Source of the DNA: Acidobacteriota bacterium
Lineage (GTDB): Bacteria; Acidobacteriota; Blastocatellia; Chloracidobacteriales; Chloracidobacteriaceae
Direction of reading: 5' to 3'
NCBI GenBank assembly: GCA_016208495.1
Contig: JACQXX010000060.1
Span: 1-64,000, forward strand
Length of the DNA: 64,000 nucleotides
The notes beneath the pieces were generated by a model. The model searched no databases. It saw only the letters and a program-made list of their open reading frames with translations, and was not told the origin of the DNA. This document shows positions 1 to 64,000 of this stretch, one piece after another; within the stretch, counting starts at the first letter, position 1; every line of letters starts with the position of its first letter. The position numbers and the translations under genes were made by a program.

Positions 1-167
1 TCATCCGCGACTGCCCTCGCTTGAGTTCTCCTCAGTCTATTTGTCAAAGATCGATGGTCAACTTCTCTTCCAACCCCACCAACTTCTCAATAAACCCGGT
101 TGGATTTTTACAGATTGAGTTCTGCGACACGCTCTAACTACTAACCACTAACCACATTCTTCATTCC
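1..167. other. Upstream edge; possible tail of a cut gene plus repeat arm
   Basis: I see no supportable gene here. Two plus-strand frames read open from the window edge, with stops at 116-118 and 135-137. The tail of a truncated gene is therefore possible, but neither frame resembles a known family. Positions 134-166 are a run of the heptad ACTAACC followed by CATTCTTCATTC, ending at the pheA start. The same arm precedes the PfkB gene at 54743 and recurs after the purine nucleoside phosphorylase gene near 63838-63889. Confidence 0.4.
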
Positions 168-1022
168 ATGACTCCTCTTATTGCCTTTCAAGGCGAACCC
201 GGTGCCTATAGCGAAATTGCCGCTGGACGACTTGGCCGTCCCGAAGGTCGCCGCCGGTTTGTTGATGTCTTCGAAGCTGTTACCACCGGACAGGTCGCAC
301 TTGGGGCAATTCCGCTTGAAAACAGCCTTGGCGGGACAATCCACGAAAATTATGATTTGCTCTTAAAATATCCGGTGCGAATTGTGGCGGAAACCTATGT
401 CCCAATTAACCATTGTTTGATGGGACTTCCTCAAGCCGCTTTTGAGCAGACCCGGCAGGTTCTTTCGCATCCACAAGCACTTGCCCAGTGCGATGTCTTT
501 CTGGCATCACATCCGGAGTGGGAGATTGTTCCGGCTTATGACACGGCAGGAAGTGCCAAAATGGTTCGGGAGGCGGGCGATCCAACCCGGTTGGCCATCG
601 CCAGCGAACAGGCCGCCAGTCATTACCAGCTCCAGGTCCTGGCTCGCAATATTGCCAGTACCACCAATAACATCACCCGGTTTGGCTTTATTCAAGCTGA
701 AGCAAACCTGTCTTCACTGCCGGTTCCACAATCATCAGACCTGATTTCGACCAGTCGAAAAACCACACTGGCCTTTACCCTCGCTCATAAGACGGGGAGT
801 TTATTCCAGGCCCTGTGTGTATTTGCCTTTCGCGAAATCAATCTCACCAAAATTGAATCTCGTCCCTTTCGTGAACAGGCATTTAACTATATGTTTTATG
901 TGGATTTTATCGAACCTGAGGACCCCAAGGTGAGTGCTCGCGCCCTTGATCACCTGACTGAAATCGCACCCTTTTTCAAAATTCTGGGCAGCTATCCCTG
1001 TGTGGGAACAATGGAGTTTTGA
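168..1022 (+). CDS. pheA: Prephenate dehydratase
   Basis: This enzyme converts prephenate to phenylpyruvate in cytosolic phenylalanine synthesis. The 284 residues match the usual length of the monofunctional enzyme. The N-terminus has the family signature FQGEPGAYSE. The catalytic TRF motif (T170) sits in NNITRFGFI. A C-terminal ACT domain begins near residue 200 and carries the ESRPFR motif that binds phenylalanine for feedback inhibition. No chorismate mutase domain is fused. The start follows the heptad repeat arm directly and has no strong ribosome binding site, so its regulation is not evident. It stands alone on the plus strand, convergent with the ABC gene that ends at 1154. Identification is secure. 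Confidence 0.95.
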   Translation: MTPLIAFQGEPGAYSEIAAGRLGRPEGRRRFVDVFEAVTTGQVALGAIPLENSLGGTIHENYDLLLKYPVRIVAETYVPINHCLMGLPQAAFEQTRQVLSHPQALAQCDVFLASHPEWEIVPAYDTAGSAKMVREAGDPTRLAIASEQAASHYQLQVLARNIASTTNNITRFGFIQAEANLSSLPVPQSSDLISTSRKTTLAFTLAHKTGSLFQALCVFAFREINLTKIESRPFREQAFNYMFYVDFIEPEDPKVSARALDHLTEIAPFFKILGSYPCVGTMEF

Positions 1023-1130
1023 CAAAGTGACATCTGACAGGATGACAGGATGACAAGGTGACAAAGTGACAAAGTGACAAGGTGACAAGGTGATTTTTTT
1101 CATCCCTCATCCTTCATCCCTCATCCCTTG
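1022..1130. repeat. GACAAGGT / CATCCCT tandem repeats between convergent genes
   Basis: Directly after the pheA stop lies an array of degenerate octamers (GTGACAAA, GTGACAAG, ATGACAGG). It is followed by T-rich sequence and then heptads of CATCCCT or CATCCTT. The array fills the gap between two convergent genes. The same GACAAGGT unit recurs at 4586-4672, 7861-7907, 27789-27855 and 34886-35003. Confidence 0.85.
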
Positions 1131-1153
1131 AAAGAGAGCCCTGCCCCCTGACC

Positions 1154-4100
1154 TCAAAGCACATCCTTACTCTTTAAAACCAGACCGGTCAGGATCAGCA
1201 GTACAACAAAAAAGATGCCTAAAATGGCAAAGTTGAGCGGAATGCTGCCATAGGTGGTTCGAAATCCGACATATTCACGTTTGTCATCAGGTGGGTATTC
1301 GATTTTGGGGGCTTTGGGGGGATCCCCAAGGGATGGCATCGGACCTGGATTTCCACCGCCGCCATACATGGCATTATCAGCCCGGCGCTTATAGTCGGTG
1401 AGTTTTTGTTGTTCTTCCTCTCGGTACTCTTCCAAATCATCTTCAAATTTCTTGATTGCCCGATCATTGGCGGCTTTTACCCGCCCGATTTCTCCGTCTT
1501 CGTCATATTCGTCATTGATTCCCCGCATGACATCCAGATCGCTGATGTGTTTGAGCAGGTCATATGACCACATCGCCGGCATGGCAAACCCAATTGCCTC
1601 AGATGGACCTTTGTTTGGTAACACAAGTCCCCCGAAGAGAATCTGGGGAATCAAAACCAGCGGCACTAAACTTGTGGCAACTTCCGAAGTTCGAACACCA
1701 GCCGAAATCAGCAATCCAATCCCAATTCCGGTCATCGTTGTAAACAACATGCAGAGATAAATCAGCACCGGGTTTCCTGGAACGGCTTCGACCACCGCGC
1801 CAACGCCATAGAGCAAGGCACACTGCAACATGCCTATCAAAACCAGGATAATCAGCTTGGAAAAGATATAGGGCAGAATCCCTAAGTTTACCATTCGCTC
1901 ACGTTTATAGACATTGTTTTCCTTGACGATTTCGCGAGCGGCATTCGAGCATCCAAACCAGAGGGACGACAATGCCAGAATAAAATAGGGGAAATCACGG
2001 GTCCAATCATTTCCAACCGCCAGGCCCATCAACAACGCAATCACCGGGGCTTGACCGAGCAAAATCAACAAGTTGAATTTATCAGCCCACATGACCTCAA
2101 AATAGCGCCGCGCCAGCACAAACATCTGGCGGAGACTCTGCCATAATGTGTTGTCATTGGTGGCTTTTCGGGGTGGTGGTTGGGCAGGCAAACGCTGCAA
2201 CCCACTCAACGGCTGAATGATGTATTTTTGATACGCGGTGGATTGCTCAAATTTTCGCTGCCAGCCAATCGCAACCTGGTCGCTGTTTGGATCACCCAGG
2301 GTGTCAAACAGGTTTTTAATACTGTGAATGCCAAAATATTCGAGGCATTCCTGCGGTGGTCCATACCACACCAGCCGACCGCGCATCATCACCACGAGCT
2401 TGTCAAACAGCTTGACGTTCTCCATCGCGTGGGTGGTCAACACAACTGAATGCCCGGCCTCGGAGATTTGCCGGAAGAGTTGCATAATTTTCTCTTCCGT
2501 CCCTGGATCCAGCCCTGATGTTGGTTCATCCAGATAGATAATTGACGGCTTGGTGATCAATTCCACTGCAATTGAAACCCGTTTGCGCTGGCCACCGGAA
2601 AGCTGGGAAATCGGCACATTTCGCCGTGATGTTAACCCCGTCACATCGAGCACTTCGTTGATGATGTTGTCAATTTCAGCATTGGATGTGTCAGACGACA
2701 GGCGCATCTTGGCCACGTAGAACAGCGTCCGGTAGACCGTCAGTTCCCGATGAATGATGTCATCTTGTGGAACATAGCCAATTGATTGCTTAAAGCTATT
2801 GATGTTTTCATACAGGTTGAGGTTATTGACCAGAACTGTCCCCTGATCGGCTGGACGCATTCCGTTGAGGGCATCCATCAGGGTTGATTTCCCGGCACCG
2901 GATGGACCAATCAGCCCGACGAACTCATTGGCTGGAATTGATAACCGTATCCGATCCAACAACTTAATCATCCCTGAGCCATCGCGGTTTTTCACTTCCT
3001 TGGTGAGGTCAATCACATCAATCCGGGATTGGCTACGCGAGTCAAAGACCACGATTCCGGATGGATCCACCTGCAACATATAGGGCCCAATCTGAACCAG
3101 GTCGTTTGGGCGCACCTGACATCGGCTTACTCGCTGGCCGTTCACATACACGCCATTGGTGCTGCCGGTGTCTTCCACCGTCACCGTTCCACCCTGACGA
3201 ACAAATTTGGCGTGGTGCTTGGAAATCTGCAGGACATCGAGCTGTAAATCAGTGTCAGAGCTGCGCCCAAGGGTGAGTACATCTTTGGTAAATTCTTTGC
3301 GGACAACGAATTGGCGGCGTTCACCTGGTGTGGCTCCAGTAGGGGGTTTCTGGCCGCGGACAATCACGGTACCCGCGCCTTCTTCGTGGGCACTGGCAAT
3401 CACCATCGCAGCCGCCTGGGCCGGATTAACAAATCGAAGTTCTGGTCCGCCAAACCCAAGCTGGATTCGATTTCCATGGCGCAGGGGGGTGGGCGAAGCA
3501 ATCCGTTGCCCATCCAGCAATGTGCCGTTAAATGACCCCAAATCACACAGCAGATATTCGCCGTTCCTGGCTTGAATTTCAGCATGGCGGCGGGACACGG
3601 TGGGAAACACGGCTGGATCCAACCGAATCTGGTTGGTTTCTTCCCGCCCAAGCAGCATCGTGCCGCTACTGGCAAGCTTGAATTGCTCCGTTCGATTCCC
3701 ATTGAGCAACTCCAGGTACACACTGACCGTAACCGGACCATTTCCGCCACTGGATGGCGGTGATGAAAGGGACGGAGACGAAGGAGGGAGTGAAGGGGTT
3801 GACGAAAGTGGAGGTTGTGGTTCAGCCGGAGGCGTGAAACGCACCGAGGCCGGCGGCTGTCCACCACCCCCTTGTGAAACCGGACCAGGCATTCCCGAAG
3901 GTGGCCGTGTCATGGGCTGAACTGGTGGCGAAACCGCCGGAATGGCATTTGGACTTGAACTTACCCCGGCGGCAGGAGATGCCAGAGGTAGTGGTGAGAC
4001 TTCGACTTGCCCGTGCGGATCAAAACTATCAATCCGGATCACCGGGCCACCTTGTCCAAACTGCACGATACACCCAGGTGTCAGCAGTACAGGTCGGTCA

Positions 4101-4327
4101 ATTCGATAATTGTTGACAAATGTCCCGTAGGTACTTTGGAGGTCAGTCAAAACCAGCAAATCGTTATGGAGTCGAATCTCAGCATGCCGCCGCGAAACAC
4201 CCGCATCATTTTCTCCGAATGCAAGCCGGCATTGGCTGGGATCACGACCAATATAAATTAAAGGGTCGCCAATTTCAGTTCGGGTGTTGGCCAAAGCCCC
4301 TTGTAAGTAGGTAATGACAAGTTTCAT
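1154..4327 (-). CDS. FHA-FHA-FHA ABC transporter (ABCG/Rv1747-type exporter)
   Basis: A 1057-residue fused ABC exporter of the inner membrane. Three forkhead-associated domains (about residues 20-95, 220-300 and 345-420) carry GR...SRRHAEI or SKHHA motifs and read phosphothreonine. A Pro/Ser/Gly-rich linker separates the first two. The ATPase follows, with Walker A GPSGAGKST near 475, signature LSGGQRKR near 577 and Walker B IIYLDEPTSGLDP. The C-terminal half is an ABC2-type membrane domain. It contains a charged, coiled-coil-like loop (EEYREEEQQKL) before the last membrane helix. Mycobacterial Rv1747 has a similar plan with two FHA domains and is regulated by Ser/Thr kinase PknF. A Ser/Thr kinase lies at 28725-32396 in this window, but a link is only inferred. 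The substrate is unknown. Confidence 0.9.
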   Translation of the reverse strand: MKLVITYLQGALANTRTEIGDPLIYIGRDPSQCRLAFGENDAGVSRRHAEIRLHNDLLVLTDLQSTYGTFVNNYRIDRPVLLTPGCIVQFGQGGPVIRIDSFDPHGQVEVSPLPLASPAAGVSSSPNAIPAVSPPVQPMTRPPSGMPGPVSQGGGGQPPASVRFTPPAEPQPPLSSTPSLPPSSPSLSSPPSSGGNGPVTVSVYLELLNGNRTEQFKLASSGTMLLGREETNQIRLDPAVFPTVSRRHAEIQARNGEYLLCDLGSFNGTLLDGQRIASPTPLRHGNRIQLGFGGPELRFVNPAQAAAMVIASAHEEGAGTVIVRGQKPPTGATPGERRQFVVRKEFTKDVLTLGRSSDTDLQLDVLQISKHHAKFVRQGGTVTVEDTGSTNGVYVNGQRVSRCQVRPNDLVQIGPYMLQVDPSGIVVFDSRSQSRIDVIDLTKEVKNRDGSGMIKLLDRIRLSIPANEFVGLIGPSGAGKSTLMDALNGMRPADQGTVLVNNLNLYENINSFKQSIGYVPQDDIIHRELTVYRTLFYVAKMRLSSDTSNAEIDNIINEVLDVTGLTSRRNVPISQLSGGQRKRVSIAVELITKPSIIYLDEPTSGLDPGTEEKIMQLFRQISEAGHSVVLTTHAMENVKLFDKLVVMMRGRLVWYGPPQECLEYFGIHSIKNLFDTLGDPNSDQVAIGWQRKFEQSTAYQKYIIQPLSGLQRLPAQPPPRKATNDNTLWQSLRQMFVLARRYFEVMWADKFNLLILLGQAPVIALLMGLAVGNDWTRDFPYFILALSSLWFGCSNAAREIVKENNVYKRERMVNLGILPYIFSKLIILVLIGMLQCALLYGVGAVVEAVPGNPVLIYLCMLFTTMTGIGIGLLISAGVRTSEVATSLVPLVLIPQILFGGLVLPNKGPSEAIGFAMPAMWSYDLLKHISDLDVMRGINDEYDEDGEIGRVKAANDRAIKKFEDDLEEYREEEQQKLTDYKRRADNAMYGGGGNPGPMPSLGDPPKAPKIEYPPDDKREYVGFRTTYGSIPLNFAILGIFFVVLLILTGLVLKSKDVL

Positions 4328-4585
4328 GGAATTGCCGCCTCAAAGCGCAGACACCAGATCAGCTTTGATCCAGGGCACCGCAGATGGGAATCTGCCAAAG
4401 CATGCCACAGGACTTGCACAGACCCATACTGGTCCGGAATCAGGCCGGACAACTATGGATCCAATCACAACCAGGGGTCAAATTTTTGGGAAAGAGATGA
4501 GGAACCGTGAGGTTGAATGCAGGCTGGAATGTACTATAGGGCTGGAAGAAGGAACAAGGGGGCGCTTCTGGCTAAGCGGCAAAAT

Positions 4586-4672
4586 GACAAGGGGACAGGG
4601 GAACAAGGGGACAGGGGGACAAGGGGACAAGGTGACAGGGTGACTGAAGGACAGATTGTCACCTTGTCATTC
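4586..4672. repeat. GACAAGGG/GACAAGGT tandem repeat with inverted end
   Basis: Octamer-like units (GGGGACAA, GGTGACAG) run to about 4645. They are followed at 4657-4670 by the inverse TTGTCACCTTGTCA, so the transcript could fold into a hairpin. The block lies in the 579-bp gap between the ABC gene and the small secreted protein gene. The rest of that gap (4328-4585) holds no gene I can support; the ABC gene promoter should lie there. Confidence 0.8.
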
Positions 4673-4732
4673 TTTGGTCTGCCTGGAATTTCGATGAAAT
4701 AAAGAACAAGTCAAACTCACTCCAATAGCAAG

Positions 4733-4910
4733 ATAGCGAAAGAGCGAAAGAGCGAAAGAGCGAAAGAGCGAGCCTTGTGATTGGCTACATCGCTGTCAAC
4801 AACGAAACTCTGTTCAGTGGATTTTCTACTTCGCTATTTCGCTATTCACTATTCGCTCTGCTTGCTACTTCGCTATTTGGCTCTGCTTGCTCTTTCGCTA
4901 TTCGCTCTAC
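4733..4910. repeat. Inverted pair of GCGAAAGA arrays
   Basis: The left arm (4734-4772) is a near-perfect octamer array of GCGAAAGA. After a spacer of about 55 bp, the right arm (4826-4910) carries the inverse theme (TTCGCTATT, CTCTTTCGC) in less regular form. The right arm runs into the stop codon of the small secreted protein. This is one member of the array-spacer-inverted-array family seen throughout the window. Confidence 0.8.
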
Positions 4911-5293
4911 TGATTGGCTGGCTTGCTGTAAGTGGTTGATTTGGTTCCGGATTTGGTCTGTCCGGTTTTATTGCTTGTGGCTGAACCAGTGCTGGTCTTG
5001 GTCACTGTTCCATCGCCGTTTTTATCGTAGTCAGTATCCTTGCTCGCGGTTCCGCGTACGCCGGTGGCGGTTCGCGTTTTTGAAGCACTTCCATTACTGG
5101 CTGATTTGCTGGTTTGGACATTGCCATATGCCCCGTTGACCTGCGAGTCACGCGAAGCGGTTCCGTTCCCAGCAGTTGCGGTTGTGGTTGATCCGTTCTT
5201 ACTGGTCCGGGTTTTGGATTTCTGAGCCAAAGTGGCTCCGGTCGTTAAAAACAAGCACATCACGAGCACACTGACGAATTTTACTTTTTTCAT
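4907..5293 (-). CDS. Small secreted Ser/Thr/Lys-rich protein with one EF-hand-like loop
   Basis: I chose the internal ATG at 5293 because TAGGAG lies 7-12 bases upstream and the following residues form a clean signal peptide (MKKVKFVSVLVMCLFLTTG, cleavage near TLAQ). An upstream in-frame start would add 18 residues without a ribosome binding site. The mature part, about 105 residues, is low-complexity (Ser, Thr, Lys, Gly, Asn) with repeats of SK(T/S)RT and GTASK/GTASR. One calcium-loop-like motif, DYDKNGDGTVTK, is present. The protein is predicted to be periplasmic or extracellular. I do not recognise the family; a role in the envelope is only a guess. The last codons overlap the inverted repeat arm. 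Confidence 0.7.
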   Translation of the reverse strand: MKKVKFVSVLVMCLFLTTGATLAQKSKTRTSKNGSTTTATAGNGTASRDSQVNGAYGNVQTSKSASNGSASKTRTATGVRGTASKDTDYDKNGDGTVTKTSTGSATSNKTGQTKSGTKSTTYSKPANQ

Positions 5294-5553
5294 AAACAAT
5301 TCTCCTAAAATAAGTTGTGATAGCTGCATATAATCTGGAAACCACATTCTTGAGTGATTTCCGTACTGCGCAGCACCCTATCAGTGTCTGGGGGATGAAC
5401 CTATCAAAACGACTTTAGTGACTGCAGTTTGGGTGTGAATGACCAAAAAAGAAGGATGAATGACAATCACTTCAAACTTGAAAAATTCCAAATATTTCCT
5501 ACTCCCAATGTCTTCAGCCCCAGGCTCAAGATGCTTCAGCCCGATGAACAAAT

Positions 5554-6537
5554 ATGGCCGATCACTTCACCGAAAAAGTCAAAACCAAAGCGCTTGAACT
5601 GGGATTTACCAAAGTCAGCATCGCGGAGGCAGTTGAACTTACTGAAGAAAGCGCACGCCTGCGCGAATGGCTACAACTCGGATATCACGCCACGATGGGC
5701 TGGATGGAGCGCACGGTTGACCGACGCAGTGACCCACGGCTGTTCTTTCCCGAAGTCAAATCGGTGATTGTGGTCGCACTCAATTATTTTCAACCACACC
5801 AGCGTTCGGAAGATCCTCAAATTGGAAAAGTCTCGCGCTATGCCTGGGGGGACGATTACCACGACGTACTCACTGACAAACTGCAGCAGTTGCTGGCCTG
5901 GATGGAGCAAGAAAATCCTGAAGTTCGTGGAAAAATCTGCGTAGATGCCCAACCAGCCATGGATAAAGTCTGGGCCGTTCGGGCTGGTTTGGGATGGATT
6001 GGCAAACACAGCAACCTGATCACCATGGATCACGGATCCTGGGTTTTTCTTGGCGAATTGATGGTGAACCTGCCTCTGGAAAGCACGTCCAAACCGATTC
6101 CGGACCACTGTGGAAGCTGTACCGCCTGCCTCGATGCCTGCCCAACTGAGGCCATTGTCCAACCGTATGTGGTGGACGCCCGGAAGTGCATTTCATTTGC
6201 CACGATTGAATCGAAAGAAGATTCCTTGAATCTACCTACCGAAGGCTGGATTTTTGGGTGTGATATCTGTCAAGATGTGTGCCCGTGGTCGCGATTCTCC
6301 CGACCAACCTCTGAATCCCGCTTTTCCCCGCACGAAGATTTTCAGGCACCTGACCTGGCCCTATGGCAGCACCTGACGCCAGAGGACTTTGCCCGCAAGT
6401 TTACCGGATCGCCAATCAAACGTGCGAAGTACCGGGGGCTGCAGCGCAATATCGCCCACGTACAGTCACGATTGAGCGAAACGAAACCGGATGCCCCCCA
6501 GCCGGTTCCTGGTTGTGTACCTGAAACTGAAAAGTAA
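5554..6537 (+). CDS. queG: Epoxyqueuosine reductase
   Basis: QueG reduces epoxyqueuosine to queuosine in tRNA wobble position 34, using cobalamin and two [4Fe-4S] clusters in the cytosol. The 327-residue length is near normal. The cluster-binding motifs CGSCTACLDACP and CDICQDVCPW are intact. The central region has the expected RYAWGDDYHDVL and GWIGKHSNL segments, in the DUF1730 region that contacts cobalamin. The start at ATG 5554 gives the normal N-terminus. A histidine kinase gene begins 13 bases after its stop, so the two may be co-transcribed, though no functional link is obvious. Confidence 0.95.
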   Translation: MADHFTEKVKTKALELGFTKVSIAEAVELTEESARLREWLQLGYHATMGWMERTVDRRSDPRLFFPEVKSVIVVALNYFQPHQRSEDPQIGKVSRYAWGDDYHDVLTDKLQQLLAWMEQENPEVRGKICVDAQPAMDKVWAVRAGLGWIGKHSNLITMDHGSWVFLGELMVNLPLESTSKPIPDHCGSCTACLDACPTEAIVQPYVVDARKCISFATIESKEDSLNLPTEGWIFGCDICQDVCPWSRFSRPTSESRFSPHEDFQAPDLALWQHLTPEDFARKFTGSPIKRAKYRGLQRNIAHVQSRLSETKPDAPQPVPGCVPETEK

Positions 6538-6550
6538 GGAGGTTTGGCCC

Positions 6551-7819
6551 ATGACGGGAGGAAATCAATCTGTTTCCCAGGCCCGAGCGCTGAAACATCA
6601 ACCACTTCAGACCAAGGACGTGGCAATGCCCCAAGGCGATATCTTTGTCATTGATGACAACCCAATCAATCTCAACTTGCTGGCCCATCTCCTGCGTGAG
6701 CGTGGCTATCAGGTTCGGATTGCGACCAGTGGCCGGCGTGGGATTGTGGCGGTCCGCACTTCAGTTCCGGATCTCATCATGTTGGATATCACCATGCCGG
6801 AGATGAATGGATATGAGGTCTGTGAGCAACTTAAATCAGATGAATTGTTGCGCGATATTCCAGTCATTTTTATCAGTGCTTTGGATGATGCCCTCGATAA
6901 AGTCAAAGCGTTTGAAGTCGGTGGGGTTGACTATGTGACCAAACCCTTTCAAATCGAGGAAGTTCTGGCCCGGATTGAAAATCAGTTGCGGATTTCTCAC
7001 CTCCAGAAAGAACTGCGCGAAACCAATAATCAGCTTGAACGCCAGCGCGCCCAGTTGCTCGAAGCCAATCAGAAACTCAAAGATGTCGAGCAGGCCAAGG
7101 CCGACTTTACGGCCATGCTGGTTCATGACTTGAAATCGCCACTCACCGTTGTCAAAACCATGCTGGACCTGCTCCAGTTTGACGAAATCATCAACCAGGC
7201 AATTGCCGACCAGGGCTTGACGGATGTCATGGTGGCTTCCGAACGCAACGTAGACAAAATTCTCGACCTGATCCAGGAAATCCTTGAGTTTTCGCGCATC
7301 GAATCCCAGAACCTGAGCCTGGATATTGAACCAGTTAGCGTTGAAGGCATTCTCAATGACTGTGTGATCACCACCAGCGTCACTGCACTCCAAAACCACA
7401 TCACCGTTGAAGCCGATATTCAGGAAAACCTGCCGCTGACCCTCGGGGATCGAGTCAAATTGGAGCGCGTGTTTTCAAACCTGCTTTCCAATGCGGTTAA
7501 ATTCACTCCAACCAATGGAAAAATTACCATTGAGGCCCGGCAGATTAACCAGTCTGATTCTTCATCATCAAGTCCGAACCTGATTGCGGTTCACATCAAC
7601 GATACCGGCGAAGGGATTCCAGCGGAAGAAGTTCCCTACGTCTTCGAACCTTACCGCCAGGCCACCAAACGCAAAGGACGTCTGGGTGTTGGACTCGGAT
7701 TAGCCATCGTCAAACGGATTGTCACTGCTCACAAAGGCCAACTGTGTGTTGAAAGCCAGCTTGGGATCGGCAGCCGGTTCACAGTTTTGCTTCCAGTGCT
7801 TTCCGCATTGAGTGACTAG
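6551..7819 (+). CDS. Receiver-histidine kinase hybrid
   Basis: A cytosolic signalling protein of 422 residues. A longer frame opens at 6491 inside queG, but AAGGAGG just before ATG 6551 fixes the start. An N-terminal receiver domain (about residues 27-145) has paired acidic residues IDDN and phospho-acceptor D79 in LDITMP. A short coiled coil follows. Then comes a HisKA domain with H192 in MLVHDLKSPL and a HATPase domain with N-box NLLSNAVKF, DTGEGIP and GLGLAIVKR. No membrane segment is seen. Receiver-first kinases of this type usually take phosphoryl groups from, or are tuned by, another kinase. The partner is not encoded next to it. Confidence 0.92.
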   Translation: MTGGNQSVSQARALKHQPLQTKDVAMPQGDIFVIDDNPINLNLLAHLLRERGYQVRIATSGRRGIVAVRTSVPDLIMLDITMPEMNGYEVCEQLKSDELLRDIPVIFISALDDALDKVKAFEVGGVDYVTKPFQIEEVLARIENQLRISHLQKELRETNNQLERQRAQLLEANQKLKDVEQAKADFTAMLVHDLKSPLTVVKTMLDLLQFDEIINQAIADQGLTDVMVASERNVDKILDLIQEILEFSRIESQNLSLDIEPVSVEGILNDCVITTSVTALQNHITVEADIQENLPLTLGDRVKLERVFSNLLSNAVKFTPTNGKITIEARQINQSDSSSSSPNLIAVHINDTGEGIPAEEVPYVFEPYRQATKRKGRLGVGLGLAIVKRIVTAHKGQLCVESQLGIGSRFTVLLPVLSALSD

Positions 7820-7860
7820 CGAATGAAAAGCGAGTAGCCAATCAAAGAGCCAAAACAAAA

Positions 7861-7907
7861 TCACCCTGTCACCTGTCACCTGTCACCTGTCACCTGTCCG
7901 TTGTCAC
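7861..7907. repeat. CACCTGT tandem heptads
   Basis: Five tandem copies of CACCTGT or close variants stand 10 bases upstream of the M28 peptidase start. The unit is a heptad version of the CACCTTGT theme found elsewhere. No inverted partner is seen. Confidence 0.85.
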
Positions 7908-7917
7908 CGATTTCATC

Positions 7918-10245
7918 ATGTCGTCTGACCACCCTTCGAACCGCACGTATTTTCTGACCTGGATTCTGGCCTTTTTCCTCCCACTGGCTATTGCCACGCT
8001 CAGTATTTTCCACATCACCACTCCGCCAGCCGTTATTCCGACAACGGCACCGCCGACTGAATTTTCAGCCGAACGGGCCATGACACATCTCTGGACCATT
8101 GCCCAGCGTCCGCATCCATCGGGATCTATCGAACACCAGAAAGTCCGTGAATATCTGGTTGCCCAGTTGCAAAACCTTGGGCTTCAAACCGAAGTCCAGG
8201 AAACAACAGCCCTGGTTGACGCCTGGGAGACAGCCGGCACGGTTCACAACATCATTGCCCGACTCCCTGGCACCAACCCAACCAAAGCCGTCATGCTGGC
8301 GGCGCATTATGATTCAGTTCCAACGGGACCCGGGGCCAGCGATGACGGCGCCGGCGTGGCGGGTATCCTTGAAGCCATTCGTGCCTTAAAAAGCAACGGC
8401 CCGCTTCGCAACGATGTCATTGTGCTTTTCACTGACTCTGAAGAACTTGGCCTGCTCGGGGCATCAGCGTTTGTGAAGGAGCACCCCTGGGCTAAAGACG
8501 TCGGCGTAGTGTTTAACTTCGAAGCACGCGGAAATCGTGGGTGTTCGTTGCTGTTTGAGACCAGCGAGCAAAACGGTTGGCTCATGGCGGAAGTAGCCAA
8601 AGCTGGGACCTATACCATTGGAAACTCTTTGTTTTATGAAGTGTATCGCCTCCTGCCAAATGACAGCGATATGACGATGTTTAAGCAAGGAGGCATGATC
8701 GGCTGCAATTTTGCTTTTTCGCAAGGAATTCTGTTTTACCATTCGGCGCTCGATCACCCGGCGTACATTGAACAGCGGAGCCTGCAACACCACGGCGGGT
8801 ATATGCTGAACCTCACCCGGCATTTTGGAACGCTTGACCTGAGTAATCCTCCACGACAGGCAAATGTGGTTTATTTCGAACTTCCCTTTGGAAAACTGAT
8901 CTGGTATTCGCAAATCTGGAATCTCATCTGGTTAGGTGGCTTGATCTTCCTGATACTGGCCGTCGGTGTGATTGGGGTGCGCAACCAGCAGCTTTCCCTG
9001 TCAGGGATGTTCCTTGGAATCCTGGCAATGGTGACAGTGTTGATCCCTCCAGCACTGGTAGTGTGGGGACTGTGGAGTTTGATCTATGCTCTTTCGGCTC
9101 ACTATCAGACATTTTCCTATTTTGAGGATGCCTATCAGCAGCACTGGTATCTCCTTGGATTTACAGCCATTACGGTCGCAATCATTTCATTTCTCTGGAT
9201 GACCGCCAGCCGAAAGGTCTCGTGGCCCAATCTGGCTTATGGGTCGCTGCTCATCTGGACTGTGCTGGCGATTATCACAACCCGATTTTTTCCAGGCGGG
9301 GCGTTTCTGTTCCTGCTCCCAACCCTGACCAGTGCCTTGAGCCTGGGAATTATCTTTTTGCGAAAGTGGGACGATTGGACCACCTGGCAACCTGGGGTGG
9401 TGTTGAGCCTGGGAATGCTTCCGGCGCTGTACTTTATGCCGCCGCTCATTTTGTGTCTGGTAGTAGCGTTGACGCTCAAACTGGCCTGGATTGCCATGAT
9501 TGTGGTTGGGCTGTTGCTTGGGGTATTGCTCCCGCAAATTGGGGTTTTACATCTGACAGTCCCGAACCGGCTTCCCTGGCTGGCACTGGGAGTGGGAATG
9601 TTGTGCCTGATTACGGGTGGTTTAAAAACCAAAATTGACCACGATCACCGCCAGCCAAATATGATTTTTTATGCCTTGAATGCTGACACCAGCCAGGCTT
9701 TCTGGGGTTCAGACCTGAGCCCGGTGGACGATTGGGAACGCCAGTTCCTTAAAGACAATCCAACCCGTCGCACGCTCCCGGATTTTTTCCGGATGAGTTC
9801 AAGTGAATTTCAGGTCAATCCGGCAACCGTGGCGCCAGTCGAACCAGCAACGGTTGAAATTGTTTCCGACGAACGCACAGCCGACTCGCGAAAAGTGCAG
9901 ATCCGGGTGCGATCTCCGCGACTGGCCGAGCGGTTGTTGTTGTATTTCGAAGAAACCGAACTTCGATCCCTGGCCGTCAATGGCAAATCTTTCCAAAAAC
10001 TCCCCAAGTTTCAGACTAAATCTGGCCTGAAGTATAACTTTGACTATGTGGCCCCACCCGCTGAGGGTATCGTGATTGATCTCGAAACTGTTGGAAACAA
10101 TCCCATCAAACTGGCGATTGTGGACCAATCCTTCCGGCTGCCACCACTTCCTGGGTTTATGTTCATCTACCGTACCGAAGAAATGATGCCCAGCATTCGA
10201 AGCCTGACCGATTCGACCTTTGTAGTGAAGACAGTGATGCTTTAG
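7918..10245 (+). CDS. Membrane-bound M28 family metallopeptidase
   Basis: A 775-residue zinc aminopeptidase-like protein. Residues 13-33 form a membrane anchor. The M28 domain follows with zinc ligands in AAHYDSV (H130), SDDGAG (D142), the catalytic SEELG (E175/E176) and a later His in HSALDHP. About eight membrane helices occupy residues 325-575, and a soluble beta-rich C-terminal domain follows. This plan (M28, multi-helix membrane region, C-terminal domain) is that of the ER metallopeptidase ERMP1/Fxna group and its bacterial relatives. The catalytic domain is predicted to face the periplasm. Its substrate is unknown. It follows a heptad repeat with no clear ribosome binding site and has no evident operon partner. 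Confidence 0.9.
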   Translation: MSSDHPSNRTYFLTWILAFFLPLAIATLSIFHITTPPAVIPTTAPPTEFSAERAMTHLWTIAQRPHPSGSIEHQKVREYLVAQLQNLGLQTEVQETTALVDAWETAGTVHNIIARLPGTNPTKAVMLAAHYDSVPTGPGASDDGAGVAGILEAIRALKSNGPLRNDVIVLFTDSEELGLLGASAFVKEHPWAKDVGVVFNFEARGNRGCSLLFETSEQNGWLMAEVAKAGTYTIGNSLFYEVYRLLPNDSDMTMFKQGGMIGCNFAFSQGILFYHSALDHPAYIEQRSLQHHGGYMLNLTRHFGTLDLSNPPRQANVVYFELPFGKLIWYSQIWNLIWLGGLIFLILAVGVIGVRNQQLSLSGMFLGILAMVTVLIPPALVVWGLWSLIYALSAHYQTFSYFEDAYQQHWYLLGFTAITVAIISFLWMTASRKVSWPNLAYGSLLIWTVLAIITTRFFPGGAFLFLLPTLTSALSLGIIFLRKWDDWTTWQPGVVLSLGMLPALYFMPPLILCLVVALTLKLAWIAMIVVGLLLGVLLPQIGVLHLTVPNRLPWLALGVGMLCLITGGLKTKIDHDHRQPNMIFYALNADTSQAFWGSDLSPVDDWERQFLKDNPTRRTLPDFFRMSSSEFQVNPATVAPVEPATVEIVSDERTADSRKVQIRVRSPRLAERLLLYFEETELRSLAVNGKSFQKLPKFQTKSGLKYNFDYVAPPAEGIVIDLETVGNNPIKLAIVDQSFRLPPLPGFMFIYRTEEMMPSIRSLTDSTFVVKTVML

Positions 10246-10420
10246 GGCTGGGTTTTGGGTTCTGGGTTCTCGAATAAGTCAGTGTGTCTCCCTGTCTCCC
10301 TTCTCTTGATTTCATCTTTTGAAACATCTAGCGGGTTTCTGCGCTGCGTAGCGGGACGTGTCAATCCAACCTTCCCCAGCCAATTCCAAATTTCGAATTA
10401 GCAGCAGAAACTACAGATTC

Positions 10421-11701
10421 ATGAACACACCTTCCGAATCGCATTTCCCTGGGCGAATCGCATTTAGATTCGTCTTTATCTATTTCATTTCCTATAATTT
10501 GCGATTTTTATTAGCTGATCTTCCGTTCATCGAACCCCTTGGCAAACACTATGAAAACACCCTGCGCATTATTGTGCCCTGGGTTGGCAAGCACATCTTG
10601 CATTTACAGAATGACATCACCGTCTTTACTCGAGGCAGCGGAGACACAACCTATGATTATGTTCTGGTGTTGTGCCTGATTGTAATTTCAGCCGGAGCAG
10701 CCTTGAGTTGGACAGTTCTTGAACGAAAACCAGTTGATTATCAAAAACTCCATCAGTGGCTGCGGGTGTATGTGCGGTACTCGCTCGCGCTGGCGATGAT
10801 TACTTATGGCGTCGTCAAAATCATTCCCGGAGGTCAGTTCCCCGCCCCAACACTTGACCGATTGTTGCAACCGTTTGGAGACGCCTCGCCGATGGGGTTG
10901 CTCTGGACATTTATGGGCGCGTCGAAGGGCTACAACATGTTCGCTGGTGCTGCGGAAATTGCGGGCGGATTGTTGCTCATCACGCCGCGCACGACTTTGC
11001 TGGGTTCGCTGGTGTGTTTCGGAGTGCTTACCAACGTTGTCATGCTCAACCTTTGTTATGACGTCCCGGTAAAGCTGTATTCCTTACATTTAGCAATGAT
11101 GTCAATATTTCTGGTGTTTCCCGACGTGCGGCGGCTGGCGGATTTGTTGCTCTTCAATCGCCCGGTTGAACCAATCGAGCATCGCCCGTTGTTTACCCAG
11201 AAACGGCTCAATGTAGCGGCACAGCTTTTTGGCATCGGGTTTATGCTGCTCTTTACTGGCTGGTCGCTGTATGACTTACACACTGAACTCCAGGCAGAAA
11301 CCAGTCCTGCCGCAAGATCACCATTTCACGGTATCTGGTTTGTTGAAGAATTTGAAGTTGATGGGCAGGTTCGTCCGCCGCTTTTGACCGATGGCGAACG
11401 CTGGCGGCGCGTCGTGTTTGATTATCCGGAATGGATGGCTATCCAGTTGGTGAATGATTCGCGCCGACGCTTTTTGTTGGACCTCAACCTGGAGAAGAAA
11501 ACGCTCACGCTCGGCAACCGGGACAATCCGGACTGGGAAGCCGTGCTGACCTTTGACCGCCCGGAATCAGAAATCCTTTTGGTAGAAGGCGATCTGGACA
11601 ACTATCATCTCCGCGCCCGGTTGCACCGCATCCCGGAGCCACAATTTTTGCTCAAGAATCGAGGCTTCCACTGGGTCACCGAGTATTCATTCAATCGCTA
11701 A
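10421..11701 (+). CDS. DoxX-family membrane protein with C-terminal soluble domain
   Basis: The frame can be opened at GTG 10358, but ATG 10421 is the better start because the upstream part has no membrane or family character. The protein has 426 residues. About six hydrophobic helices occupy residues 20-290. The DoxX-like segment (VRYSLALAMITYGVVKII and AGAAEIAGGLLLI) is typical of bacterial DoxX proteins, which are membrane proteins of uncertain redox function. The last 120 residues are soluble and beta-rich (FHGIWFVEEFEVDG). The gene stands alone between a peptidase and the large kinase cluster. The substrate or partner cannot be read from the sequence. Confidence 0.75.
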   Translation: MNTPSESHFPGRIAFRFVFIYFISYNLRFLLADLPFIEPLGKHYENTLRIIVPWVGKHILHLQNDITVFTRGSGDTTYDYVLVLCLIVISAGAALSWTVLERKPVDYQKLHQWLRVYVRYSLALAMITYGVVKIIPGGQFPAPTLDRLLQPFGDASPMGLLWTFMGASKGYNMFAGAAEIAGGLLLITPRTTLLGSLVCFGVLTNVVMLNLCYDVPVKLYSLHLAMMSIFLVFPDVRRLADLLLFNRPVEPIEHRPLFTQKRLNVAAQLFGIGFMLLFTGWSLYDLHTELQAETSPAARSPFHGIWFVEEFEVDGQVRPPLLTDGERWRRVVFDYPEWMAIQLVNDSRRRFLLDLNLEKKTLTLGNRDNPDWEAVLTFDRPESEILLVEGDLDNYHLRARLHRIPEPQFLLKNRGFHWVTEYSFNR

Positions 11702-11814
11702 AATAAAACTGAGAATGGTTGGAGATTTAGCCAGTTTGTTGGCCTCATTTTTTATTGGTTTCCGCTTCTATAAGGTAGGAATCAAAATCTCAGAAATCTG
11801 CTATAGATTTTCAG

Positions 11815-11860
11815 AATAAGAAACCACGAAACACACGAAATACACGAAAAAGAAATCCAA
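11815..11860. repeat. CACGAAA tandem repeat upstream of the kinase cluster
   Basis: Imperfect units of CACGAAA (ACCACGAAACACACGAAA and so on) lie in the 272-bp gap before the giant kinase gene. The remainder of the gap is AT-rich and probably contains the promoter of the cluster. I could not fix -35 and -10 boxes with confidence. Confidence 0.55.
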
Positions 11861-11973
11861 ATCTTTCAATGGTTTCTGAACTATGACCCCGAAAACACCA
11901 CGGAAATATTTATCTGAAAAGCTATAGCTGGCAAAAGACCTTATTCAGATCTTCCTCAGGTAAGAGGTGGCCC

Positions 11974-14900
11974 ATGTCTGTAGGCTCACGAATTCTTTTG
12001 GTGACCAGCAATCCAACACTCCCAACTGAATTGCAGCGCACCTGGCCTGAGCATACTGCAATTCAGTTTGAGTCACTCATCCCCAACTCCGCAGGATGGG
12101 CAGTATTATGTCACGGAGATCAACTTGCTGAAGTAATCATCCTTGATCAAGCCTCTTTCAGTCATCAGGACCTGGAATTCAATGAAGAGAATCTGGTTCT
12201 CAAAACCAGGGAGTTGTCAGCGCAATCCGAAGTGATTTGGCTTGGTGATGGTCAGGGGTCGCTCAAAACCCAATTCTTGCAGTCAGGTGCTTTTGCTGTT
12301 CTCTCACCTCCCCATGACTTCGAAGATCTGATTCATTATGCTCACCAAGCAATCAAACTTCATCAATTCAAACAGGATGCTCAAGAAAAGCGGATTTTAA
12401 ATACCTTACTGGACCGGGCCACACGGATTCTGAGTGGACATCAGCCAGACGAGGTTCTTGAGAGTATCTTGCAAGCAATTCAAAGCATTGGGTTTGATCG
12501 GGTTCGACTCTACACGTTTTCAGATGACAAGCAGTATCTGATCGGACAAAAACACATCGGCATGGACGATCAGTTTTTGCACTTATATCGTCGAATTGAT
12601 GACGATCTCTGTATCAACATACTGTACAAAAATAACCAGCCGCAAATCTTCAAGCGGGCAGATGGATACCCAATTGTTTTTGAACCTGATGATGGAAACC
12701 TCTCCGAGTGGGGATGCGTGCTCATGGTTTATCAGGGCAATAAGATTGGCAAAATCTCTGTTGACAATAAGTTGAGCCGCCGCCCAATCCAGAAGAAAGC
12801 GTTGGAATATGTCCAGGGCTTTGCCGAACTGGCGGCGGCGGCGTTCCAAACGATCTGCCTGGTTACCGATGTCAAAACTCGGGTTGAGAACCTCAGCCGG
12901 TTTTTGCAGGTTTCCACCACCGTTATTTCAAGCCTTGAAATGGAAAAAACGTTGACCGCCACTTGCCAATCAGCGGTTCAACTTCTGGGTGTTGACCATA
13001 GCGGCTTTGTGGTTCGTGCTCCAGACGGTACCACAGCCAGAGTGATGGCGGAGTATCCTGGTCAAAACGCAATTGGCAAAGAAATTCGAATTGCCGGAAT
13101 TCAGTTGGAAGAAGATCTGTTTCAGCAAGGTAAAGTAATCAATGTGCCGGATGTGACACAAGCTAAAGAACTTAGAAGCGTTCGGAATCTACTTCTGAGT
13201 CTCGGAGTTCAGTCATTGTTGGTTGTTCCAGTGGTGATTCGAGGCCGCGTGTTTGGTTCTTTAAGTCTTGATTCCACCAACCGAAAGCGCACATTTACCG
13301 ATCATGAAATTGACCTGTGTACGGTGTTTGCCAAACAAGTCGCGATTGCAATTGAAAATGCCCGGCTTTATGAAGAAGCCACTCAGCAAGCGAAGGAAAG
13401 TACTCGACTGCGGGCGAATGCTGAACGTCACCGACAGATGCTTGATGCATTGAATCAGAAACTTTTTTCGATTCAGGCCATTAAGGAATTACCTCGGCTT
13501 CAAAAAGAAACCGTTCGCCTTGCCGCTGAACTCCTGGGATGCAGTGCCGGCGCACTGTTTGTCAACCACCTCCATTCCAGAGAGCTTGAGCTTGTCGCGG
13601 AGTACCAGCTTGGCACACACGTGCTGCAAACCCGGTTGTCACACCAGGAAGGATTGGTTGGAGAAGTGGCCCGGCTGAGAAAAACAGCTTCCACTTCAAA
13701 CTATGCTGAGTGGCCAGAACGCGAAGCTATATTTCAATCCTTTGATTTCCAATCTGCAATGGCTATTCCGCTGATGAGGGCTGGGGAAGTCGAGGAAATC
13801 TTGTTTCTCGGCGATCAAATGCGGAAACGCGATTTCGATCCTATTGAGCAGGAAATACTAGAGCGCTTTGCAGCTCGGGCAGCAATTGAAATGGACACTT
13901 CCAAATTACTGAGCAATGAGCAGCGTATGCTCAGTTATTCAACGCTCTTCTTAAACCTCAGTACCTTTATCCTTACCTCACAGCAGCTTGATCAGATTTT
14001 ACACGCCATTTTAACCGTGATCACTGCCGGGTATGGGCTTGGTTTCAATCGTGCAGCATTGTTTTTAAAAGACGGAAACCATTTAGTTGGAAAAATGGGG
14101 ATTGGGCAATTAACTCGCGAAGAAAATCGGGAGGTTTGGGACAACCTTTCTCATCCACCAGACGCATTTCGGGCTTACCTGGATCAATTACCTACTGAAT
14201 TTGCCCAAACTTCGGTCTTTGAAATCATTGATGGCCTACAATTGCCGATTGACCTCAGTTCTGATGACTGTTTTTCACAACTTATCTCAGAAAAGATCCC
14301 GTATGCCCATCTGGTTCAAAAAGAAGAGCTTGTTCACCTTCCAAAGACTTTTATCCAACATTTGAATCCCTCGGTGGAAGCCATCATCGTACCGCTCAAA
14401 GCTCAGGGAAAAATCCTTGGGCTGATTTATGCGGATAACGAGTTCATTGCCGACCCAATTACCGAAGTTACCCGGGAACTTCTTTTGACCCTGGCTGATA
14501 CGGCAGCCCTGGCGATTCATCGAACCTTGCTCTTTCAGGAAACCGAAGAAGCGAGGCAGCAATTCCAGGACTCTTTGGTTGCCGCGATTGAAGTCAACAC
14601 CGCTCAGGACCCGGTTGATGTGCTCGGAGATGTTGTGGAGCGGATTTTATTTGCCGAACGGGCGTCTCGCGTGGATTTGTTTTTGATTGATCAAGCCACG
14701 AAGGCCGCGCATTTGTTGGTCACGGTTGGAGAAGATCGCGATGATGATTCTTTCGATGAACTGATACGCCCAGAAGGTATCTCAATCCAGGTCTTTGAAG
14801 CAGGTGTTCCACAAATTATTCCGGAGATTGAAAAAGAGCCGCCAGGCCGATTAAATCTGAACCTGCTTGGGTCAACCTCCAAAGCTGCCTTGTGTCTTCC

Positions 14901-17352
14901 TTTTTCCCTCCCAGAGCGCAGAATTGGGGTGGTGTGGATTCTGTATGATTACCCACGCTCTTTCCCAGAATATGAAGTGACGGCACTGCAACACTACATG
15001 AATCTTGCCGCGTTGATATATCAGTTTAAGCGACGGAGCCGCAGGCAGGAAGCCTTGAGACAGGTGTCAGAAGCCCTGGCGAAAGTTCAAAATCTGGCGG
15101 AAACCCGACAACAAATCATTGAAGGCGTAGAAGGCATATTTGAAGCCAGTTCGGCGGTACTCTGGTCATATAATTCAGAACAACAAGCCTTTGACCCGCA
15201 AACCTCCGTAGTGGCTGGAATTTCAGATGAACTCTGGAACAAATTACAAAAATTCCCTCCGCGCCCAGAGGGTATGACAGCGACGATCCTCCAAAGAGGC
15301 TGGGTTGGGATTTCAGTGGTTGACGAGCATCAATATCCTTCGCTGAGTCCAGATATTCAGCAGTTGTTGAAGGAGGTCCAGGCTGTCAGCTTCCAGGGAG
15401 TTGCTCTCAAGGTGGGTGAAGAGATTTTTGGTGTGCTTTATATTAACTCTGACTCAGTTCAAAGCTTTTCCGAGGAAGCTCAACAAATTGCACGCTCTTT
15501 TGCCAGTCAGGCAGCGCTGGCATTGAAGAAAGCCAGATTGATTGAAGAATTGGAAAAAATCAAACAACTGGCTCAACGCATTGCAACCGCCATGACCCAA
15601 AATATTGACTCCACCCTGGAAGCCATTGCAGCGGGTATTCAGGATACACTCCGATGCGATGCCGTTACCCTGTATCCTTATAAAGAAGACGCTGTTGGTT
15701 CACGAACCGGGCGTATCAGCCATACCCCAAAATTTATCGGTGTGCGGAATCCAGACAAATGCGCTCGTCCTTCTGAAGTGACACCAGAATCAACGCTTTC
15801 CCGGATGCTTCACGAATTACCAGCCATCTACCCCGTACCGGATGTTGAACAGGATCCCTTGTTTTATCAGCGCTTTGCCCAGGAAGAAAAAATTCTATCG
15901 TGTGTTGGTATCCGTCTGGAAGTAAATCATCGCATCGTCGGCATTTTATTTGTCAACTATCGCACTCGACATCAATTTACTGACCAGGAGGTTGAAAATA
16001 TTACATGGCTGGCCAATCTGGCGGCCATTGCCATCAGCAATGCACAACTGTTTTATGAGATTGAGCAAGAAGCCAAAATCCTGCAAGCCTTGTACGGCAC
16101 CACAGAACCAACCAGGGGCTCATTGTTGAATCGGACATTTGAGGAAATCGTCAACCAAGCCTGTGAACTCACCAATATTGAGCAGGGGATTATTTATGCG
16201 GACATCCGGCTCGTTGAAGGCGAAAAGACCATCCTCAAAGCGTTCTTTCCCGAATCTGAATTGAGTGAACCTGCGCGACGGAATGCAGTGATTGATTTGC
16301 GAGACCCCAAAATTGGAGTTACCGGTCGTGCAGTGAAAGAGAAAAAAATACAAATCGTGCCAGATGTCTCAGATGATCCTGATTATCGGGAATCTCACCC
16401 GGAAACCAGATCTGAACTGACTATCCCTATCTTTCATGCCGATACCGTGGTTGGAGTGATCAATGTTGAAAGTAACCAAGCTCATTACTTCAAACTCGAA
16501 CATTTATCAATTTTGATCATCTTGGCAGATGTAGCTGCTTTTGCCATCGAAAAAGCAGCCATGACGGAGCAGCTTATTAAAGCTGCAATGAAGGAAGAAA
16601 TCATTAAGGAAAAAGCTCGACATAATCAAATTCTCTCATTGACGTTCGGTGGAATTGCCCATGAGGTAAAGGGTCATAGCATTGCCATCAAAGACAATGT
16701 AGAAGATCTGGTCGAGCGGTTTCGAGAAGGGGAATCCGTCTCTCAACAAGAAATTCTTGAAATTCTTGATCTTACTGAACGACATGCATCATCAATGACC
16801 CACATCGTCAATGATTTTCAATGGTTTGTGCATTCACATCGAGATACAACCGATGAATTTACTGAAACCGTTGATTTGGAAGATTTGATCAAGAGCGCCA
16901 TCAAAGAAACAAAAGATCGTCTAAAAATAGAAGACCCGAATCCTTTACAGGTAAAAACAAAAACTGAAACGTCCATCATTCTTTCTTGCCGAGCTAATTT
17001 GCTTCGCCGAGCTATTATAAGCTTACTCGTAAATGCAGTGGAAGCTATTCAATCCATTAGCAAAGAGCTAAAAGATGGGGACGTTTGGGTTGAATTGGGT
17101 AAAAATCAGAATTCTACTCATTGTGTCATTTCAGTTTTTGATCGAGGTCCCGGCTTCTCTCCCTCGGAAGACCTGTTCGAACCTTTTTTTACAACCAAAG
17201 GTAGTCGGGGGCTAGGACTAGGGCTGGCTATTTGCAAGTTCATTATCGAAGCACATCGAGGAAGTATTGAAGCAGCCAAAAACGAATTGGGAGGCACAGT
17301 TTTCATGGTTACCTTACCAGTCCAACCTTTTTCTACACTCAATCAAAACTGA
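11974..17352 (+). CDS. Giant cytosolic multi-GAF histidine kinase
   Basis: A soluble sensor kinase of 1792 residues with no membrane segment or signal peptide. The first 130 residues look like a degenerate receiver: the acidic pair and conserved Lys are missing, although a VIILDQ strand remains. About eight tandem GAF domains follow (roughly residues 140-1530), joined by short coiled coils such as QVAIAIENARLYEEA. The phosphotransfer region has H1563 in GGIAHEVKGHSIAI, an unusual H-box without the normal Pro. The HATPase domain has LLVNAVEAI, DRGPGFS and GLGLGLAI. It starts after AGAGGTGGCCC. The next gene, a receiver-protease fusion, begins 12 bases after the stop and is the obvious phosphorylation target. 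The ligands of the GAF domains cannot be predicted. Confidence 0.92.
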   Translation: MSVGSRILLVTSNPTLPTELQRTWPEHTAIQFESLIPNSAGWAVLCHGDQLAEVIILDQASFSHQDLEFNEENLVLKTRELSAQSEVIWLGDGQGSLKTQFLQSGAFAVLSPPHDFEDLIHYAHQAIKLHQFKQDAQEKRILNTLLDRATRILSGHQPDEVLESILQAIQSIGFDRVRLYTFSDDKQYLIGQKHIGMDDQFLHLYRRIDDDLCINILYKNNQPQIFKRADGYPIVFEPDDGNLSEWGCVLMVYQGNKIGKISVDNKLSRRPIQKKALEYVQGFAELAAAAFQTICLVTDVKTRVENLSRFLQVSTTVISSLEMEKTLTATCQSAVQLLGVDHSGFVVRAPDGTTARVMAEYPGQNAIGKEIRIAGIQLEEDLFQQGKVINVPDVTQAKELRSVRNLLLSLGVQSLLVVPVVIRGRVFGSLSLDSTNRKRTFTDHEIDLCTVFAKQVAIAIENARLYEEATQQAKESTRLRANAERHRQMLDALNQKLFSIQAIKELPRLQKETVRLAAELLGCSAGALFVNHLHSRELELVAEYQLGTHVLQTRLSHQEGLVGEVARLRKTASTSNYAEWPEREAIFQSFDFQSAMAIPLMRAGEVEEILFLGDQMRKRDFDPIEQEILERFAARAAIEMDTSKLLSNEQRMLSYSTLFLNLSTFILTSQQLDQILHAILTVITAGYGLGFNRAALFLKDGNHLVGKMGIGQLTREENREVWDNLSHPPDAFRAYLDQLPTEFAQTSVFEIIDGLQLPIDLSSDDCFSQLISEKIPYAHLVQKEELVHLPKTFIQHLNPSVEAIIVPLKAQGKILGLIYADNEFIADPITEVTRELLLTLADTAALAIHRTLLFQETEEARQQFQDSLVAAIEVNTAQDPVDVLGDVVERILFAERASRVDLFLIDQATKAAHLLVTVGEDRDDDSFDELIRPEGISIQVFEAGVPQIIPEIEKEPPGRLNLNLLGSTSKAALCLPFSLPERRIGVVWILYDYPRSFPEYEVTALQHYMNLAALIYQFKRRSRRQEALRQVSEALAKVQNLAETRQQIIEGVEGIFEASSAVLWSYNSEQQAFDPQTSVVAGISDELWNKLQKFPPRPEGMTATILQRGWVGISVVDEHQYPSLSPDIQQLLKEVQAVSFQGVALKVGEEIFGVLYINSDSVQSFSEEAQQIARSFASQAALALKKARLIEELEKIKQLAQRIATAMTQNIDSTLEAIAAGIQDTLRCDAVTLYPYKEDAVGSRTGRISHTPKFIGVRNPDKCARPSEVTPESTLSRMLHELPAIYPVPDVEQDPLFYQRFAQEEKILSCVGIRLEVNHRIVGILFVNYRTRHQFTDQEVENITWLANLAAIAISNAQLFYEIEQEAKILQALYGTTEPTRGSLLNRTFEEIVNQACELTNIEQGIIYADIRLVEGEKTILKAFFPESELSEPARRNAVIDLRDPKIGVTGRAVKEKKIQIVPDVSDDPDYRESHPETRSELTIPIFHADTVVGVINVESNQAHYFKLEHLSILIILADVAAFAIEKAAMTEQLIKAAMKEEIIKEKARHNQILSLTFGGIAHEVKGHSIAIKDNVEDLVERFREGESVSQQEILEILDLTERHASSMTHIVNDFQWFVHSHRDTTDEFTETVDLEDLIKSAIKETKDRLKIEDPNPLQVKTKTETSIILSCRANLLRRAIISLLVNAVEAIQSISKELKDGDVWVELGKNQNSTHCVISVFDRGPGFSPSEDLFEPFFTTKGSRGLGLGLAICKFIIEAHRGSIEAAKNELGGTVFMVTLPVQPFSTLNQN

Positions 17353-17364
17353 GGAGAAAACATT

Positions 17365-19698
17365 ATGAGTGACATCACCATTCTAATTGTTGATGATCTG
17401 CCTGATCACCGCAGACCGCTCAGAAGAAGGCTTGAAACCAAGTTGAAAGTTCGTGTTTTGGAAGCTGATGGCCAAAAAGAAGCCTGGGACATTTTACAAG
17501 AACATCACCAGAATATTGCTCTGGTTGTGGTTGATCTTCATATGAAGACAGGTCCTGACGAAGGAACCCAACTTATCGAACAAATTGTCAACTCTGGGAT
17601 GGATTGCCGGATTGGTGTTCGAACCGCTCATGGAAGAATAGATGATCAGGTTCTAAAAACTAGAACTCCAAGAGTTGATTTTTATGCGAAGAAAGATGAT
17701 GGGATTGACTCATTACTTCAATATATTCAATCAGCTATCAATAGTTTACTTGACTTAAAAATTGCTGATCATCAGATAAATCAGAAGCACCAGGTCTTAG
17801 AAAGATTAAAGGAAAGCCAAAACATCCGGTGGACAGTTCTTGAACCCACAACAGATATTTCATCTGACTCTTCCTCTCAGGAAAAAATTGCGATACGGCT
17901 GTTTTTTGAAATGTGCAGTTGGCAATCAGCAAAATTCAGCACTCAGGAAGGTACTTTTTACAAAATCGAGGCAGAGGGAACGCGCCAAACAACCTCAGTT
18001 GGTTCTCCCGCACTCTTTGAGGCAATTCAATATATTGCACTGCCGTCTCCGACTACGGATCTTACAGCTCACGTTGTCGCTGGAACTGAAATTTGGCATC
18101 CCTGTGAAGGTAAATTTCGCATTTTGCCTCTTCCTGCACCATACATTGAGGGCCAGGAGCCAACTTATCAAATGAACCTTGGGGTTTATCTCAAGAATCA
18201 ATTTTTACCGGAGGCAAATGTAAGGATCCAAAAGGAGAGCATCTTTTTTGATGGAGTACCCTGCGCATCTGTTTCTATTATCCCAGTGAGGCACAACCCT
18301 CGGGTTGGAAATCTTGAGATTCTTTCTTCAGTAGAGCTTGAAATCAATGGGAAGTCACAACCAGGTAGTGCTGACCAAAAGTTCCAGCCCAAGATAAACT
18401 CACCGCTACAAACCATTGTTTTAAATTGGGCAAATGCTTTGCGAGGATATACAGCTAAATCGTCATCTCGACTAACCTCAATGGCTATCAATTCCGAATT
18501 TGATGAAACAACAGACACACTTAAAATACCAGATTTGCCTGCCTTACCAACAAAACCAAATTATTGGATTTTTGGGACTCAAAAAGGCATTGAAGCCATT
18601 CAACCACTTCTTGATGAGCGCGGGAAAACTTTTAACGTCGTGCCGTTCATTCTTGGGGAAGGAAGACTCTCGTTCTCAAGTGACCTCTCCGCTGAGGAAA
18701 AAAGAAAGGCGATTCGGGACTTTTTACAGGAACAATCAGGTGAAACGACCAAACCCAATGACCGACCGGATTATGTTCTGCTGGTCGGCAATCATGAAGT
18801 TATCCCTCATTTTCACTTTGTGGAGTATCATTGTCTTGGTGACGGCACGCTCGACAAAAAAACTCGTCAAGAAATTCAAGGAATTCCGATCTTATCCGAT
18901 TCGCAGTATACCTATTTCCCCGAGATCACTGATGATCCAGGCCCTCGCTTTGCCCTGGGACGGTTGCCGTTCAATGACCCTCAAAAACTGAGAGACTTGT
19001 GTGTCAACTATGTTGCAGGAAAGTTTTGCACACAACTTTCCAATCAATGGAGATTTTTTGTTGGCCTGGATCACGTTAAGCCAAATAAATTTCAACGGCA
19101 TATCGAAGACCGAATCAGGCCGCTGGTTGGAAATAATGCTGATTTTCTGTATTTAGATAGTATGGTTGACCCCAACCGTATGGTTGAACTTGCGCTACGG
19201 AATCCCACCCGGTTTGTTACCTATCGGGGTCATGGTTCGTGCATTGAATGGCAAATCAACCCAAGCCTCAAGCCAACTTTTTTCCAAACACGTCATTTAT
19301 CAGAAAAAAACTATGCAGTTCAGGGAGTAATGGGAATCGCCTGTTGTACCAACGCGCTTCGCCTTCATCCAGCAACCCAAGTCACGGGAAACAGCCGGTG
19401 CAATTTGGGCTATTGCAACACTCATCAAGAGCCGTTTGGCTATACCTGGGTCAAGAATCAGCTTTCTCCCTGGTATCTTGGCTCGACTTCTAAGAGCTTT
19501 TCGTTGGCCAACGATGTGTTCCATGAAGAGTTGGTTTGTCAATTGATTAAACCTTCTGTTTCAACCATCGGAAGTGCTTTCCGCTCTGCTTTAATTGAAT
19601 TCTTGAAAACGACTGAGATGGAGGTTCAACCTCATGTCCGTGACAGTGTGGCGATGTACTTATTAATCGGCGACCCAGCCTGGCCACTGCAACGCTAG
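17365..19698 (+). CDS. Response regulator fused to a gingipain-type (C25) caspase-fold protease
   Basis: A 777-residue fusion. Residues 1-125 form a full receiver domain with acidic pair D10/D11, phospho-acceptor D57 (VVVDLHM) and a Lys in FYAKKD. Residues about 170-370 resemble the gingipain pro-region, with a segment FLPEANV...SIIPVRHNPRVGNLEI. Residues about 385-777 form a C25 protease. H623 in YRGHGS and the C660/C661 pair in GIACCTNA are 37-38 residues apart, as in gingipain RgpB (HGS and NCC motifs). The ending LLIGDPAW also fits. There is no signal peptide and no secretion C-terminal domain, so it should act in the cytosol, unlike known gingipains. A good ribosome binding site (GAGGAG) precedes the ATG. 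The preceding kinase is the likely activator. The target proteins are unknown. Confidence 0.88.
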   Translation: MSDITILIVDDLPDHRRPLRRRLETKLKVRVLEADGQKEAWDILQEHHQNIALVVVDLHMKTGPDEGTQLIEQIVNSGMDCRIGVRTAHGRIDDQVLKTRTPRVDFYAKKDDGIDSLLQYIQSAINSLLDLKIADHQINQKHQVLERLKESQNIRWTVLEPTTDISSDSSSQEKIAIRLFFEMCSWQSAKFSTQEGTFYKIEAEGTRQTTSVGSPALFEAIQYIALPSPTTDLTAHVVAGTEIWHPCEGKFRILPLPAPYIEGQEPTYQMNLGVYLKNQFLPEANVRIQKESIFFDGVPCASVSIIPVRHNPRVGNLEILSSVELEINGKSQPGSADQKFQPKINSPLQTIVLNWANALRGYTAKSSSRLTSMAINSEFDETTDTLKIPDLPALPTKPNYWIFGTQKGIEAIQPLLDERGKTFNVVPFILGEGRLSFSSDLSAEEKRKAIRDFLQEQSGETTKPNDRPDYVLLVGNHEVIPHFHFVEYHCLGDGTLDKKTRQEIQGIPILSDSQYTYFPEITDDPGPRFALGRLPFNDPQKLRDLCVNYVAGKFCTQLSNQWRFFVGLDHVKPNKFQRHIEDRIRPLVGNNADFLYLDSMVDPNRMVELALRNPTRFVTYRGHGSCIEWQINPSLKPTFFQTRHLSEKNYAVQGVMGIACCTNALRLHPATQVTGNSRCNLGYCNTHQEPFGYTWVKNQLSPWYLGSTSKSFSLANDVFHEELVCQLIKPSVSTIGSAFRSALIEFLKTTEMEVQPHVRDSVAMYLLIGDPAWPLQR

Positions 19699-19787
19699 TT
19701 GGATAATCATAATTTTTAGAATCAATCGTTTACAGGTGAAACTGCTCGTTCGAAACCGTCTTGCCTTGCTGTCGTGAAAGGAGTAGT

Positions 19788-20522
19788 ATGGCAACCCCGA
19801 TATTAAAAGTTGAAGGTGACATGATGTCAAACCGTTCTTGGCTTGCAGTCGTGCCAGGGGGGGAAATCAATCAAGCTCCGTTGCGTGAACTTTCATATCA
19901 ACCCGACCTGACCGACACTTCACGTGTTTGGATTCGACTCAATTACCAGGTGAAAGGGTTTTGGATCCATTCGAATCACACAACTTCCGACCAAACGATC
20001 CATATTCCAGGCGTGCGAGTAATGGCAACACCGGGCGCTCCCAAGCTGCCGATGGATGTGTTTTCAATTGCCATCCCTCGCAAAAGCCGTGTGTCTCAAG
20101 ATGGACTCCGAGTCGAGGTGCGTCAGCAAACCAGTGTTCCAGGCACGTACCGGATTCCTCCGGAGCCGCCATTTCAACTCGAACGTGAATCTATTCCAGC
20201 AGCTCCGGATCCTGTGATTTACGAGTCTGGAGCGTTCTTCCCTGAGACAGTGGCGGCTTGCGGCAAAGTCTATACTATTGATGGCATGAATCAGGTGGTC
20301 ATTTCTGTTTTTCCAATTGCCTACGCACCTCAACTCGGGCAGTTGATTGTAAGGAATTCCATTCAGGTTTCCCTCCTGTGCTTGAATGGCAGCGCTTACG
20401 CGCTCGACGAAGTGAAATGGCACTCTCCGGCAGTTCAAAGTATCGTCGGATACAATCATACATTTCTTCGGTCTCGATTCTCTGGAACAACCCGGCCAAG
20501 CGGCCCTGTCGCTGCTATCTAA
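19788..20522 (+). CDS. Standalone protein resembling the C25 pro-region
   Basis: The start is ATG 19788, eight bases after AAAGGAG; an upstream TTG in frame is unlikely. The 244 residues have no signal peptide and no catalytic motif. Residues about 145-215 align by eye with the pro-region of the preceding protease. FFPE...IDGMNQVVISVFPIAYAPQLGQL parallels FLPE...FDGVPCASVSIIPVRHNPRVGNL, and both continue into (R/L)xSIQV-like strands ending in NG. It therefore looks like a free C25 pro-domain. In secreted proteases such pro-domains act as folding aids and inhibitors. Here it could restrain the receiver-protease in trans, which is an inference. It lies 89 bp after the protease gene on the same strand. 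Confidence 0.7.
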   Translation: MATPILKVEGDMMSNRSWLAVVPGGEINQAPLRELSYQPDLTDTSRVWIRLNYQVKGFWIHSNHTTSDQTIHIPGVRVMATPGAPKLPMDVFSIAIPRKSRVSQDGLRVEVRQQTSVPGTYRIPPEPPFQLERESIPAAPDPVIYESGAFFPETVAACGKVYTIDGMNQVVISVFPIAYAPQLGQLIVRNSIQVSLLCLNGSAYALDEVKWHSPAVQSIVGYNHTFLRSRFSGTTRPSGPVAAI

Positions 20523-20845
20523 AGGTACACCATCGAGTTATTACCTCAGATTGATCTGCCATTCCTGGTCAGACAGAGGGAATGTGTGTTTCTAAGGCGC
20601 AAATAACCCACACCATAAACACCTGAAGAGAAAAATACCTGTGGTCATTCAATCTATTTTCCGTCTTCATTTTCTCACTAATTTATACAACGGTATCTAA
20701 TACAAACCTTCTTTAAAAAGCTATTTAGTAATTTTATCAACTGAACGAGTTAAATAAAGTCAGCGCCCTATTTCTCCCTGGGGTTTGGATCGCTGAACGT
20801 CCAAACCACCCTTCAACCCATCACCAATACAAGGAGTAATGCAGT
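20523..20845. other. AT-rich gap before the subtilase gene
   Basis: This 323-bp gap holds no gene I can support. It is clearly more AT-rich than its flanks, especially 20635-20760, and lacks the heptad arrays that fill most other gaps. A promoter for the subtilase gene could lie here, separating it from the kinase-protease genes. I cannot assign -35 and -10 boxes reliably. Confidence 0.5.
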
Positions 20846-22234
20846 ATGGCTAAAGTACGTGTGCTTGTTGAAATTACACATTCTCAACCTGAAGCCTTTG
20901 CGGTTCGGGCTAGCTTGTTTGATTCTCCGGTTGACTCAGTCCGGGCAAGTGAAGGTTTATTAACGAATTTGGCTGGCTTTGGACTTGAGGTCACTGATGA
21001 GTTTCCACCGGTCCCCATGTTTGCCGACACTGTGGTTCAAGCGGAAACCGTTGGGTTTTCAGCGTTTGACAGCCCGGAAACAAGCCCTGATGCTGAAGCG
21101 GCATCAGTGGTCGTATCCTGTGAAGTCGAACGGTCCAAGCTTCAGGAACTACAGGCTCAAGCTGGGGTTCAAGTTTGGCCAGATGCCGAGATAACACTTT
21201 TCCCGGATGAATGCTGTTCCTGTAGCCTTGGATTCGAAAGTGATGACACAGAACATCCCTTCGATCTGGCTCGATCAAATGGCGGAACTGACTGCCGCCC
21301 ATTTCGCCCAGGAGTTTCAATCCAGGTCATCCGCCAGTTGCTTTCAGTTGGAGCAGTGTGGAGAGATGGGTTTCGAGGTCAAAATATTGTCGTTGGAATC
21401 GTTGATGAAGGAGTCAACGGCCAGGTATACCCAGTGGTAGGCGGCTTTAGTTCTTCAGGTAGCCCTCGGCCAGGCAGTGCGGCCATTACCAGCCACGGCT
21501 CGATGTGTGCGGCTGATGTATTGGTCGCCGCCCCTGCCGCCAAATTATATGACTACCCGTTTATGCAATCTGCCTACTCTGGAACATCATTGCGCATGTT
21601 TCAGGCAGCACTGGATCAACGCCGTTTGGATGGCACACCTCATATCTTGAACAACAGTTGGGGCTTTCGCTGGGTTTCACAAGCCAGTTCTCCCGCCCAC
21701 CCCAATTGGGATGCCAATCACCCATTTAATCGAAAAGTGCGTGAAGTTGTGGCTTCAGGTGCGGCTGTGTTCTTTGCGGCTGGCAATTGTGGCCAGCAAT
21801 GTCCAAGTGGAAACTGTGTTCCTGGCGAGATCGGCCCAGGAAAATCCATTCTTGGACCAGGCAGTTTAAAGAATGTCATCACTGTCGCCGCTGTTAACAG
21901 CCGGCATGAGCGAATCGGATATTCCTCACAAGGTCCAGGATATTTCACCGCGCAAAAACCCGATATTGCCTCATATTCTCATCTGTTTGGCAATTTTGGC
22001 CCAGGTCGCCCCGGCGGTAACGATCCTCCCTTTGACAACGGCACAAGCGCCGCAACTCCGGTGGCAACAGGTGTTGCCGCGCTTTTAAGAAGTGCGCTGG
22101 GACCAATTCCGCCAGAACAGTTAAAACAGGCTTTGATCCAAAGTGCCATTAATCTTGGCGTACCTGGTTGGGACACGGATACCGGATTTGGAGTCATCAA
22201 TGCTGGCGCTGCCTATGCTCTCTTGCGTCGGTAG
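20846..22234 (+). CDS. Cytosolic subtilisin-like serine protease (S8)
   Basis: A 462-residue subtilase. The catalytic triad is D187 (GIVDEGVNG), H217 (SHGSM) and S401 (DNGTSAATP), with oxyanion Asn N314 (AAGNCG). The spacing fits the S8 family. The Asp motif is DEG instead of the usual DTG/DSG, and HGS replaces HGT. Residues 1-130 form a pro-domain-like region ending VWPDAEITLFPDECC. There is no signal peptide, so the enzyme is predicted to remain in the cytosol. A Cys-rich patch (ECCSC, CGQQCPSGNC) is unusual for a secreted subtilase. The start has AAGGAG upstream. It follows the receiver-C25 protease genes on the same strand and may act below them in one pathway, which is an inference. Confidence 0.9.
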   Translation: MAKVRVLVEITHSQPEAFAVRASLFDSPVDSVRASEGLLTNLAGFGLEVTDEFPPVPMFADTVVQAETVGFSAFDSPETSPDAEAASVVVSCEVERSKLQELQAQAGVQVWPDAEITLFPDECCSCSLGFESDDTEHPFDLARSNGGTDCRPFRPGVSIQVIRQLLSVGAVWRDGFRGQNIVVGIVDEGVNGQVYPVVGGFSSSGSPRPGSAAITSHGSMCAADVLVAAPAAKLYDYPFMQSAYSGTSLRMFQAALDQRRLDGTPHILNNSWGFRWVSQASSPAHPNWDANHPFNRKVREVVASGAAVFFAAGNCGQQCPSGNCVPGEIGPGKSILGPGSLKNVITVAAVNSRHERIGYSSQGPGYFTAQKPDIASYSHLFGNFGPGRPGGNDPPFDNGTSAATPVATGVAALLRSALGPIPPEQLKQALIQSAINLGVPGWDTDTGFGVINAGAAYALLRR

Positions 22235-22360
22235 CGGTTCGGGGATAAGGTAAAAGTCTCCTATGTCTGGAGTCACCACAATGACAAGGACTAAGCTCAT
22301 GTCATTTTCCAGATCGCTAAAGCTATGGGAGTAAATTACCTGAGCGTTGGAGGTATGTAT

Positions 22361-22591
22361 ATGAAATGGTTGGTTTCAACTGTCCCCTCTATTGACCAAA
22401 CTCAAATCCAACACAAACTTGCCCAATGGGATGCAACTTTAGATAACGAGATGCCACCAGTCAAAATGGACACGGGAGAGCAGGTTTTTGAAGTTGAAGG
22501 GCCACCTACTTTACCAGAGTTAGCTTCCCACGATGAGAGCATCGTATCAGTTGCCCCCAATGCGGAAATCGAATTGTTCTCTCGATTCTAA
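22361..22591 (+). CDS. Small protein resembling the subtilase pro-domain
   Basis: A 76-residue protein. GGAGG stands seven bases before ATG 22361, which decides the start over ATG 22355 and the longer frame from 22325. Its sequence parallels the N-terminal region of the preceding subtilase. DNEMPPVKM matches TDEFPPVPM, and FEVEGPPTLPEL...VAPNAEIELF matches CEVERSKLQEL...VWPDAEITLF. It is therefore a free pro-domain (inhibitor I9-like in role). Such proteins can inhibit or fold their cognate subtilase in trans. It sits 126 bp after the protease gene. I do not know a named family for it. Confidence 0.7.
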   Translation: MKWLVSTVPSIDQTQIQHKLAQWDATLDNEMPPVKMDTGEQVFEVEGPPTLPELASHDESIVSVAPNAEIELFSRF

Positions 22592-22672
22592 ACCGCTTCA
22601 ACAGAAGTGTTCGGCAAACTAATTGCTCAGGTTAAGAAGCCAGGATTGGTAGTCATTCAGGAATCCAGAGTG

Positions 22673-22704
22673 CTGAAAAACCCGCTCGCACGCGAGTGGC
22701 GCTG
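22673..22704. repeat. Short hairpin element (CCGCTCGC...GCGAGTGG)
   Basis: A near-perfect inverted repeat of 8 bp with a two-base loop follows the small pro-domain gene, ending in GCTGACTTCC. It resembles one half of the paired hairpin elements at 40157-40262 and 48414-48483. It could also serve as a transcript end, although no strong T-run follows. The rest of 22592-22785 holds nothing I recognise. Confidence 0.45.
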
Positions 22705-22785
22705 ACTTCCAAGTCATCCTTATTTTGTTTCCTGCAACAACTTTGTCCAAACACTTCTGTTCCCTACTGATTTCTCATCAAGGAT

Positions 22786-23460
22786 TTACTGAATAATCTC
22801 CCCTTCAGTCTTAAACCTTCGGTTGCTGGAATGAAACCGTTCGATCTTGCGTCGAATATCATTGCCAATGTCCTGGATTTCTTTGAAATCACTTTCGCTG
22901 AGATGTTTTTTGAGAATTTCAAAAACCTTGCCGAGTTCAACTCCATACTTGCCGAGCAAAATCTCAATATCGCTTTCGTAAATGCTGACCTTTTCAAGCC
23001 GTCCCTGACGATAGAGTGATGGCAATGCATAAAACTTCAGAATCAAGAGCCCTTCAACCGTCGCGCAAGGAATTGCCTTCCCGCCAAAATATCGCACTGT
23101 GGCGTATTTCTTTTTGATCAGATTGAACAATCTGTTCTTTGTCAAAAGGAAGTCAACTTTGAGCCCTTGAAACCGCCCATTGACGAAGGTCTCGGTTCGA
23201 TTTTCAATCGAAATTTCGGAAAGCGAATTCAAATCTTTTGTGCTGATAATAAAATCAATATCTTGCGTGTTTCGGCCTTCAAAATAGCTCAGGAGTGCCA
23301 CTCCACCCACAAGGAGAAATGAGATTTTTTTGGCTTCGAGGGTATTGAAAAACGCTTCGATAATCTCGGGCAACGCATGGGCCGAGGACGCCTTGCCTTC
23401 CCAGTTCTTCATATCAAATAAAACCCCATTTTTGATGATCTCTCCAATTGTGATATCCAT
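22786..23460 (-). CDS. Nucleotidyltransferase of the AbiEii/DUF6036-like type
   Basis: The start is placed at ATG 23460, giving 224 residues; a longer frame to 23556 overlaps the HEPN gene and lacks a ribosome binding site. The N-terminal half has the nucleotidyltransferase signature LVGGVALLSYFEGRNTQDIDFII (GG, R-T and D-x-D), then KVDFLL as the third acidic strand. The C-terminal half is helical and charged. Proteins of this type include antitoxin-like and phage-abortive-infection enzymes that transfer nucleotides to partners. It is the last gene of a minus-strand run (dcd, MNT, HEPN, this gene), 79 bp behind the HEPN gene. Its true partner and substrate cannot be told from sequence. Confidence 0.75.
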   Translation of the reverse strand: MDITIGEIIKNGVLFDMKNWEGKASSAHALPEIIEAFFNTLEAKKISFLLVGGVALLSYFEGRNTQDIDFIISTKDLNSLSEISIENRTETFVNGRFQGLKVDFLLTKNRLFNLIKKKYATVRYFGGKAIPCATVEGLLILKFYALPSLYRQGRLEKVSIYESDIEILLGKYGVELGKVFEILKKHLSESDFKEIQDIGNDIRRKIERFHSSNRRFKTEGEIIQ

Positions 23461-23539
23461 ATTCTTTTCTTCACTTTCCAGATCAACCTGGAGCGATTTC
23501 CGGCACTTTATCCGTTTGCCTGCAAAATGAGTAACTGGG

Positions 23540-23926
23540 CTATACTGGAAGTCCAAAAGACCCTCGTATCAGTTGACGAATCTGCCGGCATCGCCTCAAT
23601 GCATCTTGAGCCACGGCTTTATTCGCTGAGCTTCCCGGGTATCGAAAAGAGACGGCATACGTTGTCAAAACCCCCAGATCAGTGCTTAATCCACCCCAGG
23701 TTGGTTCAACCGAAAGCACATCGTTCAAAAGTATCAACAAGTTATGAGTTCTTTGAATTGAAAGACCCGCTTCTTCAAGCCGGGCTTTCAGGTATTTTTC
23801 AGCACATTGTTGGGCATGAAAACAAGCAGCGTCGAAATTTGGGCTTTTTCGTGCTCTCAGTTCACGTTGTGCTGACACCCAATCGCCTTCTGCTTTGTCA
23901 ATCCATTCGGTGGTTGTGAGCCTCAT
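23540..23926 (-). CDS. HEPN domain protein (likely toxin partner of MNT)
   Basis: A 128-residue all-helical protein. The start at ATG 23926 follows GGAAAGG and overlaps the end of the MNT gene by 29 bases, a common arrangement in MNT-HEPN toxin-antitoxin pairs. HEPN features are KAEGDWVSAQREL, CFHAQQCAEKYLKA and THNL, with RYPG near the end. The RX4-6H ribonuclease motif of HepT toxins is not evident. RNase activity is therefore uncertain, and the protein could instead be a binding or regulatory HEPN of the PF05168 type. It acts in the cytosol, presumably as a complex with the MNT protein. Confidence 0.85.
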   Translation of the reverse strand: MRLTTTEWIDKAEGDWVSAQRELRARKSPNFDAACFHAQQCAEKYLKARLEEAGLSIQRTHNLLILLNDVLSVEPTWGGLSTDLGVLTTYAVSFRYPGSSANKAVAQDALRRCRQIRQLIRGSFGLPV

Positions 23927-24227
23927 GAAGCACCTTTCCTTGACTGACAATTTCCTCTACAAAACGATCTCCAATGCTGAGACGTGCCTGAATCTGTTGG
24001 GGTGTCCGAACCAATAAATCCACAGCAATTGACGGATTAACCTGGGTAAGAATCTCGGCTGCTTTGAGAAGCGGATGACCTTCAAAAGGCATAACCACCA
24101 GTAAATCCACATCGGAATCCCACCGTGGCTGACCATAGGCGTGAGATCCAAATAAGACGATTTTCTCAGGATGAAACCGCTCAACAATTTGGTCACACAG
24201 ACTTTGAATTTCACGTGTGGAAGTCAT
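23898..24227 (-). CDS. MNT-type nucleotidyltransferase (likely antitoxin)
   Basis: A 109-residue minimal nucleotidyltransferase. AAAGGAG eight bases before ATG 24227 fixes the start; the frame could otherwise be extended into dcd. The catalytic motif is GSHAYGQPRWDSDVDLLVV (GSx10DxD), with AVDLLV as the third acidic strand. In type VII toxin-antitoxin systems such an enzyme AMPylates and silences its HEPN partner. The HEPN gene here overlaps it downstream, which supports that role. It begins 23 bp after the dcd stop, so the two genes are probably on one transcript. Confidence 0.87.
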   Translation of the reverse strand: MTSTREIQSLCDQIVERFHPEKIVLFGSHAYGQPRWDSDVDLLVVMPFEGHPLLKAAEILTQVNPSIAVDLLVRTPQQIQARLSIGDRFVEEIVSQGKVLHEAHNHRMD

Positions 24228-24250
24228 TACCGCTTCTCCTTTGCTTACAT

Positions 24251-24841
24251 TCAGACTTTCGCCAGCGTTAGCCCCTGCTGGTCCTGGTACTTGCCGGAGC
24301 GGTCCTGGTACGACGTGGAGCATTCTTCGTCAGATTCAAAGAAAATAATCTGGACAAAGCCTTCTTCGGCATAGAGCCGCACCGGAAGGTTGGCGGCATT
24401 ATAGAGTTCGACTACCAAACGGCCACGCCAGTTAGCCTCCAGTGGTGTTGTATTTACAATTAGTCCGCAGCGTGCATACGTCGATTTCCCAAGAGCAAGA
24501 GCAGTAACATTCCGTGGCATATGAAAGCGTTCAATCGTCACACCCAATGCGTAGGAATGCGGCGGCAACAGCCAATAATTTGAACCATCGGTGTCTTTGC
24601 GGAGTGGAATATCCAAAAGACTGCTCGAATCAAAGTTCTTCGGGTCAATTTCCGTTCCCTGAATTGGGGAAAACACTTTAAACTCATCTTTTGCCAGCCG
24701 GCAGTCATACCCGTAACTCGACAACCCGCAACTAATCACTTTGCGGTCTTCAACCTGGCGAATCAGTTTTGATTCAAATGGGGTAATAAGTTGGTTCTCT
24801 TCGCACATCCGAAGAATCCAGCGATCTGATTTGATAGCCAC
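24251..24841 (-). CDS. dcd: dCTP deaminase
   Basis: A 196-residue enzyme of the usual Dcd length. It deaminates dCTP to dUTP as a step toward dTTP in the cytosol. Family motifs are SSYGYDCRL, the Arg/Ser segment GKSTYARCG and the catalytic Glu in TPLEANWRGRLVVELYN. The end GKYQDQQGLTLA is typical of the nucleotide-binding C-terminus. Whether it is mono- or bifunctional (dCTP to dUMP) cannot be decided here. It is the first gene of a minus-strand run with MNT and HEPN genes. dCTP deaminases are also known as anti-phage nucleotide depleters, but this copy looks like the housekeeping enzyme. Confidence 0.95.
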   Translation of the reverse strand: MAIKSDRWILRMCEENQLITPFESKLIRQVEDRKVISCGLSSYGYDCRLAKDEFKVFSPIQGTEIDPKNFDSSSLLDIPLRKDTDGSNYWLLPPHSYALGVTIERFHMPRNVTALALGKSTYARCGLIVNTTPLEANWRGRLVVELYNAANLPVRLYAEEGFVQIIFFESDEECSTSYQDRSGKYQDQQGLTLAKV

Positions 24842-24874
24842 GAAATGTTCACCTGTTTTTTTGGAATTTAGTTT

Positions 24875-25094
24875 GTAGTCAGTAGTCAGTAGTTGATAAG
24901 TCAGTAGTCAGTAGAATTTAGTCAAAATCTTTTGGCAATGACCGAGATTCGTTCCGTGTGAAAATGTGATAACTGAAGATATTTGACACCAATTTACAAG
25001 GAAATCCTCGTGTTAGAAAACAGTCAAAGGATTCAACCAAATAAACTCAGTGAACTACTGACTACTGACTTATCAACTACTGACTACTGACTAC
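24875..25094. repeat. Array-spacer-inverted array element with perfect 40-bp arms
   Basis: The left arm 24875-24914 is built from GTAGTCA heptads interrupted once by GTTGATAA. The right arm 25055-25094 is its exact reverse complement over all 40 positions. The 140-bp spacer has no coding potential. The element ends 14 bases before the ATG of the secreted protein gene. A TTTAG motif flanks it on both sides (24867 region and 25095), which might be a trace of insertion. Confidence 0.93.
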
Positions 25095-25108
25095 TTTAGG
25101 ATACCTAT

Positions 25109-26323
25109 ATGCGAACTCAGAACGCAATCTCTCGCAATCTCTGGTGTTTGATCCTTATCGTAGCGGCTGGCTTGACGCCCGTGGTTCAGGCTCAGTCGGG
25201 AAATCGTCGGTTGCCGCCTCCACGCGACATTGACCCGCCGGCCACAGTTTCGCCGAAACCAGCTTCGCAACCGGCCCAGACGGAACCAACCGTTACCGAA
25301 CCACTCACCGAACGTGAGTTCTTTGGCTTGCTCCAGCAGGTTCAAAAACGTGGAGTCACCCAGGGAGACATTGCCGGAGCACTCGATGAACGTGGCATTG
25401 CTTTCGAAGCCACTGACGCCCTGATCGAACGCGCCCGCAAGGCCGGCGCCCAGTCGTTTCTGGTCGCGGCGCTCCTCCGGGCTGAGGATCGCCGCAAACG
25501 GGCCCGCTACGCCGATGAAACCGCGCCGCCACCTGGCCAGCGACCCGTCTTAAAACCGGCGCCAACCGAAACGGAACCGGACCAGCCGTTTGACCCCGAA
25601 GCAGCCGAACAAGAAATGCTCAGCCGGCTCTCTTTGCTGGAACAAACCCGCTATCACGTGCTCAAAAGCGTGGATGATTTCCCCAACTTCATCGTCCGTC
25701 AAAACATCCGCCGCCTGAAAAATAAGGGCGGCGGCTGGTATGAAGACGATGTACTGGGAACGGAAATTACCTACGAGCAAGGCGAAGGCGAAAAAGTCAA
25801 CCTGTTGACCATCAACAATGTACCGACGTCAAAAACCTTTGCCAGCGTCGGGGGGTCAACTTCGATTGGTGAGTTTTCATCCCGGCTCCTGGCACCCTTT
25901 GTGCGGCAAAGCAAAACAGACTTTAAGGAGGCTGGGCGGGAAAATTATCGCGGGCGGGACTGTGCGATTTTTGATTTTTCCGTGGCACAGGAAAACTCAA
26001 ACTACTCTATCGAGGGCGTGGGGCCAGACGGACAACGACAACAAATCATCGCGGCTTATGATGGTCGGATGTGGATTGATCGGGCATCAAAACGGGTGGT
26101 TCGGATCGAACAATCTGCGGTTCGGATGCCTCGCGACTTTCTATTTTCGCAGGCTGAAACCGCCGTCGAGTATGACTGGACCGAGATCGGAGAAAAACGG
26201 TACTGGCTACCAATTACGGCAGAAACCCTGATTGGCAGCGACCGCTATGACTACTATTCGCGCAACGTTATCAAGTTTTATGACTACCGCAAGTTTGAAG
26301 CGGATGTGAAGATATTGGATTAG
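25109..26323 (+). CDS. Secreted protein of unknown function
   Basis: A 404-residue protein with a clear signal peptide (LWCLILIVAAGLTPVVQAQ), followed by a Pro-rich low-complexity stretch to about residue 60. Residues 60-130 are helical and repeat-like. The C-terminal 230 residues are beta-rich, with conserved-looking segments DDFPNFIVRQNI, YRGRDCAIFDF and AYDGRMWIDRASKRVVRIEQ. The latter pattern recalls outer-membrane lipoprotein carrier or sorting domains (LolA-like folds), but this is only a resemblance. It is predicted to be periplasmic. I do not recognise a named family. The start lies immediately behind the 220-bp inverted array element. Confidence 0.8.
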   Translation: MRTQNAISRNLWCLILIVAAGLTPVVQAQSGNRRLPPPRDIDPPATVSPKPASQPAQTEPTVTEPLTEREFFGLLQQVQKRGVTQGDIAGALDERGIAFEATDALIERARKAGAQSFLVAALLRAEDRRKRARYADETAPPPGQRPVLKPAPTETEPDQPFDPEAAEQEMLSRLSLLEQTRYHVLKSVDDFPNFIVRQNIRRLKNKGGGWYEDDVLGTEITYEQGEGEKVNLLTINNVPTSKTFASVGGSTSIGEFSSRLLAPFVRQSKTDFKEAGRENYRGRDCAIFDFSVAQENSNYSIEGVGPDGQRQQIIAAYDGRMWIDRASKRVVRIEQSAVRMPRDFLFSQAETAVEYDWTEIGEKRYWLPITAETLIGSDRYDYYSRNVIKFYDYRKFEADVKILD

Positions 26324-26428
26324 GGTTGAAGACATTGGGCTAGGGGCTCAGGGTTGGGGGCAATCGAAGGGATGAGGGATGAAATAAAGCCAATTTCTTC
26401 AGCCCCCAGCCCTCAGCCCTGGTTTTTT
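26324..26428. repeat. GGGCTGA-type inverted repeat between convergent genes
   Basis: The left part (GGGCTAGGGGCTCAGGGTTGGGGG) is answered by the right part (CCCCCAGCCCTCAGCCCTGG), followed by a run of six T. In this position, between convergent genes, the hairpin could end transcription from both sides. The same heptad theme recurs at 44672-44818, 50904-51009 and 53542-53645. Confidence 0.75.
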
Positions 26429-26430
26429 CT

Positions 26431-27708
26431 CTACCGAATCACTTCCAACCCACCCAGATATGGCCGCAGGGCCTTTGGAATTTCAATCGAGCCATCTTCC
26501 TGCTGATAATTCTCCAGAATTGCCAGCCAGGTCCGACCGACAGCTAAACCCGAGCCGTTGAGGGTGTGGACCAGCTCCGGTTTGGCCCCGGCTTCACGAC
26601 GAAACCGAATACTGGCCCGGCGCGCCTGAAACGCTTCGAAGTTTGAGCAAGACGAAATTTCGCGATACGTTTTTTGGCTTGGCAGCCAGACTTCCAGATC
26701 ATAGGTTTTGGCCGATGCGGCGCCCATATCGCCCGTCGCCAGCACGACTTTGCGGTAAGGCAATTCCAGCCGCTGCAAAATCACTTCGGCATTGGCCGTC
26801 AGCTTTTCGTGTTCGGCATAGGATTCTTCAGGTTTGGTAAATTTCACCAGCTCCACCTTGTCAAACTGATGCTGGCGGATCAATCCACGCGTGTCGCGGC
26901 CATAACTTCCAGCTTCGGACCGGAAACACGGGGTGTAGGCGGTAAAGGAAATTGGCAGCTTCGCTCCGTCCAGGATTTCGTCCCGATAGTAGTTGGTCAC
27001 CGGAACCTCAGCCGTTGGCGCCAGATACAGACCACGCTCATCTGTCAATTTGAACAAATCCGCTTCAAATTTCGGCAGTTGTCCGGTTCCAAACAGCGAA
27101 GCGGCGTTGATGATGAACGGCGGCAACATTTCCTGATAGCCGTGTTCCTGGGTGTGGATGTCGAGCATGAAATTGATCAGGGCACGTTCCATCCGGGCGC
27201 CCATGCCGTTGAGCACCGAAAACCGGGCGCCGGTGATTTTGACGGCCCGTTCCTGATCCAGAATGCCGAGTGCCACGCCCAGGTCTACGTGATCTTTGGG
27301 CTCAAAGGAAAATTCACGCGGTTCACCCCAGCGGGAAATTTCCTGGTTGGCCGATTCACCTCCGACTGGAACTGACGAATGTGGCATGTTTGGAATAGCG
27401 GTCACCACCTCACTTAGTTTGACTTCCACCTCAGCCAGTTCTTTTTCCTGGGTTTCGATGGTGACTTTCAGCTCTTTCATCTCAGCCCGTTTGCCGTCGG
27501 CTTCTTCTTTTTTGCCAGCTTTCATCAACGCCCCGATTTCAGGACTGACGCGGTTTAACAGGGCTTTGTTTTTTTCCGACTCACCGATCAATTGGCGGCG
27601 TCGGGCGTCAAGTTCAACAAATTCATCAATGGTTAAGGCACTCCCCCGATTGACGAGCATCTGTTTAACCTCGTCAAGGTGGGTGCGAATAAAATCAGCA
27701 GCAAGCAT
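26431..27708 (-). CDS. serS: Seryl-tRNA synthetase
   Basis: SerRS attaches serine to tRNA-Ser and tRNA-Sec in the cytosol. The 425 residues match the bacterial enzyme. The N-terminal long coiled-coil arm spans about residues 30-110 ([14 protein letters not shown]...[13 protein letters not shown]) and binds the tRNA extra arm. Class II motif 2 is [21 protein letters not shown] and motif 3 is [16 protein letters not shown]. The [13 protein letters not shown] segment binds serine. It is a single gene on the minus strand, preceded by GGGTTCA heptads. Identification is secure. Confidence 0.97.
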
Positions 27709-27726
27709 AAAATCCTCTTGTAAAAG

Positions 27727-27855
27727 GGTTCAGGGTTCAGGGTTCAGGGTTTTTGAAGGAATGAGAAATAAGGGTTGAGGGCTGAAATAAATCACCTTGT
27801 CACCTGGTCATCCTGTCACCTTGTTATTTCGGTCACCTTTGTTATCTTGTCATTG
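27727..27855. repeat. GGGTTCA heptads and CACCTTGT octamers
   Basis: Three tandem GGGTTCA copies (27727-27750) lie just upstream of serS. A CACCTTGT/CATCCTGT octamer array (27789-27855) follows and extends into the 3' end of the amidohydrolase gene. The last dozen residues of that protein are therefore encoded by repeat sequence. Confidence 0.8.
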
Positions 27856-28655
27856 ATCAGCCTCTCCGCATTGAGCCTGAAGAGTTTCGACTCGATTTCC
27901 GGCCCTAACTCAAGGCTGCGAAGACCTGCCAGTTGATCGGCATAGGGGTAGGGAATGTTCGGAAAATCTGAGCCGTACAAAATGCGATCCTGAAAGCGGA
28001 GAAAGAAATCGCGACCAGGGCAGTTTTTCTGAAAAACCGTGGCGTGAACACAGTTCATCGCCGTGTCAAAGTAAATCGTTTCAAAGTCTTCGGCAAGGGC
28101 TCGATAGTCGTCATATTCAAAAGCACCACAATGCGCCACGATGACCTTGAGCTTTGGAAACGTCTCAACGACACGCCGGAGCCGCTCAGCACCATCTTTG
28201 AGCAAGTACACGGGCCCCGAGCCAGGATGACAGAGCAGGATTTTTTCCATCCCTTCCATCACTTCATAAGCTGGGAAAAACCGTTCATCATCAAGCATTT
28301 CCTGTGACACAAACGGGTGGAGCTTGATCCCATGAAAACCATATTCCTCAAAAATCCGTTGCGCCACTGCCGCCGTGTTGCCATCACCAGCAAAAATTGT
28401 CCCAAATGGAATCAGTTCGGGGATTTCCTGGGCTGATTCACGCACAAATTCATTCAAAAAATGAGCCATTCCAGGGCGATGGGCATACACCAGCGACGTA
28501 AAGCGTTTAACGCCCTGCTGTTTGAGCGTGGCGACATGTTCTGGCCCATGGACCTTATAATGGACTTTCCACAGCCCGAAGCTTTCGGTTTCAAAATAAT
28601 TCCAGATCGCTTGAAACACCCTGGACGGGAAAAAATGGACGTGAATATCAATCAC
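27816..28655 (-). CDS. Amidohydrolase-family metal-dependent hydrolase
   Basis: A 279-residue TIM-barrel protein of the amidohydrolase_2 group, which includes decarboxylases and lactone hydrolases. The N-terminal metal motif is DIHVHFFP. Further conserved parts are GIKLHPFV, LLCHPGSGP, VIVAHCGAF and ILYGSDFPNIPY. These are the usual His and Asp ligands of the barrel. The protein has no signal peptide and should be cytosolic. The last residues (DKITKVTEITR) are encoded by the flanking octamer repeat, so the original stop may have been lost and replaced. The substrate cannot be inferred from neighbours. Confidence 0.85.
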   Translation of the reverse strand: MIDIHVHFFPSRVFQAIWNYFETESFGLWKVHYKVHGPEHVATLKQQGVKRFTSLVYAHRPGMAHFLNEFVRESAQEIPELIPFGTIFAGDGNTAAVAQRIFEEYGFHGIKLHPFVSQEMLDDERFFPAYEVMEGMEKILLCHPGSGPVYLLKDGAERLRRVVETFPKLKVIVAHCGAFEYDDYRALAEDFETIYFDTAMNCVHATVFQKNCPGRDFFLRFQDRILYGSDFPNIPYPYADQLAGLRSLELGPEIESKLFRLNAERLINDKITKVTEITR

Positions 28656-28724
28656 GGGAACCTCCTGCTCTTGTTCAATATACCCGAACCTGAGTCAAAT
28701 TCCAGTTGTGGGCGGTAGAGCGGT

Positions 28725-31700
28725 TCAATCGTTTCCGCTTGAATATGGGTTGAGGATTTCGCCGGTCACCTGGTTGTTGAGTGAGGTTTCCGCAGTCGAA
28801 CGTGAGGGTATGGTAACGATTTGGGTTACCTGATCCGCGAGCGGCATGTCCAGTGGTTGCTGCAAGCTATCAAGGGCAACGGTGGGTTGATCCGCTAACC
28901 GTTGATGCGGGCCCTCAACCTCGTCATCAGTATCATACTCAGCAAACTGCTCAGTCAGTGCTCTGAGTAAATCCGCAAACTCACGTGCCGTTGGACGGGC
29001 CTCTGGTTGCTTGACCAGTGCCTTGAGGACGGCAGCATCAACTTCTGGTGGAATCGTTGGATTAATTGATCGGAGCGAGGGCGGCAATTCATTCAGATGC
29101 GCCACAATCAGATGATAGGCACTGTTGTTTTCACTCACAAAGGGCGGACGACCACATAGACACTCGTAAAACATGATTCCAACGCTATAAATATCTGATC
29201 GTCCGTCATAGGTGCCGTCCCAGAGTCGTTCAGGTGCCATATAAGTCGGGGTCCCCACGATGCCGCCGGTTACCGTTAATTTCTTTCCGCTGGCTTCCGA
29301 ATCATCAAGCATCTTGGCTACCCCGAAATCCACAACTTTGACGACTTCGCCTTCCGGTGACCGGTGTAAAAAAATATTGGCTGGTTTGATGTCGCGATGG
29401 ATGATCCCCAGGCGGTGGGCTTCGGCGAGTCCTTCACACACGGCGCGCATCACCCTCAGGGTCCGGCGGAGGCTCAATCGTTTTCGAATATGGAGTTCCT
29501 CGCTGAGCGAACATCCATCCAGCAACTCCATCACCAGATAGGCAATGCCTTCAGCCGAAATTCCAGAGTCAAACACCTGAATGGCATTCGGATGGTTGAT
29601 GCGTGACGAAGAAACCCCCTCCAGGCGGAACCGTTCAACCGCATCCGCCGAATCGTTTCCCGGTGCCGGGCGAAAGACTTTGACGGCAATCGGACGATGA
29701 AGCACCAGATGCGTTCCACGAAACACAGCCCCAAAGCCGCCAGAGCCGATTTTCTCTTCAAGCCGGTACTTCCCTTCCAAAACCGTTCCCGGCAAGGCTT
29801 CTGCCAGAGCCGAGAAAATCCGGTCCGCCTGCTGATGAGAAATGATCAAATCCTGATTGGCCCGGTCGAGTGCGGCAACTTTCTGATCCAGTTCGGTATT
29901 TTTGCGCTCGGTTTCAAGCTTGGCGAGTCGAACCTGTTCAATATTTTCAGCCAGTTCGGCATTTTTCGTGGCCAGTTCGGCGGTGCGCTCGACCACGACG
30001 GCTTCAAGTTGGGCCGCTCGCCGATTGAGTGCCCGTAGTCGCAGCCGAACCCCGCCATACACGCTCCCGGCAATCAGAGCGAATCCAGCCAGATAGGCCC
30101 ACGGTGTTTGGTACCAGTGCGGGCGAATTCTGAACGTAAAAGCGGCTCCGGTCTCATTCCAGACGCCATCGTTGTTGCAGGCCAGGACTCTGAACCGGTA
30201 GGAACGCGGCGGCAAGTTGGTGTAGCCAATCCGTCGTTGATCGCCGGTTTCAATCCACGCCCGGTCATAGCCTTCGAGCATGACCTTGAATCGAACTTTG
30301 GCTGGTGCCAGAAAACTGAGCGCAGTGTAGCGAAACTCCAGTTTGTCCGCCCCTGGCGCCAATTCGACTGATGCCGCCAAATCAACCGACTTCCCATCAA
30401 CCAGAACCTGTTCGACCGCAATCGGCGGCGGAACCGGATTCCGCAGGATGTGATCCGGGTGAATCGTGATCAGACCGGCCACCCCGGCAAACCAGAAGCG
30501 CCCATCACGTCCACAAATCGCCGCCGGTTGGGCAATCCCGTTGCACTGGTTATTGCGCATGCCATCGTCACGGGTGAAGGCTTCATGGGTAAATGATGGA
30601 CGCTTGCCATCGCAAAAATCCTCGATATCCTGTTTGCGTACCCGCGAAATGCCCCGATTGGAACTCATCCAGAGGTATCCGCTCCGGTCTTCCAGCATTG
30701 AAAACACGGCGTTATCCGCCAGCCCATTGCGAGTTGTAATCGGGGTCATCCGCCCGTTTTTGAGCCGGGCCAGTCCACCATTCGTGCTGACCCAAACAGT
30801 GCCAGCCGAATCAACCGCGAGTGAACGGACGGTGTCATCAGGCATTCCATCTTGAGAGTGCCACACGCGAAACGTCTCATCTTTGAAATAGTGCAACCCC
30901 AAAAATGACCCAACCCACAGACCATCGCCGATTTTGTCTTCCACCAGGACCACCACTGAGTTGTGTGCCAAACCATCCGCCGTGGTGTAGGTCCGAAAAG
31001 TACCGTTTTCATATCGGGTGAGGCCGCCAGCGCGAGTTCCAAACCACATCGTCCCGTGGCGGTCCTCCAGAATGGCATACACGGGTTGTTGCGTTTGCCC
31101 AGGGTGACCCTGAAAGGATGTCACCTGACCATTGGCAATCCGCACCACGCCAGAACCATTGAACCCAACCCAAATGGCCCCGGTGTGGTCTTCAGCGAGT
31201 GAGCGAATAAAATTGTTAAGTAAGCCAGTTTCAGCAGTATAGGTCACAACTGACCGATCAGGCTTGAGGCAATTAAGCCCATTGCCGTTGGTGCCGATCC
31301 ACAAATTTCCCTGACGATCTTCAAGCACCACCCGCACGTTGTTATCCGCCAGCCCATGGCGCTTGTTGTAGACGGTAAACTTCTCATCTTTAAAGCAGTT
31401 GAGCCCGCCGCCAGTGGTACCAACCCAGAGATTGCCTTCCTGATCTTCATAAATGGTTCGGACCAGATCATTGGTCAGGCCGTCTTTTTGAGAAAAGTAG
31501 GTAAAATGTCCAGCGGTCAAGCGTCCTAAACCACCGCCTTCAAATCCCATCCACAAATTGCCATCTCGATCCCGATACATAACACTGATTTGGAGCGGCA
31601 GCAGGCCATCGGCAACGGTGTAGGTGGTAACTTTTCCGTTGACCAAATGATGGAGTTTCCCCAGGTTTGCCCCCCACAGGGTGCCATCGCGGTCCTGAAA

Positions 31701-32396
31701 CAGGCAGGAATGTTGATTGTCAGCCAGGGCATCAAACTCACTGGCCAATGAAATCTTGACAGTTTCCGAAGGTGTGACCCGCACGATGCCGACATCCGGT
31801 GTAAAAGCCAGGAGCCCCTGCTCGGTTTCGCCAAACATCACGGAATGTTGGTTGAGAATGTCGAGAGATCCAGGAAATGAGGAAATTTTCCCGTTTCGGA
31901 TCACGGCGTATCCGCCAAAGGTGTTGACCCAGATGGAGCCATCCTGTGCGGTATATACATCCTGGGTGACTTTATGGGGTAATCCGTCTTCGGTGGTATA
32001 ACTGGTGAATCGGTGGTTCCGATAGGAAAGCAGTCCTGTGCTTGAAACCGCCCAGAGTGTTCCATCAAGTCCAACACAGATCGGACCGACGCTGTTTGAT
32101 TTGAGTTCTGGGGTGTTTCGGGTATCAAAAACGGTGAACTGCACTCCGTCAAAGCGAACCAGTCCTTCATAGGTCGAAAACCAGAGGTATCCATCCGGGG
32201 TTTGAGCCAGGCGATGGACGGAATTTTGCGGCAATTCCTCCTGCCAGGTAAAAAACCCGTACTCAGTGATCGCTTTGTTTGGGTCAAGCGCAACCACTGG
32301 CGATGACAACACCAGACACCCAAGAAACGACCACACCCAGGCCAACCGCCAGGGGGACAGAGCTTTCCAGCTTTTCAAAATGAAGCGACCGAGCAT
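28725..32396 (-). CDS. Beta-propeller sensor fused to a Ser/Thr protein kinase
   Basis: A 1223-residue membrane receptor. A signal peptide or anchor lies at residues 18-37. About residues 45-650 form two-component-regulator propeller repeats (GYLWFSTYEGLVRFDG, GNLWVGTTGGGLNCF and others). A Y_Y_Y domain (about 690-755, ending LPPRSYRFRVLACNNDGVWNE) leads to a membrane helix near 765-785 and a coiled coil to about 860. The cytosolic kinase (about 878-1150) has GSGGFGAVFRG, the VAIK-like Lys in IAVKVF, HRDIKPANI and VDFGVAKM, so it looks active. In most bacteria such propeller modules are joined to histidine kinases or diguanylate cyclases. The Ser/Thr kinase output is notable. Its targets might include FHA proteins such as the exporter at 1154. 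Confidence 0.9.
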   Translation of the reverse strand: MLGRFILKSWKALSPWRLAWVWSFLGCLVLSSPVVALDPNKAITEYGFFTWQEELPQNSVHRLAQTPDGYLWFSTYEGLVRFDGVQFTVFDTRNTPELKSNSVGPICVGLDGTLWAVSSTGLLSYRNHRFTSYTTEDGLPHKVTQDVYTAQDGSIWVNTFGGYAVIRNGKISSFPGSLDILNQHSVMFGETEQGLLAFTPDVGIVRVTPSETVKISLASEFDALADNQHSCLFQDRDGTLWGANLGKLHHLVNGKVTTYTVADGLLPLQISVMYRDRDGNLWMGFEGGGLGRLTAGHFTYFSQKDGLTNDLVRTIYEDQEGNLWVGTTGGGLNCFKDEKFTVYNKRHGLADNNVRVVLEDRQGNLWIGTNGNGLNCLKPDRSVVTYTAETGLLNNFIRSLAEDHTGAIWVGFNGSGVVRIANGQVTSFQGHPGQTQQPVYAILEDRHGTMWFGTRAGGLTRYENGTFRTYTTADGLAHNSVVVLVEDKIGDGLWVGSFLGLHYFKDETFRVWHSQDGMPDDTVRSLAVDSAGTVWVSTNGGLARLKNGRMTPITTRNGLADNAVFSMLEDRSGYLWMSSNRGISRVRKQDIEDFCDGKRPSFTHEAFTRDDGMRNNQCNGIAQPAAICGRDGRFWFAGVAGLITIHPDHILRNPVPPPIAVEQVLVDGKSVDLAASVELAPGADKLEFRYTALSFLAPAKVRFKVMLEGYDRAWIETGDQRRIGYTNLPPRSYRFRVLACNNDGVWNETGAAFTFRIRPHWYQTPWAYLAGFALIAGSVYGGVRLRLRALNRRAAQLEAVVVERTAELATKNAELAENIEQVRLAKLETERKNTELDQKVAALDRANQDLIISHQQADRIFSALAEALPGTVLEGKYRLEEKIGSGGFGAVFRGTHLVLHRPIAVKVFRPAPGNDSADAVERFRLEGVSSSRINHPNAIQVFDSGISAEGIAYLVMELLDGCSLSEELHIRKRLSLRRTLRVMRAVCEGLAEAHRLGIIHRDIKPANIFLHRSPEGEVVKVVDFGVAKMLDDSEASGKKLTVTGGIVGTPTYMAPERLWDGTYDGRSDIYSVGIMFYECLCGRPPFVSENNSAYHLIVAHLNELPPSLRSINPTIPPEVDAAVLKALVKQPEARPTAREFADLLRALTEQFAEYDTDDEVEGPHQRLADQPTVALDSLQQPLDMPLADQVTQIVTIPSRSTAETSLNNQVTGEILNPYSSGND

Positions 32397-32894
32397 GGGT
32401 GTTGTTTACCGAAATTATGAGTTATAAAGAGTCTATCTCATTGATTCACAAATATTTGACTATTTTATACTTCATAATTCATCGAAGTCTGGTTGTCGTT
32501 TGTCGTTTCGCCACCGAATGATTTGGATTGGCCTGGTGAAAAGAATGGCTGAAGAAAATTGCACTGAAGGCAGGCTTTCCGACCTGGATAGTACCCCGTT
32601 GATTGAAGAAAAAGAACCTGTTCCAACTGAATTTGGCTGAGCAATCAAGCCAGCACAGGGTTGAAATTTCAGGAATGGTCAGCCTGAGATTGCTCTTTCA
32701 GAAAGGAGAGCACATATCACGAAGAGGCTTAACTCAGGAAAAACTAGCCGTCGCCAGACTTTTCGTGTAGAGTTCCGGCTGCTCGTTGCCCCAGTGCGTC
32801 TCCAAAAAACTCTTTCCACCGCCTTCATCTCGTTGTTCAACCCAGCTCAACCGAGCACGCACAACCGAAACAAGTATCCCCTTGCGAGTGAACT
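32397..32894. other. Gap between the kinase gene and nuoC
   Basis: This 498-bp gap separates divergent genes and should hold the promoters of both the propeller-kinase gene and the nuo cluster. It contains no heptad arrays. A 31-codon plus-strand frame at 32546-32641 begins ATGGCTGAAGAA and is rich in acidic residues, but it has no ribosome binding site and no recognisable family, so I do not call it a gene. GAAAGGAGAG at 32700-32709 resembles a ribosome binding site but is followed by no credible start. It may be a remnant. Confidence 0.45.
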
Positions 32895-33536
32895 ATGTCG
32901 GATGAGACCCCGAAGGCCGAGAAGCCTAAACCAACTCCCCCAGCCAAACCCGCCGGAGGTGCCGCCAGGCCGACACCGACGAAGAAAGAAGCCGTCCAGG
33001 TTATTTTTGAACTGACCGGCGACCCGTTGATCGAAACCCTTAAAGCCAAATTTCCGGGTGCGATCAAGGAAGCGCAACTGATCCACAATCAACAGGTGAT
33101 CCGTGTCGCGTTGGAGTCAACCTATCAGGTGCTGTGCTTTCTCAAATCAGAAGCCGACCCCGATTTTAATTTTTTGACCGACCTGACCGCCGTTCACTTC
33201 CCGGACCGTGGGTTTGAAGTCATTTATCAGTTGTATGCCATGGATGAAGCTCGTCGGTTACGGGTCAAAACTGATGTCACCGAACAGGACAGCGTTCCAT
33301 CCGTGGTTGATCTCTGGAGCACCGCCAACTGGCTAGAGCGCGAAGTCTTTGATTTGTTCGGCATCCGGTTTGCCAATCACCCGGACTTGAGACGGATTCT
33401 GCTTCCGGAAGGCTGGGAGGGTCACCCATTACGCAAGGATTACCCGCTCGAATATCAGGATAATCAATGGGTTGCCGATCATTTAAACATCCTTGAACTC
33501 CCGGTCAATGCAGATTTGACGGGGAAATTTGAATAG
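32895..33536 (+). CDS. nuoC: NADH-quinone oxidoreductase subunit C
   Basis: A peripheral-arm subunit of respiratory complex I. The 213 residues include a Lys/Pro/Ala-rich N-terminal tail of about 35 residues not usual in NuoC. The conserved region is complete: STANWLEREVFDLFGIRF, NHPDLRRILLPEGWEGHPLRKDYPL. It is not fused to NuoD. It opens the cluster nuoC-D-H-J-K-L-M-N. The genes nuoA, B, E, F, G and I are not in this window. The start has no clear ribosome binding site, so the N-terminal tail could be shorter than stated. Confidence 0.95.
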   Translation: MSDETPKAEKPKPTPPAKPAGGAARPTPTKKEAVQVIFELTGDPLIETLKAKFPGAIKEAQLIHNQQVIRVALESTYQVLCFLKSEADPDFNFLTDLTAVHFPDRGFEVIYQLYAMDEARRLRVKTDVTEQDSVPSVVDLWSTANWLEREVFDLFGIRFANHPDLRRILLPEGWEGHPLRKDYPLEYQDNQWVADHLNILELPVNADLTGKFE

Positions 33537-33539
33537 AAA

Positions 33540-33678
33540 GCGAGTGGCGAGTAGCGAGTAGCGAGTAGTCAACCAAAATGAGTTTTAAGAACAGTTGAAG
33601 AAGCCCAGTTCAATTTCAATCTGATTTTATAACTCGCTACTCGCTACTCACTACTCGCCAGGTTCGCTACTTCGCTAA
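33540..33678. repeat. Inverted pair of GCGAGTA arrays between nuoC and nuoD
   Basis: The left arm (33540-33569) holds four tandem GCGAGTA or GCGAGTG heptads. The right arm (33631-33676) is the inverse (CTCGCTACTCGCTACT...), slightly degenerate. The spacer is about 60 bp. The element fills the whole nuoC-nuoD gap. Confidence 0.88.
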
Positions 33679-33682
33679 ACCT

Positions 33683-34819
33683 ATGACGAACCGCCCAGTT
33701 TCCAACTTTAACTTTGAAACCACGCTTCATCCAGATGAGATGATTGTGAGTATGGGACCGCAGCACCCAAGTACCCATGGGGTGTTGCGCGTGGTCTTAA
33801 AGCTCGATGGTGAAACAGTCACGGACCTGGATTGCGACATTGGCTATTTGCACCGTGGTGCGGAAAAGATCTTTGAACATCGGGTCTATCCGATGATTGC
33901 CCCCTATTTTGATCGGCTGGACTATATTGCGGCGGTTTCAAACGGGCTGGTGTATGTGGAAATCGTTGAAAAAGCCATGGCGATTGAAGTTCCTCTTCGG
34001 GCTCAGTATTTGCGCGTGATCTTGACCGAACTCAACCGGCTGTCGAGCCATTTGCTCTGGCTTGGCACCCACGCCCTCGACATTGGCGCGTTCACCATCC
34101 TGCTCTGGGCGTTTCGTGAGCGCGAAGAAATTCTTAAAATCTTTGAAAATTTCTTTGGGGCACGCCTGACCTGCCACGCCTTTCGCATCGGCGGGATGAC
34201 CTATGATGCCTATGACGGGTTTGAAGCTCAGGTCACGGCTTTTACCGACATGTTCCCCAAACGGCTTGAAGAGTATGAAACCATGCTCAATGAAAACCGC
34301 ATCTGGCTTGGGCGAACGGTTGGGGTCGGTATCATTTCCGGGAAGGATGCGATTGATCTTGGGTTAAGTGGGCCGCCGCTTCGCGGGTCAGGCGTGGAAT
34401 ACGATGTCCGCAAATCGCATCCATATGAGTGCTATGCCGATCTGGACTTTGACATCCCAATTGGTGAAAACGGTGATACGTTTGATCGCTATCTGGTCCG
34501 AATGGAAGAAATGCGGCAAAGTCGCCGCATCATTCAACAGGCACTGAAGAAGCTGCCAGGCGGTCCGGTGATGGCAAAGGTCCCCAAAGTTCTTCGGCCA
34601 CCAGCCGGCGAACTCTATCATTCGAATGAAAGCCCGAAAGGCGAACTGGGCCTGTTTTTGGTCGCTGATGGATCAACCCAACCAGTCCGGCTCCGGGTTC
34701 GCCCTCCATCATTTGTCAATTTGCAGGCACTCAAGAAAATGGCGGTTGGCTCGCTCATCGCTGACGTGGTGGCGGTGATTGGAACACTTGACATTGTCCT
34801 GGGTGAAATTGACCGCTGA
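33683..34819 (+). CDS. nuoD: NADH-quinone oxidoreductase subunit D
   Basis: The 49-kDa subunit of complex I, which helps form the quinone pocket in the peripheral arm. It has 378 residues. The conserved [13 protein letters not shown] and [14 protein letters not shown] motifs lie near the N-terminus; the HPSTHG His contacts quinone in known structures. [34 protein letters not shown] and the C-terminal VLGEIDR are also typical. It follows nuoC after a repeat-filled gap of 146 bp. Confidence 0.97.
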
Positions 34820-34885
34820 GGGGAATGAAGAATGAAGAATGAAGGGTTGGGAAACATAGATTCCGCCCAACCACCACTCTGATTC

Positions 34886-35003
34886 GTCACTTTGTCACCC
34901 TGTCATTCTGTCACCTTGTCATTCTGTCACTTTGTCATTCTGTCACCTTGTCATTCTGTCACCCTGTCATTCTGTCACCTTGTCACCTTGTCACCTTGTC
35001 ATC
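34886..35003. repeat. TGTCACCT/TGTCATTC octamer array between nuoD and nuoH
   Basis: About fifteen octamers alternate between TGTCACCT, TGTCATTC and TGTCACTT variants, ending 16 bases before the nuoH ATG. Part of the array is open in frame with nuoH and can be mistaken for an N-terminal extension. Confidence 0.92.
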
Positions 35004-35018
35004 TGGAGAGTTTTCGAA

Positions 35019-36341
35019 ATGAATTTGCTGACATTAAGTTTATTTGTTCCGCCAGATGAATTTATTTTCCCGTTGATGCGGCTGGGGTTATCGCGCGGCC
35101 TGATTGAGTATGTTGCCTGGCCGCTGGTCCAAATTGCCGTCATGCTCACGATTGTGATGACGGTGGTCGCCTATTTGACGCTGGCCGAGCGGAAAATCAG
35201 TGCCTGGATGCAGGTTCGAGTTGGACCAAACCGGGTTGGGCCCTGGGGATTGCTCCAACCCCTGGCCGATGGGCTAAAGTTGATTTTAAAGGAAGACATT
35301 ATCCCGCTGGGTGCCGATCACGCCATGTTTTCGCTGGCACCGGTGATGAGCATGGTGGCCGCGCTGACGGTACTGGTCCTGCTTCCCTACGGCCCGCTCT
35401 TTGCCAGCATCACGGATGTCAACATCGGGCTGCTTTTCATTTTCTCATTTTCATCCATTGGAATTCTGGGGCTGATCCTGGGTGGGTGGGCGTCAAACAG
35501 CAAGTATCCGTTGCTTGGGGCGCTTCGATCATCAGCGCAAATGATTAGCTACGAGGTTGTTTTGGCAACGTCCATTATCGGTGCGCTGATGTTTACTCGA
35601 ACCCTTTCGATGCAGGGAATTGTCGAAGCCCAGAAGGCAACTGGCATCTGGTTGGGACTCTTTCAGTTGCCGGCGTTTGTCATTTATCTCTTCTCAGCCA
35701 TTGCCGAAACCAACCGCGCCCCCTTTGACCTGCCCGAAGCCGAATCGGAACTGGTGGGTGGGTTTCACACCGAATACAGCGGCTTTCGGTTTTCAATCTT
35801 TTTCATTGCCGAATATGCCAACATGGTGGTGGTTTCAGCCATTGCGGTCACGGTCTTTTTGGGTGGATGGTATCTGCCACTGGGTGAGACGTTGTCAGCC
35901 TGGGTTGATGCCCGCCCGACGATCCAGGTGGCGCTTGGGGTTGTGGTGTTTTCCGCCAAAATTGGGCTGGTCCTGTACCTGTTTTTCTGGTTGCGTTGGA
36001 CATTTCCTCGCTATCGCTATGACCAGTTGATGGATATCGGCTGGAAGTGGATGCTGCCGGCGGCTCTGGCCAACGTGATCCTGACCGCATTTGTGTTTGT
36101 GATTGGACAGCAGCTTGGGTTGGTGCAACGGTCAGGTCTGTTCCTTCAAGTTTCGCCAGTTGGAAAACTGTACTTTTTTGGAATGAGCCTGCTGTCCATG
36201 ATTCCGATTCTGATCTTGCTCAACGTCATTAATCGCGACACCCGGATGTTTAATCTTCGGGCGCAACGAACCAAAATTCCATTCAGTACACGCTATGCCC
36301 GGCGTGCCGAACCCAACCCAGCTCCGGCAACGGAGGGGTAA
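35019..36341 (+). CDS. nuoH: NADH-quinone oxidoreductase subunit H
   Basis: A membrane subunit joining the quinone site to the proton-pumping arm. It has 440 residues from ATG 35019, which follows TGGAGAG. An in-frame ATG at 34932 would only translate the octamer repeat and is rejected. About eight or nine membrane helices are present. Signature motifs are RVGPNRVGPWGLLQPLADGLKLILKED and AETNRAPFDLPEAESELV. The protein is longer than typical NuoH (about 330-350). The extra length lies mainly at the C-terminus, after FRWTFPRYRYDQLM-like sequence, with two further hydrophobic segments. Confidence 0.96.
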   Translation: MNLLTLSLFVPPDEFIFPLMRLGLSRGLIEYVAWPLVQIAVMLTIVMTVVAYLTLAERKISAWMQVRVGPNRVGPWGLLQPLADGLKLILKEDIIPLGADHAMFSLAPVMSMVAALTVLVLLPYGPLFASITDVNIGLLFIFSFSSIGILGLILGGWASNSKYPLLGALRSSAQMISYEVVLATSIIGALMFTRTLSMQGIVEAQKATGIWLGLFQLPAFVIYLFSAIAETNRAPFDLPEAESELVGGFHTEYSGFRFSIFFIAEYANMVVVSAIAVTVFLGGWYLPLGETLSAWVDARPTIQVALGVVVFSAKIGLVLYLFFWLRWTFPRYRYDQLMDIGWKWMLPAALANVILTAFVFVIGQQLGLVQRSGLFLQVSPVGKLYFFGMSLLSMIPILILLNVINRDTRMFNLRAQRTKIPFSTRYARRAEPNPAPATEG

Positions 36342-36355
36342 AACAAACTGGTGTT

Positions 36356-36516
36356 TAGTGCTTCGTTCCTGGTGCTTCGTTCTTCGTTCTCTGGTTGGTA
36401 TTGAACGACGCTCTTGTCGGGTTTGGGACTCGTCGTGACCGTGGGCTTCGCACCACGGCTATCATACGACGCCCCTTCGGGCCTGAAATCCTTATCCCGG
36501 CGCTTATGCCCTTAAC
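36356..36516. repeat. CTTCGTT repeat plus dispersed repeat element, copy A
   Basis: Short CTTCGTT units (36356-36391) are followed by an element at 36393-36510 that recurs at 57472-57590. The copies share TTGGTATTGAA, an inner hairpin CCGTGG-GCTTCGCA-CCACGG and an end AAATCCTTATCCCGGCGCTTAT or its variant. Copy A lacks the left terminal inverted repeat seen in copy B. It fills most of the nuoH-nuoJ gap. Confidence 0.85.
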
Positions 36517-36531
36517 TCCTCAGGTCTGTTT

Positions 36532-37143
36532 ATGTTGCTCACCGGATGGGAAGCTTATTTTTTCTATGCACTTGCTATCACGGCACTGATGATGGCGTTT
36601 CAAGCCATTTCGACCCGAAGTCCGGTCCACTGTGCGATTTACCTGATTTCAACTCTGATCAGCACGGCAGGATTATTTCTCTTACTGCAAGCTGAATTTG
36701 TCGCCGGTGTGCAGGTTCTGGTCTATGTCGGCGGGGTGATGGTGCTGTTTCTGTTTGTGGTCATGCTGGTCAGACAACGTCATGAAGAAACTCAGGCCAT
36801 GTTTAGTGACCAGACCATTCTGGCCACGATTGTGGCACTGTTTTTGGGGTTGACCTTGCTCGGGGTTGTGATTAGCACCCAGCGAACGCTCTTTTTTAAA
36901 CCGCCGCCGCAAGAAGTCAACCTCCCGGCTTCGGTGAAAAGCGTGCATGCGCCAACTGGGGCGATTTCAAACGACTCGCAAACACTGGGGCAGGCGCTCT
37001 ACACAACCTCGGTACTCCCTTTTGAAATCGCATCGGTGTTGCTGCTGGTGGCAATTGTCGGAGCCGTTGTACTGGCGCGAGATCGGAAACAAGAAGACCA
37101 ATTTGAAGCCCCAACTAGCCAATCAGCCGAGGGCCAATCATGA
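36532..37143 (+). CDS. nuoJ: NADH-quinone oxidoreductase subunit J
   Basis: A hydrophobic complex I subunit of 203 residues with five membrane helices. The conserved helix motif EFVAGVQVLVYVGGVMVLFLFVVML, containing the pi-bulge region of NuoJ, is present. A loop of about 45 residues rich in polar residues (PPPQEVNLPASVKSVHAPTGA) follows the fourth helix. NuoI, which often precedes NuoJ, is missing here. Its stop overlaps the nuoK start by four bases (ATGA), so the two are translationally coupled. Confidence 0.95.
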   Translation: MLLTGWEAYFFYALAITALMMAFQAISTRSPVHCAIYLISTLISTAGLFLLLQAEFVAGVQVLVYVGGVMVLFLFVVMLVRQRHEETQAMFSDQTILATIVALFLGLTLLGVVISTQRTLFFKPPPQEVNLPASVKSVHAPTGAISNDSQTLGQALYTTSVLPFEIASVLLLVAIVGAVVLARDRKQEDQFEAPTSQSAEGQS

Positions 37144-37574
37144 ATCTGCTCATACATTTCGGAACACAGTGGATGTGGGGACTGCTGGCACTGTTCTGGC
37201 AAGAAACAACCACGCCGGCGAAAGCGCCCGCCGGCTGGCTCTCCGGTTATCAACAAGCTGACATCACGTCGTTTCTCTGGCTCAGCGTGATGATGTTTTC
37301 GGTCGGAGTCGCCGGCGCGCTGACCCGGCGCAACGTCATCATTATTTTTATGTCAATTGAGCTGATTCTGAACGCCGCCAATATCAACTTCATTGCCTTT
37401 GCCCGCTACTGGCAAACCCAGGGGAGTATCAGCGCCATAAATGGACAGATTTTGACCATTTTTGTGATTGTGGTGGCGGCGGCAGAGGCAGCGATTGGGC
37501 TGGCGATGGTCATTGCCTATTACCGCAACCGTGAAACCATCGCGGTTGATGAAATTCATTTGTTGAAGTGGTAA
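37140..37574 (+). CDS. nuoK: NADH-quinone oxidoreductase subunit K with N-terminal extension
   Basis: A small membrane subunit with key Glu residues in MSIELILNAANINFIAF and AAAEAAIGLAMVIAYYR, both needed for proton movement in studied NuoK proteins. Typical NuoK has about 100 residues and three helices. This one has 144, with about 40 extra N-terminal residues that include a further hydrophobic stretch (WMWGLLALFW) and a Pro/Ala segment. The overlap with nuoJ supports the stated start, although a later start would give the normal size. Confidence 0.95.
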   Translation: MNLLIHFGTQWMWGLLALFWQETTTPAKAPAGWLSGYQQADITSFLWLSVMMFSVGVAGALTRRNVIIIFMSIELILNAANINFIAFARYWQTQGSISAINGQILTIFVIVVAAAEAAIGLAMVIAYYRNRETIAVDEIHLLKW

Positions 37575-37580
37575 TCGTTC

Positions 37581-37734
37581 GTAGTCAGTAGTCAGTAGTC
37601 AGTAGTCAGGTGTTGGGATTATTCATTTTTCATCCGATGTATCTTGTTCTAAAAACGCAGCTTATGAATCCTTTTTGAGGGAATTTACTGATGAATGATC
37701 TTGGATTTTTCTACTGACTACTGACTACTGACTC
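37581..37734. repeat. Inverted pair of GTAGTCA arrays between nuoK and nuoL
   Basis: The left arm (37581-37609) has four GTAGTCA heptads. The right arm (37711-37733) has three inverted heptads. The spacer of about 100 bp begins GTGTTGGGA, as does the spacer of the copy at 60031. The element ends 28 bases before the nuoL ATG. Confidence 0.9.
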
Positions 37735-37761
37735 TTTGCCTACAACCAACTGGTGAACTCT

Positions 37762-40149
37762 ATGGATCTTGTGATTTTGGTTCCGTTGTTTCCGCTCCTT
37801 GGATTTTTGATCAACGGACTGCTGGCCAAACGATTGGGATTTTCAGAGAAGATCATCGGCGGTATTGCCTGTCTGATGGTGGCCCTGTCATTTTTCTGTT
37901 CTGTTGTGGCCGTCTTCCAGTTTAACCAGTACGCTCATAGTCCAGCCACCCAGCAACAATATCGCCAGCAGGAACATACGTGGCTGGAACAATTTAACAG
38001 TACACATCAGGTCAAGGAACCGGCTCACACAGCGGCAAAATCACCTGGTCACCACGAAGAACTCACCGCCACACCATATGTGCGGCAGGTGTTTCAATGG
38101 ATTCCAAGCGGCGCGGCACAACCAACCCTGGGTCCACAGGCGCACACCCGAACCATCGAATTTTCCATTGATTGGGCCTACCAGTTGGACCAGCTTTCGG
38201 GCCTCTATATTTTGTTCATTACCTTTGTCGGCTTCTTTATTCACCTGTTTGCCATTGGCTATATGCACGGCGAGGCGGGGTTCTCTCGGTTTTTTGCTTA
38301 CCTGAACCTGTTTATGTTCATGATGTTGACTCTGGTTCTGGGAGCCAACTTCCTGGTGATGTTTGTCGGCTGGGAAGGTGTTGGGTTGTGTTCCTATCTG
38401 TTGATTGGATACTACTTCACGAAAGAAGAAGCCGCGCTGGCCAGCAAAAAAGCCTTTGTCGTCAATCGGATCGGAGATCTTGGGCTGATGTTGGGGATGT
38501 TTGGCGTGTTTGCCGTATTTGGCACGCTCGACTATAACCAGGTGATGGTCCTGGCAAAATCACTTCCAATTGAACCGTTTGGATTGAGTGCCTTGAATTT
38601 AACGACGGGGGTGCTGACGCTGATTACCCTGGCGTTGTTTTTAGGGGCCGTCGGGAAAAGCGCCCAGATTCCATTGTTTATCTGGCTTCCAGATGCCATG
38701 GCCGGCCCAACACCGGTGTCAGCACTCATTCATGCCGCCACGATGGTGACAGCCGGGATTTATCTGGTCGCCCGGTGCAACCCGCTCTTTCAACGAGCCC
38801 CCACGACCATGTTGATTGTGGCCTTGATTGGGGGTCTGACAGCGTTTGTGGCGGCTACGATTGGCCTCACTCAAAACGACATCAAGAAAGTCCTGGCGTA
38901 TTCGACCGTTTCTCAACTTGGATTTATGTTCCTGGGGTGTGGGGTTGGGGCGTTTGTGGCTGGAATTTTCCACGTTTTCACCCATGCTTTTTTCAAAGCC
39001 CAGCTCTTTTTGGGATCGGGAAGTGTCATCCACGGTGGTTCACCGAGTGGCCACGAACAGGACATGCGGTTTTATGGTAACTTCCGCAAGTACATGCCGA
39101 TTACCTACAAAACCATGATGGTGTCGCTGTTTGCAATTTGCGGCATCTTTCCGTTTGCCGGTTTTTTCAGCAAGGATGAAATCCTGGCGAAAACGCTCCA
39201 CACCGAAGTTTTTGGAAAAGGTTCGGTGCTGGGGATCGTGCTCTACGGACTGGGTTTTCTGACCGCCGGGATTACGGCCTTTTATATGACCCGGCTGATG
39301 TGCATGACATTTGGCGGTGATGACCGCTGGAAAGAACATGCCGCCACGGCCCATCACGCTGACCATCACGATTCTCACTCACCTGCAGATTCCCAGCCCC
39401 CAGCCCCCAACCCCCAGCCCCAGGCGTTCCATCCCCATGAATCTCCAGCCGTGATGTGGATTCCACTCGCGGCCCTGGCTGTTTTTGCCGGGGTGGCGGG
39501 ATTTTTGGGTGTGGCCGAAGAACTCACCGGTGGCGCCGTGCCCAATCTGGTTCATCACTGGCTGGCCCCAACGATTGACTCACTTGGACACGCCCCAGAA
39601 GCTGTTCATTTTGAACCAATGGAATGGGTTCTGGCGGTCATCAGTGTGCTCTGGGCTGGTTCGATGATGTATGCCGCCTATTACTGCTACATCCTCAAGC
39701 CGGCATTGCCCGGCCAGATTGCCGAGCGCTTCCAGGCCATGTACCAGTTGAGCTGGAACAAATGGTACTGGGACGAATTGCTGGATGTGCACTTTGTCAA
39801 TTTGGTGAAAGCCTTTAATGACGGGCTGTGGAACGTTGATGCTGAGGCTGTGGATGGTGGCGTGAATGGCACGGCCTGGCTTACCCGCCTGGGAAGTACT
39901 ATTTCAGGCTGGATTGATCGCTGGATCGTGGACATGGCGGTCAATCTGGTGGCCTGGATGACACGCCTGGGCTCGCTGCTGGTCCGGCAGGTTCAAACCG
40001 GACTGGTTCAAAACTACATGCTGGTCATGATGCTGGCGATTCTGGTTCTGGTCTTGACCATGGAGTCAAAGATTTTCCGAAACCTGGTCGAAAAAGAAAA
40101 AACCACGGCGCCAGCGCCGCCAGCCATTATTCATCAAGATGAACACTGA
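37762..40149 (+). CDS. nuoL: NADH-quinone oxidoreductase subunit L
   Basis: The distal antiporter-like proton-pumping subunit of complex I, 795 residues from ATG 37762; a GTG three codons upstream is less likely. Key parts are GWEGVGLCSYLLIGYYF with the pump Glu, KSAQIPLFIWLPDAMAGPTPVSALIHAATMVTAG, and a long C-terminal amphipathic region ending in a membrane helix. It is longer than typical NuoL (about 610-650). Additions are an extramembrane loop near residues 60-130 and a His-rich loop near 525-555 (HHADHHDSH followed by a Pro/Gln stretch). That Pro/Gln stretch is encoded at 39391-39425 by copies of the CAGCCCC heptad that is also found between genes. Confidence 0.96.
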   Translation: MDLVILVPLFPLLGFLINGLLAKRLGFSEKIIGGIACLMVALSFFCSVVAVFQFNQYAHSPATQQQYRQQEHTWLEQFNSTHQVKEPAHTAAKSPGHHEELTATPYVRQVFQWIPSGAAQPTLGPQAHTRTIEFSIDWAYQLDQLSGLYILFITFVGFFIHLFAIGYMHGEAGFSRFFAYLNLFMFMMLTLVLGANFLVMFVGWEGVGLCSYLLIGYYFTKEEAALASKKAFVVNRIGDLGLMLGMFGVFAVFGTLDYNQVMVLAKSLPIEPFGLSALNLTTGVLTLITLALFLGAVGKSAQIPLFIWLPDAMAGPTPVSALIHAATMVTAGIYLVARCNPLFQRAPTTMLIVALIGGLTAFVAATIGLTQNDIKKVLAYSTVSQLGFMFLGCGVGAFVAGIFHVFTHAFFKAQLFLGSGSVIHGGSPSGHEQDMRFYGNFRKYMPITYKTMMVSLFAICGIFPFAGFFSKDEILAKTLHTEVFGKGSVLGIVLYGLGFLTAGITAFYMTRLMCMTFGGDDRWKEHAATAHHADHHDSHSPADSQPPAPNPQPQAFHPHESPAVMWIPLAALAVFAGVAGFLGVAEELTGGAVPNLVHHWLAPTIDSLGHAPEAVHFEPMEWVLAVISVLWAGSMMYAAYYCYILKPALPGQIAERFQAMYQLSWNKWYWDELLDVHFVNLVKAFNDGLWNVDAEAVDGGVNGTAWLTRLGSTISGWIDRWIVDMAVNLVAWMTRLGSLLVRQVQTGLVQNYMLVMMLAILVLVLTMESKIFRNLVEKEKTTAPAPPAIIHQDEH

Positions 40150-40156
40150 AAATCAG

Positions 40157-40262
40157 GTCAGTACCGCCTGCGTGAGCAGGTGGGGTTGACTTCTTTTTTT
40201 CTCCCTGCCCTGGCAGATGATACGGACTTGTAACCCACCCGCTCACGCAGGTGGTACTGACT
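40157..40262. repeat. Paired hairpin element between nuoL and nuoM
   Basis: Two arms (40157-40190 and 40230-40261) are inverted relative to each other, and each also folds on itself around CCGCCTGC-GTGA-GCAGGTGG or a variant. The spacer includes a run of T. A shorter relative lies at 48414-48483. The element starts eight bases after the nuoL stop and ends 14 bases before the nuoM start. Confidence 0.88.
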
Positions 40263-40275
40263 TCAGGAGTTTCTC

Positions 40276-42072
40276 ATGCTCGCTGCGTTGTTCCTTTCCG
40301 GATTTCAGCCAGCCGAACTCAAACCGTTCGGCATTGGGCTGTTGTCACTGGTGCTCTGGATGCCCGTGCTCGGGGCGCTCATCCTGATTTTTGGCATCAA
40401 TAAAGACAAAGCGAATCTGATCAAGTACTTCACCACCGCCTGGATGGGTGTGTCGTTTGTGCTGATGTTCCCACTCGTTGCCTTGTGGAAGCACGAGGTG
40501 CCAGGGCTGCACTTCATCGAAGACTACACCTGGATTCCAATGATTGGTGCCCGCTATCAACTGGGAATTGACGGATTGGCGCTGGTGCTGGTGCTGCTGA
40601 CTGGATTTCTGGGGGTCATCGCGGCGCTATGTTCGTGGAACTACATTGAAATCCGGCTCAAGGAATATTATGCGTTTTTGCTGTTGCTCCAGACCGGAAT
40701 GTTAGGCGTGTTTGTCGCGGCGGATACCTTTCTGTTCTATGTCTTTTTCGAAGTCATGCTGGTGCCGATGTACTTTCTGATCGGCATTTGGGGCGGCGAA
40801 CGGCGGGTGTATGCAGCGATTAAGTTCTTTTTATACACGCTTTTCGGATCGGTCTTGCTCCTGCTGGCAATCCTGAAAATGTATTTCCTGGCACCGGAAA
40901 TTGCCCGGGCGCACCCGGCTGAAGTCAAAGCCGCCGCAGTTCAACTGGCTGGCGACAATCGCCCGATGTTGCAGATGATCGAAGCTGGAATTGAAACCGC
41001 CAAACAGGCCGGCGCCCGGTCTGAGTCACCGGCGGGAACGCTCAATATTTATGCGATGCAGGCAATTGGGAGCGCCCGTGACGTGCAGGGGCTCTCGTTT
41101 ATTCCGCTCATGGTGCAACTCTGGGTGTTTGGTGGCTTTGCCATCGGTTTTATGATCAAGGTGCCGATGTTCCCCTTTCACACCTGGCTTCCGGATGCCC
41201 ACGTCGAGGCACCCACGGCGGGGTCAGTGGTTCTGGCAGCCGTGCTACTCAAAATGGGGACGTATGGGTTTCTGCGATTCAATATTCCAATGCTCCCTGA
41301 CGCCGCAACTCACCCGCTCACCCTGTCCGTGATTTCGACGCTGGCGATTATCGGCATTATTTATGGTTCGCTGGTGGCCATGGCGCAGACCGACATGAAA
41401 AAGCTGGTGGCCTATTCATCGGTGGCCCACATGGGGTTGTGCATGCTCTCGATGTTTGCGCTTAACCCAAATGGGATCAACGGTTCGATTTTGCAAATGC
41501 TCAATCACGGCATCTCAACCGGGGCGCTCTTCCTGCTGGTCGGAGTCATTTACGAGCGTCGCCATAGTCGTCAAATTGCTGAATATGGTGGACTTGCGGC
41601 AGTTACGCCACAATATGCAACCGTCTTTCTGATTACCACCATGTCGTCAATCGGCCTGCCGATGCTCAATGGGTTTATCGGTGAATTTGTCGGACTCCGA
41701 GGCATTTTTGAAGCCAATTTGAAGTGGGCTGTCTGTGGTGTGTTGGGCATCGTCCTTGGGGCAGCCTATATGTTGTGGCTGTATCAACGGGTATTTTTCG
41801 GGGCCGTGACCAATCCGAAAAATCAGACGCTGCCTGACCTGAGCGTCCGCGAATGGGTCTATTTGACGCCGCTTCTGGTGCTGATGTTCTGGATCGGAAT
41901 CTATCCTAAACCGGTGATGGATCTGATTGACGGCCCGACGGATACCATTGTGCGGCAGGTCAAACCGGACTATTTCAAACCGGTACCTCCGGCTCTGGCA
42001 CCGCCAAAAACAGCCGAATCAGCCGACGCACCACATCCACAGGTAACTGCCACATCACCCGTGAAAAAGTAA
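40276..42072 (+). CDS. nuoM: NADH-quinone oxidoreductase subunit M
   Basis: An antiporter-like proton-pumping subunit of complex I, 598 residues with about 14 membrane helices. Key motifs are FFEVMLVPMYFLIGIWGG with the essential Glu, and FPFHTWLPDAHVEAPTAGSVVLAAVLLKMGTYG. A hydrophilic insert of about 65 residues (near 215-280: ARAHPAEVKAAAVQLAGDN...) separates two helices and is not normal for NuoM (about 500 residues). The C-terminus is Pro/Ala-rich. CAGGAG six bases before the ATG supports the start. Confidence 0.96.
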   Translation: MLAALFLSGFQPAELKPFGIGLLSLVLWMPVLGALILIFGINKDKANLIKYFTTAWMGVSFVLMFPLVALWKHEVPGLHFIEDYTWIPMIGARYQLGIDGLALVLVLLTGFLGVIAALCSWNYIEIRLKEYYAFLLLLQTGMLGVFVAADTFLFYVFFEVMLVPMYFLIGIWGGERRVYAAIKFFLYTLFGSVLLLLAILKMYFLAPEIARAHPAEVKAAAVQLAGDNRPMLQMIEAGIETAKQAGARSESPAGTLNIYAMQAIGSARDVQGLSFIPLMVQLWVFGGFAIGFMIKVPMFPFHTWLPDAHVEAPTAGSVVLAAVLLKMGTYGFLRFNIPMLPDAATHPLTLSVISTLAIIGIIYGSLVAMAQTDMKKLVAYSSVAHMGLCMLSMFALNPNGINGSILQMLNHGISTGALFLLVGVIYERRHSRQIAEYGGLAAVTPQYATVFLITTMSSIGLPMLNGFIGEFVGLRGIFEANLKWAVCGVLGIVLGAAYMLWLYQRVFFGAVTNPKNQTLPDLSVREWVYLTPLLVLMFWIGIYPKPVMDLIDGPTDTIVRQVKPDYFKPVPPALAPPKTAESADAPHPQVTATSPVKK

Positions 42073-42154
42073 CCCGTGCTTGAGAACCTGACCGCCTGAA
42101 GGCAGAACTCTGAACCCTGAGCTACTGTAGCTCCAAGGTTGGAACTCCGAAATT

Positions 42155-43786
42155 ATGGCCTTTCCCGTGCTGACCAATTTTCCCACATTTTCAGACACGC
42201 TGGTGATCATGCCAGAGTTGATGCTGACGCTCTTTGCCTGTTTTGCGCTGGTCATTGATGTCTTGCTGCCACGTGAAAAACGAGGGTTGACAGCACACTT
42301 CTGCCTGATTGGAATTGGGTTCTCAGCGGTGTCGTTGTGGATGCTCTATAGCGGACTGCGCCCGTTTTCAGTCCAGACCGCCTTCTATGGCACGGTCGTG
42401 GTGGATGGATTTGCGGTCGTCTTTAAGAGTATTTTCCTGCTGGCTGCACTGCTATCCATCATTTTATCAATAAGATACCTTGATACCGAAGGGATGCAGC
42501 GCGGCGAATACTATGCCCTGATCTTGTTTGCGGCGGTCGGCATGATGTTTATGGCGTCAGGGATGGACGTGATTGTGCTCTATGTTGGCCTGGAGTTGAT
42601 GGCGCTCTCAGTCTATGTTCTGGTTGGCTTTCTCAAACAACTCAACCCAATTACCAGCGACGACACAACCCTGGGTGAACTGCAAAAACACGTCAATCGA
42701 TCAACCGAAGCCGGCTTGAAATACTTCCTGATGGGGGCGTTTTCATCCGGAGTGTTGCTCTATGGACTGTCATTGCTGTTTGGGGTGACAGGGACAACCT
42801 ACCTGCCAGATATGGGAGAGGCGCTGTTTCAGTACCTGACACCCAATGCGCGCACTGGAAACCCACAAATGTTGATCCTGCTGGGGATTATCCTTACTGG
42901 GGCTGGATTGCTCTTCAAAATTGCGGCGGTCCCCTTTCATATGTGGGCCCCAGATGCCTATCAGGGAGCACCGACGTCAATCACAGCCTTTATGTCCGTG
43001 GGTCCAAAAGCCGCCAGTTATGCATTGCTGGCCCGGATTTTTCTGGTGGGATTTGAACCGTTCCGGACGATTAACCAGTTGCCGGGATGGGCGATGATGC
43101 TCGGTATTGTCGCTGGACTGACGATGACGGTTGGGAATATTGGGGCGCTCACCCAATCCAACGTCAAACGACTGCTCGCCTATTCGAGCATTTCACATGC
43201 CGGATATATTTTGCTCGGAATTGTTGCTGGGAATGAATTTGGATATACGGGCGTAGTCATTTACCTGCTGGTCTATGTGTTGATGAACCTCGGTGCGTTT
43301 GGCGTGGTGCTGGTCCTGAGACGCCAGGATCTGGCCGGGGAGAAACTGGATGACTTTAACGGGTTGTTCCACAAAGCCCCAGGTCTGGCGGCAATGATGC
43401 TGATTTTTCTGCTCAGTCTGGCTGGGATTCCAATGACAGGTGGATTTATCGGCAAATTTTATTTATTTGGATCGTTGCTCCAAAGCAACATCAAGTGGAT
43501 GAATATCTTAGCGGTGATTGCGGTTCTCAATACGGTCGTGTCGCTCTATTATTATGCTCGCTTTATCCGCGCCATGTTCCTCAATCCAGCTTCAGAGCAG
43601 GTTCAGGTGCAACTGACACCGACCTTGCGATGGACACTGACCGCCGCTGCATTCCTGGTCATCGTGATTGGGGTGTATCCGTCGCCGTTTATCCGATTTT
43701 CCAAACTTGCCGCTCAAAATATGTATGTTCGGTATGAACGACCTTCGAAGGAACCGCTCTGGAAACCCAGGTTTTTGAAGTTTTGA
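42155..43786 (+). CDS. nuoN: NADH-quinone oxidoreductase subunit N
   Basis: The third antiporter-like subunit of complex I, 543 residues and about 14 helices. Recognisable parts are GLELMALSVYVLVGF, PFHMWAPDAYQGAPTSITAFMSVGPKAASYA and RFIRAMFL near the end. The gap from nuoM (82 bp) contains a short perfect palindrome GAGCTAC-T-GTAGCTC but no heptad array. It is the last nuo gene of the cluster. Confidence 0.96.
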   Translation: MAFPVLTNFPTFSDTLVIMPELMLTLFACFALVIDVLLPREKRGLTAHFCLIGIGFSAVSLWMLYSGLRPFSVQTAFYGTVVVDGFAVVFKSIFLLAALLSIILSIRYLDTEGMQRGEYYALILFAAVGMMFMASGMDVIVLYVGLELMALSVYVLVGFLKQLNPITSDDTTLGELQKHVNRSTEAGLKYFLMGAFSSGVLLYGLSLLFGVTGTTYLPDMGEALFQYLTPNARTGNPQMLILLGIILTGAGLLFKIAAVPFHMWAPDAYQGAPTSITAFMSVGPKAASYALLARIFLVGFEPFRTINQLPGWAMMLGIVAGLTMTVGNIGALTQSNVKRLLAYSSISHAGYILLGIVAGNEFGYTGVVIYLLVYVLMNLGAFGVVLVLRRQDLAGEKLDDFNGLFHKAPGLAAMMLIFLLSLAGIPMTGGFIGKFYLFGSLLQSNIKWMNILAVIAVLNTVVSLYYYARFIRAMFLNPASEQVQVQLTPTLRWTLTAAAFLVIVIGVYPSPFIRFSKLAAQNMYVRYERPSKEPLWKPRFLKF

Positions 43787-43822
43787 AGCAGTGATTCCAA
43801 AGCAATCAAAGGTGGTCAGCTT

Positions 43823-44197
43823 ATGGATACCCCACACCGATTCAGCACTGGTGGCTTCATCACAGCCACCCTCACTGTGATTCTTGGGATCCTGGCCTAC
43901 CTGAATCTTTCACCATCTCCTTATCAAGGTGAAAGCGTCATCTGTATTGTGGGTGCATTTGGTGTGACGGCAATTGCGTTTTTGATGCGCAGCTTTATTG
44001 GACCTATCCATGTGGGACGAGGAGGCATCGCCTGGGTAGGGGGCATGCTGCTGGGTTTTCTATGGGGATGCGGGTTATGGGAATCGAAGAATGGCGGCAG
44101 CGGAATGCTTTTGTTTTTCCTGTTGGGATTGGCTCTTGGTGGTCCATTGTTACGCATCGGATTACGCAAACCATCATCATCACCTCAGGAAGACTGA
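43823..44197 (+). CDS. Small hydrophobic membrane protein, unknown
   Basis: A 124-residue protein with four predicted membrane helices (about 10-28, 38-58, 66-84 and 91-108) and Gly-rich loops. It begins 36 bases after nuoN on the same strand, so it may be transcribed with the nuo genes. It is not a known complex I subunit. Its 3' end overlaps the convergent macro-domain gene by 13 bases. I do not recognise a family, and the ribosome binding site is weak. Confidence 0.6.
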   Translation: MDTPHRFSTGGFITATLTVILGILAYLNLSPSPYQGESVICIVGAFGVTAIAFLMRSFIGPIHVGRGGIAWVGGMLLGFLWGCGLWESKNGGSGMLLFFLLGLALGGPLLRIGLRKPSSSPQED

Positions 44198-44652
44198 AAC
44201 TGTACAATCCGCACCGCTGCCGTTGATGGGCATTGCATCAACTCATCTGTCATCAAGTCGAGTGCTTTTCCAGCCTTAAATCCACCAGATCCCGCGCCGA
44301 TAATCGGAAACGCCACTGACGTAAAGCGTTCACGATCAACAATCTGCATGGCGTTTTTTACCGATTGACGGATAGAATACTCCGAAGCCCGCCACAGCAT
44401 ATTGATCCCGGCCACATGAATAATTCCACGAAACGGCAGCTTCCCCGCCGAAGTCAACACCGCCTGTCCAAGTGGAATTGGCCCAAAGGTGGCCAGTTCC
44501 CGAAACGGCTGATACCCGCCGTGCCGCTTGATGGCGACTGACACTCCCTGTGGCAAGAGCAACCACCACGGAATGATGTTCCGATTCCAGGTGTTGACAA
44601 TCACCTCAACCGGCTGGTCAAGCAAATTTCCCTGAACAAGTGTGATGAGCAT
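44185..44652 (-). CDS. Macro domain protein
   Basis: A 155-residue macro domain from ATG 44652. The frame stays open for 27 more codons upstream, but those codons translate intergenic repeat sequence, so I reject them. Macro features are LVQGNLLDQPVEVIVNTWN at the N-terminus, GIIHVAGINM and the phosphate loop VAFPIIGAGSGGF. Such domains bind ADP-ribose, its derivatives or related nucleotides, and many remove ADP-ribose from proteins or nucleic acids. It is cytosolic. No ADP-ribosyltransferase gene is nearby. The segment IPWWLLLPQGVSVAIKRHGG replaces the usual GGGVAGAI-like loop. Confidence 0.82.
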   Translation of the reverse strand: MLITLVQGNLLDQPVEVIVNTWNRNIIPWWLLLPQGVSVAIKRHGGYQPFRELATFGPIPLGQAVLTSAGKLPFRGIIHVAGINMLWRASEYSIRQSVKNAMQIVDRERFTSVAFPIIGAGSGGFKAGKALDLMTDELMQCPSTAAVRIVQFQSS

Positions 44653-44671
44653 GGTGTTTGGCGCAGAGAAA

Positions 44672-44820
44672 ACCTGGGCTGAGGGCTGGGGGCTGAAGAC
44701 TCGCACGCTCGGAGCAGAAGACATCGGGTTCAATACTCAAAGCCCATTTCTTCACCCCGATTTCTTCAGCCCCAAGCCCTGAGCCCAAGGTTTTCAGCCC
44801 GCTGTCTTCAGCCTGGAGTC
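44672..44820. repeat. GGGCTGA-type inverted repeats upstream of the macro gene
   Basis: Units of GGGCTGA or GGGCTGG (44678-44697) are answered by TTCAGCCCCAAGCCCTGAGCCC further right. Two partial copies appear to be joined. The block fills the gap between two minus-strand genes. Confidence 0.7.
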
Positions 44821-44825
44821 CACCC

Positions 44826-45074
44826 CTACAATTTGCCCACGTTCCCTGAGCCGTAATAGTCTGAACTCACTAGCATCCGTAAGGAATTTTGCTGAACTGA
44901 AAGGCTGACAAAACGGGATTTGCACACTGGGCAAAACAGCGAATCTCCAGCTTGAGGCTGGGCAACCGTTGAGGAAATCGGTTGAAAAAACTTTGCTTTC
45001 ATCTCAATTTTTGGTTCCGGTCCGATGTATTGATAAATCTCTGAATTGCAGAAGGTGCAGACGACTGTTTTCAT
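44826..45074 (-). CDS. Small zinc-ribbon-like protein
   Basis: An 82-residue protein with two CxxC knuckles (CTFC at residues 6-9 and CPVC near 48-51), which suggests a zinc ribbon. The rest is short and without a recognised domain. Cytosolic. It precedes the macro gene on the same strand, with repeat sequence between them. I do not know a family; the gene call rests on the paired CxxC motifs and length. Confidence 0.55.
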   Translation of the reverse strand: MKTVVCTFCNSEIYQYIGPEPKIEMKAKFFQPISSTVAQPQAGDSLFCPVCKSRFVSLSVQQNSLRMLVSSDYYGSGNVGKL

Positions 45075-45087
45075 AAGAATGAAGAAA

Positions 45088-45228
45088 GTGGTTAGTGGTT
45101 AGTGGTTAGTGGTTAGTATTTGGTGTTTAGTATTTGGTGTTTAGTATTTAGAAGTCAATGCTTTCAAAGTAGTACCAGTCACCCGATACCAGGCACTAAC
45201 CACTAACCACTAACCACTAACCACTAAT
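45088..45228. repeat. Inverted pair of GTGGTTA arrays
   Basis: The left arm (45088-45117) has four GTGGTTA heptads and continues into TTTAGTA-like units. The right arm (45193-45228) has five ACTAACC heptads in inverse orientation. The spacer contains GAAGTCAATGCTTTCAAAG, whose complement resembles the spacer of the copies at 54622 and 63793. The rest of the 417-bp gap (to 45491) holds nothing I recognise. Confidence 0.88.
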
Positions 45229-45491
45229 CTGTGCTATGCTAGCCCGAACTTACAGAATTTTCTTCCGATCAATCGATCAACCGCCGCTTTTTCAGTCAAT
45301 CACCCAGTTCGAGCGGTCCCCAATAACCCTTGTTAATAGAACATATCCTTGATTTTGAAAGCCGAGTTCTGCACCGCACTTCATTTCCTCCAGGTCATTT
45401 CGTTTCATCAGCTTGCTGGATGGACGATTTCTCAAGTAACTTGTCTGTCCCAGGGTTGAGCAAACAGGAAAACGTTTTTTGAGGCATTGCG

Positions 45492-48413
45492 ATGAGTTCC
45501 AATGTACCGAATCCACCTGAATCATCCCCGATCATACCGAATGATTCCGGTGACCTGCGCCCGGAAGAGCAGACTCTGGTTGACATTGAAAAAGAACTCA
45601 ACGAGCGGCTGGTTGCGCTTGGGTTACCACTTTTAACCGGCGGAAGCGCTCCGGCTGGCCGCCAAACCCAGGTCCTCACCAAAAGCACGGGTGACGGCGG
45701 AGGTACAACCCAGGTCCTTGATTTGCGTGAACTTCGCACAGCGCTCAACCAGCAGATTCGGATAGCGGAAATTAAGGAACAAGTCATTGAAGTCATCAAT
45801 GACTGGCTGGCCTGTATGGCGCGCACCGATGGGCTGGTGGATCCGTTTGAATTTGAACTCCGCGCTGCCGCGCTACTCATTCCCTATTGCCGCGAACATA
45901 TCCCCGAGTTCCCCACCTCACTGCATCCGGCTGAACTGGCGATGGATTTGAATTTCCAACCGATGCTCCGTGAAGAACTGGGACGAAAAAATCAAACTGG
46001 CCCGCTGACCGAAGATCAAATTGAGGATTGCGCCGTCCAGATTATTCAATCCCTTCTGAACCATCCGCTCCTGCCCCAAAAAGAAGCTGACCAGATCGAA
46101 ATCAGCCTCCAGACAACTACCCTTCGCGACAAAAACGGCACGTCGGTGTATACCCCTTCCGATGGCAAGTTTCTCAAGTTCCTGATTGAAGAACGCCAAC
46201 TCCTCAATCGGGACGGGGAAATCGGACTTCTGGCCATGCTCATCAGCGGTCGCAAATGGAACAAAATCGAAAGCGAACCGCTCTTTGTCGCCGCGATTGA
46301 ATACACGCTCGAAGCGCTGGCACGCAAACGGGGCATTGATCAAATCATCATTCGCAGCCAGGGGCCAGATCACCCGGTGGCCTATATTTTGCGTGAATTT
46401 ATTCTCCACAATATTTCGCTCTCACTTGAAGAGCAGATGTCGTTTGTCGAGGGCTTTATTGGAATGACCAAAAATGTCCTTGACCGACCGCCAGAGGAAT
46501 TTGTCGAGGGCATTCGTCGTGAATATGTGCCGCGCATGAAAAAAATCTTCCACGATTTGATTCATGATTCGATCCATCGGTTTTTGCAGACCTTTGAGCG
46601 AGAGTTTCTGGAATCCAAACGCTCAATGCGAAGTAAACTTTTTCTTCTGAAACGAGTTGGCGACTGCTGTGAGTTAACATTCTACTGCTATGAAGCTGTC
46701 AGGAGCATGGAATCACCAACCGGAGAGATCTATGCCCGCGAACGAATGTGTGAAGGAACGGAGCACTTTGCCCGCCGCAATAACATTCCGGTTTCGATGG
46801 GAATGGATTTCTTTAATCGGAAAAATACCCTGGCGGAATTAATTGTTGATGCGCTCAAATATCGCCGCGAACAGCAGTTGCGCTCGCATACCGGTGGCCT
46901 GCGATCACCAGACCCAGAGGTCGTGCGAACCAAATGGCGACAACTTTCCAGCGTCCTGATGAGCGACTTACTGTTCTGTTTTGACCAGATGCGGCGCATG
47001 TTTGATCACGATTATGCACGCGGGAGGGAAAGCGGGTACGAAAACTATCAAGCCTGGAAGGAAATGGTGGTCCGCTGGTGCGACAGTTATGCCCGATTTC
47101 TGTTTGGACGAACCCTGACCGATGTTGACCGCTATCGAATTGAAAGCCTGGCCAGCCAGCAAATTGAAGAAGATCTGGCCTTTGTCAACATGCATTTGCC
47201 ATCGGTGTTTCGCCAGGGAAGCCAGGAACTTGGATTCGAAGGCGCCATCCGAACCCGGCAGCCGGAAGATATCATCAAAGAAAACTTCCTCACCTTCATT
47301 AAAAACTTTCATTCCAAACTGATTGGCAGCGATCAACAGCAGATCGAGCAACAAACCAAGTTTTTTGAAACGTATCGGTCACGCACCGGGCCCACGCTCA
47401 CCCAGGAAGACTTACAGAAACGGGTCTTTCTGGCACGAAGCGATCTTCCCTTGAGCACCTACACCCTGGAAGTATTAACTTCATTTCTGGCCCCGGAAAC
47501 CCACGACCGGGCTGTGTTGCTACAAGCATTGGAAACTGGACTCGAACTAGCCCAGAAAGCCTATATTGCCGAAGAAACCCGCGCCGTGCGGGTGTTTCTC
47601 AAGCAGCTCCAGCAACGTATCGGGCTGTTGGTGATTTTGACCGAGGTTGAACGCGCCAATTTTGACGAACGATTAACCCTGACCATCAAGGAATTGCTCT
47701 CACGTGAACCAATCGGGTTGGCGTCCTATATCCTGGCCCTCAAAGAAATTGAGGATCTGCGGTTGTCGGATGAACGCATTTTAGAGGAATGGAAAAACGT
47801 CGAAACCAGCATCCAACGGCTACAACAAATCAAGGTCGTTCTGATTTTGACTCGCCGGCGAGCTGAGATTCGAGATCAGGTCGAAGCATTTTCAAACTGG
47901 TTGAGTATTACCCCGATTTCACAAGAGTCACCACGCCGGCGGACCTTTGACGCCCGGCTCCAGGAAATCCGACAACTGGTGACCCAAAATCAGATCCAGC
48001 AATCGGTGTTACGGCTGATTCTGCGCATTGTGCGCTATGTGCAAATCATTGCCTCGGTGCAGAATTGGAATCCGCCGGGTGATTACATCCTTGAAGACTT
48101 GCTGACCCTTGAAACCCGCGCGCGTCGAATTCGGGAGCTGGAAGCAATTCTGGCCGTCTACCCGATTGATCAACTCGATGAGCTGGTGCATAAGTTTCAC
48201 ACCACGTTGTGGGAGCGATTTCAGGAAAGCAGCCAGTCCGTCGCCTACTATGCCCCTGAAGAACGTGAAGTATTAACCCGCCGCCTGGAACGACTCCAAC
48301 AATTACAGGCCCGAAGCGATTGGCAGATTACACGCTCTCGCATCGCGCAAAAAATCCTCAGCCGGTTGGTCAAACCATTCCAAAAAGTCCTGGTCGCTGA
48401 AGAACAGGTTTGA
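45492..48413 (+). CDS. Large helical cytosolic protein, unknown family
   Basis: A 973-residue protein with no signal peptide or membrane segment. GAGG eight bases before ATG 45492 supports the start. After a Pro/Ser-rich N-terminus of about 75 residues it is almost wholly alpha-helical, rich in Glu, Arg, Leu and Gln, with long amphipathic stretches (for example VLTRRLERLQQLQARSDWQITRSRIAQKILSRL at the end). I see no nucleotide-binding, catalytic or metal motif. Its size and helix content suggest a scaffold or a repeat solenoid. It stands alone; a paired hairpin element begins one base after its stop. I cannot name a function. Confidence 0.85.
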   Translation: MSSNVPNPPESSPIIPNDSGDLRPEEQTLVDIEKELNERLVALGLPLLTGGSAPAGRQTQVLTKSTGDGGGTTQVLDLRELRTALNQQIRIAEIKEQVIEVINDWLACMARTDGLVDPFEFELRAAALLIPYCREHIPEFPTSLHPAELAMDLNFQPMLREELGRKNQTGPLTEDQIEDCAVQIIQSLLNHPLLPQKEADQIEISLQTTTLRDKNGTSVYTPSDGKFLKFLIEERQLLNRDGEIGLLAMLISGRKWNKIESEPLFVAAIEYTLEALARKRGIDQIIIRSQGPDHPVAYILREFILHNISLSLEEQMSFVEGFIGMTKNVLDRPPEEFVEGIRREYVPRMKKIFHDLIHDSIHRFLQTFEREFLESKRSMRSKLFLLKRVGDCCELTFYCYEAVRSMESPTGEIYARERMCEGTEHFARRNNIPVSMGMDFFNRKNTLAELIVDALKYRREQQLRSHTGGLRSPDPEVVRTKWRQLSSVLMSDLLFCFDQMRRMFDHDYARGRESGYENYQAWKEMVVRWCDSYARFLFGRTLTDVDRYRIESLASQQIEEDLAFVNMHLPSVFRQGSQELGFEGAIRTRQPEDIIKENFLTFIKNFHSKLIGSDQQQIEQQTKFFETYRSRTGPTLTQEDLQKRVFLARSDLPLSTYTLEVLTSFLAPETHDRAVLLQALETGLELAQKAYIAEETRAVRVFLKQLQQRIGLLVILTEVERANFDERLTLTIKELLSREPIGLASYILALKEIEDLRLSDERILEEWKNVETSIQRLQQIKVVLILTRRRAEIRDQVEAFSNWLSITPISQESPRRRTFDARLQEIRQLVTQNQIQQSVLRLILRIVRYVQIIASVQNWNPPGDYILEDLLTLETRARRIRELEAILAVYPIDQLDELVHKFHTTLWERFQESSQSVAYYAPEEREVLTRRLERLQQLQARSDWQITRSRIAQKILSRLVKPFQKVLVAEEQV

Positions 48414-48483
48414 AGTCAGTACCACCTGCGTCAGCAGGTGGAATCTCTGACATTTCCCACCCGCTGACGCAGGTGGTACTGAT
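48414..48483. repeat. Paired hairpin element (GCAGGTGG type), short copy
   Basis: The left arm 48414-48441 (AGTCAGTACCACCTGCGTCA...) and right arm 48457-48483 are inverted copies, and each contains its own small hairpin CCACCTGC-GTCA-GCAGGTGG. The spacer is only 15 bp. It is a relative of 40157-40262 and directly follows a stop codon, so it might end transcription. Confidence 0.88.
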
Positions 48484-48500
48484 CCATTTCAGAGTTAGAT

Positions 48501-48689
48501 ATGAGCAAATCAAAAATTGTTGGCGTCGCCTTGATGTTTTCAGGGTTGATTTTCTGGGGATTGGCTTTTGCCATCAAACAGGGAATGATTCCCGAAGGGA
48601 ACAATACCCAACTGATTTTTCTGATTTTTTGTGCTGTTGGCGCGCTGGATCTCCTCATTGGACTTGCCTTCATCTTCTTAAAAAGGTGA
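48501..48689 (+). CDS. Small two-helix membrane protein
   Basis: A 62-residue protein with two hydrophobic helices (about 6-24 and 38-58) joined by a short polar loop (KQGMIPEGNNTQ). The ribosome binding site is weak. It lies between the paired hairpin element and the prolyl oligopeptidase gene, 48 bp upstream of the latter. No family recognised; the amino acid pattern is typical of a real small membrane protein. Confidence 0.55.
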   Translation: MSKSKIVGVALMFSGLIFWGLAFAIKQGMIPEGNNTQLIFLIFCAVGALDLLIGLAFIFLKR

Positions 48690-48737
48690 TAGTCCTGGTT
48701 TCTTCCATCTACACTTTATTGATCAAGGAGTTGCGCT

Positions 48738-50900
48738 ATGGCACTTTTGAAGCACTTCTCTGCCCGAGCAACCAGTTGTCTGCTGGTACTTGGGTTGTTT
48801 GCTCCACTTCTTTCTACCTCCGCCTATTCTTCACCCCAATCCAACAAATCCATGGTGTACCCACCCGCCAAAAAAGTAGATCACGTTGATGACTACCACG
48901 GGACCAAAGTCCCGGATCCGTATCGGTGGCTTGAAAATCCAGACTCAGAGGAAACGCGAGCCTGGGTCGAAGCCGAAAATAAAGTGACCTTCGGGTTTCT
49001 GGAAGAAGTTCCAGCCCGCGCCAAAATCAAAGACCGACTGACGAAACTCTGGAACTATGAAAAGTATGGGGTTCCAGCCAAATTTGGTGATCGCTATATC
49101 TATTCGAAAAACAATGGGCTGCAAAATCAGAACGTCCTGTATACGACCACGTCGCTTGGCGGACAGGCCCAGGTACTGCTTGACCCAAACACGCTTTCAA
49201 CTGACGGAACAGTTGCCTTGTCCAATTATGAAGTCAGTGACGACGGCAAATTGTTTGCCTACGGGCTGTCAGCCTCCGGGTCAGACTGGATGGAATGGCG
49301 AGTTCGCGACATTACCACCAGCAAAGACCTGCCGGATTTGATCAAATGGGTGAAGTTTTCATCGGTGTCGTGGCTCAAAGATGGGTCCGGCTTTTTCTAT
49401 AGCCGGTATGATGAGCCGAATGAAAGCACCAAACTACAAAGCGTCAACTATTTCCAAAAACTTTATTTTCATAAACTTGGCACGCCACAATCAGACGATG
49501 TCCTGGTTTATGAACGCCCAGACGAAAAAGAGTGGCAGTTTGAAGGAACCGTTTCGGAGGACGGGAAATTCCTGATCATCACCGTTACCCAGGGCACCAG
49601 CCCCAATACGCGGGTCTTTTATAAAGAATTGTCCGACGGAAATGGCAAGGTCACCGAACTGCTCAACAAATATGATGCGTCCTATGAATTTTTAGGAAAT
49701 GACGGCACCACCTTCTGGTTTAAGACCAATCAAAGTGCTCCGCGTGGCCGCGTGATTGCCATTGAGGCTCAACATCCACAGCCGGAAAACTGGAAAGAAC
49801 TGGTTGCCGAAGCCGCTGAAACCATGCAATCGGTCTCAATCGTCAATAACCAGTTTGTGATCAATTATTTAAAAGATGCTCGAACTCAGGTGAAATTGTT
49901 CCAACTGGATGGCAAATTTGACCAAGACGTTACATTTCCAGGGATTGGAACGGCCACCGGATTCAAAGGCAAGCGCAAAGACACCGATACCTTTTACTCA
50001 TTTACCAGTTTCACTACACCGACCACGATCTATCGCTATGATCTGAAAACTGGCAAAAGCAGCGTTTTCCGTCAGCCGAAAGTTGGATTTAAACCAGGTT
50101 TGTATGAAACCAAACAGGTGTTTTACACCAGCAAAGATGGCACAAAGGTGCCGATGTTCATCAGCCACAAAAAAGGCTTGAAGCTCGATGGAAACAATCC
50201 GACGGTTCTGTATGGTTACGGCGGATTCAATATTTCCCTCACACCCACATTTTCCGTGTCCAACCTGGTCTGGATGGAAATGGGCGGGATTTTTGCACAA
50301 CCCAACCTCCGGGGCGGCGGCGAATATGGTGAAGAGTGGCACCTGGCCGGGACCAAACTCCGCAAACAAAACGTGTTTGATGATTTCATCAGCGCTGGTG
50401 AATGGTTGATTGCCAACAAATACACCTCAACGCCGAAACTTGCGATTTACGGAGGCAGCAACGGCGGATTACTCGTCGGTGCCTGTATGACCCAGCGACC
50501 GGATTTGTTTGGTGCCTGTATGCCCGCCGTCGGTGTGATGGATATGCTTCGCTTCCAGAAATTTACGATTGGCTGGGCATGGACCTCAGATTACGGTTCA
50601 TCAGACAATCCGGAAGAATTTAAGGCACTCCATGCCTATTCGCCATTGCACAATATCAAACCGGGCACGGCCTACCCACCAACCATGGTCACCACGGCTG
50701 ACCATGACGACCGGGTCGTTCCGGCGCACAGCTTCAAATTTGCCGCCGCCCTGCAGGCAGCCCAATCAGGATCGAATCCGATTTTGATCCGCATTGACAC
50801 CAAAGCCGGACACGGCGCTGGCAAGCCAACGGCCAAGATCATTGACGAAGCCACGGATCGGTTTGCCTTCCTGGTGCGAGTGCTCAATATCAAGATGTGA
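48738..50900 (+). CDS. Prolyl oligopeptidase (S9A), exported
   Basis: A 720-residue serine peptidase that cleaves short peptides after proline. A signal peptide (about residues 1-31, CLLVLGLFAPLLSTSAYS) directs it to the periplasm. The N-terminal seven-bladed propeller covers about residues 110-450. The alpha/beta hydrolase domain has S574 in GGSNGGLL, the Asp in DHDDRVVP (655-660) and H692 in KAGHGAG. The opening motif PYRWLENPDSEETRAW is family-typical. AAGGAG stands nine bases before the ATG. It is one of several exported peptidases in the window. Confidence 0.95.
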   Translation: MALLKHFSARATSCLLVLGLFAPLLSTSAYSSPQSNKSMVYPPAKKVDHVDDYHGTKVPDPYRWLENPDSEETRAWVEAENKVTFGFLEEVPARAKIKDRLTKLWNYEKYGVPAKFGDRYIYSKNNGLQNQNVLYTTTSLGGQAQVLLDPNTLSTDGTVALSNYEVSDDGKLFAYGLSASGSDWMEWRVRDITTSKDLPDLIKWVKFSSVSWLKDGSGFFYSRYDEPNESTKLQSVNYFQKLYFHKLGTPQSDDVLVYERPDEKEWQFEGTVSEDGKFLIITVTQGTSPNTRVFYKELSDGNGKVTELLNKYDASYEFLGNDGTTFWFKTNQSAPRGRVIAIEAQHPQPENWKELVAEAAETMQSVSIVNNQFVINYLKDARTQVKLFQLDGKFDQDVTFPGIGTATGFKGKRKDTDTFYSFTSFTTPTTIYRYDLKTGKSSVFRQPKVGFKPGLYETKQVFYTSKDGTKVPMFISHKKGLKLDGNNPTVLYGYGGFNISLTPTFSVSNLVWMEMGGIFAQPNLRGGGEYGEEWHLAGTKLRKQNVFDDFISAGEWLIANKYTSTPKLAIYGGSNGGLLVGACMTQRPDLFGACMPAVGVMDMLRFQKFTIGWAWTSDYGSSDNPEEFKALHAYSPLHNIKPGTAYPPTMVTTADHDDRVVPAHSFKFAAALQAAQSGSNPILIRIDTKAGHGAGKPTAKIIDEATDRFAFLVRVLNIKM

Positions 50901-50903
50901 GGA

Positions 50904-51009
50904 TTAGGGCTGAGGGCTGAGAAAACCAGGGCTTGGGGCTGAGAGCTGAGGAAAGTGAGTATTGGAACCCCAAGCCCGTTTTCTTCAGCCCCAAGCCCTC
51001 AGCCCTAAA
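50904..51009. repeat. GGGCTGA-type inverted repeat before tRNA-Glu
   Basis: TTAGGGCTGAGGGCT at the left is exactly inverted at the right end (AGCCCTCAGCCCTAA), with further GGGCTTGGGGCTGAG units inside. It lies between the prolyl oligopeptidase gene and the 3' end of the oppositely oriented tRNA gene. Confidence 0.8.
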
Positions 51010-51014
51010 AAAGA

Positions 51015-51088
51015 TACCGCTAACGGGGCTCGAACCCGTACTCTCTGCCTTGAGAGGGCAGCGTGTTAACCACTTACACCATAGCGGC
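51015..51088 (-). tRNA. tRNA-Glu (CTC anticodon)
   Basis: The minus strand folds as a full cloverleaf of 74 nt. The acceptor stem GCCGCTA pairs with TAGCGGT (one G-U at the end), with discriminator A. The anticodon stem CTGCC/GGCAG holds the loop CTCTCAA, giving anticodon CTC, which reads GAG. The T-arm ACGGG-TTCGAGC-CCCGT is perfect. CCA is not encoded. A run of six T follows the 3' end and probably terminates transcription. Confidence 0.95.
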
Positions 51089-51250
51089 TCAAAGGAACAA
51101 CCTGATTTTCAAATGAAGGGAAACCCATTATAGGCGTTTACCTTTCAAACGCAAGCATCTTATTTGCAGCCGTTTACCTGATACAAACCACAGACGCTTG
51201 ATTCAAGGAAGCATACTTTTTGAATCAGGCGTCTTTTCATCACCAACTCT

Positions 51251-51523
51251 ATGGAACCACAACAACTTCAAGATTTACTGCGTCAGCTTCACAGCGAGCT
51301 TGGAACAGTCAAAAGCGTTGACGATGCCACCCGCGAACTGCTCCAAAACCTGCAAGCCGACATCGAAGACGTAATGGATCGGTCACTGAGCAGTCAGGAG
51401 CAACGGTACCCAAAACTTTCACAACGCCTTCAAAACACACTGGTTGAACTCGAAAGCCATCATCCAACAACAACATCCGTCATCGGTCAAATTGCCCACA
51501 TTTTGAGCCAGATGGGGATTTAG
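51251..51523 (+). CDS. DUF4404 family protein
   Basis: A 90-residue, helical, acidic cytosolic protein. The pattern LRQLHSELGTVKSVDDATRELLQNLQADIEDVMD, then HHPTTTSVIGQIAHILSQMGI, matches the uncharacterised DUF4404 family in length and layout. No catalytic motif is present. The function is unknown. It is a single gene between the tRNA and the largest heptad array of the window. Confidence 0.75.
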   Translation: MEPQQLQDLLRQLHSELGTVKSVDDATRELLQNLQADIEDVMDRSLSSQEQRYPKLSQRLQNTLVELESHHPTTTSVIGQIAHILSQMGI

Positions 51524-51529
51524 TTAGGG

Positions 51530-51824
51530 GTTGATAAGTCAGTAGTCAGTAGTCAGTAGTCAGTAGTCAGTAGTCAGTAGTCAGTAGTCAGTAGTCAGTA
51601 GTCAGTAGTCAGTAGTCAGTAGTCAGTAGTCAGTAGTCAGTAGTCAGTAGTCAGTAGTCGAGTGTGGGGATTTGAGGACTTGTGTCAAGTGGATTTGGTT
51701 CTATTTGAGTCAGTTAGGAACAATTCTTTTCAAGAATTCCACGGATTCAACGATCCGGGTTTTATCTACTGACTACTGACTACTGACTCATCATCTACTG
51801 ACTACTGACTTATCAACAACTGAC
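51530..51824. repeat. Largest GTAGTCA array with inverted partner
   Basis: Seventeen exact tandem copies of AGTAGTC occupy 51541-51659. After a spacer of 106 bp the inverse array follows (51766-51824), interrupted by CATCAT and ending in CAACAACTGAC. The spacer is homologous to that of the copy at 60031-60442. The element ends 35 bases before the cytochrome c gene. Confidence 0.95.
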
Positions 51825-51858
51825 GAAGTACCAATCCCCAACAAGGAATGATCAAGTT

Positions 51859-52392
51859 ATGACGAAATGGAAATTAACCGCCGTGATGGCATTGGCCCTG
51901 ACAACGGGCCTGGTGACTGCTTGTGGAAATCAACCAACTCCGGTGGGAAGCACAAGTGCTCCAGCCGGTGAGACCAAGAAATCAACCCTTCCACCCCAAC
52001 CCAAGGCCCCGCAAACACCTGAACCAACACCAACTTCTGCCCCGCTCGATCCATTGGCCGAACAAGGGAAAGGACTCTACAACGGTGAACCGGGGCGATG
52101 TGCTGGCTGCCACGGATTAGATGGAAAGCCAACCGTTACCTTTAAAAACATTCCGAATTTCACCGATGCGGCCTGGCAAAAGAGAGAATCAGACGCGGAC
52201 CTGGCCAAGATTCTTAAAGAAGGTAAAAACCTGATGCCCAAATATGAAGGGCCTGAATCTGACATTCCGGCTTTAGTGGCCTATGTGCGTGCGCTTGGAA
52301 AGAGTGCCACACCTGAAAAATCGAAGAGTGAGCCAAAAACCAAAGCCACCACGACTGAAGGTGACCCACCAGCAGAGAAAGTGAGTCCATAA
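51859..52392 (+). CDS. Cytochrome c lipoprotein
   Basis: A 177-residue protein with a lipoprotein signal (ALALTTGLVTAC, lipid on Cys22) and a Pro/Thr-rich linker to about residue 70. A class I cytochrome c domain follows. The heme motif is C81-A-G-C84-H85, and the likely sixth ligand is the Met in NLMPKY. It is anchored to a membrane on the periplasmic side and carries one heme. Electron partners are not encoded nearby. The C-terminal tail is Lys/Thr/Pro-rich and probably disordered. Confidence 0.92.
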   Translation: MTKWKLTAVMALALTTGLVTACGNQPTPVGSTSAPAGETKKSTLPPQPKAPQTPEPTPTSAPLDPLAEQGKGLYNGEPGRCAGCHGLDGKPTVTFKNIPNFTDAAWQKRESDADLAKILKEGKNLMPKYEGPESDIPALVAYVRALGKSATPEKSKSEPKTKATTTEGDPPAEKVSP

Positions 52393-52479
52393 CTTCAGGC
52401 ACGCACACTGAAACCAGGTGTGGACCACCCTGGGCCAAACCTTTGAATTTTGATTTTTTGTAAAGATTGAGACAAACCC

Positions 52480-53541
52480 ATGAAAGTTGGAATCGTAGGC
52501 TTCGCTGGATCCGGCAAAACCACTATCTTCAATGCTCTGACAGGATTACGAGCTGAAGTTGGTGGGTATGGCGGAAAAGACAAAGCCAATTTAGGCATTA
52601 TTAAGGTGCCAGATGCCCGCATTGAGGCGCTGGCAGAGATTTATCACCCCAAGAAGAAAACCCTGGCGGAAATTTCCTTCATTGACGTGGCTGGCCCCGA
52701 AGCCACTGAAGAAAAAAGCAATACCGGGCTGGATTCAAAGATCGTCAACAATATGCGCGAAGTCGAAGCCCTGGTGCATGTTATCCGCGCCTTTGACAAT
52801 CCGGCCCTTGGTCAGACTCCAGATCCAGTCCGCGATATTGTCAATTTTGATTCGGAATTGATCCTGGCGGATTTGATCATCGTCGAAAACCGCCTCAACC
52901 GGATGAAAAAAGAAAAGGTCAATCCGAACGAAAAGGCACTGTTTGAGCAGTGCAAGGAAGCCCTCGAATCCGAAAAACCTCTTCGCAGCATTGAATTTGG
53001 CGAAGAAGACCTGCATCTGCTGTCAGGGTTTCGGTTTCTGTCCCAAAAACCCCTGTTGCTCTTACTCAATGTCAGCGAAGGCGATATTGCAGCCGGGACA
53101 CCGGAATCGGTTCAAACGGTGGCCACCGAACGCGGGCTGACTGTGATCACCATGTGCGGACTGGCCGAAATGGACATTGCGGAACTGGCGCCGGAAGAAC
53201 AGGCTGACTTTTTACAGGCCCTCGGCATTGCGGAACCCGCCCGTGATCGGTTTATCCGTGCGGCGTATGGAATGCTCGACTTGATCAGCTTCCTCACGGC
53301 TGGCGAAGATGAGTGCCGCGCCTGGACCATCCGCCGGGGAACCAAAGCTCAGCGCGCCGCCGGGAAAATCCACTCTGACATTGAGCGGGGTTTTATTCGG
53401 GCTGAAGTGGTTGCCTTTGATGACTTTATGCACTACAAAACCGAAGCCAAATGTAAAGAAGCCGGGAAACTCCGCCTCGAAGGCAAAGAGTATCTGGTGC
53501 AGGATGGCGACATCATGCATTTTCGATTTAATGTATCCTAA
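52480..53541 (+). CDS. YchF/OLA1-like P-loop NTPase, divergent
   Basis: A 353-residue cytosolic NTPase. The order is G domain, helical insert (about 130-200) and a C-terminal TGS-like domain (KIHSDIERGFIRAEVVAFDDF...GKEYLVQDGDIMHFRFNV), as in YchF. The P-loop is GFAGSGKTT, not the usual GLPNVGKST, and the DxAG motif is DVAGPE. LLLNVSE takes the place of the base-specificity loop, as in ATP-preferring YchF proteins. It is therefore a divergent branch of the family rather than the standard ychF. YchF proteins associate with ribosomes and stress responses. Confidence 0.85.
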   Translation: MKVGIVGFAGSGKTTIFNALTGLRAEVGGYGGKDKANLGIIKVPDARIEALAEIYHPKKKTLAEISFIDVAGPEATEEKSNTGLDSKIVNNMREVEALVHVIRAFDNPALGQTPDPVRDIVNFDSELILADLIIVENRLNRMKKEKVNPNEKALFEQCKEALESEKPLRSIEFGEEDLHLLSGFRFLSQKPLLLLLNVSEGDIAAGTPESVQTVATERGLTVITMCGLAEMDIAELAPEEQADFLQALGIAEPARDRFIRAAYGMLDLISFLTAGEDECRAWTIRRGTKAQRAAGKIHSDIERGFIRAEVVAFDDFMHYKTEAKCKEAGKLRLEGKEYLVQDGDIMHFRFNVS

Positions 53542-53645
53542 AACAGGGCTGAGGGCTTGGGACTGAAGACTTGCAAGCTCGGGGCTGAAGAAAATGGGTT
53601 TCATACCCCAAGCCCTCAACCCCAAGCCCTCAGCCCTGTTTTTTT
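53542..53645. terminator. Inverted heptad pair with T-run after the YchF-like gene
   Basis: AACAGGGCTGAGGGCTTGGG at 53542-53561 is exactly inverted at 53621-53640 and followed by TTTTT. The 20-bp stem has a 59-bp loop that contains further partial copies of the same heptads. The stem plus T-run could act as a factor-independent terminator for the gene that ends at 53541. It is also a member of the GGGCTGA repeat set. Confidence 0.5.
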
Positions 53646-53677
53646 CAGCCCAACCACAAAGCACCAAGGAAATGTTC

Positions 53678-54622
53678 ATGCCAGAAGTTGATCGAACAAT
53701 CGAAGAACCAATGACTTCACCGACTTCAGTCACCTCGCCTGCGGGTTCAGAATCCGGGGTATCTCAACCTGAACCATCCACCCAACCGGTGAACCCTGTT
53801 CTGAAAGCCATCCGTAGAGTCATCCATTTTTTCTTCGGCTTGCCGGAAAACCCACCGCCCCCTCACGTCAAAACGATCTATCGTGAATATGCTGAATCAA
53901 TTGTGGTCACAATTGTGATGGCAATGTTTGGGATCACATTTGTGGTGCGGTCGGTGAACGTTCCTACCGGGTCAATGGAAAACACAATCCACGCTGGTGA
54001 TTTTTTACTGGTGAACAAATTCATTTTCGGACCGGACGAAGGCAACCTGACCACCTCGAAAACCCCAATCAATTTCAACCTGGATGCAATCCTTCCCCAT
54101 CGGCCAATCCGACGAGGGGACATCATTGTTTTTAAATATCCACCGGATCCAACCCAAAATTATGTCAAACGGGTGATTGGCCTGCCGGGTGAAACGATTG
54201 AGATTCGAGGCAAACGCATCCTGATCAACAAACAGGAGCTTCCGGAATTGCAGACGCTGGTTGAGCAAGACCCAAATGACAAGGGCCGGCTCATCGAGCA
54301 GGCCACGGAACCCAACCCGGCAGCCCGCTACAAAGTCTTTTATGAAAGTGAGTTTGCCTATGAACTTGACCGGCAGGTCTTTGCCGTGGGCCAACCCTAC
54401 AAGATTCCGGAAAATTGCTACTTCGCCATGGGCGACAACCGGGACAACAGCCTTGATAGCCGGGTCTGGGGACCTGTCCCAAGGAACAACATCATCGGTC
54501 GGCCACTGTTTGCCTATGCTTCGGCCATTCCCAGCGAAGATAAAGATGGCAATCCACAGGTCACACTGGGCGATCTGGCCAAAAACCCTCGCTGGTACCG
54601 GGCAGGAACCGTCATTAAGTGA
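53678..54622 (+). CDS. lepB: Signal peptidase I
   Basis: LepB removes signal peptides from exported proteins at the inner membrane. The start is ATG 53678, seven bases after AAGGA; the open frame upstream translates repeat sequence. The 314 residues carry a disordered Pro/Ser/Thr N-terminus, one membrane helix (about 72-93), catalytic S99 in VPTGSM and general base K164 in NYVKRVIGLPGE. MGDNRDNSLDSRVWGPV is the fourth conserved box. The many exported proteins of this window are likely substrates. Confidence 0.95.
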   Translation: MPEVDRTIEEPMTSPTSVTSPAGSESGVSQPEPSTQPVNPVLKAIRRVIHFFFGLPENPPPPHVKTIYREYAESIVVTIVMAMFGITFVVRSVNVPTGSMENTIHAGDFLLVNKFIFGPDEGNLTTSKTPINFNLDAILPHRPIRRGDIIVFKYPPDPTQNYVKRVIGLPGETIEIRGKRILINKQELPELQTLVEQDPNDKGRLIEQATEPNPAARYKVFYESEFAYELDRQVFAVGQPYKIPENCYFAMGDNRDNSLDSRVWGPVPRNNIIGRPLFAYASAIPSEDKDGNPQVTLGDLAKNPRWYRAGTVIK

Positions 54623-54710
54623 TTAGCGCCTGGTTCTTGGTTCTTGGTGCTTAGTTCTTCTTCGAAAGTATTGATTTCTAACCACTAACCACTAACCACA
54701 TTCTTCATTC
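54623..54710. repeat. GTGGTTA-family element upstream of the PfkB gene
   Basis: Degenerate GTTCTTG units (54629-54660) lead into a spacer with GAAAGTATTGATTTCTAA and then ACTAACC heptads (54680-54699) and CATTCTTCATTC. The spacer matches that of 63793-63880. The left arm is degraded. Confidence 0.75.
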
Positions 54711-54742
54711 TGTTTTTATTCTTCATTCATCAGGTCTCATTT

Positions 54743-55669
54743 ATGTCACTTCTCGTCGTTGGTAGCGTAGCGTTTGACTACATCAAAACACCTTTTGGTG
54801 AACAGGATAATATTCTCGCTGGGGCTGCGACTTACTTTTCAATCGCAGCTTCTTTTTTTACTGACGTGCACGTGGTTGGCGTGGTTGGGGATGACTTCAC
54901 CCCTGAACACGAAACCATTTTTACCTCACGAGGGATTGATTTATCGCACCTGGAACGCAAAACCGGGGGCAAATCATTCCGGTGGGGTGGCGAATATGGG
55001 TTTGATTTCAATACCCGGACCACGCTTTTTACTGAACTCAACGTGTTTGCTGATTTTCAGCCGAAGCTTTCACCCCAGTTGTGCGAAACCCCAAATTTGT
55101 TCCTGGGGAACATCCATCCGGATTTGCAATTCGATGTCAGACAACAAAGCCAGGCCAGGCTGGTGGCCATGGACACGATGAATTTCTGGATTTCAGGCAC
55201 GAATGAAAGCCTTTTGCGCACCCTGAAAGGCATTGATTTGTTGATGATCAATGATGAAGAGGCGCGCCAACTGGCTGAAACTTCAAACATTATCCGTGCT
55301 GCCCACAAAATTATGGATATGGGGCCCAAGCGCCTGATTATCAAGCGCGGCGAATATGGTGCGGCACTCTTTGGTGAAGATAGCTATTTTGCGATTCCCG
55401 GCTATCCGCAACTTGAAGTCAATGACCCAACCGGTGCCGGTGATTCCTTCGCTGGAGGCGTGATGGGATATCTGGCCGCAACCGAAGCCACGATTGATGA
55501 TGACGAAGCTCTTCGCCGGGCCATGATTTACGGTTCGGTGATGGCGTCCTACACCATCGAAGCCTTTGGAACGGAGCGACTTCAGACCCTGACGCATCAG
55601 GAAATCAACGACCGCTTCCGCGAGTTCAAATACATCACCCACTTTGAAGAAAAGGCTCATGCGTTTTAG
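54743..55669 (+). CDS. PfkB-family sugar/nucleoside kinase
   Basis: A 308-residue ribokinase-fold kinase that phosphorylates a sugar or nucleoside with ATP in the cytosol. The C-terminal signature NDPTGAGDSFAGGVMGYL holds the anion hole and catalytic Asp. The N-terminal region GGAATYFSIAASFF-like (AGAATYFS) with preceding lid strands is typical. LIIKRGEYGA lies before the signature. It is followed closely by dapF after a repeat-filled gap. The substrate cannot be assigned; the group includes adenosine kinase-like and fructokinase-like members. Confidence 0.87.
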   Translation: MSLLVVGSVAFDYIKTPFGEQDNILAGAATYFSIAASFFTDVHVVGVVGDDFTPEHETIFTSRGIDLSHLERKTGGKSFRWGGEYGFDFNTRTTLFTELNVFADFQPKLSPQLCETPNLFLGNIHPDLQFDVRQQSQARLVAMDTMNFWISGTNESLLRTLKGIDLLMINDEEARQLAETSNIIRAAHKIMDMGPKRLIIKRGEYGAALFGEDSYFAIPGYPQLEVNDPTGAGDSFAGGVMGYLAATEATIDDDEALRRAMIYGSVMASYTIEAFGTERLQTLTHQEINDRFREFKYITHFEEKAHAF

Positions 55670-55775
55670 GGTTCAGGGTTTAAAAGGACAAAAGGGACGA
55701 AAGGGACATAAATTTCGAAAACCCGGAACCCGGAACCCGGAACCCGGAACCCGGAACCCCGAACCCCGAACCCTC
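55669..55775. repeat. GGAACCC heptad array before dapF
   Basis: After GGGTTCA/GGGTTTA and AAAGGGAC units come about eight heptads of GGAACCC or GAACCCC (55721-55773). The left GGGTTCAGGGTTT is the inverse of the right-hand AACCC-type units, so the block could pair with itself. It ends six bases before the dapF ATG. Confidence 0.85.
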
Positions 55776-55780
55776 ATGCT

Positions 55781-56635
55781 ATGCACTTCACCAAATTTCA
55801 CGGACAAGGAAATGATTTTCTCTTGCTGGAAGCCGCCGATTTTTCGGGCGCGGCGGCTTCGGTAGAGGCACAGGTCACACTGGTTCAGGCCATGTGCAAC
55901 CGGCACTACGGCGCCGGGGCAGATGGGTTGATTACTCTGGAACGCGACCTCACCGGTGCCGCTGATTTCAGAATGCAGTTATGGAATGCAGATGGCAGTC
56001 GTGCTGAGATGTCGGGCAACGGCGTGAGATGCGCGGCAGCCTATGCGTACTTTACCGACCAGTGGACAGCACCGGTCATGCGGATTGCAACCGATGCCGG
56101 TATCAAAACCATCCAGCATCAGGGGCGCAAAGGAAAAGAATTCCAGTTGGAAGTGGATATTGGCGTTCCCCGATTGCAAGCGGAGGAAATCCCGGTTTTA
56201 CTTGATTTGCCATCGCCGCTGGTTGAGATTCCAATTCAAGCAGGCAATCGGGAAATTTGTGCCACACTCACCTCAATGGGCAATCCGCATTGCTCGTTGT
56301 TTGTTGAAACCCTTGATTTCGCGGAAGTTTTGGAGCTTGGGCCACAACTGGAACGTCACCCGCTCTTTCCAGCTCGAACCAATGTTGAATTTATCCAGGT
56401 GATCTCACCTGACCGCCTGCGGGTTTTGTTTTGGGAACGCGGTGCCGGCCACACGCTTTCATCCGGCACTGGCTCTTGTGCATCATCAGTCGCGGCGATG
56501 CTGTGCGGCAAAGCTCACCGGAGCGTCACGGTTGAAACCGAAGCCGGGGAATTGCAGATTCGCTGGCCGGAAAACGGCTCGGTCGTGTTAACTGGGCCTG
56601 CTTGCTTTGTTTATCAAGGGGAGTTCGAACCTTAA
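55781..56635 (+). CDS. dapF: Diaminopimelate epimerase
   Basis: DapF converts LL-diaminopimelate to the meso form for lysine and peptidoglycan. The 284-residue length fits. The two catalytic cysteines are C84 in SGNGVRC and C233 in GTGSCASS. FTKFHGQGNDF, YGAGADGL and SMGNPHC are further family motifs. The start has no evident ribosome binding site, as it follows the heptad array directly. A SurA-like gene follows 36 bp later. Confidence 0.96.
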   Translation: MHFTKFHGQGNDFLLLEAADFSGAAASVEAQVTLVQAMCNRHYGAGADGLITLERDLTGAADFRMQLWNADGSRAEMSGNGVRCAAAYAYFTDQWTAPVMRIATDAGIKTIQHQGRKGKEFQLEVDIGVPRLQAEEIPVLLDLPSPLVEIPIQAGNREICATLTSMGNPHCSLFVETLDFAEVLELGPQLERHPLFPARTNVEFIQVISPDRLRVLFWERGAGHTLSSGTGSCASSVAAMLCGKAHRSVTVETEAGELQIRWPENGSVVLTGPACFVYQGEFEP

Positions 56636-56671
56636 AGCGGTGTCAAACCGCTGCACTCCAGGGCTTTATCT

Positions 56672-57409
56672 ATGATGCCTCTTCACCACTGGATCCGCCT
56701 GGGTTTGGCCTCGATGTGCCTGATGGTTACGGCATACCTGGGAGACCCAATTGTTGGGCAACAACCCTCTTTGGCCAAACCGCTTCCTCCACTGCCAGCC
56801 AATAGCCGGCTGGTTGACCAGTTGGTGGCGTCCGTCAACGGTGAAATCATTACCCAAAGTGATTTGGTTTGGCTGATTGGACTCAATCCCAAAGCCATCG
56901 TCACCAATATCGAAGAAGACCGCCTGCGCGAAGCCCTCTCCCGCAAAATTGATCAGGTCTTGCTTGATCAAGAAGCCCGCCAGCTTCCCAACGTTGTGAT
57001 TACCCCAACGGATATTCGGCAATATGAACGCCAACTGGTCACGCTTTTCGGCTCGGAAGTGCTCTTCCGGCAACGACTTGAGGCCATCGGATTGAATTCG
57101 GAAATGTTGTCTGAGCTTGTCCGGGCGCAGATTGAAATTGAGAAATACACCGACTTTCGGTTCCGGTCGTTTGTGCTGGTCACTGACGAGGAAATCAAAG
57201 CCGCATACACAGCCGAACGCGAACAATCAAAATCGAGCGGAACGGTACTCCCGGAAGACCCTTCAGAGGAAACCTACGACCGGCTTCAAAACCAGCTCCT
57301 GGAACGCAAAGTCCGCGAAGAAATCCAGTCCTGGCTAAAAACGGCCCGAACGCGGGCTGAAATTATCCCGCTGGCCCCATTTGCCCAGTCAGTTGTGGCA
57401 GGACAGTAA
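56672..57409 (+). CDS. SurA N-terminal-like periplasmic chaperone without PPIase domain
   Basis: A 245-residue exported protein with a signal peptide (GLASMCLMVTAYLG). From residue 45 the SurA N-terminal pattern appears: LVDQLVASVNGEIITQSDLVWL, then LREALSRKIDQVLLDQEA and a long helical region, ending with ERKVREEIQSWLKTARTRAEI. The parvulin domain of full SurA is missing. In SurA the N- and C-terminal helices form the chaperone module for outer-membrane proteins, so this may be a chaperone only. It might form an operon with dapF upstream. Confidence 0.85.
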   Translation: MMPLHHWIRLGLASMCLMVTAYLGDPIVGQQPSLAKPLPPLPANSRLVDQLVASVNGEIITQSDLVWLIGLNPKAIVTNIEEDRLREALSRKIDQVLLDQEARQLPNVVITPTDIRQYERQLVTLFGSEVLFRQRLEAIGLNSEMLSELVRAQIEIEKYTDFRFRSFVLVTDEEIKAAYTAEREQSKSSGTVLPEDPSEETYDRLQNQLLERKVREEIQSWLKTARTRAEIIPLAPFAQSVVAGQ

Positions 57410-57439
57410 GCAAAGGCCGAGGGCTGGAGGGAACAGCAG

Positions 57440-57590
57440 AAGCGCCAGGATAAGAAATCCCGTGTCCTTTCCGTTGGTATTGAATGATGCTCTTGTAGGG
57501 TTTGGATTTGATCCTGGCCGTGACCGTGGGCTTCGCACCACGGCTATTACACGACGACCCTCCGGGCCTCAAACCCTTATCCTGGCGCTT
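57440..57590. mobile_element. MITE-like repeat element, copy B, with 15-bp terminal inverted repeats
   Basis: AAGCGCCAGGATAAG at 57440-57454 is exactly inverted at 57576-57590, bounding a 151-bp element. Inside lies the segment shared with 36393-36510, including the hairpin CCGTGG-GCTTCGCA-CCACGG. No coding capacity is credible. No clear target duplication is seen. The rest of the 499-bp gap (57591-57908) contains short direct and inverted words but no gene I can support. Confidence 0.75.
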
Positions 57591-57908
57591 ATGGGTAGCA
57601 CCCATGCCCACTTGCGAAATTCAGGCAGTACGCTGAAGGAACCTGTGGTATGATCGCGCTTCAGTTTATCCAGTACCCCCAATCAAAAATCAGTTTGGTT
57701 TGATTCAGTCCGGTGACTGATCCTTTGTGACTGGAAACAGGTTGTTCCACTCATCAGGTATCAACCGCCACTCAGAGGTATCTTTTCAGAAGTTTCAAAC
57801 TCAAAACACTCCAGGTAATTTTTCACCTGGCAGACCGGGCAAGTTCCGCTTTTCTCACACCTTTATGCCTGCAGGGAACCAACCCGCACATCGGCACAGG
57901 ATTACGCT

Positions 57909-60020
57909 ATGGTGGACGAAACCTTGAGCCCTGTATCATTTACCAGTACTGCCGCAGCCCCTGGGTCCAATGAATACTCCCCGGAATTGGATCTCCTGGT
58001 ACGTCATTCAGACGAACGCATTGTCCGCTTTGATCGCCGCCGAATTGTGACCACGCTAATTCGCGAAACGGGCCTCAATCCTGAACTGGCAGACAAAATC
58101 AGTTATGAAATCCAGGCCATGCTGAGCCGGGCTGGCGTGACCAAAGTCAGTTCGTCCCTGATTCAAAGCCTGGTGGATGCCAGGTTGATTGAACATGGAC
58201 TGGAACGTGAATTTGTCGTCCATTCACGGTTGGGGATTCCCCGCTACGAACTGGACCAGATTATTCATCAATCAGCACGGGCTGAGCACACCCAACCGCT
58301 CGGCCCTGAAGGCACCAGCCTGCGACTCGCCGAAGCCATCAAACGCGAATATGCCATTTTATCGGTTTTTTCCGAGCCAGTGGCGAAAGCCCATTTGATT
58401 GGCGATATTTACATTCAGAATTTAGGTGGGGTTGACCGTCCGCGACTGCTGGTTCAATCGCTGGATTCCATCAAACGCTATGGCATTACCCTGCCTCAAT
58501 CATTTGCCAACTGGCGACCGGCACGCCACCCGGAAGTCCTGGTGGCGCACCTGGTTAAGTTTTCCGCCGCGCTCCAGGGCTACATCAACGGCCCCATCGA
58601 GTGGGATGCCGTCAATTACTGTTTGGCACCATATGTTGAGGACCTTGACGCCAAATCATTGAAACAACTGGCTCAGGGACTGCTCTTTGAACTTTCCTCA
58701 CCATCGGCGGCCCGCGGCGGGCAAATGCTCACCTGTACCCTCCACCTTGATTGGGAAGTGCCGCCTTACATGCGCGACCGGATTGCGATTGGCCCTGGCG
58801 GGGAAAGTACCGGGCGTTCGTACCGGGATTATTCGGAAGCCGCCCAAAAGCTCTTGCGCGCGATTTATGAAGCCTACCTCGAAGGCGACGGCCAAAAATT
58901 GCCATTCACCGGCGCGCAACTGGTGCTTCATATTGCCCAGCATTTCTCGGAAAGTATTGGATATAAAGGATTACTTGACACAGTGAGTCAGGTGGCAACC
59001 GGTCGCGGCGGCATTCACATTGTGTTTGATCGCAATGACACCCAGAGTTTTTATCGTCGGTATGGCGTGCCGCTCGAAGGAGCCCTCAGTCGAGCCGAAA
59101 CCACCGAATGGTGCACCGCGGTCTTTCAGGCTGTCGGAGTCAATCTGCCCCGAGCAGCCTATCGCGCCGGATCCACCAACCACCTCGCTATTTTCGAAGA
59201 ATTAACCCGATTGATGGATGTCGCCGCGCAGGCCCATCTCGAAAAACGGATTTTCCTTGAGAAATTGATGGCGCTTGGCGAGCAAGGACCACTGGCGCTC
59301 CTGGCGATGCGTCGTCAGGGCAATACATTTTTGCGGTTGACCCGAACAACTCACTGGCTGTGTCCAATTGGGTTAAATGAACTGGTCTGGGCGGTCACCG
59401 GGCAACAGCTCCACGAATCACAAGAGGCCCGCGAGTTCGGAAAACGAGTCATTGCCCACATTGCCGCCGAAACCGCGCGCCTGTCGTCACGGCATAAAAC
59501 CCGCTTCTTGCTGGCTGAATGCTCCGCCGAGGAAGCTCCTCATCGCCTGGCACAACTTGACCTGCAATTTTTCCCGGATGATTCAGCCGAGTTTGTCCAG
59601 GGACAGGTCCAAACAGGCGATGTGTTTTATTCCAACGGTGTGAAGCTGAATTCCAAAGTACCGCTTTCAGCGCTTGAAAGAGCCCAACTTGAAGGCTTTT
59701 TACACAACGATCAACTGGTCAATGCCACGAGCGAAATCTGGCTTGGCAGTAGACCAGTGGCCGCCAGTACCGTCGCCGTTTTTATCTCACAGGCATTTTA
59801 TCGTTCGCAGGCCAATGGTCTGGTCTTTGCCCCGGAATTTACGGCGTGTCTTGCCTGTGGTTCGGTAAGCTACGGATTGCACTCGCAATGCTCCAGTTGC
59901 GGTTCAGCCCACGTTGATGGCATCGCCCAGGCCGGCCTTTCTTATACTCGAACGTCCAGCATGTCAGAAAGCCAGATGATTGAATTGAAGAATCGCTACC
60001 GGGAGAGTCTCAGAGATTAA
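57909..60020 (+). CDS. Divergent anaerobic (class III) ribonucleotide reductase-like protein
   Basis: A 703-residue protein. An ATP-cone (about 30-125: RHSDERIVRFDRRRIVTTLIRETGL) is followed by an NrdD-like barrel. DIYIQNLGGVDRPRLLVQSL, NYCLAPYV, SAARGGQMLTCTLHLDWEVP, GGIHIVFDRND and LCPIGLNELVWAVTG match the order of class III reductases. The C-terminus keeps a zinc site (CLACG...CSSCG). The usual glycyl radical motif RVxGY is replaced by IAQAGLSYTRTSSMSES, so a radical Gly is uncertain. No nrdG activase lies nearby. It may be a true but divergent reductase or a relative with a new role. The start at ATG 57909 lacks a strong ribosome binding site. Confidence 0.75.
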   Translation: MVDETLSPVSFTSTAAAPGSNEYSPELDLLVRHSDERIVRFDRRRIVTTLIRETGLNPELADKISYEIQAMLSRAGVTKVSSSLIQSLVDARLIEHGLEREFVVHSRLGIPRYELDQIIHQSARAEHTQPLGPEGTSLRLAEAIKREYAILSVFSEPVAKAHLIGDIYIQNLGGVDRPRLLVQSLDSIKRYGITLPQSFANWRPARHPEVLVAHLVKFSAALQGYINGPIEWDAVNYCLAPYVEDLDAKSLKQLAQGLLFELSSPSAARGGQMLTCTLHLDWEVPPYMRDRIAIGPGGESTGRSYRDYSEAAQKLLRAIYEAYLEGDGQKLPFTGAQLVLHIAQHFSESIGYKGLLDTVSQVATGRGGIHIVFDRNDTQSFYRRYGVPLEGALSRAETTEWCTAVFQAVGVNLPRAAYRAGSTNHLAIFEELTRLMDVAAQAHLEKRIFLEKLMALGEQGPLALLAMRRQGNTFLRLTRTTHWLCPIGLNELVWAVTGQQLHESQEAREFGKRVIAHIAAETARLSSRHKTRFLLAECSAEEAPHRLAQLDLQFFPDDSAEFVQGQVQTGDVFYSNGVKLNSKVPLSALERAQLEGFLHNDQLVNATSEIWLGSRPVAASTVAVFISQAFYRSQANGLVFAPEFTACLACGSVSYGLHSQCSSCGSAHVDGIAQAGLSYTRTSSMSESQMIELKNRYRESLRD

Positions 60021-60030
60021 AATTCTTTGA

Positions 60031-60442
60031 GTCAGTCGTCAGTCGTCAGTCGTCAGTAGCCAGTAGTCAGTAGTCAGTCGTCAGTCGTCAGTCGTCAGTC
60101 GTCAGTCGTCAGTCGTCAGTAGTCAGTAGTCAGTAGTCAGTAGTCAGTAGTCAGTAGTCGAGTGTTGGGAATTGAGAGTTTTTGTCAAGTGGATTTAGTT
60201 CGATTTGAATCATTTAGGAACAATTCTTTTCAAGAATTCGACGGATTCAACGATCCGGGTTTTATCTACTGATGCCAGTTAAGGGTTGAAAAAATTGTTC
60301 GTTGAAAACAAAGGACTTATCAAAATCTCAAGTTTCAGACGTTCAATCTGCTGTCTGTAAGTTGTTGATTTTGAAGTCTCAATTTCAACCCTTAATTCGC
60401 ATTACTGACTACTGACTACTGACTCATCAACGACTGACTGGG
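60031..60442. repeat. GTCAGTC/GTCAGTA array element with nested insertion
   Basis: The left arm (60031-60160) mixes two heptad variants, GTCAGTC and GTCAGTA, in blocks. The spacer (60161-60265) is homologous to that of 51660-51765. The right inverted arm begins at 60266, is interrupted by a 131-bp insertion (60272-60402) and resumes to 60439. It ends about 10 bases before the CYTH gene. Confidence 0.93.
60272..60402. mobile_element. MITE-like element nested in a heptad element
   Basis: The ends are inverted over about 23 bp (ATGCCAGTTAAGGGTTGAAA at the left, complement of TTTCAACCCTTAATTCGCAT at the right, with a few mismatches). TACTG stands on both outer sides (60267-60271 and 60403-60407), as a 5-bp target duplication would. 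Because the target is itself a TACTGAC repeat, the duplication is suggestive only. Comparison with the uninterrupted copy at 51766 shows the insertion clearly. Confidence 0.75.
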
Positions 60443-60449
60443 AAAAACT

Positions 60450-61049
60450 ATGAACCTTGAAACCGAAGTCAAAGTCCGCGGACAAAACCCGGAAGAAACA
60501 CTCGCCCGGCTGGCTGAGCAAGGATTTGCAATCACCATCGTTCAACCCCGCCATTTTGAAGACAACTGGCTTTTGGATACCGCAACCTCGGATCTGCGCG
60601 CCAAACGTTCGGCACTAAGAATCCGGCTGGCGGAAGGCAAGACTATTGTCACCTATAAGGGCTTGCCACCAGCAGAGTTGCTTCAGGAAAAGTTAAAGGT
60701 GCGGGAAGAACTTGAAGTCGTGGTTGATGATGCAGAATTGATGGTCAAGATTTTTGAACGGCTTGGATTCCGATCCTTCTTTCGGTACCAGAAATATCGA
60801 ACGTCCTACGAAATCGAATCAGCGTCACTGGGAATTTCGCTGATTGCCACCTTTGATGAAACGCCGCTTGGTTTTTTTCTGGAGCTTGAAGGACAGGCCG
60901 ATGCGGTTCGCGCCACAATTGCCAGCCTTGGCTTTACACCGGAACACCTTTCAACGGACAGCTACATTGCCCTGCAAAGCGCCCATTGCACAGCACGAGG
61001 ATTGCCTCTGCAGGATATGGTTTTTGCTCTGAGTGAAGGAGTGAAATAG
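60450..61049 (+). CDS. CYTH domain protein (class IV adenylate cyclase/thiamine triphosphatase-like)
   Basis: A 199-residue triphosphate tunnel enzyme. The N-terminal ETEVKV (ExExK) motif is the family hallmark. Further charged strands line the tunnel: ALRIRLAEGKTIVTYKG, REELEVVV, RYQKYRTSYEI and FFLELEGQ. Members hydrolyse or cyclise nucleoside or inorganic triphosphates; the CyaB-type layout with YxxD-like end (TDSYIAL) fits. It is cytosolic. Which triphosphate it uses cannot be read from the sequence. Confidence 0.87.
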   Translation: MNLETEVKVRGQNPEETLARLAEQGFAITIVQPRHFEDNWLLDTATSDLRAKRSALRIRLAEGKTIVTYKGLPPAELLQEKLKVREELEVVVDDAELMVKIFERLGFRSFFRYQKYRTSYEIESASLGISLIATFDETPLGFFLELEGQADAVRATIASLGFTPEHLSTDSYIALQSAHCTARGLPLQDMVFALSEGVK

Positions 61050-61050
61050 T

Positions 61051-61133
61051 GAATAGCGAAATAGTAGGAAATACAGGATTTTAGGGATTGACAGACCAAA
61101 ACTGGAAACCAGGACTGAAGTATTTCGCTATTC
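61051..61133. repeat. Inverted GCGAAATA pair between convergent genes
   Basis: GAATAGCGAAATA at 61051-61063 is exactly inverted at 61121-61133. The pair fills the gap between two convergent genes and touches the SDR stop codon. The unit is related to the GCGAAAGA arrays at 4733-4910. Confidence 0.8.
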
Positions 61134-61832
61134 CTAACTGATTGGGATTGCAACCCCGTTGACGCCAGTCATGGCCGGGCTGCAGAGGGTAAGGATGGTT
61201 TGGGCAATCGTTTCGGGTTTGGTCCAGGCAGCGAAATTGGCATCCGGCATAGCGGTGCGGTTCGCCGGAGTATCAATCGTTCCAGGCAAAACCACATTCG
61301 CATTGATTCCAACTGGGCCAAGTTCCAGAGCCAAAGCCTGAGTCAGGGCAACCAAAGCGGCTTTCGAAGCAGCATACACGCCTATTCCTGGGGCAACCTG
61401 GACGGCACTCCGCGAGGCAACCGTGACAATGTGGCCTGATTTCTGGGGTTGCATCATGGCGGCACTCGCCCGCACAATCAAAAAGGCCGACTTGAAGTTC
61501 ATCACCACCATTTTGTCAAAGGTTTCAAGTGAAGTTTCAGCAATTGGCGGCCCGCCAGCGAAGCCTCCAACAAGATGAACAGCGTTATCCAGCCGCTGAA
61601 AATCACGCTCAATCGTTGAAAACAGTTCTTTGACAGAGGGTTCATCCGTCACATCGGCAGGGATCAGAGTGAGGTCAACGGATTGACCTTGAGTGAGTTG
61701 GAGCAATTCATCGCGGCCACGCTCAGAACTCCAGGTCACAATCACACGGTCTCCGCGCTGCAAAAAAGCCTGAGTGACTGCCTGACCAAGTCCACCGGTG
61801 CCACCAGTGATCAACGTGATGGTTCGATCCAT
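61134..61832 (-). CDS. Short-chain dehydrogenase/reductase
   Basis: A 232-residue Rossmann oxidoreductase. The cofactor loop is TGGTGGLGQA and the catalytic YxxxK is in YAASKAAL, with the Ser in VASRSAV. VDLTLIPADVTDE gives the Asp that holds adenine. The pattern is the classical SDR type; NADP or NAD preference is not clear. The protein is cytosolic. The substrate is unknown and the gene stands alone. A strong palindrome lies 29 bases upstream of its start. Confidence 0.88.
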   Translation of the reverse strand: MDRTITLITGGTGGLGQAVTQAFLQRGDRVIVTWSSERGRDELLQLTQGQSVDLTLIPADVTDEPSVKELFSTIERDFQRLDNAVHLVGGFAGGPPIAETSLETFDKMVVMNFKSAFLIVRASAAMMQPQKSGHIVTVASRSAVQVAPGIGVYAASKAALVALTQALALELGPVGINANVVLPGTIDTPANRTAMPDANFAAWTKPETIAQTILTLCSPAMTGVNGVAIPIS

Positions 61833-61860
61833 AATTTCCTCATTCTGGGAAAAAGAAGAA

Positions 61861-61894
61861 AGGACTTTACACCGCCACTGGCAGGTAAAGTCCT
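61861..61894. promoter_or_regulatory. Palindrome upstream of the SDR gene
   Basis: AGGACTTTAC and its exact inverse GTAAAGTCCT are separated by 14 bases. The site lies 29-62 bases before the SDR start (minus strand), a position suited to an operator or a leader hairpin. It is unrelated to the heptad repeats. No regulator gene is adjacent. Confidence 0.45.
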
Positions 61895-62081
61895 GATAAT
61901 GAAAAAAATCAGCGAATCAATCGAGGGAAGATAGCAATCAACTGAGCGAGGGATGAAAACGATTGTAGATAATTACACGAGAGCCACGCTTCATTGAGAA
62001 CGTGTTTTGCTCACGGCTCTGCCAGCCACAAACACACGAATTTGAAAGGCAGTGTGAGCACTGAACTTATTGTCGGAAATG

Positions 62082-62270
62082 CTACTTGGCTTCGGGTTTG
62101 GGCGCCCCGCCCTGGGCATCTTTTTCGGGGTCATCATTGAGCGCTTTTTTGAAATTGCGAATTCCGGAACCAATTCCGGACGCCAGATCAGGGATTTTCT
62201 TTGCGCCAAACAAGATCACCACAATCGCCAAAATCAGCAGCAATTCAGTCGTTCCAAGAGAACCAAACAT
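62082..62270 (-). CDS. tatA: Twin-arginine translocase subunit TatA
   Basis: A 62-residue membrane protein. One N-terminal helix ([16 protein letters not shown]) is followed by the hinge [22 protein letters not shown], the amphipathic helix with the conserved FG and Pro. The Lys/Pro tail is short. TatA forms the translocation pore for folded proteins. No tatB or tatC gene is near. The start has AAGGAG ten bases upstream on the minus strand. Confidence 0.93.
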
Positions 62271-62455
62271 ATAAAACTCCTTTTGTTAATCGGGAAAAAC
62301 GATTCTAGTCTGAGGGATAGGGAGTGTCAATTCAGACTGTTGTGGGGTGTTCCTCGAAAATCCCACTGGTTTCTCAAATAATCCGGTTCCAACCAGTTTA
62401 CTGAGCGAAAAGAATTTTGAGTGTGTTGAGGGTACGGCTACATTGGAGACTGAAG

Positions 62456-62872
62456 ATGCCCCAAAAGACGGTAAAAATTACAGATCACGTCTATCAACTT
62501 ATCCTTCAACTGGCCCTTCGTGAATATCCACGCGAATGTTGTGCCCTGCTCGGGGGCATATCAGGGCTGTTTTCGAGCTGGTATCCGCTCCAGAACATCG
62601 CTGACTGTCCAGAGCGTCAGTACGCCGCCCCACCCGAAGCGTTATTTCAGGCCATGCGTCAAATGCGGGAACGCAACGAGACCGAACTGGGGATTTTTCA
62701 CTCGCATCCATCATCGGCAGCCTATCCTTCGCAAACAGATATTGAACTCGCCTTTTATCCTGACGCAACTTACTTTATTCTAGCGGTTCACCCTTCCCCA
62801 TTACTGCGCGCCTTTCATATCGTGCACGAATGTGTTGAACCTATCGAAATCCAAATCCGTGCCGCTCCTTGA
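62456..62872 (+). CDS. JAMM/MPN metalloprotease (M67 family)
   Basis: A 138-residue single-domain protein. GGAG 12 bases before ATG 62456 supports this start over one 39 bases upstream. The JAMM zinc site is complete: Glu in YPRECCALLGG, then HSHPSSAAYPSQTD (HxHPx7SxxD). The segment GIFHSHP is typical. Bacterial members remove C-terminal residues from ubiquitin-like or sulfur-carrier proteins (for example the Mec+ group) or process ThiS-like proteins. No such carrier gene is next to it. It is cytosolic. Confidence 0.9.
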   Translation: MPQKTVKITDHVYQLILQLALREYPRECCALLGGISGLFSSWYPLQNIADCPERQYAAPPEALFQAMRQMRERNETELGIFHSHPSSAAYPSQTDIELAFYPDATYFILAVHPSPLLRAFHIVHECVEPIEIQIRAAP

Positions 62873-62947
62873 TTTGGTCCATGCGGTTCACGCCCACAGG
62901 GTCGAGAATTCTATTCAATCACAAAAATAAGCGAAGGAAACCCACCT

Positions 62948-63781
62948 ATGACCACTCTGTATGAGAAGGCCCTGGAGGCCGCCCAGTTTTTGTCCCTGCA
63001 AGTTGATCGAACACCTGATGCACTTGTCATTTTAGGTTCTGGCTTAGGAATTTTTGCCGATGCCCTCGAAGGCGCGAAACACGTTGCGTACCATGCAGTT
63101 CCACACTTTCCGGTTTCAACGGTTGAAGGCCACCGTGGTCAGTTTGCGATTGGATATTGTGGTGATGCCTTGTTACTGGTGATGCAGGGTCGCTTTCACT
63201 ACTATGAAGGCTATGACCTGGATTTGGTGACGTTGCCAATTCGGGTCGCCAAACTGATGGGCATTCAGCGGATGGTCGTCACCAACTCGGCTGGTGGATT
63301 AAACGCCGATTTTCAACCCGGCGATTTGATGCTCATCGAAGACCATATCAACGGCCTGGGTGCCAACCCGTTGCGCGGGCACAACGATTCCCGGTTTGGT
63401 CATCGCTTTCCGGATATGACCAATGCCTATGACCCGCTGTATCGAAAAATTGCCACTGAAGAATCAGAAAAAATGGGGATGCGGCTTCAAAGCGGGGTCT
63501 ATATTGCTCTCAGCGGACCGTGTTTTGAAACTCCGGCGGAAATCCGCATGTTTCAACGACTTGGCGTAGATGCTGCTGGGATGTCAACGGTGCCGGAAGT
63601 CATTGTTGCCCGGCATATGGGAATGCGGGTGCTGGGAATGTCGTGTATTTCCAATCTGGCGGCGGGAACCACCGGGGAACCACTCAATCACGAGGAAGTC
63701 CTTGAAACCGGTCTGCTGGTCAGCAAGAAGTTTACTGAATTGTTGCAGCGAACCATCCCCCGGCTTTGTCAGGAAGGATAG
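62948..63781 (+). CDS. punA: Purine nucleoside phosphorylase (trimeric type)
   Basis: A 277-residue enzyme that splits inosine and guanosine into base and ribose-1-phosphate. Family motifs are VILGSGLG, STVEGHRGQF (phosphate His), GRFHYYEGY and TNSAGGLN. The Glu of PCFETPAEIRM and Asn of SCISNLAAG line the base pocket. The length fits the trimeric class. GCGAAGGAAACC precedes the ATG. It is cytosolic and functions in purine salvage. Confidence 0.95.
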   Translation: MTTLYEKALEAAQFLSLQVDRTPDALVILGSGLGIFADALEGAKHVAYHAVPHFPVSTVEGHRGQFAIGYCGDALLLVMQGRFHYYEGYDLDLVTLPIRVAKLMGIQRMVVTNSAGGLNADFQPGDLMLIEDHINGLGANPLRGHNDSRFGHRFPDMTNAYDPLYRKIATEESEKMGMRLQSGVYIALSGPCFETPAEIRMFQRLGVDAAGMSTVPEVIVARHMGMRVLGMSCISNLAAGTTGEPLNHEEVLETGLLVSKKFTELLQRTIPRLCQEG

Positions 63782-63792
63782 AATGAAGAATG

Positions 63793-63880
63793 TGGTTAGT
63801 GGTTAGTGGTTAGTTCTTGGTTCTTCTTCTAAAGCATTGATTTCTAACCACTAGCAACTAACCACTTTTTTCATTCTTCA
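63793..63880. repeat. Inverted GTGGTTA/ACTAACC pair
   Basis: Three GTGGTTA heptads (63793-63815), a spacer with TAAAGCATTGATTTCTAA, then ACTAACC-type heptads in inverse orientation (63846-63866). The spacer closely matches that of 54623-54710. ATTCTTCATTCTTCATT follows. Confidence 0.85.
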
Positions 63881-63896
63881 TTCTTCATTTGTTTTT

Positions 63897-64000
63897 TCAG
63901 GCAACTGATTTTTCGCCATTTTCACACCCGGCAGGATCAGGTTCATCAGTTTCGAACTGGTACCGTCCACGCGCATCGCGATAGCGAATCACCAACAAAT
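63897..64000 (-). CDS. Partial gene, C-terminal end only
   Basis: A minus-strand frame runs from the window edge to a stop at 63897-63899. It encodes about 33 residues ending YRDARGRYQFETDEPDPAGCENGEKSVA. The composition looks like a real protein end, and its convergent position relative to the phosphorylase gene is reasonable. Too little is present to name a family. Confidence 0.4.
   Translation of the reverse strand, partial: LLVIRYRDARGRYQFETDEPDPAGCENGEKSVA

Follow-up and report, generated by a model that had tools for sequence, protein, structure and literature searches.

Five genes follow one another on the forward strand of the window, the whole 64,000-nt stretch of acidobacterial DNA analysed here, which belongs to a genome assembly of 8.4 Mb in 177 contigs (Table 1). 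The original prediction had described five same-strand reading frames; all of them are present at that place, and the domain assignments made for them hold near-exactly, with Pfam supporting the first four and giving no match for the fifth. Successive genes are separated by 12, 89, 323, and ~126 nt. The first of these gaps lies between the kinase stop and the start of the fusion gene, and the third (20523–20845) between the free C25 pro-domain gene and the subtilase gene. The likely start of the free C25 pro-domain gene is ATG at 19788 (TTG at 19761 is also possible), and that of the small-protein gene is at 22361, giving a product that begins MKWLV. Below, the last two genes are referred to as module A and the first three as module B.

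Table 1. Genes of the protease locus, with positions in the window and the basis of each assignment.
Gene product	Position	Strand	Basis
Multi-GAF histidine kinase, 1792 aa	11974..17352	+	Pfam GAF stretches and HATPase_c; H, N, G1, and F/G2 boxes
Receiver, C25 pro-domain, and C25 protease fusion, 777 aa	17365..19698	+	Three Pfam domains above cut-off
Free C25 pro-domain protein, ~244 aa	19788..20522	+	Pfam Propeptide_C25
S8 subtilase without signal, 462 aa	20846..22234	+	Pfam Peptidase_S8; 26-row alignment; AF2 model
Small free subtilisin pro-domain, ~76 aa	22361..22591	+	Downstream position; HHalign; VIA-align

By hydropathy, all five proteins lack a signal peptide and any clear membrane segment, in agreement with the intracellular location that had been proposed for both proteases. 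Promoter and terminator patterns across the locus occur at chance level and are uninformative in either direction. The GC contents of the kinase gene (46%) and the fusion gene (44%) are lower than those of the other measured genes of the window (50–55%), which suggests a foreign origin for these two genes.

The kinase contains several GAF stretches and a HATPase_c domain at residues 1675–1784, while HisKA was not reported by Pfam. Its H-box histidine is His1563 (GIAHEVK), and the N, G1, and F/G2 boxes can also be recognised. No strong hydrophobic segment was seen by hydropathy, which points to a cytosolic enzyme. The proposed two-component pairing with the downstream fusion is consistent with these boxes and with the intact phospho-acceptor aspartate of the receiver.

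A conserved subtilase and its small downstream partner

The subtilase comprises an N-terminal I9-like domain (residues ~1–118) that has no Pfam family, a linker, and a catalytic domain (178–449), with a Peptidase_S8 score of 97 bits. The catalytic residues D187, H217, and S401, which had been reported as intact from the single sequence, are invariant together with the oxyanion residue N314 in the 26-row family alignment. This alignment takes in 25 close orthologues, with the 26th (L186) lying outside it. In the AF2 model (pTM 0.78), the N-terminal domain is confident and has a topology similar to that of the small protein, while the linker and active-site loops are poorly modelled. The model aligns with pro-subtilisin E and pro-Tk-subtilisin over a length sufficient to take in the pro-domain. 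Five invariant or near-invariant cysteines are found across the family at residues 150, 221, 315, 319, and 324, three of them directly after the oxyanion asparagine (GNCGxxCPxxxC); they could possibly form a metal site or a redox switch in a cytosolic protease. A PatA-like role in RiPP maturation was also considered. Since the best NCBIfam matches, mycosin and PatA, both fall far below cut-off and the small protein resembles a pro-domain rather than a precursor peptide, this reading was set aside.

The small protein is covered by no Pfam model. None of 25 members of its family scores above the cut-off of Inhibitor_I9 (PF05922), one reaching E 0.22, and BLASTP of single sequences sees no match between the small protein and the subtilase N-terminus. 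Comparison of families gives a different picture: HHalign of the 25 small proteins against the N-domains of the orthologues' subtilases returned a probability of 96% (E 3e-9), with the motifs 'PPVPM' and, at the C-terminus, 'V.PNSEM.LY' common to both. The small-protein HMM also matches the subtilase N-domain in L186 (E 1.4e-4). The AlphaFold model (pLDDT 80) shows a ferredoxin-like beta-alpha-beta-beta-alpha-beta fold with a loose or flexible C-terminal tail. When this model was searched with VIA-align, ranks 1–11 were all subtilisin propeptides or POIA1 (Z 7.6–9.4 over 63–70 residues), the top neighbours including the propeptides of BPN' and Tk-subtilisin and the free inhibitor POIA1. Foldseek gave no significant E-value for this common fold; its best match (3e-3) is an unrelated fold-mate, and POIA1 (E 0.03) and the BPN' prosegment (E 0.11, TM 0.68/0.73) score lower. 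The predicted free version of the subtilase pro-region is invisible to BLASTP and becomes solid only through family profiles and predicted structure. By homology and predicted fold, the small protein is a free, intracellular I9-like subtilisin pro-domain; current sequence models leave its family unannotated.

Free-standing I9-type inhibitors of subtilases include yeast Pbi2 and plant SPI-1. POIA1 of Pleurotus (1v5i, 1itp), one of the top structural matches, is a subtilase inhibitor built as a free pro-domain fold, equal in size to the small protein. Unlike POIA1-type inhibitors, the small protein is encoded in bacteria as the constant operon neighbour of a single subtilase family, and it lies below detection by Inhibitor_I9. 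For subtilisin propeptides and POIA1 it is established that the pro-domain is a cleft-bound stopper and that activity follows its removal (structures 1spb and 1v5i). In the proposed mechanism, the subtilase would fold with its own inhibitory or chaperone N-domain in its cleft, and the small protein would serve in trans as a second, exchangeable stopper of the active-site cleft, its conserved '...PNSEMxLY' tail mimicking the C-terminal end of the pro-domain. The enzyme would then stay off until the small protein is removed.

Distant subtilase relatives from Sinorhizobium, Nonomuraea, and Streptomyces, found in a plasmid search, were aligned and used as the query for a search of 84,980 genomes, which yielded 80 loci. 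The search provided 25 close orthologues (50–75% identity) from Cyanobacteriota, Bacteroidota, Actinomycetota, Pseudomonadota, Planctomycetota, and Myxococcota, and a 26th, L186, comes from a second genome of the phylum to which the window belongs, making seven phyla in total. A small gene lies directly downstream of the subtilase gene at every one of the 26 orthologous loci, with a spacing that is mostly between -4 and 112 nt. At L075 the spacing is 410 nt and the subtilase frame is broken at its N-terminus, and the contig at L101 ends within the small gene. The nearest relative of the window's subtilase is cyanobacterial (75% identity, grouping support 100/100), and a true orthologue was found in only one other of 272 genomes of the window's phylum. 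These two observations together suggest that module A is a transferred, self-contained unit. No recurrent neighbour of module A is apparent at the other loci, where gene calls are unannotated. The conserved pair of subtilase and free pro-domain, a portable two-gene unit, is the strongest result of this analysis.

Small ORFs that the small-protein HMM does not reach were also observed beside more distant subtilases, after the gene in Streptomyces akebiae (L066, 10820–11086) and before it in a Myxococcota genome (L171, ~2735–3301), and the pairing of subtilase and small ORF may be wider than the 26 loci. The subtilase pair of Flagellimonas/Allomuricauda (L069 and L070, 10001–11595), 59% identical to that of the window, is flanked by a transporter-like gene and a gene that starts like glutamate-1-semialdehyde aminotransferase.

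PopC of Myxococcus xanthus is a 50.8 kDa protein without a signal peptide that consists of a featureless N-terminal part and a subtilisin domain; it is held in the cell by PopD, released on starvation, and later secreted (PMC6434023). The two genes form an operon in which popD starts ~1437 nt after the start of popC (PMC4320627). Module A shares with this system a signal-less subtilisin-like protease of ~470 aa with an N-terminal extension and a small partner gene directly downstream (PMC6434023, PMC4320627), a likeness drawn from published descriptions of size, gene order, and lack of a signal, not from sequence. By this analogy, PopC/PopD appears to be the nearest functional parallel to module A. 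The same correspondences in size, order, and signal would fit a stronger proposal, that module A is itself of the PopC/PopD type, with a protease held in the cell by its small partner and later exported by a non-classical route for cell–cell signalling through processing of a surface protein. We regard this as a tentative possibility. PopC acts in development after export, and no sign of this was seen in the module A orthologues found. Moreover, apart from the Polyangium orthologue, none of the Myxococcota subtilases inspected is PopC-like, the others looking exported or differently built. Profile searches of Myxococcota returned no PopD-like match, a result that carries no weight either way.

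The receiver–C25 fusion and the free C25 pro-domain

The fusion protein contains a receiver (residues 6–102; Response_reg, 42 bits), a C25 pro-domain (171–336; Propeptide_C25, 36.5 bits), and a C25 protease domain (442–774; Peptidase_C25, 63.5 bits against a cut-off of 23). Its best match among solved structures is the pro-domain of the gingipain Kgp (5mun), at residues 160–341. The receiver retains the acidic pair D10/D11, the phospho-acceptor D57, and K109/K110. As catalytic residues of the protease, H623 and C660/C661 had been proposed. Alignment with a secreted C25 protease places H623 in a GHG motif, in agreement with that proposal, and narrows the nucleophile to C661, whose C-T-N context aligns with C-I-N of the secreted enzyme; C660 adjoins it. 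There is no DNA-binding domain in the fusion, which leaves the protease as its sole evident output.

As in the C25 gingipains RgpB and Kgp, a pro-domain precedes a caspase-fold protease. Unlike in RgpB and Kgp, there is no signal peptide, a receiver is present at the N-terminus, and an extra pro-domain is encoded by a free gene; with a receiver and no hydrophobic signal at its N-terminus, the fusion does not belong to the secreted gingipain type. Among response regulators, CheB has an enzymatic output and RssB is a proteolysis adaptor. The fusion is like CheB in carrying a receiver on an enzymatic output, and differs in that the output is a protease domain itself. On the anatomy of the two proteins, the kinase would phosphorylate D57, and this phosphorylation is predicted to relieve the adjacent C25 pro-domain, so that the response regulator of module B would itself be a caspase-fold protease.

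Searches with the C25 half as a single-sequence query (1471 bits against its own genome as a control) covered ~1,000 genomes, with Chloroflexota and most other phyla outside their scope. Only weak partial matches were returned, with no useful relative in 396 same-phylum genomes and no close relative either in 339 genomes from a cyanobacterium's phylum or in 237 genomes of Polyangium's phylum. Pfam C25 matches do occur in 140 of the 396 same-phylum genomes, and those listed score far above the C25 domain of the window. For the fusion as a whole, no relative was found across the 84,980 genomes with exact 8-residue patterns, an approach of low sensitivity, nor in a plasmid search made for the fusion; a search for whole-fusion relatives returned matches of the receiver type only. 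The open-licence literature searched describes no case of a receiver–C25 or receiver–caspase fusion. The receiver–C25 fusion is the most unusual object of the locus and is unique within what was searched.

The only other C25 gene of the host genome lies at L063 (contig C158 of genome G000, 2239–9616), where a CHAT–SIR2_2 fusion, an nSTAND1–WD40 NTPase, and this second C25 protein without an evident signal are encoded in an operon-like arrangement. The cluster looks like a conflict or cell-death system.

The free C25 pro-domain protein matches Propeptide_C25 modestly (24.9 bits against a cut-off of 22) and shares 23% identity with residues 168–350 of the fusion (E 5.6e-4). It may act as a second brake in trans, or as a folding aid, for the C25 protease. 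Because its profile match is modest and no orthologue was found, the gene could instead be a decaying duplicate, a non-functional leftover from a duplicated C25 gene, and its uniqueness and its position next to its likely source would fit such an origin. Against this stand a reading frame that is intact across ~244 aa, a GC content of 50.8% compared with 43.8% for the fusion, and the absence of any trace of a protease over the 323 nt that follow, and we consider a leftover unlikely. The Propeptide_C25 match on the one hand, and the profile and fold matches of the small protein on the other, bear out the prediction of a free pro-domain for each protease. The most likely arrangement is that one pro-domain in cis and another in trans restrain each protease.

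Two modules or one pathway

We favour a reading in which the locus consists of two adjacent modules, A with the subtilase and its free pro-domain and B with the kinase, the receiver–C25 protease, and the free C25 pro-domain, and give it a probability of roughly 0.6. The separation is suggested by the conservation of the subtilase pair without the C25 genes and by the 323-nt gap between the modules. Neither the C25 fusion nor the free C25 pro-region was found at any of the 26 orthologous loci, for which up to 10 kb was inspected on each side, some contigs being shorter than 5 kb. Kinase matches at the orthologous loci are weak and confined to L083 (E 0.0004 and 0.006), with another at one more distant locus. 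Among 30 genomes that contain subtilase relatives, including 24 that contain close orthologues, the C25 half had no detectable relative. The five-gene order is conserved as a single unit nowhere among the loci found, and the subtilase pair occurs in unrelated places, an outcome that had been named in advance as refuting the original proposal.

A single signal-gated cascade had originally been proposed, in which the kinase acts on the receiver–C25 protein, and this protease then fires the subtilase by cleaving or removing the free pro-domains. Five genes in order on one strand, separated by 12 to 323 nt, and two proteases without signal peptides would suit such a pathway. With the subtilase pair standing alone at all 26 other loci, and no C25 relative detected in the 30 genomes examined, the cascade no longer appears probable, and any link between modules A and B is suggested solely by their adjacency in one genome across the 323-nt gap. 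The most novel version of this idea is similarly improbable: a two-component caspase-fold protease, restrained by pro-domains in cis and in trans, would respond to a signal by switching on intracellular proteolysis and, by removing a trans-acting pro-domain, also a subtilase that had been acquired as part of a mobile protease/inhibitor unit.

Caspase-containing conflict systems (EACC1 and its relatives; PMC7159879, PMC8195603) employ intracellular caspase-like peptidases, at times beside other proteases, whereas the locus has no NTPase or effector-associated domain. C25 peptidases are unmentioned in the main text of these two papers. Directly downstream of the locus, on the reverse strand (22786–24323), an AbiEii-like nucleotidyltransferase gene (below the Pfam cut-off) is followed by a pair encoding HEPN and minimal nucleotidyltransferase proteins, and a dCTP deaminase-like gene (24251–24841) comes after these. 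Although the HEPN and nucleotidyltransferase genes, the sporadic, mobile-looking distribution of module A, and the second cytosolic C25 operon with CHAT–SIR2 and nSTAND–WD40 proteins in the same genome would be in keeping with a role in defence or regulated cell death, such a role is the least probable of the alternatives, as PADLOC matched no system (its hits were limited to subtilase profiles of a generic kind and weak ones for IetS), the locus encodes no nuclease, NTPase, or effector-associated domain, and module A lacks an apparent recurrent neighbour in the unannotated gene calls of other loci.

With two modules as the preferred reading, each has a significance of its own. Module A is a cross-phylum, unannotated pair of a protease and its putative inhibitor, and it may extend the principle of PopC/PopD far beyond Myxococcus. 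A response regulator with a protease as its output would be new. Should the receiver–C25 fusion prove to be phospho-gated, this two-component system would exert its effect through proteolysis itself and would be a bacterial equivalent of signal-gated caspases.

Follow-up and report, generated by a model that had tools for sequence, protein, structure and literature searches.

A response-regulator receiver joined to a prodomain-caged C25 peptidase beside a soluble sensor kinase gene

We found that the window, a stretch of 64,000 nucleotides from an Acidobacteriota bacterium, encodes a protein in which a response-regulator receiver is followed by a C25 prodomain and a C25 peptidase domain (Table 1). 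We regard this combination of a receiver with a caged C25 protease as a genuine architecture, undescribed as far as we searched, and the protein is a variant of two kinds already known, namely response regulators with enzymatic output and C25 peptidases. Two-component systems mostly have transcription or second-messenger outputs, while the C25 family is known for secreted virulence proteases. The stop codon of a soluble histidine kinase gene lies 12 bp before the ATG of the fusion, and this spacing makes it very likely that the fusion belongs to a phosphorelay. The arrangement suggests that the cell switches on internal proteolysis by phosphorylation.

Table 1 Features of the locus, in positions of the window
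Feature	Position	Strand	Basis
Soluble hybrid-type sensor kinase, 1792 aa	11974..17352	+	Pfam GAF x6 and HATPase_c; motifs; hydropathy
Fusion of receiver, helix, C25 prodomain and C25 peptidase, 777 aa	17365..19698	+	One ORF, three Pfam domains
Receiver domain, residues 1-125	17365..17739	+	Pfam E 8.8e-11; modelled receiver fold; Foldseek REC matches
D57 codon of the receiver	17533-17535	+	
Predicted long helix, residues 110-150, receiver-prodomain linker	17692..17814	+	DSSP on AlphaFold model
C25 prodomain, residues 171-336	17875..18372	+	Pfam Propeptide_C25 E 3.6e-9; phmmer against Kgp prodomain 5mun
C25 catalytic domain, residues 442-774	18688..19686	+	Pfam E 2.7e-17; alignments; profile to RgpB/Kgp structures
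C25 active-site codons D569, H623, C660	19069-19071; 19231-19233; 19342-19344	+	
Free-standing C25 prodomain protein, 244 aa, leaderless, without protease domain	19788..20522	+	Pfam, BLASTP
S8 subtilase, 462 aa, leaderless, N-terminal prodomain-like region	20846..22234	+	Pfam Peptidase_S8 E 1.3e-27
Probable free copy of the subtilase prodomain, 76 aa	22361..22591	+	Similarity to subtilase N-terminus

The coordinates and frame given for the fusion in a preliminary description of this DNA proved correct: the ORF runs through 777 codons with zero internal stops, and a ribosome-binding-like GAGGAG lies 5' of its ATG. A domain search for receiver, C25 propeptide and C25 peptidase gave three matches over the curated Pfam cut-offs, of which Response_reg covers residues 6-102 (42.4 bits against a cut-off of 30.2) and Peptidase_C25 scores 63.5 bits against a cut-off of 23. 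The intact receiver claimed earlier on the basis of D10, D11 and D57 is borne out, with T87 and K109 also kept, and the claimed pro-region and C25 domain are likewise recovered, with GHGS at residues 622-625 and ACCT at residues 659-662. The receiver and the protease do not fall into separate proteins, as they share a single stop-free frame and the codon-position base composition is continuous across the receiver-prodomain joint. The GC content is 42-45% across the kinase end and the fusion against about 50-53% on both flanks, which would weakly fit acquisition from elsewhere.

No signal peptide or transmembrane segment is apparent from hydropathy and from reading of the N-terminus, used in place of a dedicated predictor; the protein starts with MSDITILIVDD, part of the receiver, and its highest 19-residue hydropathy is 1.0, in agreement with the missing signal peptide of the preliminary description. 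At the other end, the protein finishes with the C25 domain, with no further Pfam domain and no C-terminal secretion domain. Judged by these sequence features, the fusion is apparently cytosolic.

The AlphaFold model built from four aligned rows folds the receiver with pLDDT mostly 63-82 and continues it into the helix of residues 110-150, along which pLDDT drops from ~65 to ~30; this would be a possible dimerisation helix. In Foldseek, the modelled receiver groups with the receivers of RssB, XynC and PhoP. The prodomain and protease, modelled from 3-4 aligned sequences with two outside homologues, reach pLDDT < 50, the C25 part being near 30, and a separate model of the C25 part is likewise near 30 and too poor for judging domain contacts or fold. 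The caspase-like fold of the protease is thus one that we infer from family membership.

Comparison with known proteins places the fusion firmly in peptidase family C25. A profile of alignment A1, which comprises the fusion and nine other C25 proteins and whose matches lean on all ten, hits the solved structures of RgpB (1cvr, 4.3e-46) and Kgp (4rbm, 6.4e-41), and also PorU, as well as the prodomain structures of Kgp (5mun, 8.6e-18) and RgpB (4ief chain A, 8.6e-4). The fusion sequence alone finds the Kgp prodomain 5mun at E 4.4e-5 and receivers at about 4e-3 in phmmer, and C25 catalytic-domain structures are unmatched in this single-sequence search of solved structures. The gingipain-type output of the preliminary description therefore holds as membership of the C25 family (Pfam, profile), but the fusion falls outside the gingipains proper, since it has neither of their secretion features, a signal peptide and a C-terminal secretion domain.

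Specifically, residues D569, H623 and C660 are invariant in three-sequence alignments with the gingipain-type proteins L058/L063, L060 and L062, while in the ten-row, more diverse alignment the position of the catalytic cysteine slid by one residue. The cysteine pair noted earlier is present, and its undecided choice between C660 and C661 is refined by the three-sequence alignments, which make C660, the first of the two, the better candidate nucleophile. D569, the third active-site acid, is aligned with RgpB E152 in the profile alignment read by eye. An insertion of ~20 residues behind C660 contains C679 and C684. RgpB D163, the S1 acid, falls near F576/K575 of the fusion in alignments read by eye, a placement that is not reliable.

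The kinase encoded upstream carries a receiver-like stretch without a phospho-site at its N-terminus, as read by eye, and H1563 is the candidate phosphoacceptor by motif reading. Among 15 relatives, zero kinase matches were found at E <= 1e-30.

The free-standing prodomain gene starts 89 bases downstream of the fusion and has GGAG 5' of it. Its product matches Propeptide_C25 (Pfam E 1.1e-5) and the fused prodomain (BLASTP E 8e-7, identity 23-25%), with a Smith-Waterman score of 101 against a shuffled mean of 32 (sd 4.8). We rejected the idea of a disrupted protease gene of which only the 5' part is left, as no C25 remnant lies 3' of it, and so it is no obvious broken copy. The subtilase gene follows after a gap of 323 bp and is possibly a separate transcription unit; the motifs around its D, H and S were located. 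The 76-aa ORF, whose ATG is preceded by GGAGG and which has zero Pfam matches, resembles the subtilase N-terminus with a shuffle fraction of 0.014 at standard gaps and <= 0.001 with lenient gap extension, settings picked after the two-block similarity had been seen; because of this post hoc choice, its kinship with the subtilase prodomain is only probable. Its similarity to a related subtilase from a Sinorhizobium chiapasense plasmid is weak (shuffle fraction 0.084); that gene (L093, 4326-6167) is unannotated in its record, and the N-terminus of its product has tandem PPLGPxVGGAG-type repeats. Scans for promoters and terminators gave sites no more numerous than in shuffles. The free C25 prodomain, the subtilase without a leader and the latter's probable free prodomain do not feature in the preliminary description of the fusion; with them, what was one fused enzyme would become a group of caged proteases accompanied by loose cages.

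Other genes in the window deserve mention. On the minus strand, positions 22786-24323 encode an AbiEii-like nucleotidyltransferase (weak, E 0.0016), a HEPN protein and an MNT-type nucleotidyltransferase, and the HEPN and MNT-type genes adjoining the locus form a HEPN/MNT toxin-antitoxin pair. The same strand encodes an ABC-2 type transporter with three N-terminal FHA domains (1154-4327) and a 1223-aa protein in which a serine/threonine kinase domain, joined to a propeller of the two-component-regulator type (Reg_prop, Y_Y_Y), replaces the usual histidine kinase (28725-32396).

C25 domains are common, being present in 108 of 162 genomes of the class and in 140 of 396 genomes of the phylum sample. 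Among the matches listed, down to ~50 bits, nearly every C25 protein of the class has a score of 200-300 bits and lies in a long frame, the score and length that secreted enzymes should show, and one genome of the same class carries eleven C25 genes or more. The 396 phylum genomes, the 162 class genomes, two further classes and the pattern scans yielded no second receiver-C25 fusion; the fusion is therefore single within the collections searched. The pattern scans covered about 85,000 genomes, plasmids and phages and reach close relatives only, and the ten-row alignment is too diverse to serve as a scan pattern; two scans of genome contigs gave zero matches and two ordinary C25 loci, respectively, and scans of viral, phage and plasmid collections gave zero relatives. 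Searched against 39 relatives, the full fusion matched ordinary receivers only, and two of these matches (L004, L017) are PAS-type kinases with C-terminal receivers. In the genome that carries the fusion, a receiver in a 793-aa frame (L075) belongs to an ordinary receiver-GAF kinase. No orthologues were found in the genomes searched that could show co-variation or a joint occurrence of the kinase, the fusion and the free prodomain. In the open-access literature, we found no protein joining a receiver to a C25 or caspase-type output.

A query of the prodomain plus C25 domain against the phylum, the class and two more classes returned only secreted-type C25 proteins or a leaderless C25-like clade. 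This clade (L064, L068, L069, L070) occurs in scattered phylum genomes with CHG and ECC[YF]G motifs and scores at or below the Pfam C25 cut-off; L070 has two PPC domains. Because such leaderless, receiver-free proteins exist, C25-type domains may act inside cells elsewhere. The only other C25 gene of the genome that carries the fusion encodes 601 aa with no leader seen; it lies behind CHAT-SIR2_2 and nSTAND1-WD40 genes on contig C158 (L066, 2239-9616), a conflict-system-like operon seemingly using a C25 protease.

With middling confidence, we propose a cytosolic two-component system with proteolysis as its output, in which phosphorylation of D57 frees the C25 site and the free prodomain inhibits it. 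The soluble GAF kinase would sense an internal signal and phosphorylate D57 of the fusion receiver, as the gene spacing and the intact residues suggest; the phosphorylated receiver would then, via the helix of residues 110-150, shift the prodomain position or the dimer state, whereupon the site formed by D569, H623 and C660 would open or the zymogen would process itself. Displacement of the prodomain by phosphorylation, as proposed in the preliminary description, would be the most natural mechanism. The free prodomain could bind released C25 domains and so set a threshold or an off-switch. A C25 prodomain should be able to bind in trans, because the RgpB entry 4ief contains the prodomain and the mature domain as separate chains (4ief_A, 4ief_B); at 23-25% identity to the fused prodomain, the free one may have another partner. 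The caged subtilase with its probable free prodomain might be a next step of a cascade, the weakest link of this scheme, and lying 323 bp further on it may be unrelated to the fusion. That the kinase releases the receiver-fused C25 zymogen, which in turn activates the caged subtilase, both being buffered by separate prodomains, seems to us rather doubtful; if true, the logic would be comparable to caspase activation with dedicated inhibitors.

Several other explanations have to be weighed against a phosphorylation-switched protease. An artefact of assembly or annotation, by which two genes were joined, would agree with the fusion being a singleton in the phylum, class and pattern-scan collections, but is hardly credible given the 777 stop-free codons, the unbroken composition at the joint and the coherent neighbour genes on both sides. 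It is also very unlikely that the C25 domain is dead or serves for binding only: the catalytic residues are present and invariant with active-type relatives, even though the domain, at 63.5 bits, lies below the 200-300 bits that most of the class's C25 proteins reach among the matches listed, and carries the insertion behind C660.

The function of the receiver and the purpose of the module admit further alternatives. C25 enzymes are generally freed by removal of the prodomain, which counts for a receiver that serves docking or dimerisation only, with the protease switched by self-processing or a co-factor independently of D57. Receivers can indeed function without phosphorylation (PMC11229360), but with all phospho-site residues kept and a kinase gene adjoining we consider such a receiver improbable here. 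The locus could instead be a suicide or anti-invader module: once the kinase signals damage or infection, the released proteases would halt or kill the cell, with the free prodomains acting as antidotes. In favour of this are the two caged proteases, each with a loose prodomain-like gene behind it, the adjoining HEPN/nucleotidyltransferase genes and the conflict-system setting of the genome's other C25 gene; however, PADLOC models match neither the fusion, the kinase nor the free prodomain and give one generic subtilase match only, the fusion is absent from the phage and plasmid collections scanned, and a phospho-switch is reversible, which most suicide effectors are not, so that we judge this purpose unlikely.

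With a prodomain-caged endopeptidase attached to a receiver, a histidine kinase would have proteolysis as a direct output, and an enzyme family whose known members are secreted virulence proteases would be seen in use inside a cell. Genes for free prodomains next to those for caged proteases would be a simple way for nature to set protease thresholds.

Compared with known systems, the fusion resembles the gingipains RgpB and Kgp in its C25 catalytic domain, in the acid, His and Cys of the active site and in the homologous prodomain that precedes the catalytic domain. Unlike them, it is without a signal peptide and a C-terminal Ig-like or type IX secretion domain, and its prodomain comes after a receiver; unlike in RgpB, the S1 acid does not appear kept, as judged by eye. 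The leaderless C25-like clade likewise has CC where the nucleophile lies, together with an insertion like that of the fusion, but lacks the receiver and the C25 prodomain, and two of its four members have a weak or no Pfam C25 match. Enzymes with attached receivers are well known (PMC5847659), and CheB, diguanylate cyclases and others likewise have an N-terminal phosphorylatable receiver, a C-terminal enzyme and an adjoining kinase gene, whereas the fusion has as its output an endopeptidase that carries its cage with it. SAVED-CHAT and CalpL of type III CRISPR systems also join a signalling input domain to a protease (PMC11229360); these proteins sense cyclic nucleotides, whereas the fusion has a phosphorylatable receiver and a kinase.

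Follow-up and report, generated by a model that had tools for sequence, protein, structure and literature searches.

The open reading frame at 19788–20522 of the window, by which we mean the whole 64,000-nucleotide stretch analysed here, encodes, as judged from its sequence, a stand-alone C25 (gingipain) pro-domain of 244 amino acids. This lies directly downstream of a gene that fuses a receiver, a second C25 pro-domain and a C25 catalytic domain. We consider the chances even that the 244-aa protein exerts its action in trans, on a C25 protease of the cytosol, with the adjacent fusion as the likeliest target; by analogy with known pro-domains, a role as trans-inhibitor is plausible. The relevant genes are as follows.

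11974–17352, + strand: GAF-array histidine kinase, soluble (Pfam: GAF in 7 stretches, GAF_2 in 8 stretches, HATPase_c at 8.8e-18)
17365–19698, + strand: fusion of receiver, C25 pro-domain and C25 catalytic domain, 777 aa (Pfam)
19788–20522, + strand: free-standing C25 pro-domain, 244 aa, without catalytic domain or signal peptide (Propeptide_C25)
20846–22234, + strand: S8 subtilase of 462 aa that bears a pro-like N-domain but no signal peptide (Peptidase_S8 at 1.3e-27)
22361–22591, + strand: free-standing subtilisin-pro-domain-like protein, 76 aa (homolog in genome G251, AF2 model, VIA-align)

The gaps between these five genes are, from 5' to 3', 12, 89, 323 and 126 nt. A scan for promoters and terminators returned counts no higher than in shuffled sequence and gave no information on operon limits.

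The reading frame of the 244-aa protein begins with an ATG at 19788, is preceded by AAAGGAG and ends with a stop at 20522; codon use scored positive for this frame, and all five others scored negative. The protein matched the Pfam family Propeptide_C25 (PF08126) with 24.9 bits (1.2e-5; curated cut-off 22), and a search of its own genome with the PF08126 profile likewise gave 25 bits. The protein has no other Pfam domain, no C25 dyad and no C25 catalytic domain, which bears out the original prediction that a catalytic motif is absent, and NCBIfam gave no match. The closest solved structure by sequence was the Kgp propeptide 5mun, which matched the 244-aa protein weakly (E 0.032) and the fusion at E 4.4e-5; an AlphaFold model of the 244-aa protein, computed from a two-row alignment with the pro-region of the fusion, reached a pLDDT of 28.5. 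The candidate region for a loop that would enter the active site, bounded by the "..YRI" and "..VIY" strands, was kept in the pro-domain alignments, and the hydrophobic N-terminus that forms the export signal of secreted PF08126 members was missing from both the 244-aa protein and the fusion. The end of the chain falls near the domain boundary. Since the chain holds no C25 catalytic domain and no C25 remnant was found 3' of the ORF (20481–20845; best E 0.12), we describe the protein as a C25 pro-domain and not as a propeptide in the strict sense.

Pfam recognised three domains in the adjacent fusion: Response_reg at residues 6–102 (8.8e-11, 42.4 bits), Propeptide_C25 at residues 171–336 (36.5 bits, 3.6e-9, above the curated cut-off) and Peptidase_C25 at residues 442–774 (2.7e-17, 63.5 bits against a cut-off of 23). 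Both the phospho-acceptor Asp, D57, and the conserved Lys, K109, are there in the receiver. The His/Cys catalytic dyad is represented by H623 and C660, which fall in the conserved GHG and Cys columns when other C25s are aligned, so an enzyme to control appears to exist. The fusion has no strongly hydrophobic stretch and no signal peptide, and the maximum hydrophobic average of the N-terminal 60 residues was low in all four proteins examined at the locus, which thus look cytosolic. In the kinase gene, Pfam gave no match to HisKA, and reading by eye located an H-box-like AHE at 1562 together with N and G boxes; with its 7–8 GAF stretches this is a sensor of unusual length, apparently soluble. 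Further upstream in the window lie another signalling gene, a receiver-HisKA-HATPase hybrid (6491–7819), and another protease gene, an M28 peptidase (7918–10245) whose C-terminal half looks membrane-type by eye.

A scan of genome contigs with the fusion as query revealed no relative, and its C25 domain matched 4 of 162 genomes of the class and 3 of 392 genomes of the phylum, the own genome being counted in both. No receiver was found in the flanks of the matches L037 and L107; among the other matches, the G231 contig ends at the start of the frame, and L038 and L039 are open at the 5' end. Neither the fusion nor the 244-aa protein had a match in the plasmid collection or in PADLOC. In the literature searched, no report was found of a receiver with a C25 protease as its fused output, and the main texts of two papers on conflict systems, as far as available, contained neither "C25" nor "gingipain" (PMC7159879, PMC8195603).

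Comparison of the two pro-domains of the window revealed homology beyond chance at the sequence level. The original prediction had noted parallel motifs at similar spacing, and these were recovered: FFPE at residue 150 and SVFPIAYAPQLGQL at 173 in the 244-aa protein (spacing 23), and FLPE at 280 and SIIPVRHNPRVGNL at 304 in the fusion (spacing 24). BLASTP between the two proteins gave 37/160 identities with E 1e-6, and the local alignment scored 101, whereas shuffled sequences averaged 33 and none of 1000 reached 101. The similar region had been placed at residues 140–215; the similarity holds, but its true extent is wider, as the alignment covers residues 15–220 of the 244-aa protein. The relationship is not a close one. 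The two pro-domains share 23% identity, and the 244-aa protein gave z-scores of 16.8, 16.0 and 15.4 to three other C25 pro-domains versus 12.7 to that of the fusion; it is therefore no recent copy of the latter. A tree built from 35 pro-domains grouped the fusion with the C25 of genome G228 (94/93) and left the 244-aa protein on a long branch of unresolved position; a sister pairing of the window's two pro-domains turned up in 0% of 200 bootstrap replicates. A recent duplication of the fusion's pro-domain as the source of the 244-aa protein was ruled out by the identity and the tree. An old common origin of the two may nonetheless hold, since an AU test that forced them together (with one duplicate row, L075b, left out) did not reject the pairing (p-AU 0.337).

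The 244-aa protein is also exceptional within its own family. The PF08126 profile matched 51 of 396 phylum genomes in 77 rows by our count, and only six of these rows fell in frames shorter than 500 aa. Three of the six (G052, G025 and G150) were cut by contig ends, two (G276 and G311) scored below the cut-off, and the sixth was the 244-aa protein, which is thus the only match above the Pfam cut-off, among 77 matches in 396 genomes, in a short frame not cut by a contig end. With the 244-aa protein as a BLAST query, 31 of the 396 genomes gave matches. Most of the 30 matched ORFs that were extracted start with a hydrophobic leader as read by eye; this set includes a few probable chance matches (e.g. 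L021) and some frames on the wrong strand. No orthologous locus that pairs a C25 protease with a stand-alone pro-domain was found among the 396 phylum genomes searched with the pro-domain, or among the 162 class and 392 phylum genomes searched with the C25 domain of the fusion. In the own genome, PF08126 occurred at two sites only, both in the window.

The most serious alternative is that the 244-aa protein is a remnant of a second C25 protease which has lost its catalytic domain and is still translated but functionless. Its occurrence in a single genome of the 396 fits such a remnant, as does the fact that it is as similar to the pro-domains of ordinary C25 enzymes, which look secreted, as to the fusion's. 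However, no C25 trace follows downstream, the frame is unbroken and preceded by a good ribosome site, codon use looks coding in that frame alone, and the chain ends near a domain boundary and has no signal peptide; all this argues against decay, and the same layout is found, and conserved, at the S8 neighbour. We therefore regard the remnant as unlikely, though it is the alternative that survives best.

The S8 neighbour offers a second pair of a protease and a small protein, one that recurs in a further family within the phylum. The S8 subtilase of the window is identical to that of genome G251 at 276 of 448 positions, and D187, H217 and S401, which we take to be the catalytic triad, are invariant between the two. 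The 76-aa protein has a homolog in G251 (E 1.4e-8), which begins 26 nt past the stop codon of the G251 S8 gene. No C25 gene was seen among the ORFs listed for L104, a 10-kb region that contains the G251 pair, so the S8 pair appears to be independent of C25 genes. Genome G442 contains an S8 with the same pro-like N-domain and C-terminal repeats of the "WSGWESLGGVC" type (L089, 4939–7326); no small pro-like ORF was seen beside it in the ORF list for L089 3500–9500. Downstream of the pair in the window, on the - strand, a gene for a HEPN-domain protein overlaps a nucleotidyltransferase gene (23540–24323), resembling an MNT/HEPN toxin-antitoxin pair, and a dCTP deaminase-like gene (24251–24841) adjoins it.

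The link between the small protein and the N-domain of the S8 protease was most evident in the G251 copies. The G251 small protein aligned with the N-domain of the G251 S8 with a score of 66, reached by none of 2000 shuffles, and none of 2000 shuffles matched its score with the N-domain of the window S8 either. Within the window, BLASTP between the 76-aa protein and the S8 gave no match, and shuffle tests were marginal (27/2000 and 6/2000); in a further one, 9 of the 1582 scores reported from 2000 shuffles equalled or exceeded the real score. The 76-aa protein against the G251 N-domain was not significant (333/2000). Profile comparison with hhalign supported the relationship at P 8e-6 over 28 columns only, and neither the window nor the G251 small protein matched any Pfam family up to E 10, the subtilase propeptide and I9 families included. 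The AlphaFold (AF2) model of the 76-aa protein, with a pLDDT of 85.1, takes the fold of a subtilisin propeptide: when 997 chains were re-aligned with this model by VIA-align, rows 1–6 were subtilisin propeptide chains or complexes (Z 8.8–7.4) and row 7 was the inhibitor POIA1 bound to subtilisin (Z 7.3). The margin for this fold is small, since the first unrelated row followed at Z 7.0, and the Foldseek list was mixed, with an isomerase first (E 3.4e-3) and POIA1 third. From the G251 copies, the profile comparison and the modelled fold together, we infer that the 76-aa protein is homologous to the S8 N-domain. The locus thus presents two unrelated, apparently cytosolic proteases, each beside a free-standing copy of its own pro-domain, which suggests dedicated inhibitors in the cell.

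How a trans-acting 244-aa protein might work can be outlined in three steps. Given its adjacency and the intact receiver residues, the GAF-rich kinase would phosphorylate the receiver of the fusion. The resulting change in the receiver, perhaps together with self-cleavage, would uncover the active site by displacing the fusion's own pro-domain. The stand-alone pro-domain would then bind and reversibly inhibit the freed C25 catalytic domain, which would create a threshold and soak up activity that has leaked through. For the last step, the gingipains serve as a precedent and the S8 pair next door as a parallel. According to PMC3677877, isolated gingipain propeptides inhibit their own enzymes in trans, with Ki values of 12 nM for RgpB and 2.04 uM for Kgp, and a propeptide loop entering the active site is described in PMC13366090. 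SUB1-ProM, a subtilisin propeptide that stands alone and whose gene lies next to SUB genes, is reported to inhibit strongly although its sequence has little similarity to the cognate propeptide (PMC6993865).

In addition to these precedents, the S8 neighbour with its like arrangement, kept as a pair in a second family, and the intact frame with coding-like codon use speak for the action of the 244-aa protein in trans. Against it, the fusion already has a pro-domain in cis, and the 244-aa protein is equally close or closer to other C25 pro-domains. Moreover, the available text of PMC3677877 reports gingipain propeptides to be selective for the cognate enzyme though 20–22% identical to each other, and the 23% identity of the window's pro-domains counts against the trans reading for that reason. 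Of the original prediction, the free-standing C25 pro-region beside its protease is upheld by Pfam, BLASTP and the shuffles; its description as antitoxin-like found no direct support. A wider proposal, that the locus is a kinase-gated intracellular module in which the receiver-fused C25 and the S8 subtilase each have a dedicated free-standing inhibitor that arose in evolution from, or in parallel with, their own pro-domain, is more tentative, and we would put it forward as a possibility only.

Two further readings of the 244-aa protein are improbable. As a folding helper it would template the C25 domain in trans, inhibition being a by-product; propeptides are commonly required for protease folding, including that of most subtilases (as stated in the part of PMC6993865 consulted), but the fusion carries its own pro-domain in cis and a second one is not obviously needed for that purpose. 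Slightly less probable still is another target, either a C25 protease of foreign origin or the cytosolic C25 that contig C158 encodes without a pro-domain: the own genome has two C25 catalytic domains (PF01364), the fusion's and one on C158 without signal peptide or Pfam pro-domain, and the 244-aa protein shows no special closeness to the pro-domain of the fusion, but the gene neighbourhood favours the fusion and nothing ties C158 to the window contig. The C25 gene on C158 stands in a three-gene stretch (L087, 2239–9616) with genes for a CHAT + SIR2_2 protein, in which PADLOC detected a ThsA-like SIR2, and an nSTAND1-WD40 protein; the stretch looks like a conflict- or defence-type operon with an intracellular C25.

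Among known systems, the gingipain propeptide, N-terminal in the RgpB and Kgp precursors, belongs to the same family, PF08126, as the 244-aa protein, which scores above the Pfam cut-off, and its isolated form has the inhibitory activity in trans noted above (PMC3677877, available text). It is part of a secreted precursor, whereas the 244-aa protein has its own gene and no signal peptide, and, unlike in gingipains, adjoins a cytosolic receiver-protease with a second pro-domain. Pro-domains encoded apart from a protease and acting as inhibitors are exemplified by MEROPS I29 (CTLA-2alpha, crammer, BCPI), whose members inhibit papain-like proteases (PMC4089206). These are eukaryotic and target C1, whereas the candidate target here is C25. 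Their fold and protease clan are unrelated to those of the C25 system. SUB1-ProM of Plasmodium and POIA1 are closer to the neighbouring pair, as the modelled fold of the 76-aa protein is that of POIA1 and of subtilisin propeptides; they are S8 inhibitors in eukaryotes (POIA1 presumably being of eukaryotic origin), and the C25 pro-domain is of a different family. Unlike those systems, the bacterial locus holds one protease/pro-domain pair of each kind, C25 and S8. For the fusion, a counterpart is PorX of the T9SS, a response regulator whose receiver is fused to a hydrolase and not to a DNA-binding domain; a receiver with an enzyme output is shared, and the output of the fusion is a C25 protease with a pro-domain.

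For papain-like and subtilisin-like proteases, stand-alone pro-domain inhibitors are thus already on record, chiefly from eukaryotes, and in the literature searched no report was found of a stand-alone propeptide inhibitor for clan CD family C25. If the 244-aa protein inhibits in trans, it would be a natural inhibitor of a gingipain-type enzyme, encoded by a gene of its own, and the fusion would represent a response regulator with proteolysis, not transcription, as its output. The kinase-gated module of two pairs, if true, would be the first to show an inhibitor gene of the C25 propeptide type and a gingipain-type protease under the control of a two-component receiver, and it would point to a general bacterial route to protease inhibitors. 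With two unrelated protease/pro-domain pairs side by side, the idea is directly testable with four proteins. The locus is a variation on a known theme, that of pro-domains turned inhibitors, a comparison weakened by the lack of an orthologous C25 pair in the genomes searched and strengthened by the second, independent pair.

Follow-up and report, generated by a model that had tools for sequence, protein, structure and literature searches.

Tandem heptanucleotide repeats have been known from the intergenic regions of bacteria for decades, and no clear reason has emerged for their number, position and inverted pairing. One such array, of AGTAGTC heptads, lies in a 64,000-nucleotide stretch (the window) at positions 1 to 64,000 of contig JACQXX010000060.1 of an Acidobacteriota bacterium (GCA_016208495.1), where it is followed by a spacer and by an inverted arm. 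An earlier sequence-only reading had noticed that the spacer recurs at a second locus and had proposed that array, spacer and inverted array spread together as one element. The locus therefore raises the question of whether these three parts form a single dispersed unit and, if so, how that unit multiplied. The genome is a draft of 8.38 Mb in 177 contigs and is one genome of the species. Genome-wide figures were obtained from a partly hit-selected sample of 2.05 Mb together with pattern counts, and ORFs were called simply, by length.

Anatomy of the element and its relatives in the window

Tandem Repeats Finder identified a period of 7 with 17.6 copies and a 100 % match at 51537–51659, and our own count agreed with the 17 exact AGTAGTC heptads described previously for this tract. 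A 21-mer of three units, (AGTCAGT)3, had 932 matches in the genome (500+432) vs 0 for the reversed control, which rules out a chance origin of the heptads. Assigning the inner part-unit to the arm gives the spacer its described length of 106 bp, and extending the spacer up to the first GACTACT gives 111 bp (51660–51770); the inverted arm comes next and reaches about position 51824. The similarity of the spacer to the second locus, formerly judged by eye, was also borne out, with 90 % identity over 111 bp (against 60160–60270) and a single mismatch (C/G) in the last 50 bases.

The sequence-only reading had missed a small unrelated repeat that interrupts the right arm of the second copy, as well as two further relatives of the element in the window (Table 1). 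An insert similar to the nested repeat was found within heptads of a relative's genome (L189, L256). The diverged relative (37581–37755 in a wider delimitation) lies in the nuo operon, in the gap that separates a nuoK-like from a nuoL-like gene. The neighbours of the window copy are a tRNA-Glu, an ORF of 90 aa and a c-type cytochrome gene, while those of the copy at 60160 are NRDD and CYTH.

Table 1. Element A and related copies in the 64-kb window
Feature	Position	Strand	Description
Left arm, element A	51530..51659	+	GTTGATA, then 17.6 exact AGTCAGT units; G-rich strand on +
Conserved core (spacer), element A	51660..51765	+	GAGTGTGGGG...CGGATTCAACGATCCGGGTTTTAT; at least 41 genome copies; positions 12–24 hypervariable
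Right arm (short, inverted), element A	51766..51824	+	CTACTGA units interspersed with CTCATCA/CTTATCAAC units
Left arm, second copy	60030..60159	+	18.6 units, TAGTCAG and TCGTCAG mixed
Core, second copy	60160..60266	+	90 % identity to first core
Small unrelated repeat nested in right arm of second copy	60273..60402	.	Inverted ends GTTAAGGGTTGAAA ... TTTCAACCCTTAA
Rest of right arm, second copy	60403..60440	+	
Diverged relative	37581..37733	+	GTAGTCA array, GTGTTGGGA...GATCTTGGATTTTT core, inverted array
Two-armed relative with a left half of MITE-B type	24875..25095	-	40-nt outer arms 100 % complementary

Copy number, dispersal and polarity of family A

A search of the genome with the spacer, hereafter the core of family A, showed that it is not restricted to two loci: at least 41 copies were found with 86–100 % identity, a count that is a minimum because 40 of 89 first-look candidates were scored. 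Nine contigs (0.92 Mb) chosen independently of the A hits contained seven copies, which extrapolates to approximately 64 genome-wide. The A core was absent from 57 related genomes up to class level and from the plasmids, phages and viral contigs searched.

The two window loci are only 8.5 kb apart and 90 % identical, as would be the case for a segmental or local duplication. However, the genes flanking them differ and, among the matches listed, ten copies are more similar to the window copy than is the copy at 60160. All ten are on other contigs, the best relatives having 95–96 % identity, while the partner within the window (90 %) has a middle rank. The 400-bp flanks of 24 A copies had nothing in common except another heptad array. 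As flanks and neighbouring genes are unrelated, family A is dispersed, and duplication, which retains practically no probability as the origin of the window loci, was rejected. Element A is a short, non-coding, multi-copy, intergenic and polar repeat with unrelated flanks.

Alignment of 30–34 A cores gave 91 % conservation per column except at positions 12–24, which consist of a few alternative modules; the right half of the core was the most constant. A full A copy comprises a long GTAGTCA array, a core of 106–111 bp and a short inverted array that is mixed with CTTATCAAC units. In the 2.05 Mb sample, all 24 two-armed copies had the order array–core–inverted array and none had the opposite order. 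In 20 of 24 paired copies, the long arm (3–30 units) adjoined the GAGTG side of the core, without dependence on the direction of the neighbouring genes (9 vs 8). Variants of the unit containing a C (TCGTCAG) on the left arm co-occurred with C-variants on the right arm (Fisher P=0.004, small numbers). Arm-length polarity and the correlation of unit variants favour a polar unit that spreads together with its arms.

Unit counts are lower bounds because contigs end inside arrays. A copies were located within ~250 bp of contig ends on C97, C92, C56, C138, C32, C172 and C75; heptad arrays seem to disrupt short-read assembly, and several contigs of this genome terminate within them.

Selection as an RNA structure, such as a bidirectional terminator or a stabiliser of mRNA 3′ ends, was considered as an explanation of family A and is unlikely. 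The whole element folds much better than shuffled sequences (z −8.7), its ends are close to stop codons and its core holds one weak terminator-like hairpin. However, the strength of the fold comes from the arms, since the core folds unremarkably when taken by itself (z −0.45), and compensatory changes were detected in 0 of 21 pairs of the core hairpins when 30 copies were compared. With neither covariation nor an Rfam match at the element, a conserved core RNA structure was rejected. The elements are also present in gaps separating tandem or divergent genes and in the nuo operon gap, and with one weak site and occurrences in operon gaps a terminator function was likewise rejected; a strong terminator role is unlikely because of the relative in the nuo operon. 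This relative indicates that A-type elements are tolerated within an operon, and family A is probably tolerated DNA without a host function that is able to sit inside operons.

Ends of the element, MITE-B and an IS630-type gene

A terminus, ATACCAG(TTTGTAG)TCAG, was identified at 12 of 67 outer A ends vs 0.5–0.7 expected in shuffled flanks; the copy at C136:84385 (L020) carries it on either side. The other 55 ends are without this terminus, and most ends are ragged within the array. A second family, MITE-B, opens with the terminus of A and has the form ATACCAGTTTG(TAGTCAG)n TAGTTCACTAAG...CCAAAATGGTAT; its copies measure 97, 104, 111 and 125 bp and differ mostly by whole heptads. Of 77 GTAGTCA groups in the sample, 33 were A and 26 were MITE-B. 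Arms are found on both sides in A and on one side only in typical MITE-B, and strand and array side were concordant in every one-armed MITE-B case. The two kinds are linked by the element at 24875–25095, which combines a MITE-B-like left half with two arms.

At its far end, ATACCATTTTGGAATGAAGTC.TCGTATTAG, MITE-B agrees with the end of an IS630-type DDE_3 gene at C61:38842–39317, a fragment of 153 aa (DDE_3 match, E 1e-16). A second IS630 copy with a MITE-B-matching end was found at a contig start (C58:1–139); both copies are cut by contig ends and show one end only.

On balance, these shared ends suggest that A is a non-autonomous, IS630-type MITE-like repeat, or a recombining derivative of one, with heptad arms that slip and erode its ends so that the termini are often lost. 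A would have been multiplied as a unit by a transposase of IS630/Tc1-mariner type recognising ATACCA...TGGTAT ends, which would also be used by the abundant 97–125-bp MITE-B and by the IS630 transposase gene of this genome. The missing end of the C58 and C61 copies of the putative parent IS630 might read ATACCAGTTTGTAGTCAG. After insertion in short gaps, the number of heptads would grow and shrink by slippage, the arms would be partly homogenised against each other and the outermost terminal repeat would often be lost. Most copies would consequently have both a ragged start and a ragged end within the array, a few bases from a stop codon or immediately in front of a ribosome binding site.

The proposal that array, spacer and inverted array spread as one element thus holds in part: the three behave as one polar unit, while neither an empty site nor an unambiguous flanking duplication that would mark an insertion was observed. 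ATA...TAT belongs to the terminal motif, so a TA target duplication is indistinguishable from it. The one orthologous gap read in a sister genus for an empty A site, rpiA–glyA (A at C92:48914 in this genome), is occupied there by a different heptad element, (TTGAGAA)n-core-(TTCTCAA)n. At a second locus, the cytochrome homologue of the sister genus is preceded by another upstream gene.

A different history, in which the arrays came first, by slippage or as the interior of MITE-B, and the A core then spread between them by homologous recombination or gene conversion, is possible though doubtful. GTAGTCA arrays number in the hundreds, identical heptads adjoin cores of at least two unrelated types (A and B), and the arrays are mosaics of TAGTCAG and TCGTCAG. 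The ragged ends of most A copies and the seemingly modular core variants near positions 12–24 are also compatible with this history. However, arm length tracks core polarity (20/24), which is unexpected for independent local arrays, and the transposon terminus has been kept at some A ends, including both sides of one copy.

Mobilisation by a REP-associated tyrosine transposase (RAYT), as for REPINs, is very improbable and was rejected. Every heptad contains the GTAG tag, the outer orientation is GTAG...CTAC, and nine Y1_Tnp matches, mostly of RAYT size, are present in the genome. However, the nine loci, when read, had other flanks, mostly GC-rich repeats, with this kind of heptad at 0 of 9, and other heptad families have the same anatomy without GTAG. 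Like A, REPINs with RAYT (PMC3116915) are inverted doublets around a spacer, intergenic and of high copy number, whereas a REP is a single palindrome lying beside a RAYT gene, a link that A does not have. The GC-rich repeats flanking most of the nine Y1/RAYT-type loci are REP-like (e.g. CGCCCGGATGGGCGCTGG and CTGCTTCGCAGGTT; L274–L279, L293).

Separately from family A, one MITE scaffold (ATACCA...GGGAAATACAAT...TGGTAT) was observed to bear GGGCTRA, GGGTTCA or GGGGTCA units (L165, L171, L174, L175, L176, L178, L183). The units flanking its fixed GGGTATC interrupter changed together, and the scaffold can exchange its unit as a whole.

Heptad arrays in the genome, in other phyla and in known systems

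Arrays of three or more units in the 2.05 Mb sample comprised 422 with period 7 vs 8 with period 6 and 51 with period 8, and the period-7 arrays were of about ten main unit types. A heptad array was present in 324 of 984 gaps of at least 60 bp. With simple ORF calls, the median distance of outer array ends was 9.5 bp to stop codons and 33 bp to start codons.

Where one unit forms inverted pairs, these follow a strand rule in which the G-rich strand comes first, i.e. points inward, with a ratio of 127 to 0 over the families listed. The ratio was 93 to 0 pairs in the 2.05 Mb when families were not chosen beforehand (e.g. 45087–45227 and 51537–51824 in the window) and 7 to 1 in a class-level relative. 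On viral contigs, GTAGTCA pairs gave five distinct G-inward stretches vs 0 over two matched gap ranges; in the longest gap range, pairs were found in neither order. A scan for the pair GTAGTCAGTAGTC...GACTACTGACTAC with a gap of 112–142 bp, from which polarity is not readable as the pair order was imposed, gave matches in Planctomycetota, Chloroflexota, Firmicutes, Cyanobacteria, Bacteroidota and Acidobacteriota (L238–L257). GTAGTCA inverted pairs with unrelated cores thus occur across at least six phyla, and some of these cores resemble terminators or other heptads.

A specialist would be surprised above all by the strand rule and by the unit that different phyla share. The strictness of the polarity and the return of a single unit in several phyla set concrete, testable limits on models of how the arrays form and spread. 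One speculative and quite improbable mechanism, suggested by the constant inward run of the G-rich strand, is that a templated repeat-adding enzyme builds polar arrays; the arms would be head-to-head repeats attached to each 3′ end of a break before these ends were joined, like fused telomeres. If true, such an enzyme would account for the polarity, for unit switching and for the recurrence of GTAGTCA across phyla.

Comparison with published systems shows that A is a known kind of repeat, akin to the G-rich pairs of Xanthomonas and the minisatellite-bearing MITEs of Porphyromonas, in a new form. BrickBuilt and MITE464 of Porphyromonas gingivalis are MITEs with an internal minisatellite (PMC4596501). 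As with A, they are short, non-coding, dispersed repeats with an internal tandem array. Their terminal repeats resemble those of resident IS elements, as those of A probably do, and, again as in A, have been lost in most copies, with both kept in only 4 of 19 (PMC4596501). They contain a single array of 23- or 41-bp units, whereas A has two inverted 7-bp arrays around a conserved core, putative IS630-type termini and a higher copy number.

The GGGAATC heptads of Xanthomonas (Rehm et al. 2015, PMC4692102) are intergenic and often paired as convergent inverted arrays, in 70 and 75 cases. Their G-rich strand is on the sense side where a stop codon is within 50 bp and antisense in the 50 bp that precede ORFs, and the pairs have the same G-inward geometry as those described here (PMC4692102). 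However, no shared core was reported for them, they are generally without a link to mobile elements and they form G-quadruplexes, while A has a common core and, at some ends, a transposon terminus. In this genome, one heptad type is connected with a specific dispersed element as well as with a transposon terminus.

The STRR arrays of the cyanobacteria Calothrix and Nostoc (cited in PMC4692102) are, as here, tandem intergenic heptads of several kinds, and perfect tandem intergenic heptads were found at many loci of this genome. Few inverted pairs were reported in Nostoc PCC 7120 and no core was reported for the STRR arrays, whereas A has a core. The description of STRR heptads as simple arrays of cyanobacteria, given in the sequence-only reading, is too narrow in view of the convergent pairs of Xanthomonas (PMC4692102) and of the GTAGTCA pairs that span several phyla. 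TAACTGA repeats, known from Beggiatoaceae, cyanobacteria and Bacteroidetes (MacGregor 2015, PMC4679880), resemble GTAGTCA in that a single heptad is patchily common to distant phyla. These repeats are mostly two to six direct copies upstream of start codons, whereas those of A are inverted around a core.

Arrays of period 8 (TGACAAGG/TGTCACCT) at 1020–1093, 4586–4653 and 34893–35002 constitute a parallel set of intergenic repeats in the window.
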